Notes under the pieces: generated by a model
Database searches by the model: none
Seen by the model: the letters and a program-made list of their open reading frames with translations, nothing else
Told to the model about the DNA's origin: nothing
Made by a program: the position numbers and the translations under genes
Source of the DNA: Beroe forskalii
Taxonomy: Eukaryota > Ctenophora > Nuda > Beroida > Beroidae
NCBI GenBank assembly: GCA_011033025.1
Contig: WFMF01000054.1
Location: forward strand, 372,001 to 436,000
Reading direction: 5' to 3'
Length of the DNA: 64,000 nucleotides
Shown here: positions 1-64,000 of the stretch, piece by piece
Layout of the letters: the number at the start of each line of letters is the position of its first letter
Numbering within the stretch: the first letter of the stretch is position 1

Positions 1-430
1 TTTCCAAATTATAGGTCAAAACTGAAACGAGTGAGATGTACCAAGTATCTTGAGATGAGACCGGTCAAAGTATGTTCTACTAAGGCGGAATTGCTTAATA
101 GGCTATATGGGAAATTGGTTTGAGCCTATTTTGGTGCTGTGATGACGTCATCAAAATCGCGTAAAACCACTAAAATAACGTATTTTGCGATAAAACGCTA
201 TTTTGCACTACTTTGAACATCTCTAACTCAGAGTGTTTTCATCGGATAATGTTTTACGTCGATATTTTGCTTTTAGATCTCGAGATTTAGCTATAAAAAT
301 AGTTTCAAGGTGATCGGTCGAAAAATGTCGTCATGTGAAGCCTCTAAAAATTGAGATGCAAAATGGTTGAAATTGCGTTTATTACGAAAAATTGTACTGT
401 AGTCCTATTCTGTGATATGATAGTGAACTG
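1..430. other. no recognised feature
   Basis: I see no convincing open frame, inverted repeat or tandem repeat in this AT-rich stretch. Confidence 0.5.
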
Positions 431-490
431 ATAATGGTTTCTCCATGCCTCGCAGTGAATAGGGATGGGAAATATACGACAGTTTAGTAA

Positions 491-815
491 AGCACGTGAG
501 TTCACGCGGACGTTTTGTAGAAATTAGGGGATTTGAAGAAATTGATATTTACACGGGATTTTCGACATGATCACGTTGAAATGAGTTTAAATACGACTAA
601 TACACGTGAAATTAGATCTGGTTGCTACATTTCAGCACGTGAGTTCACACGGACCTTTTGTAGAAATAAGGGGATTCGAAGAAATTGATATTTACACGAG
701 ATTTTCGACTTGATTATGTTGAAAGGAGTTCAAATACGACTTATGCACTTGAAATTAGATCTGGTTGCTATATTTTAGCACGTGAGTTCACGTGGACGAT
801 TTGTAGAAATTAGAA
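491..815. repeat. 143-bp tandem repeat, about 2.3 copies
   Basis: The unit begins AGCACGTGAGTTCAC at 491, 634 and 777, so the period is exactly 143 bp. Each unit carries the same internal blocks (GTAGAAAT, GAAATTGATATTTACACG, GAAATTAGATCTGGTTGC) with scattered substitutions. The third copy is partial. Confidence 0.85.
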
Positions 816-879
816 AAATATATCAATTCTAGTAATTCCAAGTTAGAATAACGTAGTTTGGGACTTCGTCTGGTTAAGT

Positions 880-990
880 TGCGTGGGTTAAACTCGCGTG
901 TGGGCTAGTAACGTGGGTTCGGACTACGTGAGGGCAAGTTACGTGGGTCCAAACTGCCTTTGGGCAAGTAACATGGGTTCAAACTACATA
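880..990. repeat. short degenerate tandem repeat (~30 bp unit)
   Basis: Successive units of the form ACGTGGGTTCRAACTRCGT...GGGCAAGT recur every 29-33 bp. The copies are imperfect. Confidence 0.6.
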
Positions 991-1006
991 CATCTGTCAA
1001 GATATC

Positions 1007-1149
1007 ACCACCAAAACCGTTGGACGGTTGGTCTAGTAACCCCCCGCGGGTTTGGATGTGACAACGGAACCTGAAAAGAGACAAAATGGGCTGATCACAT
1101 CCAAACCAGCGGGGGGTTACTAGACCAACCGTCCAACGGTTTTGGTGGT
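1007..1149. mobile_element. 143-bp foldback (hairpin) element
   Basis: Two nearly perfect ~56-bp inverted arms begin ACCACCAAAACCGTTGG and end at TTTGGATGTGA. They surround a ~30-bp loop. I saw one internal mismatch (GCGGG versus GCTGG). No target-site duplication is obvious. This is a MITE-like foldback; the family is unassigned. Confidence 0.8.
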
Positions 1150-1470
1150 TCTTAACCTAAAGAATCCCTGAAATAGGTACTAAAACATAAAACCAAGAAA
1201 CCCAGAAACCGTGTCCACAATACTGATAAAACCACGTTTTAACACTAATTACCCACAAGTGAACACCTGCTTCCCTGTACGTCTAATTCTGATTAAGCTA
1301 TTGTGTACACACGATCCGGATCTGACCCACTACTTCCCAATCCCTGATCATTATTCTTACTTATCATGACTGTTTAAAATGCGCTTAAAATATCACTCAG
1401 CCTTATGATAACGCTTAACTAGTCAATGACCAGTCGGTCCCATTACATCACAAATGCACTCAAAGTTCAT

Positions 1471-2695
1471 AAGTCATATGTCAGTCAAGTCAGTCAAGTC
1501 AGTCAAGTCAGTCAAGTCAGTCAAGTCAGTCAAGTCAGTCAAGTCAGTCAAGTCAGTCAAGTCAGTCAAGTCAGTCAAGTCAGTCAAGTCAGTCAAGTCA
1601 GTCAAGTCAGTCAAGTCAGTCAAGTCAGTCAAGTCAGTCAAGTCAGTCAAGTCAGTCAAGTCAGTCAAGTCAGTCAAGTCAGTCAAGTCAGTCAAGTCAG
1701 TCAAGTCAGTCAAGTCAGTCAAGTCAGTCAAGTCAGTCAAGTCAGTCAAGTCAGTCAAGTCAGTCAAGTCAGTCAAGTCAGTCAAGTCAGTCAAGTCAGT
1801 CAAGTCAGTCAAGTCAGTCAAGTCAGTCAAGTCAGTCAAGTCAGTCAAGTCAGTCAAGTCAGTCAAGTCAGTCAAGTCAGTCAAGTCAGTCAAGTCAGTC
1901 AAGTCAGTCAAGTCAGTCAAGTCAGTCAAGTCAGTCAAGTCAAGTCAGTCAAGTCAGTCAAGTCAGTCAAGTCAGTCAAGTCAGTCAAGTCAGTCAAGTC
2001 AGTCAAGTCAGTCAAGTCAGTCAAGTCAGTCAAGTCAGTCAAGTCAGTCAAGTCAGTCAAGTCAGTCAAGTCAGTCAAGTCAGTCAAGTCAGTCAAGTCA
2101 GTCAAGTCAGTCAAGTCAGTCAAGTCAGTCAAGTCAGTCAAGTCAGTCAAGTCAGTCAAGTCAGTCAAGTCAGTCAAGTCAGTCAAGTCAGTCAAGTCAG
2201 TCAAGTCAGTCAAGTCAGTCAAGTCAGTCAGTCAGTCAAGTCAGTCAAGTCAGTCAAGTCAGTCAAGTCAGTCAAGTCAGTCAAGTCAGTCAAGTCAGTC
2301 AAGTCAGTCAAGTCAGTCAAGTCAGTCAAGTCAGTCAAGTCAGTCAAGTCAGTCAAGTCAGTCAAGTCAGTCAAGTCAGTCAAGTCAGTCAAGTCAGTCA
2401 GTCAAGTCGTCAGTCAAGTCAGTCAAGTCAGTCAAGTCAGTCAAGTCAGTCAAGTCAGTCAAGTCAGTCAAGTCAGTCAAGTCAGTCAAGTCAGTCAAGT
2501 CAGTCAAGTCAGTCAAGTCAGTCAAGTCAGTCAAGTCAGTCAAGTCAGTCAAGTCAGTCAAGTCAGTCAAGTCAGTCAAGTCAGTCAAGTCAGTCAAGTC
2601 AGTCAAGTCAGTCAAGTCAGTCAAGTCAGTCAAGTCAGTCAAGTCAGTCAAGTCAGTCAAGTCAGTCAAGTCAGTCAAGTCAGTCAAGTCAGTCA
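1471..2695. repeat. 9-bp minisatellite (TCAGTCAAG)n, ~1.2 kb
   Basis: There are about 135 near-perfect copies, with occasional insertions or losses that shift the frame (near 1938, 2228, 2400). The unit length is 9 and has no stop in three plus frames and one minus frame, so long Ser/Val/Lys, Ser/Gln/Val or Leu/Thr/Asp periodic ORFs (up to 508 codons) appear. I treat these as artefacts, not genes. The same array lies at 27119-27801 and 34351-35309 in opposite orientation. Confidence 0.95.
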
Positions 2696-2726
2696 AAAAA
2701 CTAATGTTTGAATTTTTGTTGCAGTC

Positions 2727-2880
2727 ATGTCGCAGGTGTGCTGTCGCAGGTGTGTCGCAGGTGTGTCGCAGGTCAGTCGCAGGTGTGTGCAGGCAGGTCA
2801 GTGTCAGTGGATGTGTGTCGCAGGTGTGTCGCAGGTATGTCGCAGGTGTGTCGCAGGTATGTCGCAGGTGTGTCGTCGAA
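2727..2880. repeat. 11-bp minisatellite (GTGTCGCAGGT)n
   Basis: Variants of GTGTCGCAGGT and TATGTCGCAGGT run in tandem next to the 9-bp array. Equivalent arrays in reverse complement lie at about 26888-27020 and 34128-34330 in the other two unit copies. Confidence 0.85.
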
Positions 2881-3375
2881 ATTCACTCGTACGACCGTAT
2901 TCTTAGAGCATTTTTGATAATTGTTAACATTGACGAATCCAAATTAAGCTAAAACTATCTTCATAGTTGATCGATATGATCTTTTTATATCCAGCGATCA
3001 TTTTAAAGGCAATATAATTGAGGATTGTACGAATGTCTTCGTAATATGTTTCGAATATTATTTATTCATTTTATTTCAAACCTATTTACTTCGCATATTG
3101 AGTCAAAAATATTTATAGTTAATTTTGTGCGACTGCGAGACACAGTCACTCCTTGCAGATCTGTCTTTTCTGTGGACAGAAACGAAAACTCGTCTGGCTG
3201 CGTCACATATACGTGTTCCCTTATCAGTGCAGCATTCTCAGCCATGGTAATGACGTCACTTAATGTTAATACTCAATTATGCTTATAGCATCAGGCAATA
3301 TTGCAAAAATCACGTTGATCAACGTTCGAGTCATGACGTATAGGTATTGGAAGAACTGACTTATATTTCACATTA

Positions 3376-3947
3376 GGGGGTGCACACACGTGGCTTACAA
3401 GCCATGGACTATAAGCCATGGCTTATAAGCTACGTGTGTGCTGTCGATAACTTACCCATGGACTATTATCCATACGTGTGTCTTGGGTGAAAGTATCGAC
3501 TATACTCTACAAAAGAAATGTGGAGATTTTATCCCATGAAAAATAGCCGGTCTTAAATGTTGTAATTGGTATTACAATCCAATATTATTTATTTGTGTGT
3601 CTTGTAGACTATAGTCAAACATACATAATTCCGAGAAAAGTTGTATACATTAACGAGACACAATCAGAACGCTGTATCATGCGTGTCATTAACCAATCAA
3701 AAGCTAGAAAAGCGATAGTGTGTTTCCGATATTTCCTGTGTTGTGTTACGATCAGAGCATCCAAGAGGTATCAGTCAAATTGCATCAATCAATTTCTATT
3801 CGGGGACTCAGAAGAAACTGCTTTGCAGTTTGTTACAATAACGTGTGTTGACAATAGTCTACAAGACACACGTAGGATATATTCCAAAAATCACGTTGAT
3901 CAGTGACGTAGACTGTATTTGAAGAACTTATAATTATATTTCAGCCC
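3376..3947. mobile_element. PIF/Harbinger-like MITE, copy 1 (right end altered)
   Basis: The left end GGGGGTGCACACACGTGG follows TTA (3373-3375). The right arm copy lacks this block and shows the undisturbed sequence CACATTATATAAATT. The body matches 37185-37778, with GGCTTATAAGCCATGG palindromes and GTAGACTATAGTC. The last ~65 bp are instead a diverged duplicate of the left flank (3303-3375), so the normal right terminus is lost. Confidence 0.75.
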
Positions 3948-5800
3948 TATATAAATTTACTGTTTATCGTGTGATAATGAGGCCCCACCGACCATGACCT
4001 CTTGCTATCATAACAGAGGCATGTGGAGAAAATGCACAAAATTCTTCGAATCATCGAACGCAGACTTATGGGATATTGTTTATTCTATTATTATGATTAG
4101 AAGACAGATCATTGTCTCACAGACAATCCATCAAAGAGAAACATGTCTAGAAATTCGAAGGCTGTGATTGGCTATCCAATCTCACGCATGATTTTTGGAG
4201 CAGGGAGCTCTCACATCGCTGTTTACCTTGTTTCTAAATCTGCTCGATCGCAAGTTCAGTAGTAAGCGCGTGCGATATACGGCAGCGCACGCGTGTTTCT
4301 TTCACTTCGCTTGTAGACTCTGCTATCGTATGCTTCCAATATTGTAAAGTGATTGCAATCTAACAATGATATGCCATATTTATGAATGATCATTTATCTT
4401 TTAACCCATATAATTTGAGTGATATTTTGCCACTCCACTGTTTATACATGTGCTCAATCACAATGCTTCGAAATGCTGATCGAAAGCAACAGGTCAAAAA
4501 GTAGGTTGAAAGGGTACTTTAGGTTGAAAGGGATTGCAATAACGATCCTTCAAGTTCATAGCAATTGGCAATTGAATATCATGGTTTCAATCTTCAAGAG
4601 AGATGAGGAAAAGATAGTTCTTGTAGTGAATACCATCCAAACTTTGGCTACGAGAATACTCTATACATCTCTAAGTCTACGTGTGATCCTTTTCACCTAC
4701 AATTTTCGACGTACCTTTCGACGTGTTGCTTATAACTTCAAGGCGTTGCTTTCGACCTAAAATGAAGACCAATATGTTTAGATATTGCATTTATGAATCA
4801 ATGAACAACTTATTTTCTAGAGATTATATGTCTACAATCTACATGACAGACAAGAGAGGAGATGTCAGCTACAACAAGGCAGCTCTAGAGCCGACTGCTA
4901 AATAGCTAACTGGTAAGTCAATAGAAGTCAGATAAAAATGATTGTAGGTACCTACCTAAAACTAAAACCTAAACCTCGTTGATCACCTGTCTTCATTTAC
5001 AATTACTAAAATATGCGAAATATAATGTTATTAAACTTTATTAGGTACCTACCTACCTTGTCGGCAGCTGAGGATGCTGTGATTTCATATGATATTATTA
5101 ATTTATTATGCTATTATGATCATTTTGCTAACTGAGTGTGGTGACTGCATGGATCTCAGGTGGCCGACATCGTTCATGCTGATCGCAGTGTTAATGGACT
5201 TCATGGAGGAAGCAACACGGTTATAACAGCTCAACGTCCATCAATCTGCAGTTAACATCATCATGTAGTCACATCGAGTGTTGGTGCCCTTACTCATAGT
5301 TATTATACTGACGATTAAATGTGTTAAGTAATACTATATTAGTACATTAAGCTATTAGGTCCACATACTGCTCTTTTTAGCATATGAAAATCCATTGGAC
5401 ATGATCATATTAGGATCTCGATTGGACACCATATAACGTTTATCGGTTAAATCGTTCAGTGAATCCAAGAATCCATTTTTTAACTTCAAATGTTGTGTTC
5501 AATGGACAAGAAGAAATTGTGATTGAGCATATTCCGATATTTAAATACTGAATGGATCTATCGATTTAATATCCAATGGGTACAATCACCGTAAAACTCG
5601 TTCATAATAGCATAATTGACAGGGCTGGAATAAATTTTGTATTTTTGTCTGATGGATCCATATAATTTCCATTGGATTTGGATTCATGTCTATATAATCC
5701 ATCGAAAAATAACGTATTAAGATTATTGGAAATTAATTTTAAGATTTTAAACCTGAAGGAATTGTACCAATACATCATTTTCGATGGATATGTAAATCGA

Positions 5801-5957
5801 TGATCCATTGGACATGTTCAGTGGAGTCCAATGAACATGTCCAATGGGTCATCGAACGGCAGACAGGTCACAGGACGTGAGAAATTGTTAATCTTTTCAA
5901 TGAATCCATTGAAAAGCATTAACAATTTCTCACATCCTGTGACCTCTCTGCCGTTCG
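5801..5957. repeat. two adjacent palindromes in unit copy A
   Basis: The first palindrome (5801-5851) has arms around TCCATTGGACATGTTCA. The second (5853-5957) has arms reading CGAACGGCAGACAGGTCAC and continuing through GAAATTGTTAATC. A third inverted pair (CTTCCGGACTTTTCCCA) lies at about 6260-6362. All are repeated in the right arm at about 29800-30360. Confidence 0.8.
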
Positions 5958-6854
5958 ATCATTAAAGAGTGAGATGGAGAGCGAGACATTTTTTCAATCT
6001 TCAATGTTACAAATTGATGGTTTGACGATAAATTTGACAACTGATTGCTTTATAATTATTGTTACCTTATTTTGATATTTAATGATGATCAAATTGGAGT
6101 CTAACTCTACATTTTGTTAATATCTCAAACTCTATCATCAATACCTAGTAGCTGCAGTGTAACCTAACACCCAGCCGTATACACAGAGCGCAGGATTCTG
6201 CCGCGTAACATATGAAACTGACGTGTGAAGTAGCGACCAATTAACTTTAACGCCGATTCTTTCAAACTTCCGGACTTTTCCCAAGAAAGTGGCTTGGACC
6301 ACCTTTTAGAGGAAAGTTCAAACTTCATCGCAGTATATCTCGCTTCTCTGGGAAAAGTCCGGAAAATGTAAAAATTTTGAGTTGAAAATTGCCAATATTT
6401 GCTTATTCATAACTCAGCTCCATATTGGATTCAGAAGTTGAACAAAGCACCATGACAATCAATTAACCTTCATCTTTTCAATGCTGGCTACAGAGTACCA
6501 CCAAGCCAGCATATAATTGTCCTAACCAGGACCCTGGTTTCTTAAGGGGGGAGGGGGGGTTCACCCCTCAAATTTTGGAAAACACGAATTTGAGCTATGA
6601 GTTGGCCAGGGCGTGTACCAACATTTTGGCGGTGGTTTCGAGTCCATAGGTCCAACATTGCCCATGTAAGGCCTCGGAGCAAAAATGGCGTCCAAAATTC
6701 GAAATTTTAACGGAAGCAGATGGAGCTTAGCTTTTACTTGCATTCGATTTGTCTCGAAGAGCTGATCATTTTAGTGTATTTGTTTGTCAAAATCGGATGA
6801 AAAATGGCCAAGTTATGGCCTTGCAAAGCGCATGTGCCAAAGTGGCAGTTGGCC

Positions 6855-7410
6855 CGGGGGGGGATCAGGGACTAAGTGCAAGACACGAGGCCGGGGTGGG
6901 TGGTGTTTGGCCCTTGGCGAAATCACTTAGTCCACTGTACTAACTGAGGTGGTCACCTTATGGGAAAATCATAATCACTTAGTCCAAATAGCATATTTTT
7001 CCATATTTGGGCACTTTTTGCCAGATGACGTCATAATTTTGGGGTGGGTCCCCACAAATTGTATTAAATTTCAGTTAGTACACGGGACAAACTGCTCATT
7101 TTGGGGTGGGTCCCTACAAAACATGACAAATTTCAGTTAGTACATGGGACAATCTGCAGCGTTTTATGCTCATTTAATAAGCATTTAGGGGTGGGTACCT
7201 TCAAATAGTGACAAATATCAGTTAGTACAGGGGACAATCTGCCGCTTGGATAGGTTTTTATGCTAATTTTGGGGTGGGTCACTACAAATAGTGCCAAATA
7301 TCACTTAGTTCATGGGATTATCTGAAGGGGTGGTGGGTGGTATTTCAAAATTGGGCAAAAAATCACTTAGTACCCCTCGTGTCTTGCACTTAATCCATGA
7401 TCCCCCCCCG
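6855..7410. mobile_element. 556-bp TIR element with degenerate internal tandem repeats
   Basis: The left end CGGGGGGGGATCAGGG...CTAAGTGCAAGACACGAGG is the reverse complement of the right end (CCTCGTGTCTTGCACTTA...GATCCCCCCCCG). The flanks carry the 7-bp duplication GTTGGCC (6848-6854 and 7411-7417), which defines both ends exactly. The interior has four degenerate ~70-80-bp units with TTTTGGGGTGGGTCCC...CAGTTAGTACA.GGGACAA. There is no coding capacity. The superfamily is unassigned. Confidence 0.88.
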
Positions 7411-7575
7411 GTTGGCCTATTTTGGACCTAAAGGTGGCCAGATTGGCCACATTTTTGGAGATATGAGCTTTAAACTTGCTATGCCCATCATTTAGGTCAA
7501 AATTGATGGGCAAACCAATCAATAAGTGAATTGGACATTATTTGGCCGTTTTAGCCCATAAAAACCTTCAAGAAT

Positions 7576-7820
<245 letters not shown>

Positions 7821-8463
7821 TCTGGTAATAATGCAACTGATTGCGTTATTGTTTGTCTCAAATCACGATCATGTACCGTACTATTTCAGTAGGGTTCTTT
7901 GGGATTCATTGATCATCAGTGTCGTCATCATCTTTGAAGTTAGTTCAGACGTTAAACTTTAAAGCTTCAAATTGTAAACATAAAATGAAACTACTTTTTG
8001 AAATGGACTTGTAAAATCTTTCGCCCTTCTTTAGGTGGGGGCTTTTCAAACAGTCAAACGTAGTAAATTATGATACAATTGAAATGAATCCACGTGAGCT
8101 CCAACCTGCTCCTTTATCAAAATCTTTTTTCGAAACTGTTAAATTTGAAATTCACTGATCCAAAACGGGCGAAATTAGTTCAACAGGTAAATGTGAGTAA
8201 GTTGCACTAATTAATTGGAAAATTAGCGTACTTTAATTAACTGTCCGTCGCATATTTTCTAAGAATTATAAGCATGGAGTTATGAATTATTGAATCAGTA
8301 TTTAACTTTCTTAAATCACGCTTTAACTGTGCGAAAATTCAATATTCTATTATCCTGTTTTAATTCCTAATTACCTATTAATTGCACAGATTAAATCGCT
8401 AATTCACGTCATAATCATTGCAGGTATCCGCGTTCACCGGTGTACCCGTTCTCAACTTAATGG

Positions 8464-9000
8464 TTAAACTTTTGTAGAGGTCAGCTGAAGTGGGGGTGAA
8501 GTGCGATCGAGTGTGAGCTGGTTCACTGTGTTCCTAGCTCTGTACGGACCGTCCTCGTCCTTTTTTCTGGTCAAAAAGTCCTCTCGTTTCTTCCACAACT
8601 GTTCCGAAATATTTTCTTGGTGTTTGACTTCTTCTTCCCACATTCGCTTGATTTCCTCTATGGTACATTCATCAAGTCCCTGACTCACTGCTTGCTCTGT
8701 AACGACTTGGTCAAGTTCGGCAGTTTTACGTTCATGACGTGCTGCGTAGTGTCTCATTAGGGATATATCTTCTCTATATCTCAAGTCCGCCTGATTGGCT
8801 TTCTGCTCTATCAATACTGCAGTATCACTAGCATTGATTTTGGGTCGGTACTTGAGAGGGAGGTAATCTGGATTATCTGTTATCCAGTTTGTGTAGAGTC
8901 GGGACTTCTTCAAATTCTGGATGTATTTCCAGTAGCTCTTCTTACGAGCATTCATTGAGTCAGACCAGACTGCAATTCTCCGATTTGAACGTCCTGGCAT
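8464..9000 (-). CDS. 178-aa charged protein, probably retroelement-associated
   Basis: The open frame begins with ATG (MPGRSNRRIAVWSD) immediately beside an (AT)n tract. It encodes a basic N-terminus followed by a highly charged helical region rich in Glu, Arg and Lys (roughly residues 70-160). A segment NPDYLPLKYRPK around residue 43 resembles, from memory, a recurring motif in repeat-encoded proteins of marine invertebrates; that is recollection, not a search result. It lies 0.6 kb downstream of a LINE-ORF1-like frame on the same strand, so the two may be parts of one element separated by microsatellite expansion. No catalytic motif is visible. A host gene exon is the alternative. Confidence 0.5.
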   Translation of the reverse strand: MPGRSNRRIAVWSDSMNARKKSYWKYIQNLKKSRLYTNWITDNPDYLPLKYRPKINASDTAVLIEQKANQADLRYREDISLMRHYAARHERKTAELDQVVTEQAVSQGLDECTIEEIKRMWEEEVKHQENISEQLWKKREDFLTRKKDEDGPYRARNTVNQLTLDRTSPPLQLTSTKV

Positions 9001-9005
9001 TGCGG

Positions 9006-9333
<328 letters not shown>

Positions 9334-9586
9334 TACTCTGAATGCCTTGATCAAAGGCTCCGCCTAAACGTGCGGTAATGAAAACAGATCAGAGAGATCT
9401 AACAAAAAGCAGATACCCTTCAAACTTCAAATACTGCTCTATGACACATAGTCAGACTGTTCGTTGTTAGGTATGTCAACTATGATGATCACTCATGAAT
9501 TAACATCATCAGATACCATTTTGCTGATCTAATTTAAAACTTTAATATATAAACCATTAAATATATTAGTCCTGAGTTATAAACTT

Positions 9587-10552
9587 TTAATTACAGTCTG
9601 AGCTTTCTATTTCAGACTCAGAGGTAATATGCCTTTTAACAGGGGGTTTCTTCAAGTGAGGTGGCCTCCACTGAGGTTTCTTTTCAGATGAAGTCCCCTG
9701 GTCAGATGACACCACTTCTCCTTCATCTTCCTCTGCATGGCAAATTTCACCCTTTCTTATTAGAAACTTTTTTCCTGGGTTTTCAGCAATTTTTCTCTTC
9801 AACTCCTGAACCAGTTTACGTCTCTCAGCACGTTCTTCTGGGCTTTTGTCTAAGCCAATGAATACAGTTCCATATCTTGAGTGTCCCTTAAGATTCTTGG
9901 CCACTTTCAGTACCTCAAATACAGTTTCTCTTTTTTCCAATGTTACACGGATTGGTCTTTTTTCTGCAGTTCTACCAAATCGAACAGCTTCATACTTTGG
10001 TTTCACACCAATTGTTTCAAATATCTGAGCCACCTTATTCTCCATAGTTTCATTTGGTTCTTCTGACACACCAAACAGTATCAAGTTCCTGTCCCTGTCT
10101 TCAGTTCCACTCTTTACAATATCTTTAACAGCAGTCTTGATATTTCTGATTGTCAGTGTCTGTCCAGCATCCTTCTTCACTGCATCACTATAGCTCTTCA
10201 TCTCAGTTTTAATTGTGTCCTTGAGCTTATTATCAACCATAGATTGAAACCTATTGATCTGCTCTGTTTTACTAGACAGTAACTCCTCTTGCAACTGTAT
10301 GATTTTGTTTCCTGCAACATTACTCATCTTATGACTTGACTCAATTTCTCCTGAAGCTTTTCTTAGCAGATCTATACAGCATTCATTTCTTTTCATTGCT
10401 TCCATGATGAAATTAGCCATCTCTTCTTTATCTAGCTTTTGCTTTAACTGTGCAATATTCACATCTTTATTTTTAAACATTCCAGTAATTTTTTGAATGT
10501 GACCCATAGATAAAGCTATCTCTGATTGAACTGATTCAAAGAAAGAACCCAT
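9587..10552 (-). CDS. 321-aa LINE ORF1-like protein (coiled coil plus RRM-like domain)
   Basis: An uninterrupted frame opens at ATG (MGSFFESVQSEIAL) and ends in DCN before a stop. Residues ~1-120 are heptad-rich and Glu/Lys-rich, consistent with a coiled coil. Residues ~150-245 look like the non-LTR ORF1 RRM fold: DRNLILFGVSEE (strand 1 region), then VRFGRTAEKRPIRVTL, then SPEERAERRKLVQELKRK and the C-terminal FLIRKGEI. The tail is basic and Pro-rich (PPHLKKPPVKR). In known LINEs such proteins bind element RNA as multimers. No reverse transcriptase follows in the window, so an autonomous element is not complete here. The frame is intact, which suggests fairly recent activity or a domesticated copy. 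Confidence 0.6.
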   Translation of the reverse strand: MGSFFESVQSEIALSMGHIQKITGMFKNKDVNIAQLKQKLDKEEMANFIMEAMKRNECCIDLLRKASGEIESSHKMSNVAGNKIIQLQEELLSSKTEQINRFQSMVDNKLKDTIKTEMKSYSDAVKKDAGQTLTIRNIKTAVKDIVKSGTEDRDRNLILFGVSEEPNETMENKVAQIFETIGVKPKYEAVRFGRTAEKRPIRVTLEKRETVFEVLKVAKNLKGHSRYGTVFIGLDKSPEERAERRKLVQELKRKIAENPGKKFLIRKGEICHAEEDEGEVVSSDQGTSSEKKPQWRPPHLKKPPVKRHITSESEIESSDCN

Positions 10553-10913
10553 GCTCCAAAATAACTAGAATCAAAGGTAACAAACCACAGAAAGTGCTGC
10601 TGTATGAGATGAGGTTGATCCGTGATTCTTGCTCTGTTGCTGTATCACTTTCACTTTCTCCCCTTAGGGGGCGTCATTGGACATACGTCTACCTACTCAA
10701 ATTTGATTGTAATTAGTAGTGTTGTTAAGTTTAAAATCACTAAATCACTTATATCTCAGTTTGCGATTTTGCCCAAATGGACTTTACATTTTTCGATTCT
10801 AGTCAGACATTTTTCAATGTTTCTGCATGAAATTTTCAGAATCGCTTTGAAACTTAATTTCGCACTTATGTTATTGACCAGAATTTTGAGTTAGGCCTCC
10901 AAAATAATTTTTT

Positions 10914-10965
10914 GGCCATCAGACTATTGGAGCAAAAATCCCTGGGGATTTTTGCTCTGATGGCC
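10914..10965. repeat. hairpin palindrome
   Basis: GGCCATCAGA...GAGCAAAAATCCC pairs with GGGATTTTTGCTC...TGATGGCC around a 2-4-base centre. Confidence 0.75.
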
Positions 10966-10966
10966 G

Positions 10967-11585
10967 ATTTTTTAAAACTTGAGATTAAACTAAGTTAAGA
11001 ATAAACTGGTGTCAGAGCGACCTGATTAAGTGATTAATATGCCAGATTGACATGGGAAATTCTGTGTTTTTCAGTGTTGGTAAGTTTCTTATAAATTTCT
11101 GGCCAAGCTTATTATGACAGTGAAGTGTGAAGTCTGCTTTTTTCATATTTTTGCTTGAAAATGTTGGTGCAATTATGCATATATGGCATACCTATATTAA
11201 AGTATTACTGTAATTATGAATTTATGTAAAGCAAAACCAAAGCTAGAAACCAATATTGAAATATCTGTTACACGTGACCATAATTTACCCCCATCATGGC
11301 TTTCCTACAGACAATGCTTGGGGGAAAACAATAGGTATAGTATTGGCAAAATTGAATACAGTACCATGGGCATGAACTTATTATCACACCTAATCACCAA
11401 CATATAATTTAAATAATTTTGAGGGAATGAAACTGTTAATGAAGTTGAAATCAGGTATTCAACTTACTGTAAACTTGCAGTCTTTAGAATCAGTTTCACC
11501 AACTGTAACTTGTGCTCCATCAGCCATACTGGAGGTAAATAGAAGTTACATCAATGTTTGAATGAATGAAACTAGACTAAACTTG
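10967..11585. other. no recognised feature
   Basis: AT-rich sequence with only short ORFs (up to 63 codons) that show no domain or splice context. Confidence 0.5.
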
Positions 11586-11803
11586 GCGTAATAAGTATTG
11601 GCGGACTACTTCACACAATTGAAATTTTGGGACTTCCCTGGGGCAGTGTCTGAAGCACCTTCCAACTTGAAACTTTCAGTACATGGAATGTCGTCTCCAC
11701 GCTCTGTGTACTGAAAGTTTCAAGTTGATGGGTGCTTCTGATGCTGCCCCAGTTGGGTATAAAGTTTTGGTGATGTCATGTTATTGGCCAATACTTATTG
11801 TGC
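11586..11803. mobile_element. 218-bp foldback element
   Basis: The outer ends GCGTAATAAGTATTGGC and GCCAATACTTATTGTGC are inverted. The inner arms TGAAGCACC...CAACTTGAAACTTTCAGTACA (11651-11692) and their complement (11706-11739) also pair, as do CTGGGGCAG and CTGCCCCAG. A short AT microsatellite follows at 11808-11840. Confidence 0.75.
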
Positions 11804-12252
11804 TGAGTATATATATATATATTATATATATATATATATGGAAGCATATGTATTCCAAAATATTCTTAAATAAAAGACAAAATAATCTTTTTAAAGCAGG
11901 TGAAGGATAAAATGAAATAAATATCTGATACTGGGAGGGGGCAACACTATTTTAGGTCATTGATTCTAAGGGCCATTTGCCAAATTTTGATAATTTGATA
12001 TGTGGGAGACCTAAATTAGCCTAGAAATTTTCTCATAGATCAGAACTTTAATGACACATAAACACAATACCATTACTCCCTTTACCCTGGGCCTTGGTAC
12101 CAGGGTGCTGGATTTGCAAGACATCCCAGGCACAGGATCTCCTGCTACAGGCAATCATAGTCACTGAGGCTACTGTGGATGGCACACAGTACCTCCCCAG
12201 GGAGACCAGTGTCCCAGGAGCATACTGGGATTGTTTACAGAATTAAATTACA

Positions 12253-13305
12253 GGGGGGAATGTCACTATCCCAAATTTCCCAATTAATGTCCCTGTCCCA
12301 ATTTACTTTTTTTGAGTTAGGGACTGTCATTTGGGACAATTTGGACATTTGGGACAATGGGACAAATAAAAAAGTGGGAAAAAATAAGTGATTTTCAAAT
12401 TTGTCCCTATTTTATCATTCAAATAATTTCTGACTATTTCTGCCTGACATTTATATCCATGCTACTAAACCATGGTAAATTGAGCAATCTATTTAGGCCC
12501 AGTAGCATGCCAGTAGCACTTCAGTATCACACCAGTATTGCACCAATCAAAACTTATTTAAAAGCTTAAAAGCTTAAAGCCAGGACACCAGTAACACACC
12601 AGTATATGATCTGATACTGGCGTGCTACTGGCGTCCTGGCTTTGAGTTAGTTTCGACTGGTGCAGTACTGGCATTCTACTGGCATGCTACTGGTGTGTTA
12701 CTGGAATGCTACTAGCATGATACTAGTGTGATACTGGCGCCATGCTGGCATGAGGTAGGCCTGTCAATACTGGTGTGATACTGGTGTGGAGCTGGCGTGA
12801 TACAGGTGTGATACTGGCCTAGACGGATTGCTCAATTTACCTAAACCATACTACTACTCTACTATACTAGGTAAGTAGGTAAGTAGGTCAGTTTAACTGA
12901 TATTTAAACATTGAAGCAGCTGTTGTTGCATTGGAACTGCCATCTTTCTCATATCATATGTTGTGAGTAAAATATCATATGTTGTGAGTAAAATAATGCT
13001 AAAATGCTGCTCACAAACACATCCATTTGAGTTCCATTTATCTCAGTCCTTAATGTCATGTTCCTCCCAAATGTCACATTTGTCCAAAATGTCACATCTG
13101 TACCAAATTTCACATTTGTCCCAAATTTCACATTTGTCCCAAATGTCTCAATTGTCCCAAATGTCACATTTGTCCCAAATGTCACATTTTTCCTTGTCCT
13201 AATTCAATTTTTGAGGCCCATTTTTTCTGTTTCACATGTCCCAATTGTCCCATTTTTACCAGTCGCAAGTCACTTTTTGAGGACAATTGGGACAGTGGCA
13301 CCCCC
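12253..13305. mobile_element. 1.05-kb TIR element with GTCCCAAAT-type minisatellite interior
   Basis: Left end GGGGGGAATGTCACTATCCC mirrors right end GGGACAGTGGCACCCCC. The flanking duplication is ATTACA (12247-12252 and 13306-13311). The interior carries GTCCCAATT and AAATGTCACATTTGTCC units (notably 13060-13190), giving spurious Ser/Gln-rich ORFs on both strands. Another element is nested inside at 12474-12841. Similar GGGACAAATGGGAC sequence lies at 42530-42700 and 43920-43970. Confidence 0.85.
12474..12841. mobile_element. 368-bp nested foldback element with 8-bp TSD (hAT-like size)
   Basis: Ends GGTAAATTGAGCAATC and GATTGCTCAATTTACC are inverted. The exact 8-bp duplication TAAACCAT flanks them (12466-12473 and 12842-12849). 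The arms consist of 10-11-bp units such as TACTGGCATGC and TACTGGTGTGA in opposite orientations. The 8-bp TSD is what hAT elements make; no other hAT feature is visible. Confidence 0.85.
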
Positions 13306-13422
13306 ATTACAATAATTCCTGCACAGTGTTTGGATTGTGGAGAGCTTGAGCATCCCATCGTAGTGGGGACACATGTTGTCCAAGGAGCTAGATCATCCTG
13401 CCACAAGGACAAGATGATCTGA

Positions 13423-14444
13423 AGATTTACTTTGTTGCCAGATCTTCACTTGCTCTTCTAGGTTCCAGGCATCTACCCAGGGCAGGCCAGGGCAGGGCAA
13501 ATTCTTAAGAAATTTGATACCATCCTTTCTCATTTAAGTGAGGTGGACAAGTTGTCTGTACAGCAGGCTTCAGTTTCTGAGAGGGGCAAGCACTTAGCAC
13601 GTTTGGCAAGTACAAGTGTTGTTTTGTCTGTTGTTGAAAAACCCTCATGAAAATTCAGCACCACACCAATTTCTGACATGTTTTGTTTGTTTTAATTTTT
13701 CAGAAGCAGACCAAAAGAACATTGCATTTCTGTTTTCTGTGTTGTCTGTTCAGACATTGTGTGACCCACTGATGGCTGACACAAGCCACAAAGCAGCCTG
13801 TGTCAGCAGCATGTCACTTGGAAGAATCTATTTTAATGTTGCTATTTTAATGTTGCTAAACATGTATACCACTGTTTGCATTGCATGGCACACTTCCTCA
13901 GAAGCGCTTAGGGAAGTGCTGTGCACATATGCACACCTATGCAGGCTAAGGAACCCCTAAACAGGGGCATTTAGCACTTGCCATGCCACACACTCTGTGC
14001 ACAAAACCAGGATCCTGGTTAGGGCAAGATGGGCGATGTCCATCCCTTTCTTCTGACTTTTTTTGACTTCGTAGCACAAAGGTGACAATCAAATGTGGAA
14101 CATTGCACCACACAAGCGAGGGTAGGGTAACATCCTATGAGCATTGCACCTATGCAGGCTTAGGACGTTTTAATATTTTATGATCTGTAATCTTCTTTGT
14201 AGAACAAATACAGTCATCTTTGTAGTCAAGCTGTAATCAGCTTTTTATACAAAAAATCTCCCATACAAATCAAGATTCCTACGCCCGCATAGGTGTGTGT
14301 GTGTGTGTACAATGTACATGCTGTGCGCTTCCCTACAGGAAGCACGCTGCGCAACGCAGACAGGGATATACATGTTTAGCAAAAATGAGTACCTAGTTTA
14401 GCTAAAAATAATTTGGTAGGTCTTGTAAATGGGCTGAGTATGGT
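13423..14444. other. dispersed GC-rich repeat segments, no gene
   Basis: Segments such as GCAACGCAGACAGGGATATA (about 14350), GAGGGTAGGGTAACATCC (about 14118) and CCTATGCAGGCTTAGGA (about 14148) recur at 16600-16680, 28990-29220, 29430 and 41030-41130, sometimes in reverse. A short (GT)n lies at 14294-14308. A 114-codon ORF at 13616-13960 shows no family features. Confidence 0.55.
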
Positions 14445-14925
14445 GTTCCAAAAGAGCCAAATTGAAAATAGTCGTATCATGTATTCACCTACTCTTCAGT
14501 CTTAAATAGACGGGGGTGGTGTAATAACTGTCCCCCTGTGTATGTTTTCCAAAAATGCCGTAAAAAGGGGGTTTCAAATAAGTGGGGGGTGACTTTGCAT
14601 CGAATAATTCGATGTGATTTTGATAATTTTTCATTTGAAGAAAAATATTAACAATCTATAAACAAAACTGGACTGTTAACAAGTCAAATTAAGGAATCAA
14701 GTACAAAACGGTTGCTTGTAAGCTGAAAATTCTAACAAAAATTGTGAATTTTGATCGGTTTTATAGGTATATCTTTTCAAAATTTTCAAAATTTCTAAAC
14801 GGGGAGGGTGTTAAATAACTGTCCCCCACCGTAGTAAAAATCCAAAAAACTGCAATCGTCTCCCCCCCGTCTATTTGAGACTGAAGAGTATGTGATACCT
14901 ATTTTTCATGTGGCCCTTTTGGAAC
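14445..14925. mobile_element. 481-bp MITE with ~70-bp TIRs
   Basis: Left arm GTTCCAAAAGAGCCAAATTG...ACTCTTCAGTCTTAAATAG matches the complement of the right arm (CTATTTGAGACTGAAGAGT...CCCTTTTGGAAC), followed inward by GACGGGGG. No clear TSD was found. Related GTTCCAAAAGGGCCAAATTGG fragments occur at 14936-15006 and 16465-16545. Confidence 0.75.
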
Positions 14926-15015
14926 AATTTAGGTATTCCATATGGGTCAAATTGGCCCTTTTGGAACACAACTCATAGTAATTTAATCCAAAAGGCCCAA
15001 ATTGAAAATAAAAAC

Positions 15016-16425
15016 GGGGGGGGGGGGCCAACCCCCCAAAACCCCCCAAAATTAAACCCCCTATTGGAAATTTGTAATATCCACTAGGGGGTTAAATTAA
15101 ACCCCCCAAAATTAAACCCCCTATCGACAGCAAAAATTAAACCCCCCAAAATTAAACCCCCTATCGACAGCAAAAATTATTCTAGTATGATTCAAAAAAG
15201 CACCAAAATGAAGAAACAAAAAAGGTACCTACCATTTGAAAAAGTTGCCAAAAAACACGAATAAAAATGGTACCATTTCGAAAAGGCGCAAAAAATCAGA
15301 CACAAATTTGGTACCATTTCAAAAGGGTACATCTGAAAGATCAGAAACGAAACGGATACCAATTGAAAATGATGCCAAAAAACACGACCAAAAATGGTAC
15401 CATATGAAAAATGTGCAAAAATCATAAACAAAGACGGTACCATTTCAAAAAAATTCCAAAAACTATGAACAAAAATGGTACCATTTGGAAAACGTGCCAA
15501 AAACCGGAAACAAAAATGGTACCATTTTTAAAAATCGCCAAAAATCACGACCAAAAATGGTACCATTTGGTAAATGTGCAGAAAATAAAGAACAAAACCA
15601 AACGGTACCATTACAAAAAAGTGCCAAAAATCACAAACAAAAATGGTAGGTCATTTCAAAAACGTCCCAAAAATAATGAACAAAAATGGTACCATTTGGA
15701 AAATGTGTCCAAAACCAGAAACAAAAATGGTACCATTTTTAAAAATCGCCAAAAATCACGACCAAAAATGGTACTATTTTGAAATGGACCAAAAAATCAG
15801 GAACAAAAATGGTACCATTTCTGAAAAATTGCTAAAAGTCACGAACATAAGTGGTACCATCTTGAATGGTGCAAAAATCAGAAACGAAAAACGGTACCAT
15901 TTCACAAAAGTGCCAAAAATCATAAACAAAAACGGTACCATTTCAAAAAAGTTCCAAAAACTATGAACAAAAATGGTACCATTTGGAAAACGTGCCAAAA
16001 ACCGGAAACAAAAATGGTATCATTTTTAAAAATCGCCAAAAATCACGACCAAAAATGGTACCATTTGGTAAATGTGCAGAAAATAAAGAACAAAAACAAA
16101 CGGTACCATTACAAAAAAGTGCCAAAAATCACAAACAAAATTATGGTACCATTCCAAAAAAAGTTCAAAAACCGGACACAAAAATGGTACCATTTTGAAA
16201 AATCGCCAAAAAATACGACCAAAAATGGTACCATTTTGAGATGGTGCAAAAAATCAGGAACAAAAATGGTACTATTTGGAAAAAATGCCCTTTTGCACAG
16301 TTAAGGTTGTTTTGTTTAAGAATTAAGCCCCCAAAACCCCCAAAACCCCCAAAACCCCCCAAAATTAAACCCCCTATTGGCGATTTTTTATATCCACCAA
16401 AATTGAGGGGGTTGGCCCCCCCCCC
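15016..16425. mobile_element. 1.41-kb G-run TIR element filled with a GGTACC minisatellite
   Basis: The left end is a G-run followed by CCAACCCCCC, the right end GGGGGTTGGCCCCCCCCCC. The 6-bp duplication AAAAAC flanks both (15010-15015 and 16426-16431). Next to each end are runs of CCCCCCAAAATTAAACCCCC, then the minisatellite at about 15200-16290. No transposase is visible. Confidence 0.8.
15200..16290. repeat. ~43-bp minisatellite with KpnI core and higher-order period
   Basis: About 25 units contain AAAAATGGTACCATTT followed by variable GGAAAA.GTGCCAAAAA and a CACGACC or CGGAAAC segment. A stretch of several distinct units at ~15411-15640 recurs at ~15910-16140, a higher-order period of about 500 bp. 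Lys/Asn-rich ORFs here are artefacts of the repeat. Confidence 0.85.
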
Positions 16426-17591
16426 AAAAACTGCTTGACACTTAACTGATAACTCTTTTTTCATTTAGCCCTTTTGGAACATGGCAAATGTTCCAAAAGG
16501 GCCAAATTGGCCCTTTCAGAACATCTTCGTGTTCCAAAAGCATCAAATTCGACAGACGTTGCCCGTCTATTTCCTCTGACATGGGGTTGATTAACTGAAG
16601 GCGCAAAGTGACATCCAAATGTGGAACGTGGCACCACACACACGAGGGTAGGGTAACATCCTACGAGCATCAAATGCACAAAAACGGCCAAAGATCTGAG
16701 TTTTTCAACTGTTCAGTGTTGTTTGGGTTAAAAGGTATTTAAAACTATACACCAGTTGTCCAGTTTGTTAACCATCTAAATGAGCTATAAAAACATCATT
16801 GTCCATGTAAACGTTTTTTACAGTATTTTTAGCCCTTATGGAAGCATTCTAGTTACCCAGCATTCACCTGCATCCCATACATACATACCCGATTATCTTA
16901 TATCAGGCTAGATACATTGCTTGCTTTCTCTATCTTTCTTCTGTGTGTGACTCGATGCATGACGTAATCCCGCCAGATATGTGAGACACGGTCACACAAT
17001 AAATCTGTAGGTAGTGTAACGCGCGAAACGTCATTAATGAAGAAAAGCAAAATTTTAACAGCCAGTAAGTTTTCAATGCGCAGCGCGCGCGATTGTTGCT
17101 GCGATGCACGATGGCACGTCTGGACGCTGTTCATGGAAATCCGGTTATATAACTGTTGAGGCTCCCCGACGGTAAAGGCATATTTATTGCAATTTGAATC
17201 ACTTAACCTATCAATAGATTACATCTCGAATAAATGAACGGTTTACTCTGCTGCTGTCCCCGTCCCCCTCCCTCTCCTCCCGATCCCCCCGGTTCTGTAA
17301 GTTTGTTAGAAATAGGAACTGCCTGTCTATATGAACTATATTGATATTATAGCATTATCAGTGAAAAATTTAATACAAAACGACCCATCCTTCCTCACTC
17401 TCCAACTAACGGTCTAAGTCTCAAAATTAGCGAATACAATTACACTCGTCACCAGGTGGCTAGAAAACATAGACTTAAGGACTTAGAGCACGATAATTTG
17501 TTAAAAAGATTGCATTTATCAAAATTTTAAACGAGCAAAAATGAAAATTTTAAAAGCCAGAAACGCGAACGGGCTTTAAATAACATGCAGT
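16426..17591. other. no supported gene; repeat fragments
   Basis: 16465-16545 holds fragments of the GTTCCAAAAG element. 16600-16670 holds a GC-rich dispersed segment shared with 14071-14160. A 78-codon minus ORF at 16898-17134 sits in sequence with GCGCGC tracts and has no recognisable domain. Confidence 0.5.
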
Positions 17592-17909
17592 CTAAAGTGA
17601 CAGTAAATTATTTAGGATTCCTCTGCTACCCGTGAGGGCTCCGGGAGGTGCGATTCCGTCAGTATCGCTCATGGTCCCCCCGGTGCTCATAGAAGTCGCT
17701 AAGGCAAATGAGCTTCCTTTCAGCAACCATTGTGCGATAGGGGCGGATGCTGCTACTTCCTGTCTGTCTTCGCGAGCTAGTGAAGATCCCCAACTGAAAA
17801 GTCTATACAAATTCTCTTGAATTAATGCGAAGACGAAGTCATCACTCGACATTCGTATTGAGTTAATGATGTCACAATGAAGAGAAATTCTTTCGCACCG
17901 CGATACAAG
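17592..17909 (-). CDS. candidate terminal exon, unknown protein
   Basis: On the minus strand a possible acceptor CTACCTGCAG at about 17910 opens a frame of ~105 codons. It includes SSDDFVFALIQENLYRLFSW, QEVAASAPIAQWLLKGSSF and ends ILNNLLSL before a stop. The composition is protein-like (amphipathic, mixed hydrophobic) and unlike the surrounding repeats. The frame is open upstream to about 17951 but has no ATG there; an internal Met (MSSDD) could be a start. A 1.2-kb TIR element begins at 17957, so the upstream part of a gene could be displaced. I do not recognise the family. Confidence 0.4.
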   Translation of the reverse strand, partial: LVSRCERISLHCDIINSIRMSSDDFVFALIQENLYRLFSWGSSLAREDRQEVAASAPIAQWLLKGSSFALATSMSTGGTMSDTDGIAPPGALTGSRGILNNLLSL

Positions 17910-17956
17910 GCCTGCAGGTAGTTTCAACTTCAGGTGATCAAGTCTCAAATATCAAA

Positions 17957-19130
17957 GGGATCGTTCACATATTACGTAATCAGCCGAAGGGGGGGAAGGG
18001 GTTTTCAAATGATTACGTTTGATTACGGAGGGGGGAGGGGGGGTTTGGCCAATGATTACGTAATCAAAATATCCAAATTTTCATGAAAATTTCAAGGATT
18101 TTCATGAAAATTTGACGAATTTTCATGAAAATTTCCGAATTTTTATAATTACCAAAAATTAACTATTTGCAGAAAAAATTGCCAACATTTCATAATCATG
18201 ATTAAATAGTATATATCTATGGTGCATCATAGAATAATATAATCTCACTCAAAAACAAATATTTCACTCAGGAACAAAATCTACTCATTGTGTTTTAGAA
18301 TGTACTTTTCCTTCAGTGCTGCCCGTATAGGATTATTGGAGGGATGTTCTCCATTCGTTGAACTCTTCTGAACCTATTCAGTGCCTCTCTGTTTGTTATT
18401 GTTAAAGGTTTGCTGCTCTGTGCTTGATGATGATCAGAGGTTCGGAGGCATTCCTTTACCTGAAGCTATTGAGTTGATGCCAAAGCAGGTCTTGGCGTAC
18501 ATCTGCAGCCCCATTATCCAGGAATCAATCTTTTTGATGAAGGTGTAGGAAGCTGCACAGTTTTCTGTGAAGCATCTGTTGCCAGACTCTGATCTGGCAC
18601 TTTGACTTAGGGGTTAGGGACTGTGATCTGGATCTCGGATTCTGTTGGCTTTGGTGGCAGATGAGCAGGACATGGATACTGAACTTTGGTTCTAACGGTT
18701 TTGAAGGGGGTTGAAGTGGGACCCAGACGTGGATTTACCTCCAGCTCACCAGGTGAGCTTGAGGTAGAGGAGGATGAAGAGGATGCATTGAAGGAAGAGG
18801 AAATTAGGAGGAGGTGTCTATCTCACTGTCAGAGGAGCTGTCGTAGGCGTGATCTTTGTACTTTTGTAGGGAAAAGGAGCTTTGAAAGTCATTTTAGGTC
18901 CATGATGTTGATGATTGATTTGAATCACATGAAACTGTTCTTATTTTTTGTTGGTTAATATAGTTTTTGGTGATTTCAAAAAAATCTGGAGGGGGGGGGG
19001 GGTTGGGCCATGATTACGTAATATTTTCCCAAAAAGAGGGGGGGTTTGGCCATGATTACGTTTGATTACGGAAGGGGGGGAGGGGGGTAAAAATGCCCAA
19101 AAATTGATTACGTAATATGTGAACGATCCC
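17957..19130. mobile_element. 1.17-kb DNA transposon derivative (TIR GGGATCGTTCACATATTACG)
   Basis: Perfect terminal inverted repeats begin GGGATCGTTCACATATTACG and continue TAATC at both ends. Inside each end lie direct subrepeats of GATTACGTTTGATTACGGA followed by G-runs, and a TTTTCATGAAAATTT tandem at 18078-18140. The centre (about 18290-18950) reads like a decayed coding region with interrupted frames on both strands. No clear TSD is seen (flanks CAAA and AAAC). Confidence 0.85.
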
Positions 19131-20340
19131 AAACTATCGAGGAAAATTGCGAGAAAAGTGATACGCGTAGGTACTGCACTGCATCTAACTAACTAACTAT
19201 AATTCTTAACTAACTATTACTATGAATACCATTACTTAAATATTAAATTATTAACTATTTCTGACAATGAATGCCTACTGTTGAATTTATGAACTAAAAC
19301 ACAATATGCGTTTGGATGATAACTGAAATAGTGAAATATATAAAATTAAAATGCGTTTTTTCATACTTAAAATTTATGCGTATTTGAATTTAAAATGCGT
19401 ACTTTTTGATAACTAAAACGCATGTTCTAAACATCTTATATATAATTTGGTAAGAGCACGTGAATTATGTCTGTTTGTGCTTCCGTATTTAAGCGTATAC
19501 AATTAAATTTGAGCTTGCCAAGAAAATATCAAGAGAAACGAATGCAAACGGGAGAAATGAGGTGCCATTGCTATGGAGTTGGATATTTGCGCACGTGCAA
19601 CATAAAGTAGTTCGTAAAGTAGTGTTACTATGACGTTAGTGATTTGAGCTGTCGAGATGTTGCTTCTAAATGTTGATGCTTTTAAATTTGTAGTTCTTGA
19701 TGCATGTAAGCATGTAGGAATATTTAGGACGACAGTTATTACTTATTGGGAGTTAAGGAAGTTATTACAAAAAAGCAGTTGAGTTCAACAGATGAAATAA
19801 ATTCGCATCGAACGAATATCCACACGTTATACGTATCGATGTGCAGTTTCAAAATTAATGAGAGGTTCACTAAGTTTGATTCAGAACACTTCACGTAAAC
19901 GTAAGGGGAAACAAAATTGCTGAACTAACGAAATGAACGAAATACGAAACGCGCGCGCATTTAATCATGCGCGCAGAAACTCTGCGCGCAAACTGCAAAG
20001 TTATTTCAGGTCAAGTCACAAACTTGCGCGGCGTAGAATTATGAATTTGATTTTTCGCGCTTAGTCTGAGCGCGCACCACGCGCAAGGCCTAAAATTAAT
20101 TTTTATTCATTTCCTTTTCTTACGTAGCTTTATTCAGTATACTAGTATACAAATGAAGGAAAAATAATAATTCACGGTAAGATCAGTCAAACAAATTTGC
20201 GTTAGTCATAGTGTTACCCTACCCAAGCGCGCGGTGCAACTTTCGTCGTTCCTCATTTGACATCAACATTAACCTTTGCGCCATCAGACAACGCACTACG
20301 GCAACTTCAGTTCCTATCGACCTATCTTCTTACTTACTGG
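19131..20340. other. no supported gene
   Basis: AT-rich sequence with a GCGCGC-rich patch at 19940-20100 and a dispersed fragment (GTTACCCTACCC) at about 20213. No ORF of note. Confidence 0.5.
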
Positions 20341-20344
20341 TTTT

Positions 20345-20425
20345 TGGTAAGAATTCGTGAACGAGGCGGCGCGTAGCGCCGCCGAGTGAGCATTGTAATA
20401 GCAGGCCCAACGGGCCTGCTAGTTA
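20345..20425 (+). repeat. two-hairpin GC element, copy 1
   Basis: Hairpin 1 is GGCGGCGC-GTA-GCGCCGCC (20365-20383), perfect 8-bp stem, followed by GAGTGAGC. Hairpin 2 is TAGCAGGCCC-AAC-GGGCCTGCTA (20399-20421), perfect 10-bp stem. Confidence 0.85.
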
Positions 20426-20587
20426 TTCTATAATTCTATGACCTTTAACTCTTTAACTTTTAAATCAAAAATCATGCGTATTTGGAAATTATTTATAGAA
20501 TAGAATAGAATATTTAAATACCTATTTAAATATTTAATATAAAATATTTAAAAAATATTTGAAATTTATTTTATTTAAAAATACGTA

Positions 20588-20998
20588 GGGGAAATCACGG
20601 TCAAATGGGAAATTTGGTTAAATGGGAAATCGAAGAAGGGCACTATTTCAGCATATTTCAACCCCATTTTATCATTAAGATTTCCCTTAGGACCCATTTT
20701 AGAAAGAAATAGATGGATTCACTTTATTTGGATTTAAGATATTTTCGATGTTTTCAAAAAAGGCATCAAATTAAAATATTTTTGAATCAACCACTGAAAA
20801 AACTGTCTATAAATTTGTTTCAGTGCATCAGTTCAGTTCATTCTATGGTTATTCGTGTTCTGGAATATTTACTCTCATGTATACTACCTCTGTCTTGTAC
20901 CTAAAGTAATTATAATGCGAAATTTTTTGTGTTTTTCCTCCAGCCATCATTTAAAATGGGATTTTGGTCAAATGGGATTTTGGTCAAATGGGATTACA
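20588..20998. mobile_element. TA-flanked MITE, cut by the assembly gap
   Basis: It begins TA-GGGGAAATCACGGTCAAATGGGA and carries AAATGGGA motifs in both halves. The beginning resembles the TIR of the complete element at 38267-39113. The right end is lost in the N run. Confidence 0.5.
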
Positions 20999-21098
20999 NN
21001 NNNNNNNNNNNNNNNNNNNNNNNNNNNNNNNNNNNNNNNNNNNNNNNNNNNNNNNNNNNNNNNNNNNNNNNNNNNNNNNNNNNNNNNNNNNNNNNNNN
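20999..21098. other. assembly gap (100 N)
   Basis: Exactly 100 N, the conventional length for a gap of unknown size. It falls where copy B of the 5-kb repeat begins, so the join may be incomplete. Confidence 0.98.
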
Positions 21099-22633
21099 AT
21101 GATGTTAACTGCAGATTGATGGACGTTGAGCTGTTATAACCGTGTTGCTTCCTCCATGAAGTCCATTAACACTGCGATCAGCATGAACGATGTCGGCCAC
21201 CTGAGATCCATGCAGTCACCACACTCAGTTAGCAAAATGATCATAATAGCATAATAAATTAATAATATCATATGAAATCACAGCATCCTCAGCTGCCGAC
21301 AAGGTAGGTAGGTACCTAATAAAGTTTAATAACATTATATTTCGCATATTTTAGTAATTGTAAATGAAGACAGGTGATCAACGAGGTTTAGGTTTTAGTT
21401 TTAGGTAGGTACCTACAATCATTTTTATCTGACTTCTATTGACTTACCAGTTAGCTATTTAGCAGTCGGCTCTAGAGCTGCCTTGTTGTAGCTCATGATA
21501 TCTCTCTTGTCTGTCATGTAGATTGTAGACATATAATCTCTAGAAAATAAGTTGTTCATTGATTCATAAATGCAATATCTAAACATATTGGTCTTCATTT
21601 TAGGTCGAAAGCAACGCCTTGAAGTTATAAGCAACACGTCGAAAGGTACATCGAAAATTGTAGGGTGAAAAGGATCACACGTAGACTTAGAGATGTATAG
21701 AGTATTCTCGTAGCCAAAGTTTGGATGGTATTCACTACAAGAACTATCTTTTCCTCATCTCTCTTGAAGATTGAAACCATGATATTCAATTGCCAATTGC
21801 TATGAACTTGAAGGATCGTTATTGCAATCCCTTTCAACCTAAAGTACCCTTTCAACCTACTTTTTGACCTGTTGCTTTCGATCAGCATTTCGAAGCATTG
21901 TGATTGAGCACATGTATAAACAGTGGAGTGGCAAAATATCACTCAAATTATATGGGTTAAAAGATAAATGATCATTCATAAATATGGCATATCATTGTTA
22001 GATTGCAATCACTTTACAATATTGGAAGCATACGATAGCAGAGTCTACAAGCGAAGTGAAAGAAACACGCGTGCGCTGCCGTATATCGCACGCGCTTACT
22101 ACTGAACTTGCGATCGAGCAGATTTAGAAACAAGGTAAACAGCGATGTGAGAGCTCCCTGCTCCAAAAATCATGCGTGAGATTGGATAGCCAATCACAGC
22201 CTTCGAATTTCTAGACATGTTTCTCTTCGATGGATTGTCTGCGAGACAATGATCTGTCTTCTAATCATAATAATAGAATAAACAATATCCCATAAGTCTG
22301 CGTTCGATGATTCGAAGAATTTTGTGCATTTTCTCCACATGCCTCTGTTATGATATCACACGATAAACAGTAAATTTATATAATGTGAAATATAAGTCAG
22401 TTCTTCAAATACCTATACGTCATGACTCGAACGTTGATCAACGTGATTTTTGCAATATTGCCTGATGCTATAAGCATAATTGAGTATTAACATTAAGTGA
22501 CGTCATTACCATGGCTGAGAATGCTGCACTGATAAGGGAACACGTATATGTGACGCAGCCAGACGAGTTTTCGTTTCTGTCCACAGAAAAGACAGATCTG
22601 CAAGGAGTGACTGTGTCTCGCAGTCGCACAAAA
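21099..22633 (-). repeat. 5-kb unit, copy B part 1
   Basis: Reverse-oriented match to copy A from about 5260 down to about 3125, ending at CGCACAAAA. It lacks the MITE present in copy A and a short block (GCAAGAGGTCATGGTCGG) present in the right arm. The distal palindromic part of the unit is missing at the gap. Confidence 0.88.
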
Positions 22634-23701
22634 GATCTCAAGATGGACATAACTCGAATATAATCCAGATAGATGGTTTTCAAAAAGAACTGCGGTAGAG
22701 GTCGGCCGATAATCAATGCTCGGTTGGCGTAAATGTAGTTTTAAATTAGCTGTAAAGATCAATTTAAGGTTTACAAAAGTTCTATTTAACCGAGTCGGAT
22801 AAATTAGCAGATTGCGAAGACCATTCCTGGCCTGGATCAATGTGATCATAACAAAGATGTCCAATGACAGTAAGTCAGTCTGAGAATCAATATCAGTTAT
22901 CAGAATAAACATCCTCTTGCAATCAACACGGAACAAAACGCACATGGTTTAGCACGACTAAGATTGACCGAACTACTTTGCACTCTGCTCCTTCATAAAA
23001 TTTATTATTTCGTTTAAGTTAATAATTGGATTGCTACACAAGGTTTAATGTTCCGTTCTTTTTTCAAAATTTGCAAACGAGGTGTCGCGAAGCGCCGCCA
23101 AGTGAGCTATGTATCCATTTATATATTATTCTAGCAGGTCCATCATTTACATATTATTCTAGCAGGCCCAACGGGCCTGCTAGTGAAAATATAAATAAAA
23201 ATGAGAAGTTTTGCCTGCATGTTATAAAACAGCCTCATCAAAAGTTAACAACAACCAAAGCACCACAATGTACATATATCATTACATGATAATTGCAGTC
23301 CACACACACTAATGTAATAATGAGTAGTACTGCGCAGGCCTCAAAGCAGGGTCCCCAGGGAATTGACTGTCGTTGAAGTTGTAAAGAGTATAATAACTTC
23401 CATGTAGCAAGTGAAAGAACGATAATTGGTTTGTCAGGAAGATGAATCGAATAATTCCTAAGAGCGCGAGATCGGACCAGGCATTAAATCCATCGGAAAC
23501 ATAGAACACAATCGGATTTTAAAGAGCTATTGAAGTATTGAGTAATAAAAAGCGAGTTTTTGATCAAGTGGTAGCGAATTAATTTTTCTAATCATCAGCA
23601 AACTTTTCAATAACTTGTCATTTTACAAATTGACAATAAAATCTCAAATTTCATTACACAAAGTAGTGTTACAACCAAAATGATATAAAACCAACACCCA
23701 C
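22634..23701. other. left part of the 4.0-kb segment interrupting copy B
   Basis: The sequence is unrelated to the unit. It holds a two-hairpin element (23065-23185). On the minus strand a short frame ends FPGDPALRPAQYYSLLH (about 23309-23370); it could be a downstream exon of the Pro/Gln-rich gene, but the only visible acceptor (ACGACAG) gives the wrong phase, so I do not include it. Confidence 0.5.
23065..23185 (+). repeat. two-hairpin GC element, copy 2
   Basis: GAGGTGTCGCGAAGCGCCGCCAAG (weaker stem) is followed by a partial CTAGCAGG and then by a perfect TAGCAGGCCC-AAC-GGGCCTGCTA hairpin (23160-23182). Confidence 0.8.
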
Positions 23702-26184
23702 CTGGTTGGCCATGTTCTGCTGCTGCGCCGCTGCGGCTTGTTGCTGCGCCGCGGCCGCCTGTTGTTGCTGTTGGTACAGGGCGGAGTTGGGGAAGTTTGT
23801 GGGCGTGGTTCGGCCTGGAGGGAACCCTGGCCCTCCGCCGGGGGGCATTGGGGGTCCGCCCGGGTACTGCTGGGAACCGGGGAAGTAACCACCACCTGGG
23901 TGAGGGGTGGAATAAATGACACTTTTTCATAAGCCCAGAAATAAGAAAATGTAGAATTTTTGACAGGAAATTATGAAGCGCAATGGCAGAGCTCAAACGA
24001 AGGCAATTTGAAGAATTTATATGTACTTTAGCGAAAGACCAGGAATTAACATATCTCTATTACATACGAATGAAATGAGTATGTAATAGGATATAAATAT
24101 TGAGTAGCTTGCTACGAAATATTTATATCTAATTTATCACGCGACACTCGAAGAGTGGAGCCGTGATAAATTTAGATATGTTATGAATGGCTTTCGCTAA
24201 AATAATATAATAGTCGAACGTGTTTCGCATATTTGTAACACGTAGGTTATATGTAGCTGTGGTTTGGGGATGACTGTGAATAATATTCATCTTGGGGCTA
24301 TAAATTACATGAGGATACAAAGAAGACGCATGATATCTTGGCATGTGAATTAGCAAAGATCTATTTTATATGATGTTGATGTAGAGAAGATATAACATTG
24401 ATGCGGTGCCGGATTTATCAAATAGAGCTCATGTAATAGATGGGTTTTTCATTTATCATCCTTATAAAGTGTATGTGAGAGACGCTAGATATCAAGGGAT
24501 GTAATTCGCAGAGGAGCTATGTTAAATGTGCGTGAGACTATTATAGTTCTTTAATCAAAAATATGAGCCATGAGCCATTATCATAGCCTAATAACTCGAT
24601 GGGTATGAAAAGCCCCACTCACCTTGTTTGTTCTGCTGCGCTGCCATCATCTGCTGCTGGTACATGCTCCACTGCTGCCGGGTGGGGGGTGCGCCCCCAG
24701 GCGAGGGAACAACCCCCGGCGGCACCCCTCCCCCTGGCCCACCAGGAGGGGGAACCACCCCGGGAGGTAGGGAACCAGGGGGAGCAGCTCCAGGGGGTAG
24801 GGAACCAGGCGGGTAACCACCCTGACGAACCATCCCTTGGGCACTCTGAGGGAGGAGAGGGTTGTAAAAGGGTAGATAGGCTAAATGGTTAGAGAAAGGG
24901 TTGAAAATGGGTATATACCCCCCTTAGTTAACCCGTAACTCCTATTAGTACCGAATCAGTAGCCATTCCTTGACCAATCTAAAACCAAAAGGGGGGGATA
25001 TTTTTTATTGGTCATTGAAGAGTTCTTTGAAGGATTTCAATTGAGTTGAATTGATGGGAAGCTACAACTCAGATTGCATGGCTGCTGGTGAAGTGGTGAA
25101 ATTACCAGCAATCCAGTATGTCTAACATATTCCAGCATAATCTATACCATTACGTCATCTGGTAGTATAGGGCGAGGCAATGTACACAGTTTCATGAATT
25201 TGTAGGAGTTATTAATTTCTACACAATATAATATACCCTCCTTCCTTCCGCTGTAAGTACTAAGTAGGTCAGATGAGACATGGCATAATAAACAGACGTT
25301 AGATAATATGCTTGCGCAGTGTAGTGAGGTCAGGGATAAAAATAGGTAAACATACAGCTGCAAATCTGAATTTTAAACATAATATAATTGTTATATTGTT
25401 TGATAAGTGAGAGATAATCGTGTGTAGCAAGTAGGTTGTTTTGTGGAAGTTATTTTCTTCTCGTGAACAGCTGTCCCCAATTGACACAGGATCAACTAAC
25501 ACCTGTTCGTGTTCACATACCATGGTATTGGTAAGCGAAATCGAAGACAGCATAAGGGGCATGGGACATGGGCTTGAAGTTTGTACCAAAATGTAGAGAA
25601 AGAGGAGTTTGCATGATATATCACAATCGAAGTTGTTGGTGAATAGGGAAACATCAGGATCGACCGAGGAGTGATTTTCTGACCAAGGCTGAGGCCGAGT
25701 CCTCGGTAAAACGTTAATCTTCTGCCAAAACTGAGGCCGAGGCCCAGTCTTCTCGTGGGGTGTACAGTTCGATATCGTTGTTTTACACACTTACCGCTTG
25801 CTGGTACTGCATGTACTGTGCTTGTGCTGAGGATCCCATCATGTACGGGGCTTGTTGTTGCAATCCAAATCTGAGGGCAAATGTAGCTTAATTATGATAC
25901 GTACTGACGAACAGAACTCAAGAAAAATAATTATCCAACAGGTTTCCTGTGCATTGGAATGCGAAAAGTAACAGTAAATCAATCTCTTATTAATCGCTCA
26001 GGAAATAACAATCGAGTTTTTTCCACGACGAGGTCTTCTGTTTTCCACGATCATGGTTTCCCACTGTAAGTAATTCCCACATATCCAACCTGTCAGGAGA
26101 GACGGTGTTGGGAGTGTGAGGGGAGGGAGTAGGAGGGAGGGGCGAGGGCGTGTGAGCGTACGGTACTCCGGGCTGTCCGATCAT
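23702..26184 (-). CDS. Pro/Gln-rich nuclear-type protein, four internal exons
   Basis: Four exons read in order on the minus strand with canonical sites and matching phases: 26184-26090 (95 nt, phase 0 to 2), 25870-25795 (76 nt, 2 to 0), 24845-24622 (0 to 1) and 23895-23702 (194 nt, 1 to 0). Together they encode about 195 residues: a Ser/Thr-Pro segment (TPSPLPPTPSPHTPNTV), a Gln/Met/Tyr segment (YMMGSSAQAQYMQYQQ), a Gly/Pro-rich segment with repeated YPPGSLPPG, then MYQQQMMAAQQNKQ and a Gln/Ala tail ending NMANQ. Such low-complexity composition is typical of transcriptional coactivators and chromatin-complex subunits (ARID1/BAF250-like proteins are one possibility), but no folded domain is present, so no family can be assigned. 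Neither the first nor the last exon is visible. The exon block lies inside a 4.0-kb segment that splits a repeat copy. Confidence 0.78.
23945..24600. other. intron of the Pro/Gln-rich gene
   Basis: A 0.7-kb AT-rich intron. 24090-24185 contains an inverted pair (ATATTTATATC / GTGATAAATTTAGAT region), but nothing functional is evident. The introns at 24846-25794 and 25871-26089 are likewise featureless. Confidence 0.6.
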
Positions 26185-26642
26185 CTGAATTGGAGTGTGA
26201 TCAAACCACTCGAGAAATAATTTTTCTTAAAAAACAATATCTTCTGAGGTACAACTTCTACAATAAGCTTTTTTGATACTTTCCCGATCAAAAAGCTTTC
26301 TTTTGTTAGAATAGCCACATACAGTTTTTGCTATGCGTATTCAAATTTGAAGTGCGGGGTTTTGAATTTTGATTGGAATCAAAATCTTCCATTGACGCAG
26401 TATTTTGCAAAAAATCCGGCGATAGAAAACAACCGTAGTTTTAGGATGAATATAATTCAATAACATGATTAATATAAAGTTATATGTGACACATAATTCA
26501 ATTAATTAGGTGAAAATGCTACCCTGGCACACTTACGTAATATAAATCTATTAATATTATTGTTGTGATCATCTGCTCCAATGATTTGCGACTAAAATAA
26601 CTCAAAACAAAAGTCATTAGTTTACTTTATAGTTGATCCTCG

Positions 26643-27801
26643 TTAACTATAAATATTTTTGACTCAATATGCGAAGTAAATAGGTATGAAATTAAATGAA
26701 TAAATAATATTCGAAACATATTACGAAGACATTCGTACAATCCTCAATTATATTGCCTTTAAAATGATCGCTGGATATAAAAAGATCATATCGATCAACT
26801 ATGAAGATAGTTTTAGCTTAATTTGGATTCGTCAATGTTAACAATTATCAAAAAGGCTCTAAGAATACGGTCGTACGAGTGAATTTCGACGACACACCTG
26901 CGACATACCTGCGACACACCTGCGACACACCTGCGACATACCTGCGACACACCTGCGACACATCCACGACACACCTGCGACATACCTGCGACACACCTGC
27001 GACACACCTGCAACACAACTCAAACATAAGTTCTATCGTTATTGCGATACAACTACGACACACCTACGACACACCTGCGACACACGCGACATACCTGCAA
27101 CAAAATTCAAACATTAGTTCTCTTGACTGACTTGACTGACTTGACTGACTTGACTGACTTGACTGACTTGACTGACTTGACTGACGTGACTGACTTGACT
27201 GACTTGACTGACTTGACTGACTTCTTGACTTGACTGACTTGACTGACTTGACTGACTTGACTGACTTGACTGACTTGACTGACTTGACTGACTTGACTGA
27301 CTTGACTGACTTGACTGACTTGACTGACTTGACTGACTTGACTGACTTGACTGACTTGGACTGACTTGACTGACTGACTTGACTGACTTGACTGACTGAC
27401 TTGACTGACTTGACTGACTTGACTGACTTGACTGACTTGACTGACTTGACTGACTTGACTGACTTGACTGACTTGACTGACTTGACTGACTTGACTGACT
27501 TGACTGACTTGACTTACTTGACTGACTTGACTGACTTGACTGACTTGACTGACTTGACTGACTTGACTGACTTGACTGACTTGACTGACTTGACTGACTT
27601 GACTGACTTGACTGACGACTTGACTGACTTGACTGACTTGACTGACTTGACTGACTTGACTGACTTGACTGACTTGACTGACTTGATCACTTGACTGACT
27701 TGACTGACTTGACTGACTTGACTGACTTGACTGACTTGACTGACTTGACTGACTTGACTGACTTGACTGACTTGACCGACCTGACCGACTTGACTGACTT
27801 T
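26643..27801 (-). repeat. 5-kb unit, copy B part 2
   Basis: It resumes at TTAACTATAAATATTTTTGAC, exactly the base pairs that follow CACAAAA in the intact copies. It runs through the 11-bp minisatellite (26888-27110) and the 9-bp array (27119-27801), and ends inside the array. Confidence 0.88.
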
Positions 27802-28056
27802 TGATGCATTGGATGATTGGGGCAGACTTATGACTTGAAATAACTTACTGGCTTTATGATATTTTGGCTTAAACTGAAAGTTATAATGAGGATTTTTGGG
27901 GGTAATGGGGATCCGACTGGTCAGTTTTATTCTTTGATTGATAAACTGATGAATTTAATATTTTAACATCATGAAATAATTTGATCAGGGTTTAAGTAAA
28001 TGGTAGATCGATGGGCCCGTTTTTGTTCGTTGGGAATGGGTTTTATTTTACAAAAG

Positions 28057-28144
28057 CAACTCCTTACTCGACTGGGCTGTGAACGAGGAGATGCAGTATG
28101 AGTACGTGAACATCACTGATCCCAACTTCGATCCCTGCCAGTAA
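28057..28144 (+). CDS. candidate terminal exon, unknown protein
   Basis: After a possible acceptor (TTTTATTTTACAAAAG) a frame reads NSLLDWAVNEEMQYEYVN, then ITDPNFDPCQ and a stop (28142-28144). It starts with one base of a split codon. The balanced, acidic composition with an N-glycosylation sequon (NIT) looks coding-like, but only 28 residues are visible and no upstream exon was found; upstream lies repeat copy B. 27802-28056 and 28145-28827 contain nothing else recognised. Confidence 0.35.
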
Positions 28145-28827
28145 ACCCTTCAAAATGTGTGTATGCGAAACAAATGCTTCGGGAGTTCGGGAAGTTAGTT
28201 ATGATGAGCCGGAACTGATTCCAATTGATTCCCGTCAGACAATCCTATGACTCCTAGAGGGACGGGCCAGTCTCGATAACACTGATCAAGGGATATGCAG
28301 ATTGCAGAATTACCTTTCTGTTACGCTGACTGTTGTAAAGAATCTCCTGCTGACTCAAAGTCAAAAAGGGCCGTGGCATCGATCAGAGCAATTACAAAAC
28401 CGACATTAAGTGGTGGTGCACTGTGCCGTTTATGAGATGATTTCGAGACAAATTTCGGCTCAATCCCAAAATTCCAATTTCTGGCACGGCATTTTTTCAG
28501 CTAATTTTAGTTGTATCCTTTGGAGTTTGGTTAATCTCAATGGTTTGTTTCGATAAATTAATTTGAAAAGTTACATTGATTGGAATAACGTACCTATCTA
28601 GATCTTTCAATTACATGTAGCACTTGTCTTGTTAATCATAATGTTATTTTGTTTTGCTTTTTTTAAATAATACCAATGAATAGAATTAGAAGCATTTCAA
28701 ATTCGTGCCGTCGGCAAAGTTGATTGATTGTTACCCGTTCAGAGCAGTGTGAATTGATGATTTCATTTTTACACATGTTTGAAAAGGTCGTGTTTTTAAG
28801 TTTACTCTCTCGCTTAAATTGTCTATA

Positions 28828-28890
28828 GCGGCTCGCGCTATACTAATACGAAAGGTAAAGTACACACGCTGTTAGTATAGCGCGAGCCGC
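28828..28890. repeat. GC hairpin, 19-bp perfect stem
   Basis: GCGGCTCGCGCTATACTAA pairs exactly with TTAGTATAGCGCGAGCCGC around a 25-base loop. Confidence 0.85.
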
Positions 28891-28929
28891 GCCGTCGCGA
28901 GCAGCATCCTGTCGTATTTTGCCCATCCC

Positions 28930-29297
28930 TAGTCTGCAACACGACCCTCCAAATTTCCGAGTGTTGCGCGCTAGGGATGGGTGAAATCCATCTAGCGGCG
29001 CGCTTCCCGTAGGGAAGCGCGTACACACACCTATGCGGGCTTAGGAATGCCTGACCTTGCTAAACACGTATATCCCTGTCTGTGTTGCGCGGCTTGCCCT
29101 AACCAGGGCCCTGGTTACGCGCACAGAGTGCGCGGCGCGGCAAGCGCTAAACACCCCTGGTCATGGTTAAGGTTGTTAGGGGAATTGCGTGGCGCGCTTA
29201 GGATTGCCTGGCCCTAGATGGATTTCACCCTGCATCCCTTATAGCGCGCAACACTCGGAAATTCAGACTTCGGAGGGTCGTGTTGCATTGCAGACTA
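28930..29297. mobile_element. ~370-bp GC-rich foldback element
   Basis: The left arm TAGTCTGCAACACGACCCTC...GTGTTGCGCGC...GATGG.TGAAATCCATCTAG is matched by the inverted right arm (29213-29297). The interior shares GC-rich blocks with 13.9-14.4 kb and 41.0-41.2 kb. Confidence 0.75.
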
Positions 29298-29304
29298 GAC
29301 TCTT

Positions 29305-29539
29305 GTCTAACGTCGTCAGACCCATTATTTAAAAATTTGAATTTATTTGCGAGTCGTGGCGCGCGCGAGGAGGTCGGGCAACGCCTGACAAGCAGACTCC
29401 CCGCGCGAAAAAAAATGGCGCGCGGCGCGGAGGGTAGGGTAAAATCCTAATATAGCCTGACCCCCTCGCGCGCGCGCGAAGCGCGCACCCAAGAAATAAA
29501 AATTTAAAATTTAAAATAATGGGTCGGACGACGTCAGAC
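29305..29539. mobile_element. 235-bp GC-rich foldback element
   Basis: Arms GTCTAACGTCGTCAGACCC and GGGTCGGACGACGTCAGAC are followed inward by inverted ATTATTTAAAAATTT tracts. The centre is very rich in GCGCGC. Confidence 0.75.
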
Positions 29540-30784
29540 AATAAAAAAGCGCCGATTCGGCGATATATTCAATTGGCGTCGCGCGCAGCACCATTTCTCG
29601 CAAAATTGGTGAAACATAGGCCTCTTCAACGCGCGACTGTGAGAAGATTAAGAGGGCAACCCAAATAATTTCTTTTCTATCAGAAAGATGAAGGTTAATT
29701 GATTGTCATGGTGCTTTGTTCAACTTCTGAATCCAATATGGAGCTGAGTTATGAATAAGCAAATATTGGCAATTTTCAACTCAAAATTTTTACATTTTCC
29801 GGACTTTTCCCAGAGAAGCGAGATATACTGCGATGAAGTTTGAACTTTCCTCTAAAAGGTGGTCCAAGCCACTTTCTTGGGAAAAGTCCGGAAGTTTGAA
29901 AGAATCGGCGTTAAAGTTAATTGGTCGCTACTTCACACGTCAGTTTCATATGTTACGCGGCAGAATCCTGCGCTCTGTGTATACGGCTGGGTGTTAGGTT
30001 ACACTGCAGCTACTAGGTATTGATGATAGAGTTTGAGATATTAACAAAATATAGAGTTAGACTCCAATTTGATCATCATTAAATATCAAAATAAGGTAAC
30101 AATAATTATAAATATAAAGCAATCGGTTGTCAAATTTATCGTCAAACCATCAATTTGTAACATTGAAGATTGAAAAAATGTCTCGCTCTCCATCTCACTC
30201 TTTAATGATCGAACGGCAGAGAGGTCACAAGATGTGAGAAATTGTTAATGCTTTTCAATGGATTCATTGAAAAGATTAACAATTCTCACGTCCTGTGACC
30301 TGTCTGCCGTTCGATGATAACCATTGGACATGTTCATTGGACTCCACTGAACATGTCCAATGGATCATCGATTTACATATCCATCGAAAATGATGTATTG
30401 GTACAATTCCTTCAGGTTTAAAATCTTAAAATTAATTTCCAATAATCTTAATACGTTATTTTTCGATGGATTATATAGACATGAATCCAAATCCAATGGA
30501 AATTATATGGATCCATCAGACAAAAATAATACAAAATTTATTCCAGCCCTGTCAATTATGCTATTATGAACGAGTTTTACGGTGATTGTACCCATTGGAT
30601 ATTAAATCGATAGATCCATTCAGTATTTAAATATCGGAATATGCTCAATCACAATTTCTTCTTGTCCATTGAACACAACATTTGAAGTTAAAAAATGGAT
30701 TCTTGGATTCACTGAACGATTTAACCGATAAACGTTATATGGTGTTCAATCGAGATCCTAATATGATCATGTCCAATGGATTTT

Positions 30785-32084
30785 TGTTGTACAGGTCTCT
30801 TCTGTAGAGGTTCAGGTTGTATAGATCCTTCAGGTAGGTCCGCAGGGAAGAGTTGTGAAGCATTGGGATAAAGGAGGGGATTGGGAGAAGGGAAACTCCA
30901 ATGTCGAAACGGATCAAAAGTGTAATCTATCTAACTGAGCATAAACACACACAATCAATGTTTTCAACAATCAGCGTTTTGTTACCATGGTGCAAAGATA
31001 AATAATCATGCTTCTGCACGACTTCTGCTTGTGAATTGTGATATCTCTATCTCCTATATACGATATAAATATATCAACAACTTTACGTTCACAACATACT
31101 TCATCACAACATATACTCCCCCTTTTGCAAGAGGACGCCCCGTCCTCAGTGACCCTAAAAACTGGAAACAGAGCCAGAAAGATAGGAGAAAAATCTAAAT
31201 CGTCTTAAACGTTGACCCAATTCTGCTTCAAGATTTTATAACCTTGCAAAGTTCATCAGAATCATCAATCATAAACGTCAACTTTAATACAATATATCAA
31301 AGATAATAATCATCTTCGTTAAAATAATACAAAATCTCTATCAGCATCAACTCTCTGATTTTTCTCAGTACCATATACTGACCATAATCCATGTTATCGA
31401 ATCCAAAATGACGTTCATGATCGTTGAACCCTGCGCGATATGCTATTCTCACAGAAATGAGTAGGGGATTCTCAGTTCATGAGATCAGTCTTATAAGGGA
31501 GAGGTGATCGATTCTTGCAGGTAAGTCGTCCAAAAGAGGTTCCGTAGACATGACAGGAACTCTCGAAGTCGATCATACATCATAACACAGGAACACAGAC
31601 TATCACTCATCAATGCAGAACTCTTGCACCAATCACCACTATTCCTCATTGCTGTATTACTTGATTGTCGCAGTGTCCGCTCATCATTCGATGTAGCTCG
31701 ATCATTGGAGTTGTGTGCTATGGCAGAACATAGCTGGGGACTACCGTTCGCGCCAGATGTTGTACAGGTCTCTTCTGTAGAGGTTCAGGTTGTATAGATC
31801 CTTCAGGTAGGTCCGCAGGGAAGAGTTGTGAAGCATTGGGATAAAGGAGGGGATTGGGAGAAGGGAAACTCCAATGTCGAAACGGATCAAAAGTGTAATC
31901 TATCTAACTGAGCATAAACACACACAATCAATGTTTTCAACAATCAGCGTTTTGTTACCATGGTGCAAAGATAAATAATCATGCTTCTGCACGACTTCTG
32001 CTTGTGAATTGTGATATCTCTATCTCCTATATACGATATAAATATATCAACAACTTTACGTTCACAACATACTTCATCACAACA
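30785..32084 (-). mobile_element. short non-coding LTR retrotransposon fossil (TRIM-like)
   Basis: Two 327-bp LTRs (30785-31111 and 31758-32084) begin TGTTG and end CAACA and look identical by eye, so the insertion is young. The 5-bp duplication ATTTT flanks it (30780-30784, 32085-32089), and copy A at about 5380 shows the empty site. A purine-rich tract (AAAAGGGGGAGTATA on the minus strand) adjoins one LTR and a primer-binding-type TGGCGCGAACGG adjoins the other, so the element points to the minus strand. The 646-bp interior has no coding capacity. Confidence 0.9.
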
Positions 32085-33879
32085 ATTTTCATATGCTAAA
32101 AAGAGCAGTATGTGGACCTAATAGCTTAATGTACTAATATAGTATTACTTAACACATTTAATCGTCAGTATAATAACTATGAGTAAGGGCACCAACACTC
32201 GATGTGACTACATGATGATGTTAACTGCAGATTGATGGACGTTGAGCTGTTATAACCGTGTTGCTTCCTCCATGAAGTCCATTAACACTGCGATCAGCAT
32301 GAACGATGTCGGCCACCTGAGCTGCCGACAAGGTAGGTAGGTACCTAATAAAGTTTAATAACATTATATTTCGCATATTTTAGTAATTGTAAATGAAGAC
32401 AGGTGATCAACGAGGTTTAGGTTTTAGTTTTAGGTAGGTACCTACAATCATTTTTATCTGACTTCTACTTCTATTGACTTACCAGTTAGCTATTTAGCAG
32501 TCGGCTCTAGAGCTGCCTTGTTGTAGCTGACATCTCCTCTCTTGTCTGTCATGTAGATTGTAGACATATAATCTCCAGAAAATAAGTTGTTCATTGATTC
32601 ATAAATGCAATATCTCAACATATTGGTCTTCATTTTAGGTCGAAAGCAACGCCTTGAAGTTATAAGCAACACGTCGAAAGGTATATACGTCGAAAATTGT
32701 AGGTGAAAAGGATCACACGTAGACTTAGAGACATGTATAGAGTATTCTCGTAGCCAAAGTTTGGATGGTATTCACTACAAGAACTATCTTTTCCTCATCT
32801 CTCTTGAAGATTGAAACCATGATATTCAATTGTCAATTGCTATGAACTTGAAGGATCGTTATTGCAATCCCTTTCAACCTAAAGTACCCTTTCAACCTAC
32901 TTTTTGACCTGTTGCTTTCGATCAGCATTTCGAAGCATTGTGATTGAGCACATGTATAAACAGTGGAGTGGCAAAATATCACTCAAATTATATGGGTTAA
33001 AAGATAAATGATCATTCATAAATATGGCATATCATTGTTAGATTGCAATCACTTTACAATATTGGAAGCATACGATAGCAGAGTCTACAAGCGAAGTGAA
33101 AGAAACACGCGTGCGCTGCCGTATATCGCACGCGCTTACTACTGAACTTGCGATCGAGCAGATTTAGAAACAAGGTAAACAGCGATGTGAGAGCTCCCTG
33201 CTCCAAAAATCATGCGTGAGATTGGATAGCCAATCACAGCCTTCGAATTTCTAGACATGTTTCCCTTTGATGGATTGTCTGTGAGACAATGATCTGTCTT
33301 CTAATCATAATAATAGAATAAACAATATCCCATAAGTCTGCGTTCGATGATTCGAAGAATTTTGTGCATTTTCTCCACATGCCTCTGTTATGATAGCAAG
33401 AGGTCATGGTCGGTGGGGCCTCATTATCACACGATAAACAGTAAATTTATATAATGTGAAATATAAGTCAGTTCTTCAAATACCTATACGTCATGACTCG
33501 AACGTTGATCAACGTGATTTTTGCAATATTGCCTGATGCTATAAGCATAATTGAGTATTAACATTAAGTGACGTCATTACCATGGCTGAGAATGCTGCAC
33601 TGATAAGGGAACACGTATATGTGACGCAGCCAGACGAGTTTTCGTTTCTGTCCACAGAAAAGACAGATCTGCAAGGAGTGACTGTGTCTCGCAGTCGCAC
33701 AAAATTAACTATAAATATTTTTGACTCAATATGCGAAGTAAATAGGTTTGAAATAAAATGAATAAATAATATTCGAAACATATTACGAAGACATTCGTAC
33801 AATCCTCAATTATATTGCCTTTAAAATGATCGCTGGATATAAAAAGATCATATCGATCAACTATGAAGATAGTTTTAGC

Positions 33880-34050
33880 GGGGAACGGACATTTCATCTC
33901 ACGACACTTCATCTCACGACACTTTATCTCGCAATATGTCAGCTCTACGCAAAGGTAAGGGTCTGGGTTAGGGTCAGGGTAAGGGTTTGGGTTAGGGTCA
34001 GGGTTAGGGTTTGGGTTAGGGTTATGGTTAGGATGAGATGTCGCCACCCG
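33880..34050. mobile_element. 171-bp TIR insert carrying telomere-like repeats
   Basis: It is absent from copies A and B at the same site. It is flanked by the duplication TTTAGC (33874-33879, 34051-34056). Ends GGGGAACGGACATTTCATC and GATGAGATGTCGCCACCCG are imperfect inverted repeats. The centre (33957-34030) is a degenerate TTAGGG array (GGGTTAGGGTCAGGG). A CTCACGACACTTCATCT direct repeat lies near the left end. Confidence 0.85.
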
Positions 34051-34350
34051 TTTAGCTTAATTTGGATTCGTCAATGTTAACAATTATCAAAAGGCTCTAA
34101 GAATACGGTCATACGAGTGAATTTCGACGACACACCTGCGACACACCTGCGACACACCTGCGACACATCCACGACACACCTGCGGCACACCTGCGACATA
34201 CCTGCGACATACCTGCGACACACCTGCGACACACCTGCAACACAACTCAAACATAAGTTCTATCGTTATTGCGATACAACTACGACACACCTACGACACA
34301 CCTGCGACACACCTGCGACATACCTGCAACAAAATTCAAACATTAGTTTT

Positions 34351-35309
34351 CTTGACTGACTTGACTGACTTGACTGACGACTTGACTGACTTGACTGACT
34401 TGACTGACTTGACTGACTTGACTGACTTGACTGACTTGACTGACTTGACTGACTTGACTGACTTGACTGACTTGACTGACTTGACTGACTGACTTGACTG
34501 ACTTGACTTGACTGACTTGACTGACTTGACTGACTTGACTGACTTGACTGACTTGACTGACTGGGACTTGACTGGACCGACTTGGACTGACTTGACTGAC
34601 TTGGACTGACTTGACTGACTTGACTGACTTGACTGACTTGACTGACTTGACTGACTTGACTGACTTGACTGACTGACTGACTTGACTGACTTGACTGACT
34701 TGACTGACTTGACTGACTTGACTGACTTGAGACTGACTTGACTGACTTGACTGACTTGACTGACTTGACTGACTTGACTGACTTGACTGACTTGACTGAC
34801 TTGACTGACTTGACTGACTTGACTGACTTGGACTGACCTGACCGACTTGACTGACTTTGACTGACTTGACTGACTTGACTGACTTGACTGACTTGACTGA
34901 CTTGACTGACTTGACTGACTTGACTGACTTGACTGACTTGACTGACTTGACTGACTTGACTGACTGACTTGACTGACTTGACTGACTTGACTGACTTGGA
35001 CTGACTTGACTGACTTGACTGACTTGACTGACTTGACTGACTTGACTGACTTGACTGACTTGACTGACTTGACTGACTTGACTGACTTGACTGACTTGAC
35101 TGACTTGACTGACTTGACTGACTTGACTGACTGACTGACTTGACTGACTTGACTGACTTGACTGACTTGACTGACTTGACTGACTTGACTGACTTGACTG
35201 ACTTGACTGACTTGACTGACTTGACTGACTTGACTGACTTGACTGACTTGACTGACTTGACTGACTTGACTGACTTGACTGACTTGACTGACTTGACTGA
35301 CTTGACTGA
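34351..35309. repeat. 9-bp minisatellite (CTTGACTGA)n, ~0.96 kb
   Basis: Same family as 1471-2695 in reverse complement, with more unit slips (TGACTGACTGA, CTTGGACTG). The 342-356-codon minus ORFs here are repeat artefacts. Confidence 0.95.
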
Positions 35310-35660
35310 CATATGACTTATGAACTTTGAGTGCATTTGTGATGTAATGGGACCGACTGGTCATTGACTAGTTAAGCGTTATCATAAGGCTGAGTGATAT
35401 TTTAAGTGCATTTTAAACAGTCATGATAAGTAAGAATAATGATCAGGGATTGGGAAGTAGTGGGTCAGATCCGGATCGTGTGACCAAGTTTTTATTCTGG
35501 TTGCATCTAGATGGAAACTCTGATCGTACATTTCATACTTTCATACATTGTGAGATAATTTATACTTACCTATCAGTGTTTATAGGTACTGGTACAGTGG
35601 TAGGAGCCGCATGCGCATGAGTTTTGTTTGTAATTGTTGAGCAATCGAGTGTCGAAATCG

Positions 35661-36520
35661 AGTGGTAGAAATTATGATGTGTACTTATTATGACGAATGA
35701 AATTATGATCGGTACTAATTATGATGAAAAAATTTTGGGATAAAAACAAACATTTTTGGCGAACAACCAGTGGAATGAAATTTCATTATTTTTGAACCAT
35801 TTTACCCGGCCGTTTGAACCAAAATTGTCCATAATCCTCCGAAATTTGGTCAAAAGTCATGAAATAAGCCTTGATGCCGGCTATTTTCTGACAAAATCAT
35901 TTCTTTTAGCATGATTTACATCCATAATTGTGCTAACTTTCAACATCATGGTGATTGGGAAGTTCATGTTATGTGAATATCATGCCTGCACAATGCACAT
36001 TCACATATTGTTTTTTGGCCGATGTTGTCGGTGTTTTTATTTTGGATCAAATGTAAATTTGGTCTTTGATAAGGTCTGGCAGTAAGGTAGCTGTTGTCGG
36101 TGTTTTCATTTTGGATCAAAATATGTAAATTTGGTCTTTGATAAGGTCTGGCAGTAAGTTAGCTTATTTAGAGGTTAGGGCCTTGGTTATTGGTATCAAC
36201 TAAGTTGAGTGAAACTCCGTAATTTATGGCAACTCCATGATATGATAGAACCGCAACCTTTGATTTTGAAAATTTGCTGATTGAAGTTGTATCACAAAGA
36301 TGTGAAAAGGGCCTTGGAGCCAACCATAATTTTTGGGCAACATGGTCATCCTGGTTGTTTCAACATGCTTTCTAAAAGTCTAAATAATGGTCGAATTTTG
36401 AGAAAGTACAAATTATGATCGGTAGAAATTATGATGCGTAGAATTTATGATGCGTACTAATTATGATCATTTTGCAAAAATAATCATAATTAGGTAGTAC
36501 GCATCATAATTTCTACCACT
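35661..36520. mobile_element. 860-bp MITE with AATTATGATC repeats at both ends
   Basis: Ends AGTGGTAGAAATTATGAT and ATCATAATTTCTACCACT are inverted. Further TACTAATTATGATC-type units lie just inside each end. The interior has a ~70-bp tandem duplication (TGTTGTCGGTGTTTT...GGTCTGGCAGTAAG) at 36023-36165. No TSD was recognised. Confidence 0.75.
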
Positions 36521-37181
36521 AAGGTACGCGTAAAAATTTGGTTCCAGTCTGCAATTGACTATTTTAAACCATTTTAACTATCTCACTTTAAGATACATGA
36601 ATTCTGAGTCGGCTGAAGATTCCAATGACCCCATGGAGCAATAATCACGCCGATCCAAATCTTTTATGATTAAATTTATAACCGCACAGCGGTGCCAGAT
36701 CAAAACTTCAAAGGAAGACGGGTGTCTCCAGGTAGGTTGGTACATATCATAATCTGACTTCCACACTGTTGACTGTTCCGGGTTCCCTGTGACAGGAGAT
36801 GAGGAGATGGGGCGTTGCAGGGACAATTATAATTAATTGTTTCATGTTCTGTCTATGTTTCAACATGTATTCTAAAAAAGTAAAATGCGGCTACGAGACA
36901 GCAACTTTCTACTCTCAACCATGTCTATGATGTCACATCAATGTCGCCTATATTTCACTCTGTGGGCAGCCTGAATAAAAGAATATAGGTAGTTATCAAT
37001 TCTCTCAATTTTCGATTTATTGTGGTATAGGTTATACCTACAGATCAAATTCAAATAGATAATTGATTTTCCTGACACTTATAATAATCCAATAATCCCC
37101 AACCCCAGAAAAATATCAGCAAAATTTATTTTCGAAACTAATTTGCTGCGTTCCCTGCAGGGTAATTGATTTTCCAACAAA
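36521..37181. other. no supported gene; weak exon candidate
   Basis: A minus ORF at 36578-36826 contains GNPEQSTVWKSDYDMYQPTW after a fair acceptor (CCTGTCACAG), but no good donor follows. 36900-37181 shows nothing. Confidence 0.4.
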
Positions 37182-37184
37182 TAA

Positions 37185-37778
37185 GGGGGTGCACACACGT
37201 GGCTTATAAGCCATGGACTATAAGCCATGGCTTATAAGCTACGTGTGTGCTGTCGATAACTTACCCATGGACTATTATCCATACGTGTGTCTTGGGTGAA
37301 AGTATCGACTACACTCTACAAAAGTGTGGAGATTAGTCTATGAAAATAGCCGGTCTTAAATGTGGTATTACAATCCACATGGCTTGTAAGCCACGTGTGT
37401 CTTGTAGACTATAGTCGACACTGTACATATTTCCGAGAAAAGTTGTATACATTAACGCTAGCCAATCAGAACGCTGTATCATGCGTGTCATTAACCAATC
37501 AAAAGCAAGAAAAGTGGAAGGGGTAATGTTTCCGATTCTTCCTGTGTTGTGCTACGATCAGAGCATCCGAGGGTATCACGTCAAATTGCATCAATCAATT
37601 TCTATTCGGGGACTCAGAAGAAAATGCTTTCGATATTTTGTTACGATAACGTGTGTTGACAATAGTCTACAAGACACACGTAGGATTCGTGGCTTATACT
37701 CCACGTCGTGTGTCTTCACCCCAAAACTTGGCGTAGACTATAGTCGACATGGCTTATAATCCACGTGTGTGCAGCCCC
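37185..37778. mobile_element. 594-bp PIF/Harbinger-like MITE, complete copy
   Basis: TIRs GGGGGTGCACACACGTGG(C/A)TTATAAGCC and the complement lie at both ends. The 3-bp duplication TAA flanks it (37182-37184, 37779-37781). TWA duplications of 3 bp are the PIF/Harbinger signature. Internal GGCTTATAAGCC, CCATGGACTATAAGCC and GTAGACTATAGTC palindromes recur several times. Confidence 0.85.
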
Positions 37779-37823
37779 TAAGAATAAAAACTCGTGAAAA
37801 AAAGGCCATTCAACACCCGTAGT

Positions 37824-37852
37824 TCACAATTCTATGGCATGATAATGACGTC
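37824..37852 (+). repeat. partial CRE-bounded motif, outlying copy
   Basis: TTCACAATTCTATGGCATGATAATGACGTC matches the right two-thirds of the motif clustered at 49-64 kb, especially the variant at 54845. 37853-38266 shows nothing else. Confidence 0.6.
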
Positions 37853-38266
37853 TTCCTACTCAGACTCTTCCTGAATTCTCTTTCTTTATCATGTAGGTGA
37901 GATCATGGGCTAGGTACAATATGGTGTATGGTGTTTCGAATCATTATCAAATGACATTAGTGGCAGCCCTGGCATTGTTTGTTTTATTGAGTTGCAGATT
38001 GGAACGTTGCAGCATTAGAAGGCAGATCATTGTCTCGCAGAGACCCCATTAAATGGAAAGATGTCTAGAAATCGAGGACTGTGATTGGCAAAATTCTAAT
38101 GGAGGTCTGTTGATCGAACAACAAATAGAATGTTTCTGAATGATTGATGATTTTGTTTATGGCTGGAGGAGCACTTTGCCGCATACCTATCAACTTTTCA
38201 AGCGAATATTCGCACGCGCATGTGTGAATTCATTTTACTTTGCTCGTCGTACCTTGATTTGTTGAG

Positions 38267-39113
38267 TAGGGGAGCGATGGGGCAAATGGGATAGTATACC
38301 AAATGGGACCCTTGCCATTTCAAGGAATTTGCATGGGTTGGGACTAAAATTTTTGTTGCTGCTCAATGGGTCATCGAGATAGCTCACTTAAACCATAAAG
38401 TCATTGAGATAATTCAATCAGGCTCTTCTTCACACACATACTTCCTTACACCAGATAATGAGTAACGATGTTGCTTGTTTTACTCCTATCATGACATGAT
38501 TTGTATTGGAATATTCCCTTTATGTTTGATTGTATTTGGTTCGTCATCATGTATTCTCCAGTGATTGATGGGTTTGGTTGGTAAATGATAGTCTAATATG
38601 TTAATTAGCCATAAATTGAATTGCCATATAGATTGTTAAATGGGATACTCATGAATTTGTAATATGGGATATCCCATTTGACCATTTTACTATATCCCAT
38701 TTGACCAACTATGCTTTTTCTAATTTTCTATTTATTTGGGACATGGTTTAAACTTTATCATTTTACCATAAAAATTTATTCCTATTTCATTTTTACTATC
38801 CAGGCATCCAAAAATTTAGTTTTAAATACACGATGTTAAATGGGATACTGGAAGTTGGTTAAATGGGATATCCCATTTGGGCTATTTATGTGGGTCCCAT
38901 TTGACATACTTTCACAGGAAAATCAAATGAGGGTTGGCGAAACGGGACGAGGCCACACCCAAAAAATGGGCGGGGAATGGTGAAGTTTGGTGTTAGTACA
39001 CCAATCTACAGGCAATAGCGAGTATCTATGCAAAAAATTTCATGGAAATCGGCTAAAACGAAAACTCTACAGACTTTAGAATTTTAGGGTCCCATTTGCC
39101 CCATCGCTCCCCT
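38267..39113. mobile_element. 847-bp TA-flanked MITE (mariner-like target)
   Basis: TIR GGGGAGCGATGGGGCAAATG is repeated exactly in inverse at the right end. TA flanks both ends (38265-38266, 39114-39115). The interior carries many AAATGGGATA motifs and no coding capacity. A related end lies at 20588. Confidence 0.85.
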
Positions 39114-39115
39114 AC

Positions 39116-39438
39116 CTAGATTCATATATCGCAGGTAAAATTCAAGCAGAGGAATTACACAGCCGAAATTAGCCACCACTAGCCCCCACTATAGCAACCA
39201 TATGTAGGGGCTGAGTGGCTGCTAAATTTTCGAAATTAGTCCGGCGAGCATACCGGGAAATGGAGCTGCTTAGTCACAGCTGCGTGGGGGCTAATTTTAT
39301 AAATTTAATTAGCCCCCACACAGTGGAAGCTAGTGTAAGTGGTGGCTAATTAGCCTCCGTCAGCCACAATTCAGCCACCGTGGGGGCTAGAAAGTGAATT
39401 AGCCACCATACTAACCCCCACCAATGGCTAATGGGAGT
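39116..39438. repeat. AGCCCCCA-rich inverted and direct repeats
   Basis: Short modules AGCCACCACTAGCCCCCAC, GGGGGCTAATTT and TTAGCCACC recur in both orientations. This is possibly another small foldback element; its ends are not defined. Confidence 0.5.
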
Positions 39439-39631
39439 TACCTTAGTACATGAAATTAAGTATAAGCAGATAATTAAGCACTCAGGCCGCAGAAAATGCT
39501 TAATTTGGTGTTACGTCAAAAATTGATATGACAAATAATAAGCAAAATAGCTATGAAAAATGCTTAATTTGGTGTTGCCTAATAACGTGCGTTCTTTATT
39601 TTCGGAGTTCTTAATTTCATGTACTAAGGTA
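39439..39631. mobile_element. 193-bp MITE, copy 1
   Basis: TIR TACCTTAGTACATGAAATTA is exactly inverted at the right end. The body (AATGCTTAATTTGGTGTTRC twice) matches 56766-56948 in reverse orientation. Confidence 0.85.
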
Positions 39632-41640
39632 GTTGTGGCTACCTTTTGATGTGTTCCTCTGCTTGTATTGTACCTATGCACGCAAAACTTTCGATTTTAT
39701 TTATATTAAAGCTATTCACGATATTATGAATTGTACAGTGTATTGTACACAGTGTATTGTACACTGATTAATTGTTTAAGTTTAACCAATTCCTTTTAGC
39801 CACATGTCATTGTTGGTGGTACGAGAATGGATATTATTATCATTATAGTGGCTGATGAGTGACGCAATATGCAGTCCATGAAATAGTAAGTAATTGTCAT
39901 ATCATCATTTATAAACTAATCTGATTCATTATTTCAAATTTCCCCGGCTTGGTAGTCAACATATTATGAGGACTGACTGTAAGTGTAATTTTCATAACAG
40001 CTGAGAAATAAATTCCAATCCTAATCACTCATTTATTCCCTAGGTTTTTAGTACTTTATCAAATTCTGCAATAGAATTAGTTGGTTAATTGCGTTTTTTT
40101 TTCGTTTAATCTTAGTTTTCTTATTTCAGAACGGAAGTTTTGGGGTGGACAGCTGGGCAACTGCAACATTGCGTACCGTACCACGCCTATGAAGCTATGA
40201 GTATGAGTATGAGCTATACCTGGTCCTGCTTGGAGTTGGAGGCCTGAAGACGTTAGACGGCTATCTTACAATCATGAGTGTGCGAGCGGTACAACTACAA
40301 CTACAACTACAAGAGAACAATTAGACGGCAAAACGGCAAATGAAAATACGTAGCTCAACTTTTTCACATATAGTACCTACAAGCCGAGTTTTTACTTTAA
40401 GAGTTTGAGTTGAAAAATATCAAATGAGCGTTTTAAATACGTGTGGTCTTACTCTTATCACTATAATAAAATAGAACATATGAAATTGAACGGTATATTT
40501 TGATCATCGGATTTTATTATTTACCATGGTGTTCGGAGTTTTGGAATTGGATTAAAACTTGATAACATGGTATAGATATTATTAATATTAGGTTATTATT
40601 GATATTCAAAAACTAAAATATTTCGCTATGCAGATGGAATTTGTGAGTTTATTTTCAGTTTCTGTTTGGAACTTACGTTTAACATTTGAAAAAAATCTTG
40701 TGTTGAGCTTCTTTTAGTTGTAGGTTCAGGTTTTATAGCTAGAACCATACGGATATGGATATGATGTGTGCATGAAATTGAAATCATGACGTAACAATGT
40801 ATAACTATAAGGCTGCAGCTGCACAGACAGTAGACACGCACTACATTACACACAGTATCGAATATCAGGGCGGTCATACCATAATTCAATAAATCGTGCG
40901 ATTCCGTTGCAAATTTCATTAAATCCATCACGACGCCACGCGCGATCGCCGAATTTACTCCAATAAAACGCTCCCTATTGAAGACCGGCGCATAGTGGGA
41001 TTCCTAACCACGCGTGAGGGGGTCAGGCAACGCCTGACAAGACAACGTCTGACAAGTGCTTCCTTGTTCCTAAGCCTGCATAGGTGTGCGTACGCGCGCC
41101 GCGCAACGCAGACAGGGATATACGTGTTTAGCAAGCTTCCTTGTTCCTCAGAAAAGAGAGCGCGCGCGTACTGCTTACGCACACCTATGGAACAATTCTT
41201 TTATGTTATTTATGCAATCTACGTGAAGGTCAAATTATAGACAACTGTGTACCATTAGCCCTGGATACTTATACTTATAGGTCTTGAACTCTTTAAAAAC
41301 ACAGTTATTACCACTTATCTAATCTCCACAGAAAATTTTGCATTGTCAAATGCTAAGAATTTGGTTTTTGTCTATGCTTAGAGATAAATTATTGACACAA
41401 CGCCACTTAATGATTAGGTGTGCTGATTTGTGCTCTTTGTTAACATTTGTTAACATTTGATATTGATCATTTGGGTATGAGATTAAAGATGGTTTAATTT
41501 CATTATCGTTACTTTACTTTACCTAATTGTGTTGCCCAGATGGCAAAATATTTTATCTTATCTTATTTTATGTAATGATATTAGGTATTTTCTATTTTGA
41601 TACTTAAGTATCTATATTCGTTGAGTGATATTTTCGAATT
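39632..41640. other. no supported gene; GC-rich repeat fragment at 40940-41190
   Basis: 40940-41190 holds dispersed GC-rich blocks shared with 13.9-14.4 and 29.0-29.2 kb. A strong acceptor (TTCTTATTTCAG) at 40129 opens NGSFGVDSWATATLRTVPRL then a stop, too short to call. Confidence 0.45.
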
Positions 41641-41689
41641 GTAATGCCCAATCTACACATTGCATTACCTAATACCTGAAGGAATCATG

Positions 41690-42110
41690 TTGGTGTTCAA
41701 GTATGGTGTTGGAGAAAATTCTTGCAGATTGATGTCTTGAAGATTTCTTTATGATTTAAATAAGTAATGCCCAATCTTCTTTGTAGAACAATGATCAAAA
41801 ATAGGTTGCATGGATTCACTATATCATAGATATACCTAAATGCTAGATAATAATGGTCCTTGTGGAACACTACACCCAGAGTAAATAAGTACTTCTTTGA
41901 TTTTGGAATATTTTGGCTTGTCTCCTTCCTGAGAGACAATTTGCTATTCACAGAATTAACATTCCATCAACTCCATAGAATTAGTATTCTGTGGTCTACT
42001 GTATCAAAAGTTTTCTTAATATCTAGCAAGATTAGTTCTAGTATGGAACAATAATTTTACTATCAAAAATTTTATCAAACATATCTAGCATAGTAAGTGA
42101 GTTGCTCATT
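41690..42110 (-). pseudogene. decayed LINE reverse-transcriptase fragment
   Basis: On the minus strand the sequence reads LDIKKTFDTVDHRILILW (compare the RT core LDLxKAFDTVDHxxLL), then LSLRKETSQ (compare YLxxRxQ), then LGVVFHKDHYYLAFRYIYDI (compare GVPQGSxLGPLLFxxYINDI). Upstream, NSLTMLDMFDKIFDSK fits the HSTxxALxxxxDKI segment that precedes the aspartate motif. The frame is interrupted by a stop after ILILWS, and the GVPQGS motif is degraded. This order is typical of CR1/L2/Rex-type non-LTR elements. Only ~130 codons remain. Confidence 0.75.
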
Positions 42111-43064
42111 AACACTGTTTTCTTTACAATTGGTTGAATTGAGATGGGGTGGTAGTCTTCACTCTTCAGTGGGCCTTATAACACCAGATAAAAACCAACT
42201 CAAGCCTTTCCCTTATCCCATCCCTAACTCAGCACTAACATCATCACTAACACCAACCTTAACCTCATACCTAACCCTATTTTGAGCTCTGCTGAATTTC
42301 AACAGTTATTTTCACTGGAGACTAAAGTTCACTGGAGTTACTGCAGTTAACTTCAGTTTAACTTCAGTCAATTAGTATATCAGGGCGAATTTTATACTGA
42401 AAAAATGCTGTTAAACATATAATTGAATTGAATTGAATTGATGTTTACCTGAGTTTGGTGTGAACTAAGATAAATTTTGTGAAGTTATTTTGCACGGTGT
42501 GCAAAGCAAGGATACTGTGGCAGTTGTCTGGGGTGCAAATGGGACAACTTCAAGACAAATGGGACTCAAAAAAGTAATTGGGTCAGAGACAATTGGGCAT
42601 TTGGGACAAATGAGACAGAGACAATTGGCCCTCAAAAACTGATTCAGGACAGGGAAACTTGGGACAAATGGGACCTTTGGGACACAGGTGATCAAGAAAG
42701 TTGGAACTCAAAAAAGTGAAACCAAACAAGCAAAAATGGAGAAAATGGACAAAGCAGACAAATGAGACTTTCTCTGGTTGTGTTTGTGAGTAGCAGTTAA
42801 GTGTTCTTCATCTCACAACCTGAAATGATAGGAGAAAGAACATGACAGTTCTAAAGCAGCAACTGCTGCAATGTCACTTCATGTCTGTTTTCAAGCAAAA
42901 GTTGCAATTTAGTGACATAGCAGCAGTTACAGAGTTGAAATGGCCATGTTCTTTTTCCAATCATAAGTTTGAAGTAAAGAAAGCTTAACCACTACAAAGA
43001 AAACAACCAAACATAGTATGGATATAAATTTCAGAAATAGTCAAAATTCATCTGAATAATGTGA
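42111..43064. other. GGGACAAATG-type repeat sequence, no gene
   Basis: 42419-42439 is a short (AATTG)n tract. 42530-42730 carries GGGACAAATGGGAC units like the interior of 12253-13305, with further copies at 43918-43970, suggesting a diverged relative interrupted by the next two elements. Confidence 0.5.
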
Positions 43065-43595
43065 GGCGCCCGTAACGTTCGTCGGTCGATCGATTGGAAT
43101 TGGTCGATCAATCAACTCCATTTGAACAAATCATGTGTTTCACTGGTCCCTAATGACTTGAATCGTGTTTAAATGAGCAATATTTAGTTGTTTTCCTACT
43201 AGCTCAAAGATTTTCTATTTAAAACACATCAGTCGATCAAATGAAGTTGATCGATCGACCAATTAATACCCAGATTAATACCCAGATTAATCTCAACCCT
43301 GTATTAACTTAGCAAACCAACAATTTTGCTATTCAGTTAATCTGCAAGGCTGAGTCCTTTCAGTAAAAATATCTCTATCTGTGCTATATCTGTACTCTTG
43401 AAGTTCTTGAAATTTCTGTTTAAAAAGGGTGCCATTGAAAACGATATAAATTGAGATTTCATACCAGATTTATTTATTACTGTGTTTTTCAATAAACTAA
43501 TAAAGAAATTCTGTAAGCTATAAAGATTAATCTTTGTTTCACTAATCTTTGTTTCACTAATTCCAATCCATCGACCGACGAACGTTACGGGCGCC
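43065..43595. mobile_element. 531-bp TIR element, 3-bp TSD
   Basis: TIR GGCGCCCGTAACGTTCGTCG and its complement end the element; the inner sequence TCGATCGATTGG/CCAATCCATCGA continues the pairing. TGA flanks both ends (43062-43064, 43596-43598). Internal GTCGATCAA palindromes are seen. Confidence 0.8.
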
Positions 43596-43604
43596 TGATA
43601 CTTG

Positions 43605-43890
43605 GATCAGGTAGCACAGTGGTTTAAGGCATCCTGCTTCCAATCGAGAAGTTGGTGGTTTGATTCCCGGCCTTGCCTATCGTGCTAAGGGTGAGAACTC
43701 TCACCTAAACAGCCACACAGTTCACTCAGCCGAGCATATAGGAACCTGTATGGGAGGGTTAAATGAGGAGCTGCTCATTGCAGCGAAGTCACTGGGTTGA
43801 TAACACTTGAATCCTTCGATTCCTGTCATTGGCTGTTACAGCTGGTGGTATAGAAGTGAAACCATCTAAATAAAAAACAAAAAAATTTAT
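43605..43890 (+). mobile_element. tRNA-derived SINE
   Basis: RNA polymerase III promoter boxes are present: A box TAGCACAGTGG (43612-43622) and B box GGTTTGATTCC (43657-43667), 34 bp apart, in a tRNA-like 5' region starting near GGATCAGG. A ~200-bp unrelated body follows and an A-rich tail AAATAAAAAACAAAAAAA ends it near 43890. Confidence 0.8.
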
Positions 43891-45676
43891 GATTTTTTCC
43901 TTTTTTCTATTTCTTATCTGTCCCAGTTGTCCCAGAATTAAGAAAAAGTAAAATGGGCCTGGGGCACTCCTCCATTGAAGCTAATCTCGCCTTTACATGC
44001 TTATTAGGTAGGGGGAGGAATTAGGTTAAGAATTGATCTAGTTAACCATTACTCCTTTGAGTGAGCAAAATGTAATGATTCATGAGTGGAGTTATGTAAG
44101 GAAAGGAAAGGAATGGATTTAGTTTTCATTTTAGGTTCGTAATTGTTTCATAATATTGTTGTAATATAATTGTTGTAATATATATTGCTGTATTTACCTT
44201 TCCGTGTTGGTTCTAGTTAGTATAAGAATCAATAAAAGACCTACTGAGACTTCATATACAAGCTCACCAGTCTACTGCCCTGGAGCATCCAATCAGTCCA
44301 TGAGCTCTCCTGTACTTCATTGAGTTATAATATCTACCCTAACCTTACGACACATAGTGGTACTGCAGTAATTGCACGAGGATAAGCTGAGTGCCAATTA
44401 CTGAACTAATCACTTGAGGTGAAGCCAAGTGATTAGTACTCTGATTGACACGAGGCGTCAGCCGAGTGCAAGTTAGTGCAAAAGTATCACGTTTGGGGTG
44501 TTAGATAATTGCACAGCAGTAATTTGCACGGAAGTGCATCGTTTCAATCAAGTGAAAATAGAATTCACCTGCATATCTTTCAGGGCTATTGTGGCTTACA
44601 CTGCTTCCAAGATACATCACCGCAGGTAAGAAACATTTGATATCTCGCATAAATATTTCAATTTATATAAATTGGATTCTTCATTGAAGGAACCATAATA
44701 TTATGAAACTATCCTAACTTTGGCTTTTCCCTTGTCAGAAAATCCTCGGACCATTATTCCCAATTAAATTTGTCTTTTGAATTCAGGTATTTTCAAACAG
44801 AAAGAAAGAATAAAAATAGCTGTAGTCATTGTTTTGTTGTGTTGTTGCAGGTAATAACTAATCACAGCTACTTTGCCAAACTGGTCACATGAGATAAGCC
44901 GCCTAGAGGTACATAAGGATGTATATTAATCAACTATAATTAAATCCATTATCTACTTAATGAAGTTTAGCAGCTGCTGGTTTTTAGTCCCCTGGTGGCC
45001 CCATGAGGAGAGTGCCCTGGCTGTCCCCTGCACTTTAGTTAACGATGCTCTCTCTCTCACTACCTGAGATAATGACCTGTTTTATAGCTCACAGTTAGGA
45101 TATGAGTTTAAACTATACAGTTCGATCAGACGCTCAGCAGCCTCTAATATCGCTAGAGTTTGTTTTGGTGTTGTACTGTTGATTAGCGTGCTTTCGGCAT
45201 ACCGCTAATATATTATCACGCTTTCACTGTGCTGCACATTGTTTCGTTATATCGACTGTTTTATTGAATATTCAAAATTACTTTTTTCCAAAGCGTGTCT
45301 ATAATTGCGTGTAATTGATTTCCCGCTGCAATTAATTATCAAAGTATCCAATACTAACTTTTCAGTGTCTAATTATTTCGTATCTCACCTGTCAGTTGTC
45401 ACTTGAAGTTAACCCTCCTTGAGCTAGCCTAAAGGAATGCGAAGCTAAATGCTATTTATAGATCGTTTCTACTTTCTAACCGTGTCTCAGCCTACAGGCT
45501 AATCTAGTTATCTAGAATTACCACATGACATAGCTTCCCTGATTCCAGTAGTCTAATCAACTGATGATCGTGACGCAAACCCAAATATTTCAATTTTACT
45601 CCTCCTAAAATGGAACTTCTGCGTCATATAACCGTGATTCAGGGTGAAGAGGAATTAAATTAAATTACCTGCCGCC
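43891..45676. other. non-repetitive stretch, candidate microexon inside
   Basis: 44350-44480 has imperfect palindromes (AATCACTTGAGG/AAGTGATTAG). Apart from the microexon at 44584-44625 I see no gene. Confidence 0.4.
44584..44625 (+). CDS. candidate 42-nt microexon
   Basis: Both splice sites are strong: CACCTGCATATCTTTCAG before and CAG-GTAAGA after. All three frames are open. In the frame whose end phase (1) matches the Ig-like exon at 60423 it reads LLWLTLLPRYITA, a hydrophobic stretch that could belong to a signal peptide. The 15.8-kb distance and very short length make the link speculative. Confidence 0.3.
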
Positions 45677-45836
45677 CACGTGATTTGAGGCTCGCGTTTT
45701 CATTGGCCGTTAGAGCTCATTAAAACGGTAGGTGTGTTGCCGGCACTGACCAATCAGAACGTACGACCCTCAGCCAATGACAGTATGGCATGTTTGTCGC
45801 TAGCCAATCAGAGAGGTGGAGCCTCAGTCACGTGAC
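45677..45836. promoter_or_regulatory. CCAAT / E-box cluster
   Basis: Within 160 bp there are two CACGTG E-boxes (CCCACGTGAT at 45675, GTCACGTGAC at 45827) and four CCAAT boxes: ATTGG at 45702, GACCAATCAG at 45748, CAGCCAATGA at 45771, AGCCAATCAG at 45802. NF-Y and bHLH factors bind such sites in animals. No TATA box is evident. Confidence 0.5.
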
Positions 45837-45930
45837 ACTGTCTTGCCTTCCAAAAAGGTTTTTCCTCCCATTAGCAGCATGTAAAATCCTCCCAGTAAAT
45901 TTAAATTGAATTTCTAAGTAGTGAAACAGA

Positions 45931-47280
45931 CGTCTGGAGGCGGCAGCCCTCAGAACTAACAGGATTTTAACTTATACTTCAGTCTAATTTCGGGGTATTT
46001 TAAATACAAAATGTCTCCTGAAACAAGTAATAGTATAAAATGTAGTATCAGTATGAGGGATTGCGGGGGTCTGGGGGCGGTAGCCCCCAGAGGCCAGACG
46101 TTTTCAATAGATTAAATTTTCACCTCAATAGGATTTTCACTCTCATTTAGACTAAAAATTCTGGATAATTTCAAAGTAATTAGCCCGTTTTTAAAACGAA
46201 GAATTTACACAAATATGAGAATGAAATCCAGTAGCAGGGGTCTGGGGGCGGCAGCCCCCAGAAGCTGGACGTTTTAACCGAATAGAATTTCATATCAATA
46301 GGATTTTAACTCTTATTTCAGTCTAATTTCAAAGCATTTGCTTGGCCCGTAGTAGGCTGTATTCGAAATGAAAAATGATTACGGAGATGATAGTGAAATC
46401 CATTAGGCAGGGGTCTGGGGGCGGCAGCCCCCAGAAGCTGGACGTTTTTAACCGAATAGAATTTCATATCAATAGGATTTTAACTCTTATTTCAGTCTAA
46501 TTTCAAAGCATTTGCTTGGCCCGTAGTAGGCTGTATTCGAAATGAAAAATGATTACGGAGATGATAGTGAAATCCATTAGGCAGGGGGTCTGGGGGCGGC
46601 AGCCCCCAGAAGCCAGACGTTTTCGAGAGATTAAATTTTCACCTCAATAGGATTTTCACTCTCATTTAGACTAAAAATTCTGAATAATTCCAAAGTACCT
46701 ATTTAGCCCGTTTTAAAATGAAGAATTTCCACAAAGATGAGAATGAAATCCAGTAGCAGGGGTCTGGGGGCGGCAGCCCCCAGAAGCTGGACGTTTTTAA
46801 CCGAATAGAATTTCATATCAATAGGATTTTAACTCTTATTTCAGTCTAATTTCAAAGTATTTGGCCCTTGTTAACAGTTAATGATGAAAAATGTCAGCGG
46901 AGATGAAAATCAAACTTAGTGAGCTATTGGGCAGGGGTCTCGGGCAGCAACCCTCAGAAGCCAGGTATTTTGAACAATAAACTGAATTGTTGGCCGTATT
47001 TGAAATGAAAAATGATTACAGAGATGATAATGACATCCAGTAGGCAGGGGTCTGGGCTTTGCAGCCCCAGAAGCTGGACGTTTTCAACTGAATAGAATTT
47101 TCATCTCAATAGGACTCTAACTGTAATGTCAGTTTCATTTCAAAGTATTTGGCCCTTGTTAACAGTTAATGATGAAAAATGTCAGCGGAGATGAAAATCA
47201 AACTTAGTGAGCTATTGGGCAGGGGTCTCGGGCAGCAACCCTCAGAAGCCAGGTATTTTGAACAATAAACTGAATTGTAA
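45931..47280. repeat. ~175-bp tandem array, each unit with a GC hairpin
   Basis: Units start near 45931, 46067, 46240, 46410, 46585, 46760, 46936, 47048 and 47222. Most contain the perfect hairpin CTGGGGGC-GGCA-GCCCCCAG, then GACGTTTT, AATAGGATTTTAACTCTTATT and TCAGTCTAATTTC. Two unit subtypes alternate (AAGCTGGACG and AAGCCAGACG). No coding. Confidence 0.88.
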
Positions 47281-47507
47281 CCTCGATAGGATTTTTACTC
47301 TTATTTGTACTTGTAGACAAAATTGCACAATTGAATTTCGCACATGTTCTAATATGGAAGTAATGATGGGATGACGATTTAAATCATATAGGAATCAATA
47401 TTTCATTCATAGCTTCAATAACTTCACACGTGCATTAGTTACTTAGTTAGGTAACTAGGTACTGTATGCATTTTACTAGGTATATTTCTCAGAACGCAAC
47501 TTATTGT

Positions 47508-47595
47508 AAACTAGCAGGCCCGTTGGGCCTGCTATTAAATAGCAAAGCTCACTCGGCGCTGCTACGCAGCGCCTCATTCGCAAATTTCAGCCATT
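47508..47595 (-). repeat. two-hairpin GC element, copy 3
   Basis: TAGCAGGCCC-GTT-GGGCCTGCTA (47512-47534) and GGCGCTGC-TAC-GCAGCGCC (47555-47573), both perfect stems, in the opposite orientation to copies 1 and 2, joined by TTAAATAGCAAAGCTCACTC. Confidence 0.85.
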
Positions 47596-47744
47596 GCTAT
47601 TCAAATTTGTGAAAAACTTTTACCGCATCGAAAAATTCAAATCAGAACCAAAGCTGTTCATTAGAGAAGCGTAACAAAACCAACAAAGCATGAAATGAAA
47701 TTCGTATACTCTCACATGTAACCATAGCAACGCAAGCATTTCCC

Positions 47745-47970
47745 ACTATCTGCACGTGCATGCCGACACAAATCCATACACACATCGACACAGTGCCCAT
47801 ACACACGGTTTTCCCATTCTAATCTATGATGCCGACACAATGACCCATACACACGCCGACACAAAATCCACACACACGCCGACACAGTGTCCATACACAC
47901 GGTTTTCCCATTCTAATCTATGATGCCGACACAATAATCCACACACACGCCGACACAAAATCCATACACT
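47745..47970. repeat. CGCCGACACA minisatellite
   Basis: Units like CGCCGACACAAAATCCATAC run in tandem with two longer blocks sharing CACACGGTTTTCCCATTC, giving a higher-order period of about 110 bp. Confidence 0.8.
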
Positions 47971-49066
47971 CTTACCAAATTATATATAAGATTTTCTGGC
48001 AAATTTTTTAAAATACCATTTTTTGGAAATTTCACAAAATCCTCCCAGTATCAAAAAAATTCCTCCCATTAGCACTGCTAACCGTGCTAACCGTTTATGG
48101 AAACGAAGGACACTGTACTGTAACATATCGAGTTACACTCTATTGAAATGTCTTTAAATTACATGTTGTATACCCCGGGCCTGTCGCTACAGTTGTTAAA
48201 TTGTTTTACATATTTCCGAACAATAGAATACCTGAACTCTGTTGCTTCATTTTATTTTAACTAGAGAACTAGGATCATAATTCCTGATTCCTGAATTCAG
48301 ATCTAAAAAACAAATGATTTTAAACCATTGAGTATCTGCCGTTTGTTTGTGTATGACATCACTGAATTTTGTCGTTGTAAGGTCACTAGTCGACGTATAG
48401 CCTGCTCCAGCTGCTGTTTTAGTGTATCACCTTTCAAAATACACTTTCTCTCAAAGAGACGTTATTGGGAGGGGGCACCTGAGGACTGAGCCATTAGTGG
48501 CATTCCATTGTACTCCTTCGGAAAACACTCTCATTGCACCCACTTCTTAAGGGCATTGAGTTTCCGAAGTCTTCGCTTTGTCTTTGTTATTCTGTTTTGC
48601 GAATCCTTTCAGTAATATCACATCATTGGCTACAGGCGGTCTGTTCTGACGTCTGACAGTGAAGACCTCTTGCTGCTTTGTTTATTGGAACCTCACCTGA
48701 GATTTCTATTGCGCTGTTATTTTACTGACTCAGGACACTTTTTCTATAAATCATCAATTCACTACATAATTCACATCTCGTTGTTATGTCAATAGGTACT
48801 AATTACTATCAGGTTACCAATATCACTTGAAAATCTTTGATCAGCTTTTTGATACCATCGAATCAATTACTGTTACTACACACTCTGAATTTTGACGTCT
48901 CACGACCAAAAGAACTCGTGTTTGGATCTGATCCCTTCTCCTGTTACGGCTCAGTTAGCTGAATTGTCACGTACCAGTCGCCTTCCACCACTAGAAAGAA
49001 AAGAGAGCATGTCACTCTGCAACAGCACGGGTTTCCCACACTCTCTGCTACAGGAGTAGGCATTGA

Positions 49067-49110
49067 AACGTCATCAACTCACCATTATAACTCCTGATAA
49101 TGACGTCACT
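49067..49110 (+). repeat. CRE-bounded motif
   Basis: ACGTCATCAACTCACCAT...CTCCTGATAATGACGTCACT; plus orientation, left CRE half weakened. Confidence 0.85.
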
Positions 49111-50847
49111 CTCAACCACCTTTCAAACGAGCGGTGGATCCTTCTCTTTTACGAGTTTACAGTCACAACCAGTGACGGCTTCTCTTGTCTGAGTGGCATT
49201 TCAATCCGTGGGATTTCCTTCTCCGTGTGAAAGATTTCCAGATACTGAGCTCAAGAAAATGATGGGCGGTTTGAATCTTTGATAATAACATCACTCTCCG
49301 ACTTTTATTTCGCTTGGTACTTGGTTGTGCATTATGGTTCGAGAGATTGTTTCAATGTGAATTGAAGATAGTAATTTCCCATTCCATATTGTGCTTCTCA
49401 ATGCTGCATTGTTATTATAAAAAACTTTGTGCTAAGGATCGTGGGAAAAGGGTGACTATCGAGTAAATTTGCATAATGTACAATGTACATTATCTGTGCT
49501 TATCAATTCCTTATCACGCTTTCTCTGTTAACAATGCTTTAATACTTTAATGGACCGATGGTGAGTTTAGGAGTTTGTTTTAGGGCTTACGAACATGTGG
49601 AAGGGAAACATGTTTGAGCGATTTCTGAATCTTCGAATTTCTTACACTTTAAATATATTCTATTCTTCTATTGTTTTGAACAGTTGTTCAACTGATCATT
49701 TGAGCATCAGAGCATAGGACTTAATTTTGTTAATTTAAGAAAAATCAAGGAATTGGACCTTGAGTTGAGCTCTATTGGCTTCCTTGTACCAACCATCGCT
49801 TGAAAAGTTGTGACTGCTCGTGACTTGTTGGAAATCTCTCTGATGAGTAGATCGATATTTTATAAATTGTAGATTACTGTCATCTTTATCGGGGTGATCT
49901 AAACTTTAGTTTTGATAAATGGGAAGCTAAGATAAATGTTTATATGATCATACAGATAACCAATCCAAGACCACCTTTTAATGCCACGTGAAATCTCAAT
50001 TTTTGAGTCACTATACGATTGCTGCATTTCTTGATGTTATTCCTTGATTTCTGTAAATTTACTCTCACGACCGATATCAAGATTTCAAGAGATGAACTTC
50101 ACATCTTTATTTGACTCCAGTCGCGATGAACTGTAAATCATATCTGTTTTACAACTCAACCCGACGTAAGGGTTTAATTTGAAGATGGTGCAACCCCAAC
50201 CTAAGATATTTCTTCTCCATAAAAATTGAAAAAATCTCCTGTCTTCGTCTTTTCTCCAGCGCCCCAAAAGAAAAAACCATAGATCAACTTAATAAGTTGA
50301 TACTCCGCTCGACATCCCCTGCCAATTATGGGAGCCAGCAACTCTTCTATCAAGTCATTGCCTCTGATCAAAGAATCGGAACCAGTCGTCTGTACCAATA
50401 GCTCAATTGATGTATTACCTGTACAAAAGTCCGCCATGAAACTGTCTGCGGTGTTTTGGTTCACGCAAAGCGGCAAAGACTGCATTCTCTCAAAGGATAT
50501 ATCTGTTTTCGTTATATCCCAGTTCCTTTCAACAGCCCCTGGTCAGCATTCTCCACATTTCATGCAACCTGCACTATTAGCTACTTCTAGTGATGTCATC
50601 ATCATGTTTTAACTGAGTGAATTGATGACGTCACACTACCAGCTACCTGTCACACTGGTTATATCGCAGATCATGCGGCTACAAGTAGCTCTAAGTAGTG
50701 GGGTTTTAGAGGTATTTTTATACACAAAACATACTTTGTATTCTTCTGCCGAGTAACCTGCCTACTTTCTACTATAAACAGTAACTCCATGTCATTGGTA
50801 TAATGGCTGGTGGCACTGGTGTCACATGCCACCCTCTCTCCTTGGTG

Positions 50848-50892
50848 TGACGTCATCAACACACCATTCTAAACCCTGATAATGGCGTCACT
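50848..50892 (+). repeat. CRE-bounded motif
   Basis: TGACGTCATCAACACACC then ATTCTAAA then CCCTGATAATGGCGTCACT; followed, like the copy at 49067, by CTCAACCACC. Confidence 0.88.
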
Positions 50893-51269
50893 CTCAACCA
50901 CCTATTCTCCGTTAGAGAGAGGGTTTCTTCCCAGGTAGCATCCTCTGATCCGCTGTGTTTTGAATCTTTAGTCTGCTCCACCATTCCTCCTTCGAGTGCT
51001 GCTACAACAGAAACAATGGCATTCCAAAACCATTGCGAATCACTTGAGGGGGACATGACATCATCTCATGACATCATACAAGGGGAGGGAGAGTGGGTCA
51101 TACAATGAGGGAGTCAGGGAATGCTGTAATCTGAGTGATTTGCTGTAATGTGAGTGATTTGCCACCAGCTGTTGCCCCACATTGCCACACTGTATTGTGC
51201 AGAGGAAACACCACAGAAATTACTCCGTGAATTATAAGGAAACCTGATCCGGTTGAGATGGGTCTTCGC

Positions 51270-51680
51270 TCAGTGCTGGTCGAGTGCAGAGAATAGGCGA
51301 CTCAGAGTGACGTCATTATCAGGGTTTGTAATGGGGAACTGATGCTTCTCAAACTGTATATTCTTCCCGCGAGGTACGTTGGGTGGAGGGATGGAGTTTC
51401 CTATTGGATGGTGCTCTCTGTTTGGTGATCTACCGCCTTCCAGTTGTTGTGGTGTTTGTCCGATTGGTGACCTCGGACTTCTGTCGGGGGTTTTCAGGTT
51501 GAAAAGTGGCGGTGTTTTTGAAGGCGATCTCGTTAAAATCTCGTTTCCTGTCAATTTGAAATGCCTTGTTTTTACATCATGATGCAATTCATGATTTATT
51601 GTTGAGTGGATCAAAGCACGGCTATCTTGATTACTGATAGCAGTGATATCAGCAGTTTCTAAGTTTCTAATTAAACTCAT
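51270..51680 (-). CDS. candidate 136-aa Ser/Pro-rich protein or exon
   Basis: An ATG-initiated frame runs to a stop. Residues ~50-100 are rich in Ser/Thr-Pro motifs (LTRSPSKTPP, TPDRSPRSPIGQTP, SIPPPNVPRG), as in disordered phosphorylation-regulated proteins. Near the C-terminus FPITNPDNDVTLSRL is encoded by a CRE-bounded motif copy (51306-51344), so a repeat is part of the frame. Composition is more coding-like than that of neighbouring ORFs. A promoter-like cluster of the same orientation lies 3.8 kb upstream (55511-55625). No family is recognised, and chance remains possible at this length. Confidence 0.38.
   Translation of the reverse strand: MSLIRNLETADITAISNQDSRALIHSTINHELHHDVKTRHFKLTGNEILTRSPSKTPPLFNLKTPDRSPRSPIGQTPQQLEGGRSPNREHHPIGNSIPPPNVPRGKNIQFEKHQFPITNPDNDVTLSRLFSALDQH
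51306..51344 (-). repeat. CRE-bounded motif (inside ORF)
   Basis: AGTGACGTCATTATCAGGG then TTTGTAATGGGGAACTGATG; minus orientation. Confidence 0.8.
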
Positions 51681-54002
51681 GGTGTTTTGATATTACCCCG
51701 GGTACAGTAGTTGGGCGTACCAATTGGTGTTCCGTCATCCTGGTTTCTAATTATTAGAATCGAGTGTCACAAAGCGCACTTCTAGTCCACCTCCCCTGGG
51801 AAGGTGTTCTTGCTAATGAGGCTAATTAGGATCTAATTAGGATCTCCAGTAATTGAGTGGCTACTTAGTGACTCCTCCCCTGCTTCTTTTCAAAATGTGG
51901 ATTTGAAGTTCTTGCCACAGCCGCATTTTCCATGTCCTCGTCTTTTCAAATAGTTCCTTGATTTCTTGGAGTTCTTGCAAAACTGTTAGATCTTTCTCAG
52001 CGTTGCTCGTACCATCTCATTTGTAGTTTTGGCGATTTGCATATGAGTTAATCTACTTCCATTGTACGAATCTCCTTTTCCCATCACCGATTTTCACATA
52101 AATCCTAAGCCCTCATTGGACAGTTATTATCTGACACTAGCTAGCATCTTGGCTTCTGATCAAGTCTCAACAACACAGTCTCTCTCCCGCGAACTTAGAA
52201 GTTGATGTTCACACGCTGCCCTGTGAAAACCCCAGATGTTTCGCAACGTCTGTGATAAAGACTGATTTGCAAAGTCTACAACAAAGTCTAAAATATATAG
52301 GGCTGCAGTGCCATCTCGAATATATACTTATCACACTTACGTTATAAATGTCAAGGCCGCGATCTAACTCGTACGTTGACGAATTTGAAAGGATGTATTT
52401 TCCTCTGATTATCCCTGGAAGAAGACAGATTTTCCAAACGATATTTTGAGGATTTGTTAATATATGTCAGTTTTGCGAGTGTTTTAGTAAGGTTTTATTA
52501 CTTTGTGATTTACTTTGCGCGTTTCCCTGGCAACCAATCGCTTGCGGAGTAGATTGTGTTAATTAGATCATTAATAAACGCGCCCTCGCCAGTTAGGTGT
52601 GATATTTTATACCACGCCTCCATTTTAGTAGTGTTTTCTGTTTTAGTAGTATTTTATGTTCTGTTTTGCATAATATTATTCAGTCATATTTTATGCGTGA
52701 ATTTTACGTTCAACTTATCAGTGTGAGTTGGTGGTAAATATAGTAATGAAATAGTAACTAAGTAATAAATATAGTAACTTAGTAACTCAGTAATAAATAT
52801 AGTTATTAAATAGTAACTAAGTAATATAGTAACGAGGTAATAAATATAGTAACTTAGTAAGTTAATGTAATAAATATAGTAACTTAGTAAGTTAATGTAA
52901 TAAATATAGTAACTTAGTAAGTTAATGTAATAAATACACGCATCACATGTTTCTGTTAGCGATATATTTAAAGCAAAGAAGTTCTCCTTGGAATCTCATA
53001 AAGATTATTATCCCTTATTTAAACATCGCAATAAAACTCGAGCATCTTTAATATAAATACAACAAAAGCCCCCTTCACTCGCACGAAAACACTTCGCTTC
53101 ATAGACGTCTTTCATAGGTGTTATGTGAAAAGTAGGCGATTTAAAGCCCCAAATTTCCCTTTTTAATCTCTGATAATGATATCACACTCCTTGACTTATT
53201 GACCGCGAGAGACATCCAAATATCGCGCGTTATATAGAAACCTGTTGCCATATGAAATACATCTCATCTCCTCCATTAGATGAAATCCATTATAAAAAGC
53301 TTTTAGAGTGTACGCAATATCTGTGTATTTGTTATAGAGGAGGTCCGCAGTGTTACTTTGCTGACTTGAGAGTTGTGTACAATCTGTAGTATTGCTATTT
53401 TCTTATCACACGTTGTATAATGTATTCAATAATGTATTTACTTTTCTCTTGTGTACAATTTGTAGTAGTATTGCTATTCAGCTATTTCCTTATCTCGTAA
53501 CACAATTTGTAATGTTTACCTTTCTCATTTCCTCTAATCTCTTTGTATTACAGCTCGAGATAAGATAAGCGGTGATTCAATATTTTTATCAGCCAGTGAT
53601 ATTCTTTCTGATACATCTTTTGTTTCTATATTTGGCATGAAATGCGGCTCAATCTCCACAGTTCATTGGAAGCCACAGTAATTTGTCTCCAGAATGTCTA
53701 AGTTTGTTGTTGTATTTGAACACACTTTGGTCTATGACATTGTTTTAGCGATTGGTACGCTGCATTCTCAAATTCCATATATATACCATTTTGACAACTT
53801 GCTAAACGTAACACTTGACTATCTTCCTAAGGATCTTTGGTCGGTTTACTACAGGGTTATGAAACAAGGCACGTGTTTGTTAGTCATTAGTTCAATCTTC
53901 CTGTGACATCCTGAGCCACCTGGTTTGTAATGAGAGTAGTTTCAGGTGGAACTGTTTACAGGAATACAGATAGAGTTAGAACGAGTATTAGATAGTCCTG
54001 CG
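51681..54002. other. low-repeat region
   Basis: Apart from the tandem repeat at 52735-52935 and a weak CRE-motif relic near 53164 (CTCTGATAATGATATCAC), nothing is recognised. Confidence 0.45.
52735..52935. repeat. AATATAGTAACTTAGTAA tandem repeat
   Basis: Units of AATAAATATAGTAACTTAGT with a final threefold 33-bp unit ending AAGTTAATGT. Confidence 0.85.
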
Positions 54003-54043
54003 TGACGTCATTATCATAGTTTAGAATGGTGAAGTGGTGACAT
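54003..54043 (-). repeat. CRE-bounded motif
   Basis: TGACGTCATTATCATAG then TTTAGAATGGTGAAGTGGTGACATC; minus orientation. Confidence 0.85.
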
Positions 54044-54226
54044 CGAACTGTTATCATCTCGCCAGTTTCCTCTAGTCTCTGATTTTCTCACTAGTTTCTC
54101 CTTGTTTCTCTTCTCAGCACGTACTTCAAACCAGGCTTCAACAGCAGCAACTCACTAGTACAACCCCTCTACGTTTCAACACACTTCACCACTCTGCGAG
54201 GCGTCAGCTCCAGGAAATAGACGGTG

Positions 54227-54268
54227 TGACGTCATCAACTCACCATTTTAAAGCATGATCGTGACGAA
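54227..54268 (+). repeat. CRE-bounded motif
   Basis: TGACGTCATCAACTCACC then ATTTTAAAGCATGATCGTGACG; the right CRE is damaged. Confidence 0.85.
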
Positions 54269-54844
54269 ACTTTGAACCCCCGCTTACTTGCTTGAAGTTA
54301 GGTAGAGTGTGGCTATATCCTAGCACTTCTAATGTACTAAGTAGTTGTTACTGCAGTATCTACTCTTTTTAACACACATTGATGAAATACCACATTTTGT
54401 GTGCTGTTGATGCGTTATTTGGATGCCAGTTCATCCTCACTATTTAATGTTTTGTAGTTTTTATTAAAATCTATTTCATAGTTCCGTGAGTGTTCTCCTT
54501 ACTTCCTTTATTATTTTCCTCACATGAGGTCCCATGTTTGATCTCGTAAGAAGTGATCACTGATTTAAACCATTTCTTTTCAATTCTTATATCGGTTAAA
54601 AGTTTATTAGTAAAAAAACACAACAATGCTCCCAGTAATTTATTGCCCTTTAAAGATGGTGCAGTGCCTCTTAAATGCCCATTTCGAGTGTTCTTATGTA
54701 GAAAACTCCACCAAGATTAAAGGAAAGTAAGAGTAAGAGAAGAAGAGAGAAGCACTCATCCAATGAAAATAACCCTGCACCCTCTCCCCCACTCTGCATT
54801 CCATTGGTATTAACTCACTCCTATACGCCAGACAACAGGCGCTG

Positions 54845-54889
54845 TGACGTCATCAACTCACCATTCTAAGGCATGACCATGACGTCACT
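54845..54889 (+). repeat. CRE-bounded motif
   Basis: TGACGTCATCAACTCACC then ATTCTAAGGC then ATGACCATGACGTCACT. Both CRE palindromes are intact. Confidence 0.9.
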
Positions 54890-55296
54890 ATTGTTAGTGC
54901 AGAGGTTTAAATAAATCGGGTTCTCGGGTGCATTTCTGTGTGTGTTGTGTTTCGACAAAAGTTTACAAAGCTCTCGAGCTCTCAAGAAATACAAGACATA
55001 TCAGTTGCTGTCATGATAACCTTACTAAGTCGTGCTTTGACTTATAAGTAAGAGAAAAAGTTTTTTTAATGAAATCTTATCTGAAACGACTAAACGAGTC
55101 AGGATTTAAAATAAATTACCTGCCTCTTGCTAATCCATCTCCTTTAGCTCGAATGATGTTATACACATTACAAGTAGATTTTAACTACCACATTATTATC
55201 ACGGTGGGTACTGAAGAAACCACCCAACTCCACAAGCTGCTCCCAAGATACTGGCAGGCTCACCTTTTAAAAAGCTGTGATAATATACAGTAGATC

Positions 55297-55430
55297 GAGT
55301 CATCAACTCACCATTCTAAACCCTGATAATGACATCACCAACTCACCATTCTAACTCACCCACTCTAAGCTTTGATAATGACGTCACCAACTCCCCCACT
55401 CTTACCCATGATAATGACGTCACCAACTCC
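55297..55430 (+). repeat. CRE-bounded motif, tandem array of three to four
   Basis: GTCATCAACTCACCATTC...CCCTGATAATGACATCACC is followed directly by two more units ending TTTGATAATGACGTCACC and CATGATAATGACGTCACC. Neighbouring units share the CRE at their junction. Confidence 0.88.
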
Positions 55431-55510
55431 CCCACTCTTCCACCTTTCCTAGCTTGGAGCGTGATCTATTCCCGATACTGCCTGGCTCCCGTTCCCATCC
55501 TGCCCGGCGC

Positions 55511-55625
55511 TATATATAAGCAATATGTTAACCACGAAATCCAGTCTCTGATCACGTGACCTGTGTTCTCTGCCCTGATTGGTCAGCGAGTGTCACGTGA
55601 CACGGATGGGAGGCGCTGATTGGTG
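55511..55625 (-). promoter_or_regulatory. promoter-like cluster, minus orientation
   Basis: Read on the minus strand: CCAATCAG (55618), GTCACGTGAC E-box (55592-55601), GACCAATCAG (55577-), GTCACGTGAT (55551-55560) and then CTTATATATAGC, a TATA box at 55511-55520. CCAAT and E-box upstream of a TATA box is a standard order, predicting initiation near 55480-55490 toward lower coordinates. Confidence 0.5.
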
Positions 55626-56027
55626 GTTGAAAACATCGTCACATCACGTTCGGATCTAAAGCCGTGTTGAAAGCTGTGTTTTATACAAGGGATCTACGTG
55701 TGTTTGGAATTATCTGATGTATTTACTTGTAGCCGGGTTATTCGTCCTGTTTTTAGAGTCATGTTCTCAGCGTCTTGCATAGTTCGGCTATCTTTGCTAC
55801 TCCTTCACCAAAAACCTTTCATGCATTCTTTGTATCATTGGGCATCTTATCGGGACACCTTTCTACCTTGTAACGTGTTGATGTCCACATTCCCCCCTAG
55901 TGAACATTGTATTTACTAATATTTAGTAGTGTTCACAGTGTCCACCGTTAAATGCCTCATGGTGACCGTCTGGTAGCTCTACTCACTACATGCCACTTAG
56001 TTAGCTTGTGAAAAGTGGGCGTTCCTG

Positions 56028-56074
56028 AGTGACGTCATTATCAGGGGTTAGAGTGGTGAGTTGATGGCGTCATC
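56028..56074 (-). repeat. CRE-bounded motif
   Basis: AGTGACGTCATTATCAGGGG then TTAGAGTGGTGAGTTGATGG then CGTCAT; minus orientation, closest to full length on this strand. Confidence 0.88.
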
Positions 56075-56765
56075 TAGTCTACCCACATGCAGCTCCTTTT
56101 ACTCAGCGTGAGAAGAACCTGCAACCATTTCAGATGGAATCGAGTGTTGCCTTTGCACGCTTTTTTGATAAATAGGTTGTTTGTAACTTTGTCCTTTCTA
56201 CATGATGGGGCATACGATAATACGTCCTAAATAAGTCTCTGTAATTAACTTCGCATTAAAAGATTAGGAAATAAATACCCAATTATAGCCCGTGTACTGT
56301 CCCCCAATACCAAGTGAGGTAGTGTTTGAGTGTCTGAATGATGTCACTGCTAAAGTAAGGTTTTATTGGATGTTTCTTACTTGATGATTTGTGTCTGATT
56401 TCGATGCTTTCGAATTTTCCATTTCTTGAATATCGACCTTTTCTTGCTTCAGTTGACATCGCATTACATTTTGATCGCCGTGCTCGAAGAAAAGTGATGT
56501 TAATTGGCATTTTAAACATTGATAATGCCATCCCACGCCCATTCTTAGAACCCTGCAGAAAGTGTAAGCTTGCCCCATCCAATTAGCAACACACAATCCC
56601 TCAATCAAGCATGTGAGGGCGTTTGAATGTCCTGCATAAATGTTGAATGTCCTGTATAAAATAGGTGTAGTTTAGCTTGGCCTTGTTATTGTGGTGAATT
56701 GGTGGCGTCACGTCTCTGATATTCCTTATGGCTGCTCCATCCTAATTCCAATTAGCATCTGAAAC

Positions 56766-56948
56766 TACATGAAATTAAGTACTCCGAAAATTAAGAACGC
56801 ACATTATTAGGCAACACCAAATTAAGCATTTTTCATAGCTATTTTGCTTATTATTTATCATATCAATTTTTGACGTTACACCAAATTAAGTATTTTTTGC
56901 GGCCTGAGTGCTTAATTTTCTGCTTACTTGATTTCATGTACTAAGGTA
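56766..56948. mobile_element. ~185-bp MITE, copy 2
   Basis: Reverse-oriented relative of 39439-39631. The right TIR (ATTTCATGTACTAAGGTA) is intact; the left is shortened to TACATGAAATTAAGTA. Confidence 0.82.
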
Positions 56949-58039
56949 GTATCCGCACTCATGCCTTGTAACTCATTGCTTGTATCTGGCGTGTCACTCA
57001 TTTACCCTGAATCCCGCTTGAATATGCAAGTAAGCTCGAATAACATTTCAAAAATATTACAATGTGTCAACGTGATGTCCTCAAAAAATTTTCTATATCC
57101 AAGCTTTTATTGGTTTCAAATTTCAGTTATTTTTCGTTATCTTTGCCGGGTGCTGAAAACCCTGAAAAGTGCTGTCAAAATCTACGTTTTTTGCATAAAT
57201 TATGTACCACGTAGAGTTATAATTGCTTTACCGCGGACCAAATGTTTGACAAGTTTATATTATTACTCTTTTCGTTACTTTTTGTACCCCTCTCCTTACT
57301 GACGATGTTAGAGCTGTTTGACAACCTAAAATTAGTGTGTGGTTTTGAGGGTAACAATATCGAAGCCTCTCAAAAGAGTTTTCATTTCTACGGCTATTTT
57401 GAGAGCAGTGTTGCTGTGTTCAAATTGAAATGTTTCCCTTGTACTTTTAGGTAGAAGTGTTACTTTCTTAAACCTTGGAAATAATTTTAGCGTAGTCGGT
57501 TTAGACGTTTGTGTAAGCGCTAATAAACTTTCCGGAGTAAAACAATAATTTAGTAATATACTGATGAGAATTATCCCAAATTTTCAATTCATTGAATGGC
57601 CGGATTGAACTATCACAATGATGCTTTTCCCATCTGCCTTTTATTTCAAAGTTTTAATGCTTTCTGTATTGTTATTTGAGTCAAGAACATGCCAGAAATC
57701 ATCATTGGCAAACACTGGCAGCTTTTATCAATCTTCAAAGAGTCAATTATTAAATGTTACTCAGATGTTCCCATAATAATTATGACATAAATCCAGTGCA
57801 ATATAAATATATATTGATTCTTTGATACAGTATAACATATAATATACTTTTCTCTGCCTAATTCTCCTAGACTTGATCTGACACTTCCTCGTCTATTCTG
57901 GAGTGTATTGTCTGATTTCTCTATTTCTGTGATACACTGTGTACTGTAACATTGTAACAGTGTCTCAGTGTGTTGTGACTATTGATAGTACTGCTGAGCT
58001 TCCCACACAATGTACAAGTTTGTAGTATTTCACAAAAAA

Positions 58040-58122
58040 AACTTTGCCAGTCGTCTAATTAACCCTTCAATAATTTCACATTGTGAAATTATTGAAGGGT
58101 TAATTAGACGACTGGCAAAGTT
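58040..58122. repeat. perfect 83-bp palindrome
   Basis: Arms of 41 bp (AACTTTGCCAGTCGTCTAAT through ATAATTTCACA) pair without mismatch around one central base at 58081. Flanks CAAGTTTGTAG and CTACAATTTG extend the symmetry imperfectly. Confidence 0.95.
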
Positions 58123-58586
58123 GCTTTTGCAGCTAAGATTCTACAATTTGTTTGCCCCACATCGATTAGATGTATCGTTGTTAACCGCTTATTGACCTCC
58201 GCTGTTTAGTAATATGATATTATGCAACTTCTAAGGAGGTTTACGCAGTGCTCCTTTATACCCATTATGCACGCTAAAACAGTTACACTTTTTAAAAAGT
58301 GCAACTACAGTGCCAAAAAAGTGGAACTACAGTTGATAATAAAACCATTTTGGCATTGTTCCCCAGTGTTTTTCAAAACGTGACCTTACTATAGCGGGGA
58401 GAGGTGTTAAAATGAACACTGGGGTGACAGACCGCAGATTTCACACTGAAAGATACAGTAGCTGCTCTTATCACAATAGCTCAAATATTATATAGACAAG
58501 CCAATAACACTACATATTCTCATATTCTTGCTTGATTATGCATAATTACTTAATATATGCCTACATTTATTGTCGTTGCATAATTC
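58123..58586. other. no recognised feature
   Basis: AT-rich sequence without ORFs or repeats of note. Confidence 0.5.
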
Positions 58587-58725
58587 GGTTTTGTAACTCG
58601 CAAAAACTGCAAACCTTCCATTAAAACCTCGGCCTTCGGCCTCGGTCTTAATGTGTTATTATGCCCTCGCGCTTCGCGCTCGGTGCATAATATCGCGGTT
58701 TGCAACTTTTGCTAGTTACAAAACC
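58587..58725. repeat. nested palindrome with two CTTCG-loop hairpins
   Basis: Outer arms GGTTTTGTAACT.GCAAAA..TGCAAACC pair with the right end. Inside lie two hairpins of the same design: CATTAAAACCTCGG-CCTTCGG-CCTCGG..TTAATG and ATTATGC..CCTCGCGCTTCGCGCTCGG..GCATAAT. Confidence 0.85.
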
Positions 58726-58840
58726 TCTCAAAATGTAGCTGTCTCCTTCCTCTCCTTGCCAGCCTCTTCCTACACCTGGGTCACGCTTCAAAAGGTTAGT
58801 ATTGTTAGTATTAGCCACAGGTCACTGGTCACAGGTCACT

Positions 58841-58898
58841 GACCAATCAGCACACGAGTTGATCGTTAACTCGCGCACTGATTGGTCGCTTATATGCC
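58841..58898 (+). promoter_or_regulatory. inverted CCAAT pair with TATA-like element
   Basis: GACCAATCAG (58841-58850) and CTGATTGGTC (58878-58887) are exact inverses with GAGTT/AACTC between. CTTATATGCC follows at once. This could start a plus transcript near 58920, 1.5 kb upstream of the Ig-like exons. Confidence 0.4.
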
Positions 58899-60422
58899 AC
58901 CGACATAGGTCAAGTATCATAGCAGTTCGTTTTAACTTCTTTACCTAACATTCTTAAATTGAAATTCCGTGCTGTCTTGATACCACTGAATTTATGACCT
59001 TAAGTGGCACTAGAGAAGCTCCAAAATCCAGGGGGTCCTTTCCGAAGTTAGACCTAAGTCGATTTATTGGTGGTTTTCAGACCCCGACCTACTGGTTAAA
59101 TAGGTTTGCCAGAGTTAGGTGAGGTATACCAGAGATAGGTGAGGCAGTCCTCTTCCCAAGTTCTCAGTTTCCCACGGAAGCCAGCATTGCTTGCTTGGCG
59201 TGTACTAACTGTACCACCTCGCTACACTACCTCCTTGCTTTGATTATAATGGGAATATTAGGATACCGGCTTTCTCACATCATACCACATAGAAGCATAA
59301 AACTCTTCATTACTGTGATAAGGTGATAGTCTACTTTTCTGCTGATAATTAAAGGTTAGACAAGCAGGATTTAGCCCCGTGGGGTGTCAGGCGTGAGTGT
59401 GGTAAATGAGAGTTTACTTGTTACTTACTTAAATCAGTGGGATTCTATAATTAGTTAACCCTGGGGTTTTGTTAGTGGGTAAATGAGGACTGGGCCCATG
59501 GGGCATTATTGAGAGGCGTTGGTGTTTGGCACCCTGGGGCACTAACCTATGCAGATATAGTTGCCTATTATGTGGGTTGATAAGGCGTCAATAATAGTTA
59601 GCTTTTAAGTGGTTGACTGAGGGCTATTAATCTCATGCAGCACTATGTTGCGTGTCTTATCGCATGCACTGTGAGTCCTTTTACCTGAACAGTAGATATG
59701 CACCACCCAACAGGGCTGGAACAGATGTTTTAAATCACTGAATTGCCTTTTGTCAATCGCTAAACACATGTGCAATACCCAAGCAAACTCCATGATGATA
59801 AGTGATATGGCCCTGGGGGATGGACTCTAGACTTGACGAACAAGTTCCTATTTCTCCCCAGGGTCGTCTGGCGGGGGCATCACTAATGGCACTATTCTTT
59901 GTCAGTGTGACACATCTTCTATAGTTAACAGTAGCTCCCCATACAATATGGAATACGTCATAGTTCAGAGATTTAGCACACTGAACCGTTCTTGATTAGT
60001 TGACATAATAGTATGACAAGTGGTTTGTGGTAACAGGTGTCAGATGTGCAGAGGCACTTTTAGTGCGATTTAAATAGGTAAATTAACTTAACAATTGGAA
60101 CATTCAGTGCCACTTATTAAAGGCCTATCAGTACTGACATGATAATAATATGACCTTTGAATGGTCAATGGTCATGGGGCTAATGTGGTTTCGCACTAGT
60201 GACAGTTTTCCCTAATCAATTCGTAAATGTAACATGCCTTCAATTCATGTATTGATAGCATCAGAAAAATACCTTTTGTACTTTGCAGGCTGTTCAGTCA
60301 TCACTAAGTTTATATCAAACTGTAAAAGTATATCATTGTCATTTTCCGTAAGGAGTAACCCAGTTATTTGGGTATTTCCTTGTTTTCCTCACCTTTTTTC
60401 CTCACCTGTTTTCATGTTTCAG
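58899..60422. other. no supported gene
   Basis: Possible 5' region or intron of the Ig-like gene. I could not find an ATG exon with compatible phase. Confidence 0.4.
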
Positions 60423-61010
60423 GAGTCGCATCAGTGGTGTTGGAACGTGCATGTGAAGTCTACGAAGCCCCAGGTAGGCCCCCCCTTCCTCTTTGATCGA
60501 AGTTGATTTATTTCGTGTTAACGATTTCTCGTAAAATAGGAGTCGAGTAGAAGCAGGGGCAAAATGTTGAACTTGAAAATTTGAATATTGCCGTTAGAGT
60601 TTAAATTGTATGTTCTAATTATAGATATTGAATTGTATTTCGCTAAGTAGCTGTACCGTTACATACTGGTATTAATTAATTAAAGTAGGTAACAGGAATG
60701 ACTCAATTAGTACATTTTACTGTACCTGCCTTCCAAAAGTGTATGCGATAGTTCTGATATTTCGCCATATTTCCAAGGATAGTCTTGTTTCCGCTGCACC
60801 AAAAACTTGGAATCACCAGTCAAGCATTCCAACACTTGACTCATCCCTTTATTCACAACTACCCTTTTTTCCACCAGGCACGTATTTGGCATACCAAGGA
60901 GACGGGAACAAGTACATGACCTGTAGCTGGAATGACACGGACTCAGAGATTACCAGCTTCCAGTGGTCCCTCAACGGAAACCCCTTCACTCCTACCATCT
61001 ACAGTCACGA
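60423..61010 (+). CDS. immunoglobulin-domain protein, two exons
   Basis: Exon 60423-60473 (acceptor TTTTCATGTTTCAG, donor CAG-GTAGGC) and exon 60878-61010 (acceptor CTTTTTTCCACCAG, donor GTGAGT) join in phase 1. The joined reading is VASVVLERACEVYEAP, G, then TYLAYQGDGNKYMTCSWN and a segment ending SFQWSLNGNPFTPTIYSH. Cys in MTCSW and Trp 14 residues later in FQWSLNGNP match the B-strand Cys and C-strand Trp of Ig folds. The region before it could be the start of the mature protein. NDT is a possible N-glycosylation site. The last exon ends in phase 2; the rest of the Ig domain, including the second core Cys, must lie further downstream. Ig domains in this setting are usually extracellular adhesion or receptor modules. 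Confidence 0.62.
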
Positions 61011-61429
61011 GTGAGTTGAGAGATAGGGGAATGTTATTGTTGAGAAATATTTCAAATAATTTACAAATTTCCTACTTGGAGAGTTGAACACTTTCCCTTT
61101 CTCCTTTTGAATCTGTTTCTTGTACTGCCCCTGTCCTTATTGCCTTTATGACCTTATTTTAACTTTATTCACCAATTCATTTGGGTTTTAGGAATTGAAT
61201 ATCCTTCATTAAGTATATCAAATCTAAACGGTTGTTAGCTTTTTAGGGTACATACCTACATCTATAATCGTGTAATCGTCTTATAATCAAACTACAACCT
61301 GTATTTACTTATACCCATTACTTCAATACATCCCTTGTTTCGCTCAGGTTCTTTCTGAAGCCTTAAAACGTTCAGAGTCGCTATAATCTGTAACTACAGT
61401 AACCGACCAATACAGTGCAAATACGTGCG
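61011..61429. other. probable intron
   Basis: Sequence following the GTGAGT donor; no exon with a matching phase was recognised. Confidence 0.4.
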
Positions 61430-61580
61430 GTCATCAGCCAATAGGGTACCAGCATCCGGCAGTCGTCAGCCAATAGGGGACAGGCATCAGCCAGTCCTCA
61501 GCCAATAGGGACCGATATCAGCGCGAAGACGCCTAATTAGCTCACTTGTGACAGCTGTAAAATGGCATTCTATTGGCTGG
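61430..61580. promoter_or_regulatory. CAGCCAATAGGG repeats, 32-bp period
   Basis: GTCNTCAGCCAATAGGG starts at 61430, 61462 and 61494, exactly 32 bp apart. GACCAATAC precedes (61405) and an inverted CTATTGGCTGG follows (about 61570). The result is an array of NF-Y-type CCAAT boxes at three helical turns. Confidence 0.6.
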
Positions 61581-61859
61581 TTATAGAAGAATCTGCTTCC
61601 ATTATCCAGCTTATTAAAATAAGCTAGTAAATAACGAATATAAGCTACATAACACATTGGCAAAGATTTCACACCGCCGTCGCCCACTATAATAATATCG
61701 CGTCAAATTTCGAGCCTGGTTATTACTATTTTCGTCACTTAGTACATAATATTTGGAATTTTTCTCTATCCTCACTTCCCAGCGTATAATGAAGGATGTG
61801 ACCTCGATTCACGGGTATCATAATGTCGGCATTGCGGTTGATAGCAATAACACTTCTGA

Positions 61860-61900
61860 AGTCGTCAACACACGATTCTAACACATGATAATGACGTAAC
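61860..61900 (+). repeat. CRE-bounded motif, diverged
   Basis: AGTCGTCAACACACGATTC then TAACACATGATAATGACGTAAC; both CRE ends are mutated by one or two bases. Confidence 0.75.
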
Positions 61901-62030
61901 TATTCTCCCTCACCCAGTATACAGGGTACATTGTACTCTTTAATAAGGGCAGTAGCTGTAATGTCTGGGGTCATGAGCTGAAGGGACGCCATTACGTCTG
62001 AGAGCGGGGGACACTCTTCAGTGCTCCTAA

Positions 62031-62077
62031 GTCACGTGACATTTGCAGGGGGTTTGATTGGTGGCAAAGTCACGTGA
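62031..62077. promoter_or_regulatory. paired E-boxes with CCAAT
   Basis: GTCACGTGAC (62031-62040), GATTGGTGG (62056) and GTCACGTGA (62069) within 47 bp, the same components as at 55551-55625. Confidence 0.45.
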
Positions 62078-62206
62078 TAGTAACATGTGGTCTGTACAGG
62101 GTGGTTTGAGAGGGTGGTACCCTGCATGAACACAGTAGAGATATGATATTCCCGCCTGAATGCGTATCAGAGCACTTCATACCACAGGATGAATGGGTGG
62201 TTGAGA

Positions 62207-62247
62207 GTGACGTCATTATCAGGGGTTAGAGTGGAGACTTGGTGACG
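62207..62247 (-). repeat. CRE-bounded motif
   Basis: AGTGACGTCATTATCAGGGG then TTAGAGTGGAGACTTGGTGACG; the left part matches 56028 exactly. Confidence 0.85.
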
Positions 62248-63229
62248 AAATAGGAGTGTAGAAGCATCAGGAGTCCTCTCTTAATTCCCTAATTTATTGT
62301 ACCTAACAGATCATACTGCTACTTTGATAATGAAATCTTAATTAGTTAACTGGCCGTCTCAATGGGTATTAGGAGATAGGAGAGACAGTTAATTAGATTA
62401 GTTATTAACTTGTTTAATGCATCTACCTACTTCACTTTACTAATTACTGTAGATACAAACGACAATAATGCCTTCAAGTACTTTAATGCCAATCACCATT
62501 GAATTGAGGTATTCTTAGCTCCATTTGGAATGACTGCTAAGATGTTATGCACCAGTTGGTTTGGTCATTTCTTAACAAGTATCCACTAAAATTTAATAAA
62601 GTCATCACTTTGACACGATGTTGAGATAACCGCATACAGTTGTTTCAATACCGCGATAAAAGTGTCAAAACCAGTCACGCGATGTGCGGTTGCCATGGAA
62701 ACGTTAATTCCACCTCTCAGAGATCATGATGAGTGGATACCAGCATTATAAACCTTTATAAAGACAATTCTCATATTCAGATATTGTTCTAACTAAATTC
62801 AGGGATAATTATTGCCTAAATACTAAATTGTTACAGTTCTTGGTCCCATTTTCGTCACTAACACGCATACTTAGTGCACGATAATGGGTCAGGATTCCAA
62901 TAAAGAACATGAATGCGAGGGTCAAATATTTAATTCTAGTTGTGCTGTGACGCCTCTCTCAAATCATGCTCCTCGCTGGCTCGCTGATGCTTATATTATG
63001 TCTCATAAGATCACCTCTCAAAATAGGAGCTTTTAAGAGATGTACATTTTACTGCGAGTAAACTATCATTCAGTAGGGGTCTTTCAACTACGACTTGTTC
63101 AGAGAAATATTTTAATATTTTAAGTAAATGAATTGACATGCTGTGTCTGAGGTCTATCATCAAATCTCCAGATTTTTATACAAATCATTGATAAATTTCA
63201 AATGTTGGTACTGCGATGTACCACCCACT

Positions 63230-63340
63230 ACGAAACCCTTTTTAAGTGTGAAACCTTCCACTGTACCTTACTGAAAAAGCGTGTTAAAGTGTGAAACCCT
63301 TCACTCAAAAACCTGTGTTAAAGCGTGAAATCCTCATCTG
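63230..63340. repeat. GTGAAACCCT short tandem
   Basis: Three to four degenerate ~40-bp units with GTGTTAAAG(T/C)GTGAAACCCTTCACT. Confidence 0.65.
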
Positions 63341-63605
63341 TGGCTCATGGAATATGGATCATGCCATGAAAGACGGGGTTCTGATGGTTTCAAAGAAGAG
63401 CCAATTATCTGACTGAATTATAATTTAAAGTACGGCCGTGTTGGAAGTTCTATGATATCCTGGAAGGCTTCTCCCCTGCTCCTTACATCCCATATTGTGT
63501 AGGTACTGTTAGTGCCACACTGTAGAACCCAGCAAATGCAGAATTTTAAAACTTACGAATCGTATGGGTTCTATGTTACCTTGTGTCCGAGTAGAGTAGT
63601 TGGTT

Positions 63606-63646
63606 GTGACGTCATTATCAGGGCTTAAGGTGGTAAGTTGATGACG
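63606..63646 (-). repeat. CRE-bounded motif
   Basis: TGACGTCATTATCAGGGC then TTAAGGTGGTAAGTTGATGACG; minus orientation. Confidence 0.85.
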
Positions 63647-64000
63647 CAGAATCGCCTGCTTCACTGCAAACAAGTAAAACAAGCCGCGTACCCCTCACAA
63701 GTTGACAAAACAAGTTGAATTACGAGGCCTCACGATGCCAACGCGTAGGAATTCAGTGTAGAAACACGCCCAGCGTTTAATTTAAAAACAAACATCTGAA
63801 TTATATTCCTGATCGAGAGTAGTAAAATACTGGGATTCTTGCACAAGATATTATGGACCGGAATTCTCGAATCACAAAGTCATACTCATAACTTCTGCAA
63901 TTAATTTAGTACGGGTCTTTGCAAATATTTTCTTATTTTATTTGCAGTAAGGATATTCACTGATTCCACTAGCAGATCTCCCCTTCCACTAACACTAACA

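Follow-up and report, generated by a model that had tools for sequence, protein, structure and literature searches.

The window, the whole 64-kb stretch of DNA that was analysed, contains a cluster of copies of a 43-bp motif with a left half, a right half and CRE-like palindromes at its ends. Of the perfect palindrome, TGACGTCA, the window has 18 occurrences, compared with 0.84 expected from 100 dinucleotide shuffles. The 43-mer itself is found at 10 places with at most 8 mismatches and at 15 places with at most 14, while each of ten dinucleotide-shuffled windows gave no match within 14 mismatches. The copies in the cluster are as follows.

49066..49108, + strand: core copy, 5 mismatches, followed by the right-end remnant ctctcaaccacc
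50591..50633, − strand: diverged core copy, absent from the preliminary description, 10 mismatches
50848..50890, + strand: core copy, the best preserved in the window, 2 mismatches, with right-end remnant ctctcaaccacctattctc
51308..51350, − strand: core copy, 11 mismatches overall, with right-end remnant ctctgagtcgcctattctc
54003..54045, − strand: core copy, 7 mismatches
54227..54269, + strand: core copy, 7 mismatches, with the clearest left inverted-end remnant, ggaaatagacggtg, in which 3 of 14 end letters are mismatched
54845..54887, + strand: core copy with both CREs intact, 5 mismatches
55295..~55440, + strand: tandem array of the unit, with left-half matches at 55295, 55330, 55379 and 55415
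56030..56072, − strand: core copy, 3 mismatches
61857..61899, + strand: core copy, 8 mismatches
62208..62250, − strand: core copy, 7 mismatches, with right-end remnant ctctcaaccacc
63607..63649, − strand: core copy, 8 mismatches, with a left inverted-end remnant in which 4 of 14 letters are mismatched

The preliminary description named 12 places, and 11 of them hold copies whose coordinates agree to within 3 bases; the outlier at 37824 is a right-half remnant only, and the copy at 50591 (−) is additional. The same description placed the CRE TGACGTCA in the outer 8 bp on both sides of the motif, which applies to some copies, such as that at 54845, and not to all. The copy at 51308 (−) is well preserved in its right half alone, the 18 bases of which have no mismatch. 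An open frame of 140 aa on the − strand (51270-51692) runs across this copy; it has no Pfam match and may be due to chance. The units of the array at 55295 are spaced by steps of 35, 49 and 36 bases, and no exon was recognised at its right end (55295..55440). Further matches at 3216, 22498 (−) and 33569 (−) share mainly the right part of the motif and are located inside nearly identical long repeats. A search of the window with Rfam at the gathering threshold gave no match and a tRNA scan found nothing, so a structural-RNA or tRNA-type SINE origin is unsupported here; seven ORFs of the window gave nothing above the Pfam cut-off. The cluster in the window is a set of decayed single copies of an element family, together with one short array.

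The family extends over the whole genome (216 Mb in 1,134 contigs). In the genome-wide scan that the preliminary description had proposed, the two half-motifs have thousands of matches and the controls, in which the motif is read backward, have next to none. With at most 2 mismatches, the left half has 2,055 + 1,927 = 3,982 matches (control 2 + 7 = 9) and the right half 2,900 + 3,101 = 6,001 (control 4 + 1 = 5). A 35-letter stretch with at most 3 mismatches is matched 344 + 352 times, and an end motif, CGCGAGAAATAGGCGG, with at most 1 mismatch 572 + 553 = 1,125 times; both controls are 0 + 0. These counts take in each unit of an array, and the repeat counts are lower bounds. Since copies occur genome-wide, simple local duplication is excluded as their origin.

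Better copies outside the window reveal the anatomy of the element. The core consists of a single 35-bp unit with a second CRE-like palindrome closing it, and it is enclosed by inverted ends of about 27 bp which read inward as TAAACGCCGCGCGCGAGAAATAGGCGG. The motif is thus part of a longer repeat that has termini of its own, the finding that the preliminary description had named as contrary to its proposal. That description saw no longer terminal inverted repeats and considered the motif not to fit a MITE, and both statements have to be withdrawn; the MITE was wrongly ruled out because the decay of the copies in the window conceals their ends. Decayed remnants are nevertheless visible there, the right flank ctctcaaccacc being an end remnant at the copies at 49066, 50848 and 62208. 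Its suggestions of a tiny element and of copying that involves more than the CRE were right. Both ends are present in 25 elements, from a sample enriched for good ends (20 loci chosen for the end motif, plus the other loci of the analysis). The cores of 22 of these, one of them an array, are closer to a second subtype, V, whose core we read as TAAACGCCGCGCGCGAGAAATAGGCGGTTCAACGTCATCAACTCACTACATTGAGCTATGATAATGACGTCATCCTACCCGCCTATTTCTCGCGCGCGGCGTTTA, and those of 3 are closer to the U core of the window. Among the 21 single V copies, 14 have their end motifs exactly 77 bp apart, and the spacing in the others is 76-84 bp. Two full copies fold with z-scores of −8.4 and −9.9, a two-unit array with −2.7, and two window copies with −1.3 and −0.1.

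The flanks of the elements are less regular. Flanking direct repeats with a score of at least 24 occur at 8 of 131 places, compared with 1.1 expected from permuted flanks; two of the eight are doubtful, since at L044 it is the element's own unit that is repeated and at L027:9115 the repeats lie 47-71 bases off. Among the 25 both-ended elements, 5 have flanking repeats with a score of at least 18 (0.25 expected). The shortest of these repeats are about 10 bp long and the longest about 45 bp, and one end of the element is truncated in some cases (L002, L045, L047), so not every copy resembles a clean cut-and-paste insertion. By eye alone, 6-bp flanking repeats are seen at L033 and L035, and TA at the outer ends of many copies.

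Miniature inverted-repeat transposable elements (MITEs) form a class that includes a TA-ended kind derived from Tc1/mariner elements. The present element is like them in its length of about 105 bp, its inverted ends, its hairpin and in being too short to code. Of the features that characterise MITEs, a short element with terminal inverted repeats and a high copy number with mostly uniform length are both found here, and in these respects the single copies fit a MITE-like class; the element is perhaps of the TA-ended Tc1/mariner-derived kind. It differs from a simple MITE in the long, variable repeats (about 10 to 45 bp) that flank some copies, and from MITEs in general in that its core multiplies into 35-bp arrays. 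No title or abstract opening found in a literature search for prior descriptions describes this element family.

The core might instead be a dispersed enhancer module, in which two CREB/ATF (bZIP) sites at a fixed spacing of 35 bp were spread or kept for gene regulation. Many copies do carry a perfect TGACGTCA, and single copies (n = 113) show high conservation of the right CRE, at 0.92 or more per base. The left CRE, however, is less conserved in these copies (0.59-0.95 per base) and in the V subtype is usually CAACGTCA; joint conservation of both palindromes across the family, which such a module calls for, was not found. Since copies have transposon-type ends, and the ends of arrays tend to coincide with splice junctions as described below, an enhancer module appears very improbable.

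Besides single copies, the 35-bp unit forms head-to-tail arrays in which neighbours share a palindrome and the number of units ranges from 2 to at least 19. Right ends were examined in 31 arrays: 19 in which two or more units match with at most 13 mismatches, the array of L010 (31-bp unit, identified by eye), four of 20 short flanks (L060, L067, L069, L070) and seven of eight tandem runs, the exception being L077, whose end was not reached. Places were chosen from lists of motif matches and not for exons, but the tandem runs were chosen after the pattern described below had been noticed; two pairs of arrays in the sample, L008/L009 and L074/L075, are related. Outside the 31, seven looser two-unit places, in which the second unit is too diverged, bring the wider total to 38. 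No exon was recognised at the right end of any of the seven, which are:

L012:4981-5058
L022:1882-1959
L023, from 5067, − strand
L026, from 5100, − strand
L026, from 3042, − strand
L027, from 7322, + strand
the array in the window

The right end of the array abuts a coding exon at a splice junction in 11 of the 31 arrays (11 of 38 with the looser places), and no exon was recognised at the other 20 right ends. Of these 11 arrays, six are at acceptors and five at donors.

Acceptor side: L007, L019 (two arrays), L060, L069 and L078; AG ends 3 to 22 bases past the last CRE
Donor side, opposite strand: L010, L011, L027, L072 and L073; the donor letters are GTGAGT in three, GTGAGC and GTGGGT

The exon at L069 is a WH1 domain (Pfam, 4.6e-12), and that at L011 matches NUDT9/TRPM2 in the PDB (1.2e-9). 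Below the Pfam cut-off are matches of the L027 exon to IMD (1.9e-5) and of an L019 exon to PUFD (6.1e-5, with a weak PDB echo, 0.26). At L073, the next exon across the array intron (L081) is a PDZ domain (4.1e-10). Domains of these kinds (WH1, IMD, PDZ, PUFD and TRPM2-like) suggest that the genome is that of an animal. The remaining six of the 11 exons were recognised solely by an open frame and splice letters. Pfam gave no match for the exons of L007, L010, L011, L019:5180-5278, L060 and L072, a PDB search with the L010 exon gave none either, and the Pfam match of the L078 exon is sub-threshold and unconvincing. L007 may resemble collagen, L010 anoctamers, L078 SLC35F and L073 DLG. Not among the 11 are L013, where some windows of the right flank score as coding and no clear splice junction was read, and the paralogous L074 and L075. 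These two arrays start about 33 bp past the stop of a G-alpha-like frame (8.9e-6, under the Pfam cut-off), in what is presumed to be the 3′ UTR.

The letters of the unit bear on both kinds of junction. Read forward, it places CTAAY roughly 20-40 bases before the acceptor; read in reverse, it carries GGTGAGTT, which matches the consensus donor. By eye, four of the six acceptor arrays have CTAAC or CTAAT in the last unit; L078 has CTTAC there, and L069, with GTAGC, is without CTAAY. At the place of CTAAY, 56 of 106 array units fit YTNAY compared with 29 of 113 single copies, the units within one array not being independent. Array-edge letters are compatible with splice signals and, judged from their sequence, may supply them. 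A stand-alone intron of 24-25 nt within the unit (GTGAGT...CAG) was considered and dropped, there being no evidence for it and its length being very short. At L010, about 20 units of 31 bp (1502 to ~2140) include GATATG, the last exon letters before the donor; letters of the exon edge have therefore been multiplied along with the unit.

All 11 exons are located on the right side of the forward unit, for which equal odds on either side give a two-sided p of about 0.001, a value computed once the pattern was known. Right ends of arrays also lie against coding exons more often than expected by chance. As a control, a codon-usage score, whose training set was three long exons without an adjacent array, was calculated for windows of 66 bases at a distance of 6 bases from the ends. 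It detects coding sequence at 5 of 21 right ends and 0 of 20 left ends of arrays, at 2 of 116 right and 0 of 101 left flanks of single copies, and at 3.0% of 8,000 random places. The signal at right ends fades to background within about 60-100 bases. In a version with the L011 exon in the training set, threshold 6 was passed by 4 of 23 right ends and by none of 21 left ends. In a further version, with three windows and thresholds 4 to 8, the right ends gave 1 to 6 of 23, the left ends 0 of 21 and random places 1.4-4.6%; its p against random places at threshold 6 was 0.023, 0.023 and 0.0004 for the three windows, and at its strictest threshold no more than 1-3 of the 23 right ends pass. These figures come from trials of several windows and thresholds, and short exons are missed by the score. 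The one-sided docking could reflect selection against the opposite orientation, which would put decoy donors before acceptors, an insertion preference, or both.

Head-to-tail short units are also a feature of intronic minisatellites, which can lie next to splice sites, and the arrays might be ordinary minisatellites tolerated anywhere in introns, close to exons because introns are short and because arrays that break splicing are selected against. The introns seen are indeed short (243, 252, 317 and 373 bp), and selection against decoy donors before acceptors is a possible source of the orientation rule. The effect is absent, however, at the same distance from the left ends of arrays (0 of 20) and from single copies (2 of 217 flanks), and the coding signal at right ends has reached background within about 60-100 bp. 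Unlike such minisatellites, a single dispersed family here provides the units at unrelated genes, and its orientation towards the exon is fixed in the 11 cases seen. This account, which overlaps in part with the best explanation, is considered doubtful.

Introners are the nearest known kind of element for the arrays, even though two of their defining features are lacking in the cases tested. As set out in PMC9860276 and PMC7789003, they too are repeated sequences linked to splice junctions in several genes, with inverted repeats. Introners with terminal inverted repeats have been described and are more frequent in aquatic organisms, and within animals and land plants introners have been found in two groups only, both of them animals (PMC9860276). 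Under this reading the element inserts into exons and its ends become those of a new intron. Consistent with it, most of the 252-bp intron of the PDZ gene (C223:265835-266086) and much of the 317-bp intron of the L086/L078 gene consist of the array. Moreover, the exon end and donor of L027 are repeated beyond the array (25 identical bases), at L072/L080 the exon end and donor are likewise repeated beyond the array in diverged form, and at L045 a single copy sits next to a donor between repeats of exon-like sequence. On the other hand, in all four introns that were read at both ends (two in L019, that of the PDZ gene and that of L086/L078) the array touches one end only, and the other end is 41, 59, 125 or 223 bases away. 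Single copies, too, seldom touch exons (2 of 116 right flanks, 0 of 101 left).

Paralogues bear on the second feature, the lack of an intron where the element is absent. The TRPM2/NUDT9-like exon of L011 has 10 matches in the genome, and three of the other nine were read over 80 bases. In L087 and L088 the frame continues across the junction, with no intron there. L089 is coding to the same codon and phase as L011 and continues with GTAAGG and 45 more bases, and these 51 bases contain no array letters; the array-less intron was therefore probably there first and the array came later. The array could alternatively have been lost from L089, and a single gene family makes no rule. In other PDZ-like frames the place of the array intron is read through as well, but this carries little weight since different PDZ domains need not share introns. 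With arrays that are tandem, that meet one intron end and that in one paralogue test favour an older intron, insertion of the introner type seems unlikely. Judging from these sequences, arrays probably settle in existing introns.

The reading that we favour, and hold to be likely, is that the motif forms the core of a palindromic, non-autonomous MITE-like transposable element, only about 105 bp long, whose core arrays come to occupy the ends of introns that were already there. The element would have spread to over a thousand recognisable copies, with a transposase presumably supplied in trans. Its core would have multiplied head to tail, successive units sharing a palindrome, to give minisatellite arrays, which most likely settled at the ends of pre-existing introns or grew there. 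With the unit in the sense direction, a branch-point-like CTAAY would usually be present in the last unit, and the next AG would serve as acceptor; in the antisense direction, GTGAGT-like letters at the edge of the array would serve as donor. Arrays would thus take over splice-signal letters, leaving splicing intact and the intron longer.

A more far-reaching form of this proposal is put forward tentatively. The core would be two-faced, providing a branch point and acceptor context one way and a donor the other way, so that arrays could settle against the edge of an exon whichever way the gene runs. There they would replace the splice signal with their own and create or extend introns through repeat expansion, a route of intron evolution distinct from simple introner insertion. 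One animal genome offers a natural series of sequence-related events at splice junctions. If the arrays supply working donors and branch points, the remodelling or building of introns by repeats becomes directly testable, and the arrays illustrate how splice-site material for both gene directions can arise from a tiny transposon core.

The window has several other features. Long repeats with 95-100% identity, in direct and inverted order, occupy 1308-5646, 21099-22633, 26643-27800 and 29684-35482; they contain the right-half copies at 3216, 22498 and 33569, as well as 9-bp (GTCAGTCAA) and 11-bp satellites, and look like a young large mobile element. Amid the motif copies, 60878-61010 (+) is a probable coding exon, GTYLAYQGDGNKYMTCSWND..., with acceptor CCACCAG and donor GTGAGTTGA; the ORF around it has no Pfam match. 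At 58040-58122 there is a perfect inverted repeat with 40-bp arms and a 3-bp loop, the sequence of which is unrelated to the motif.
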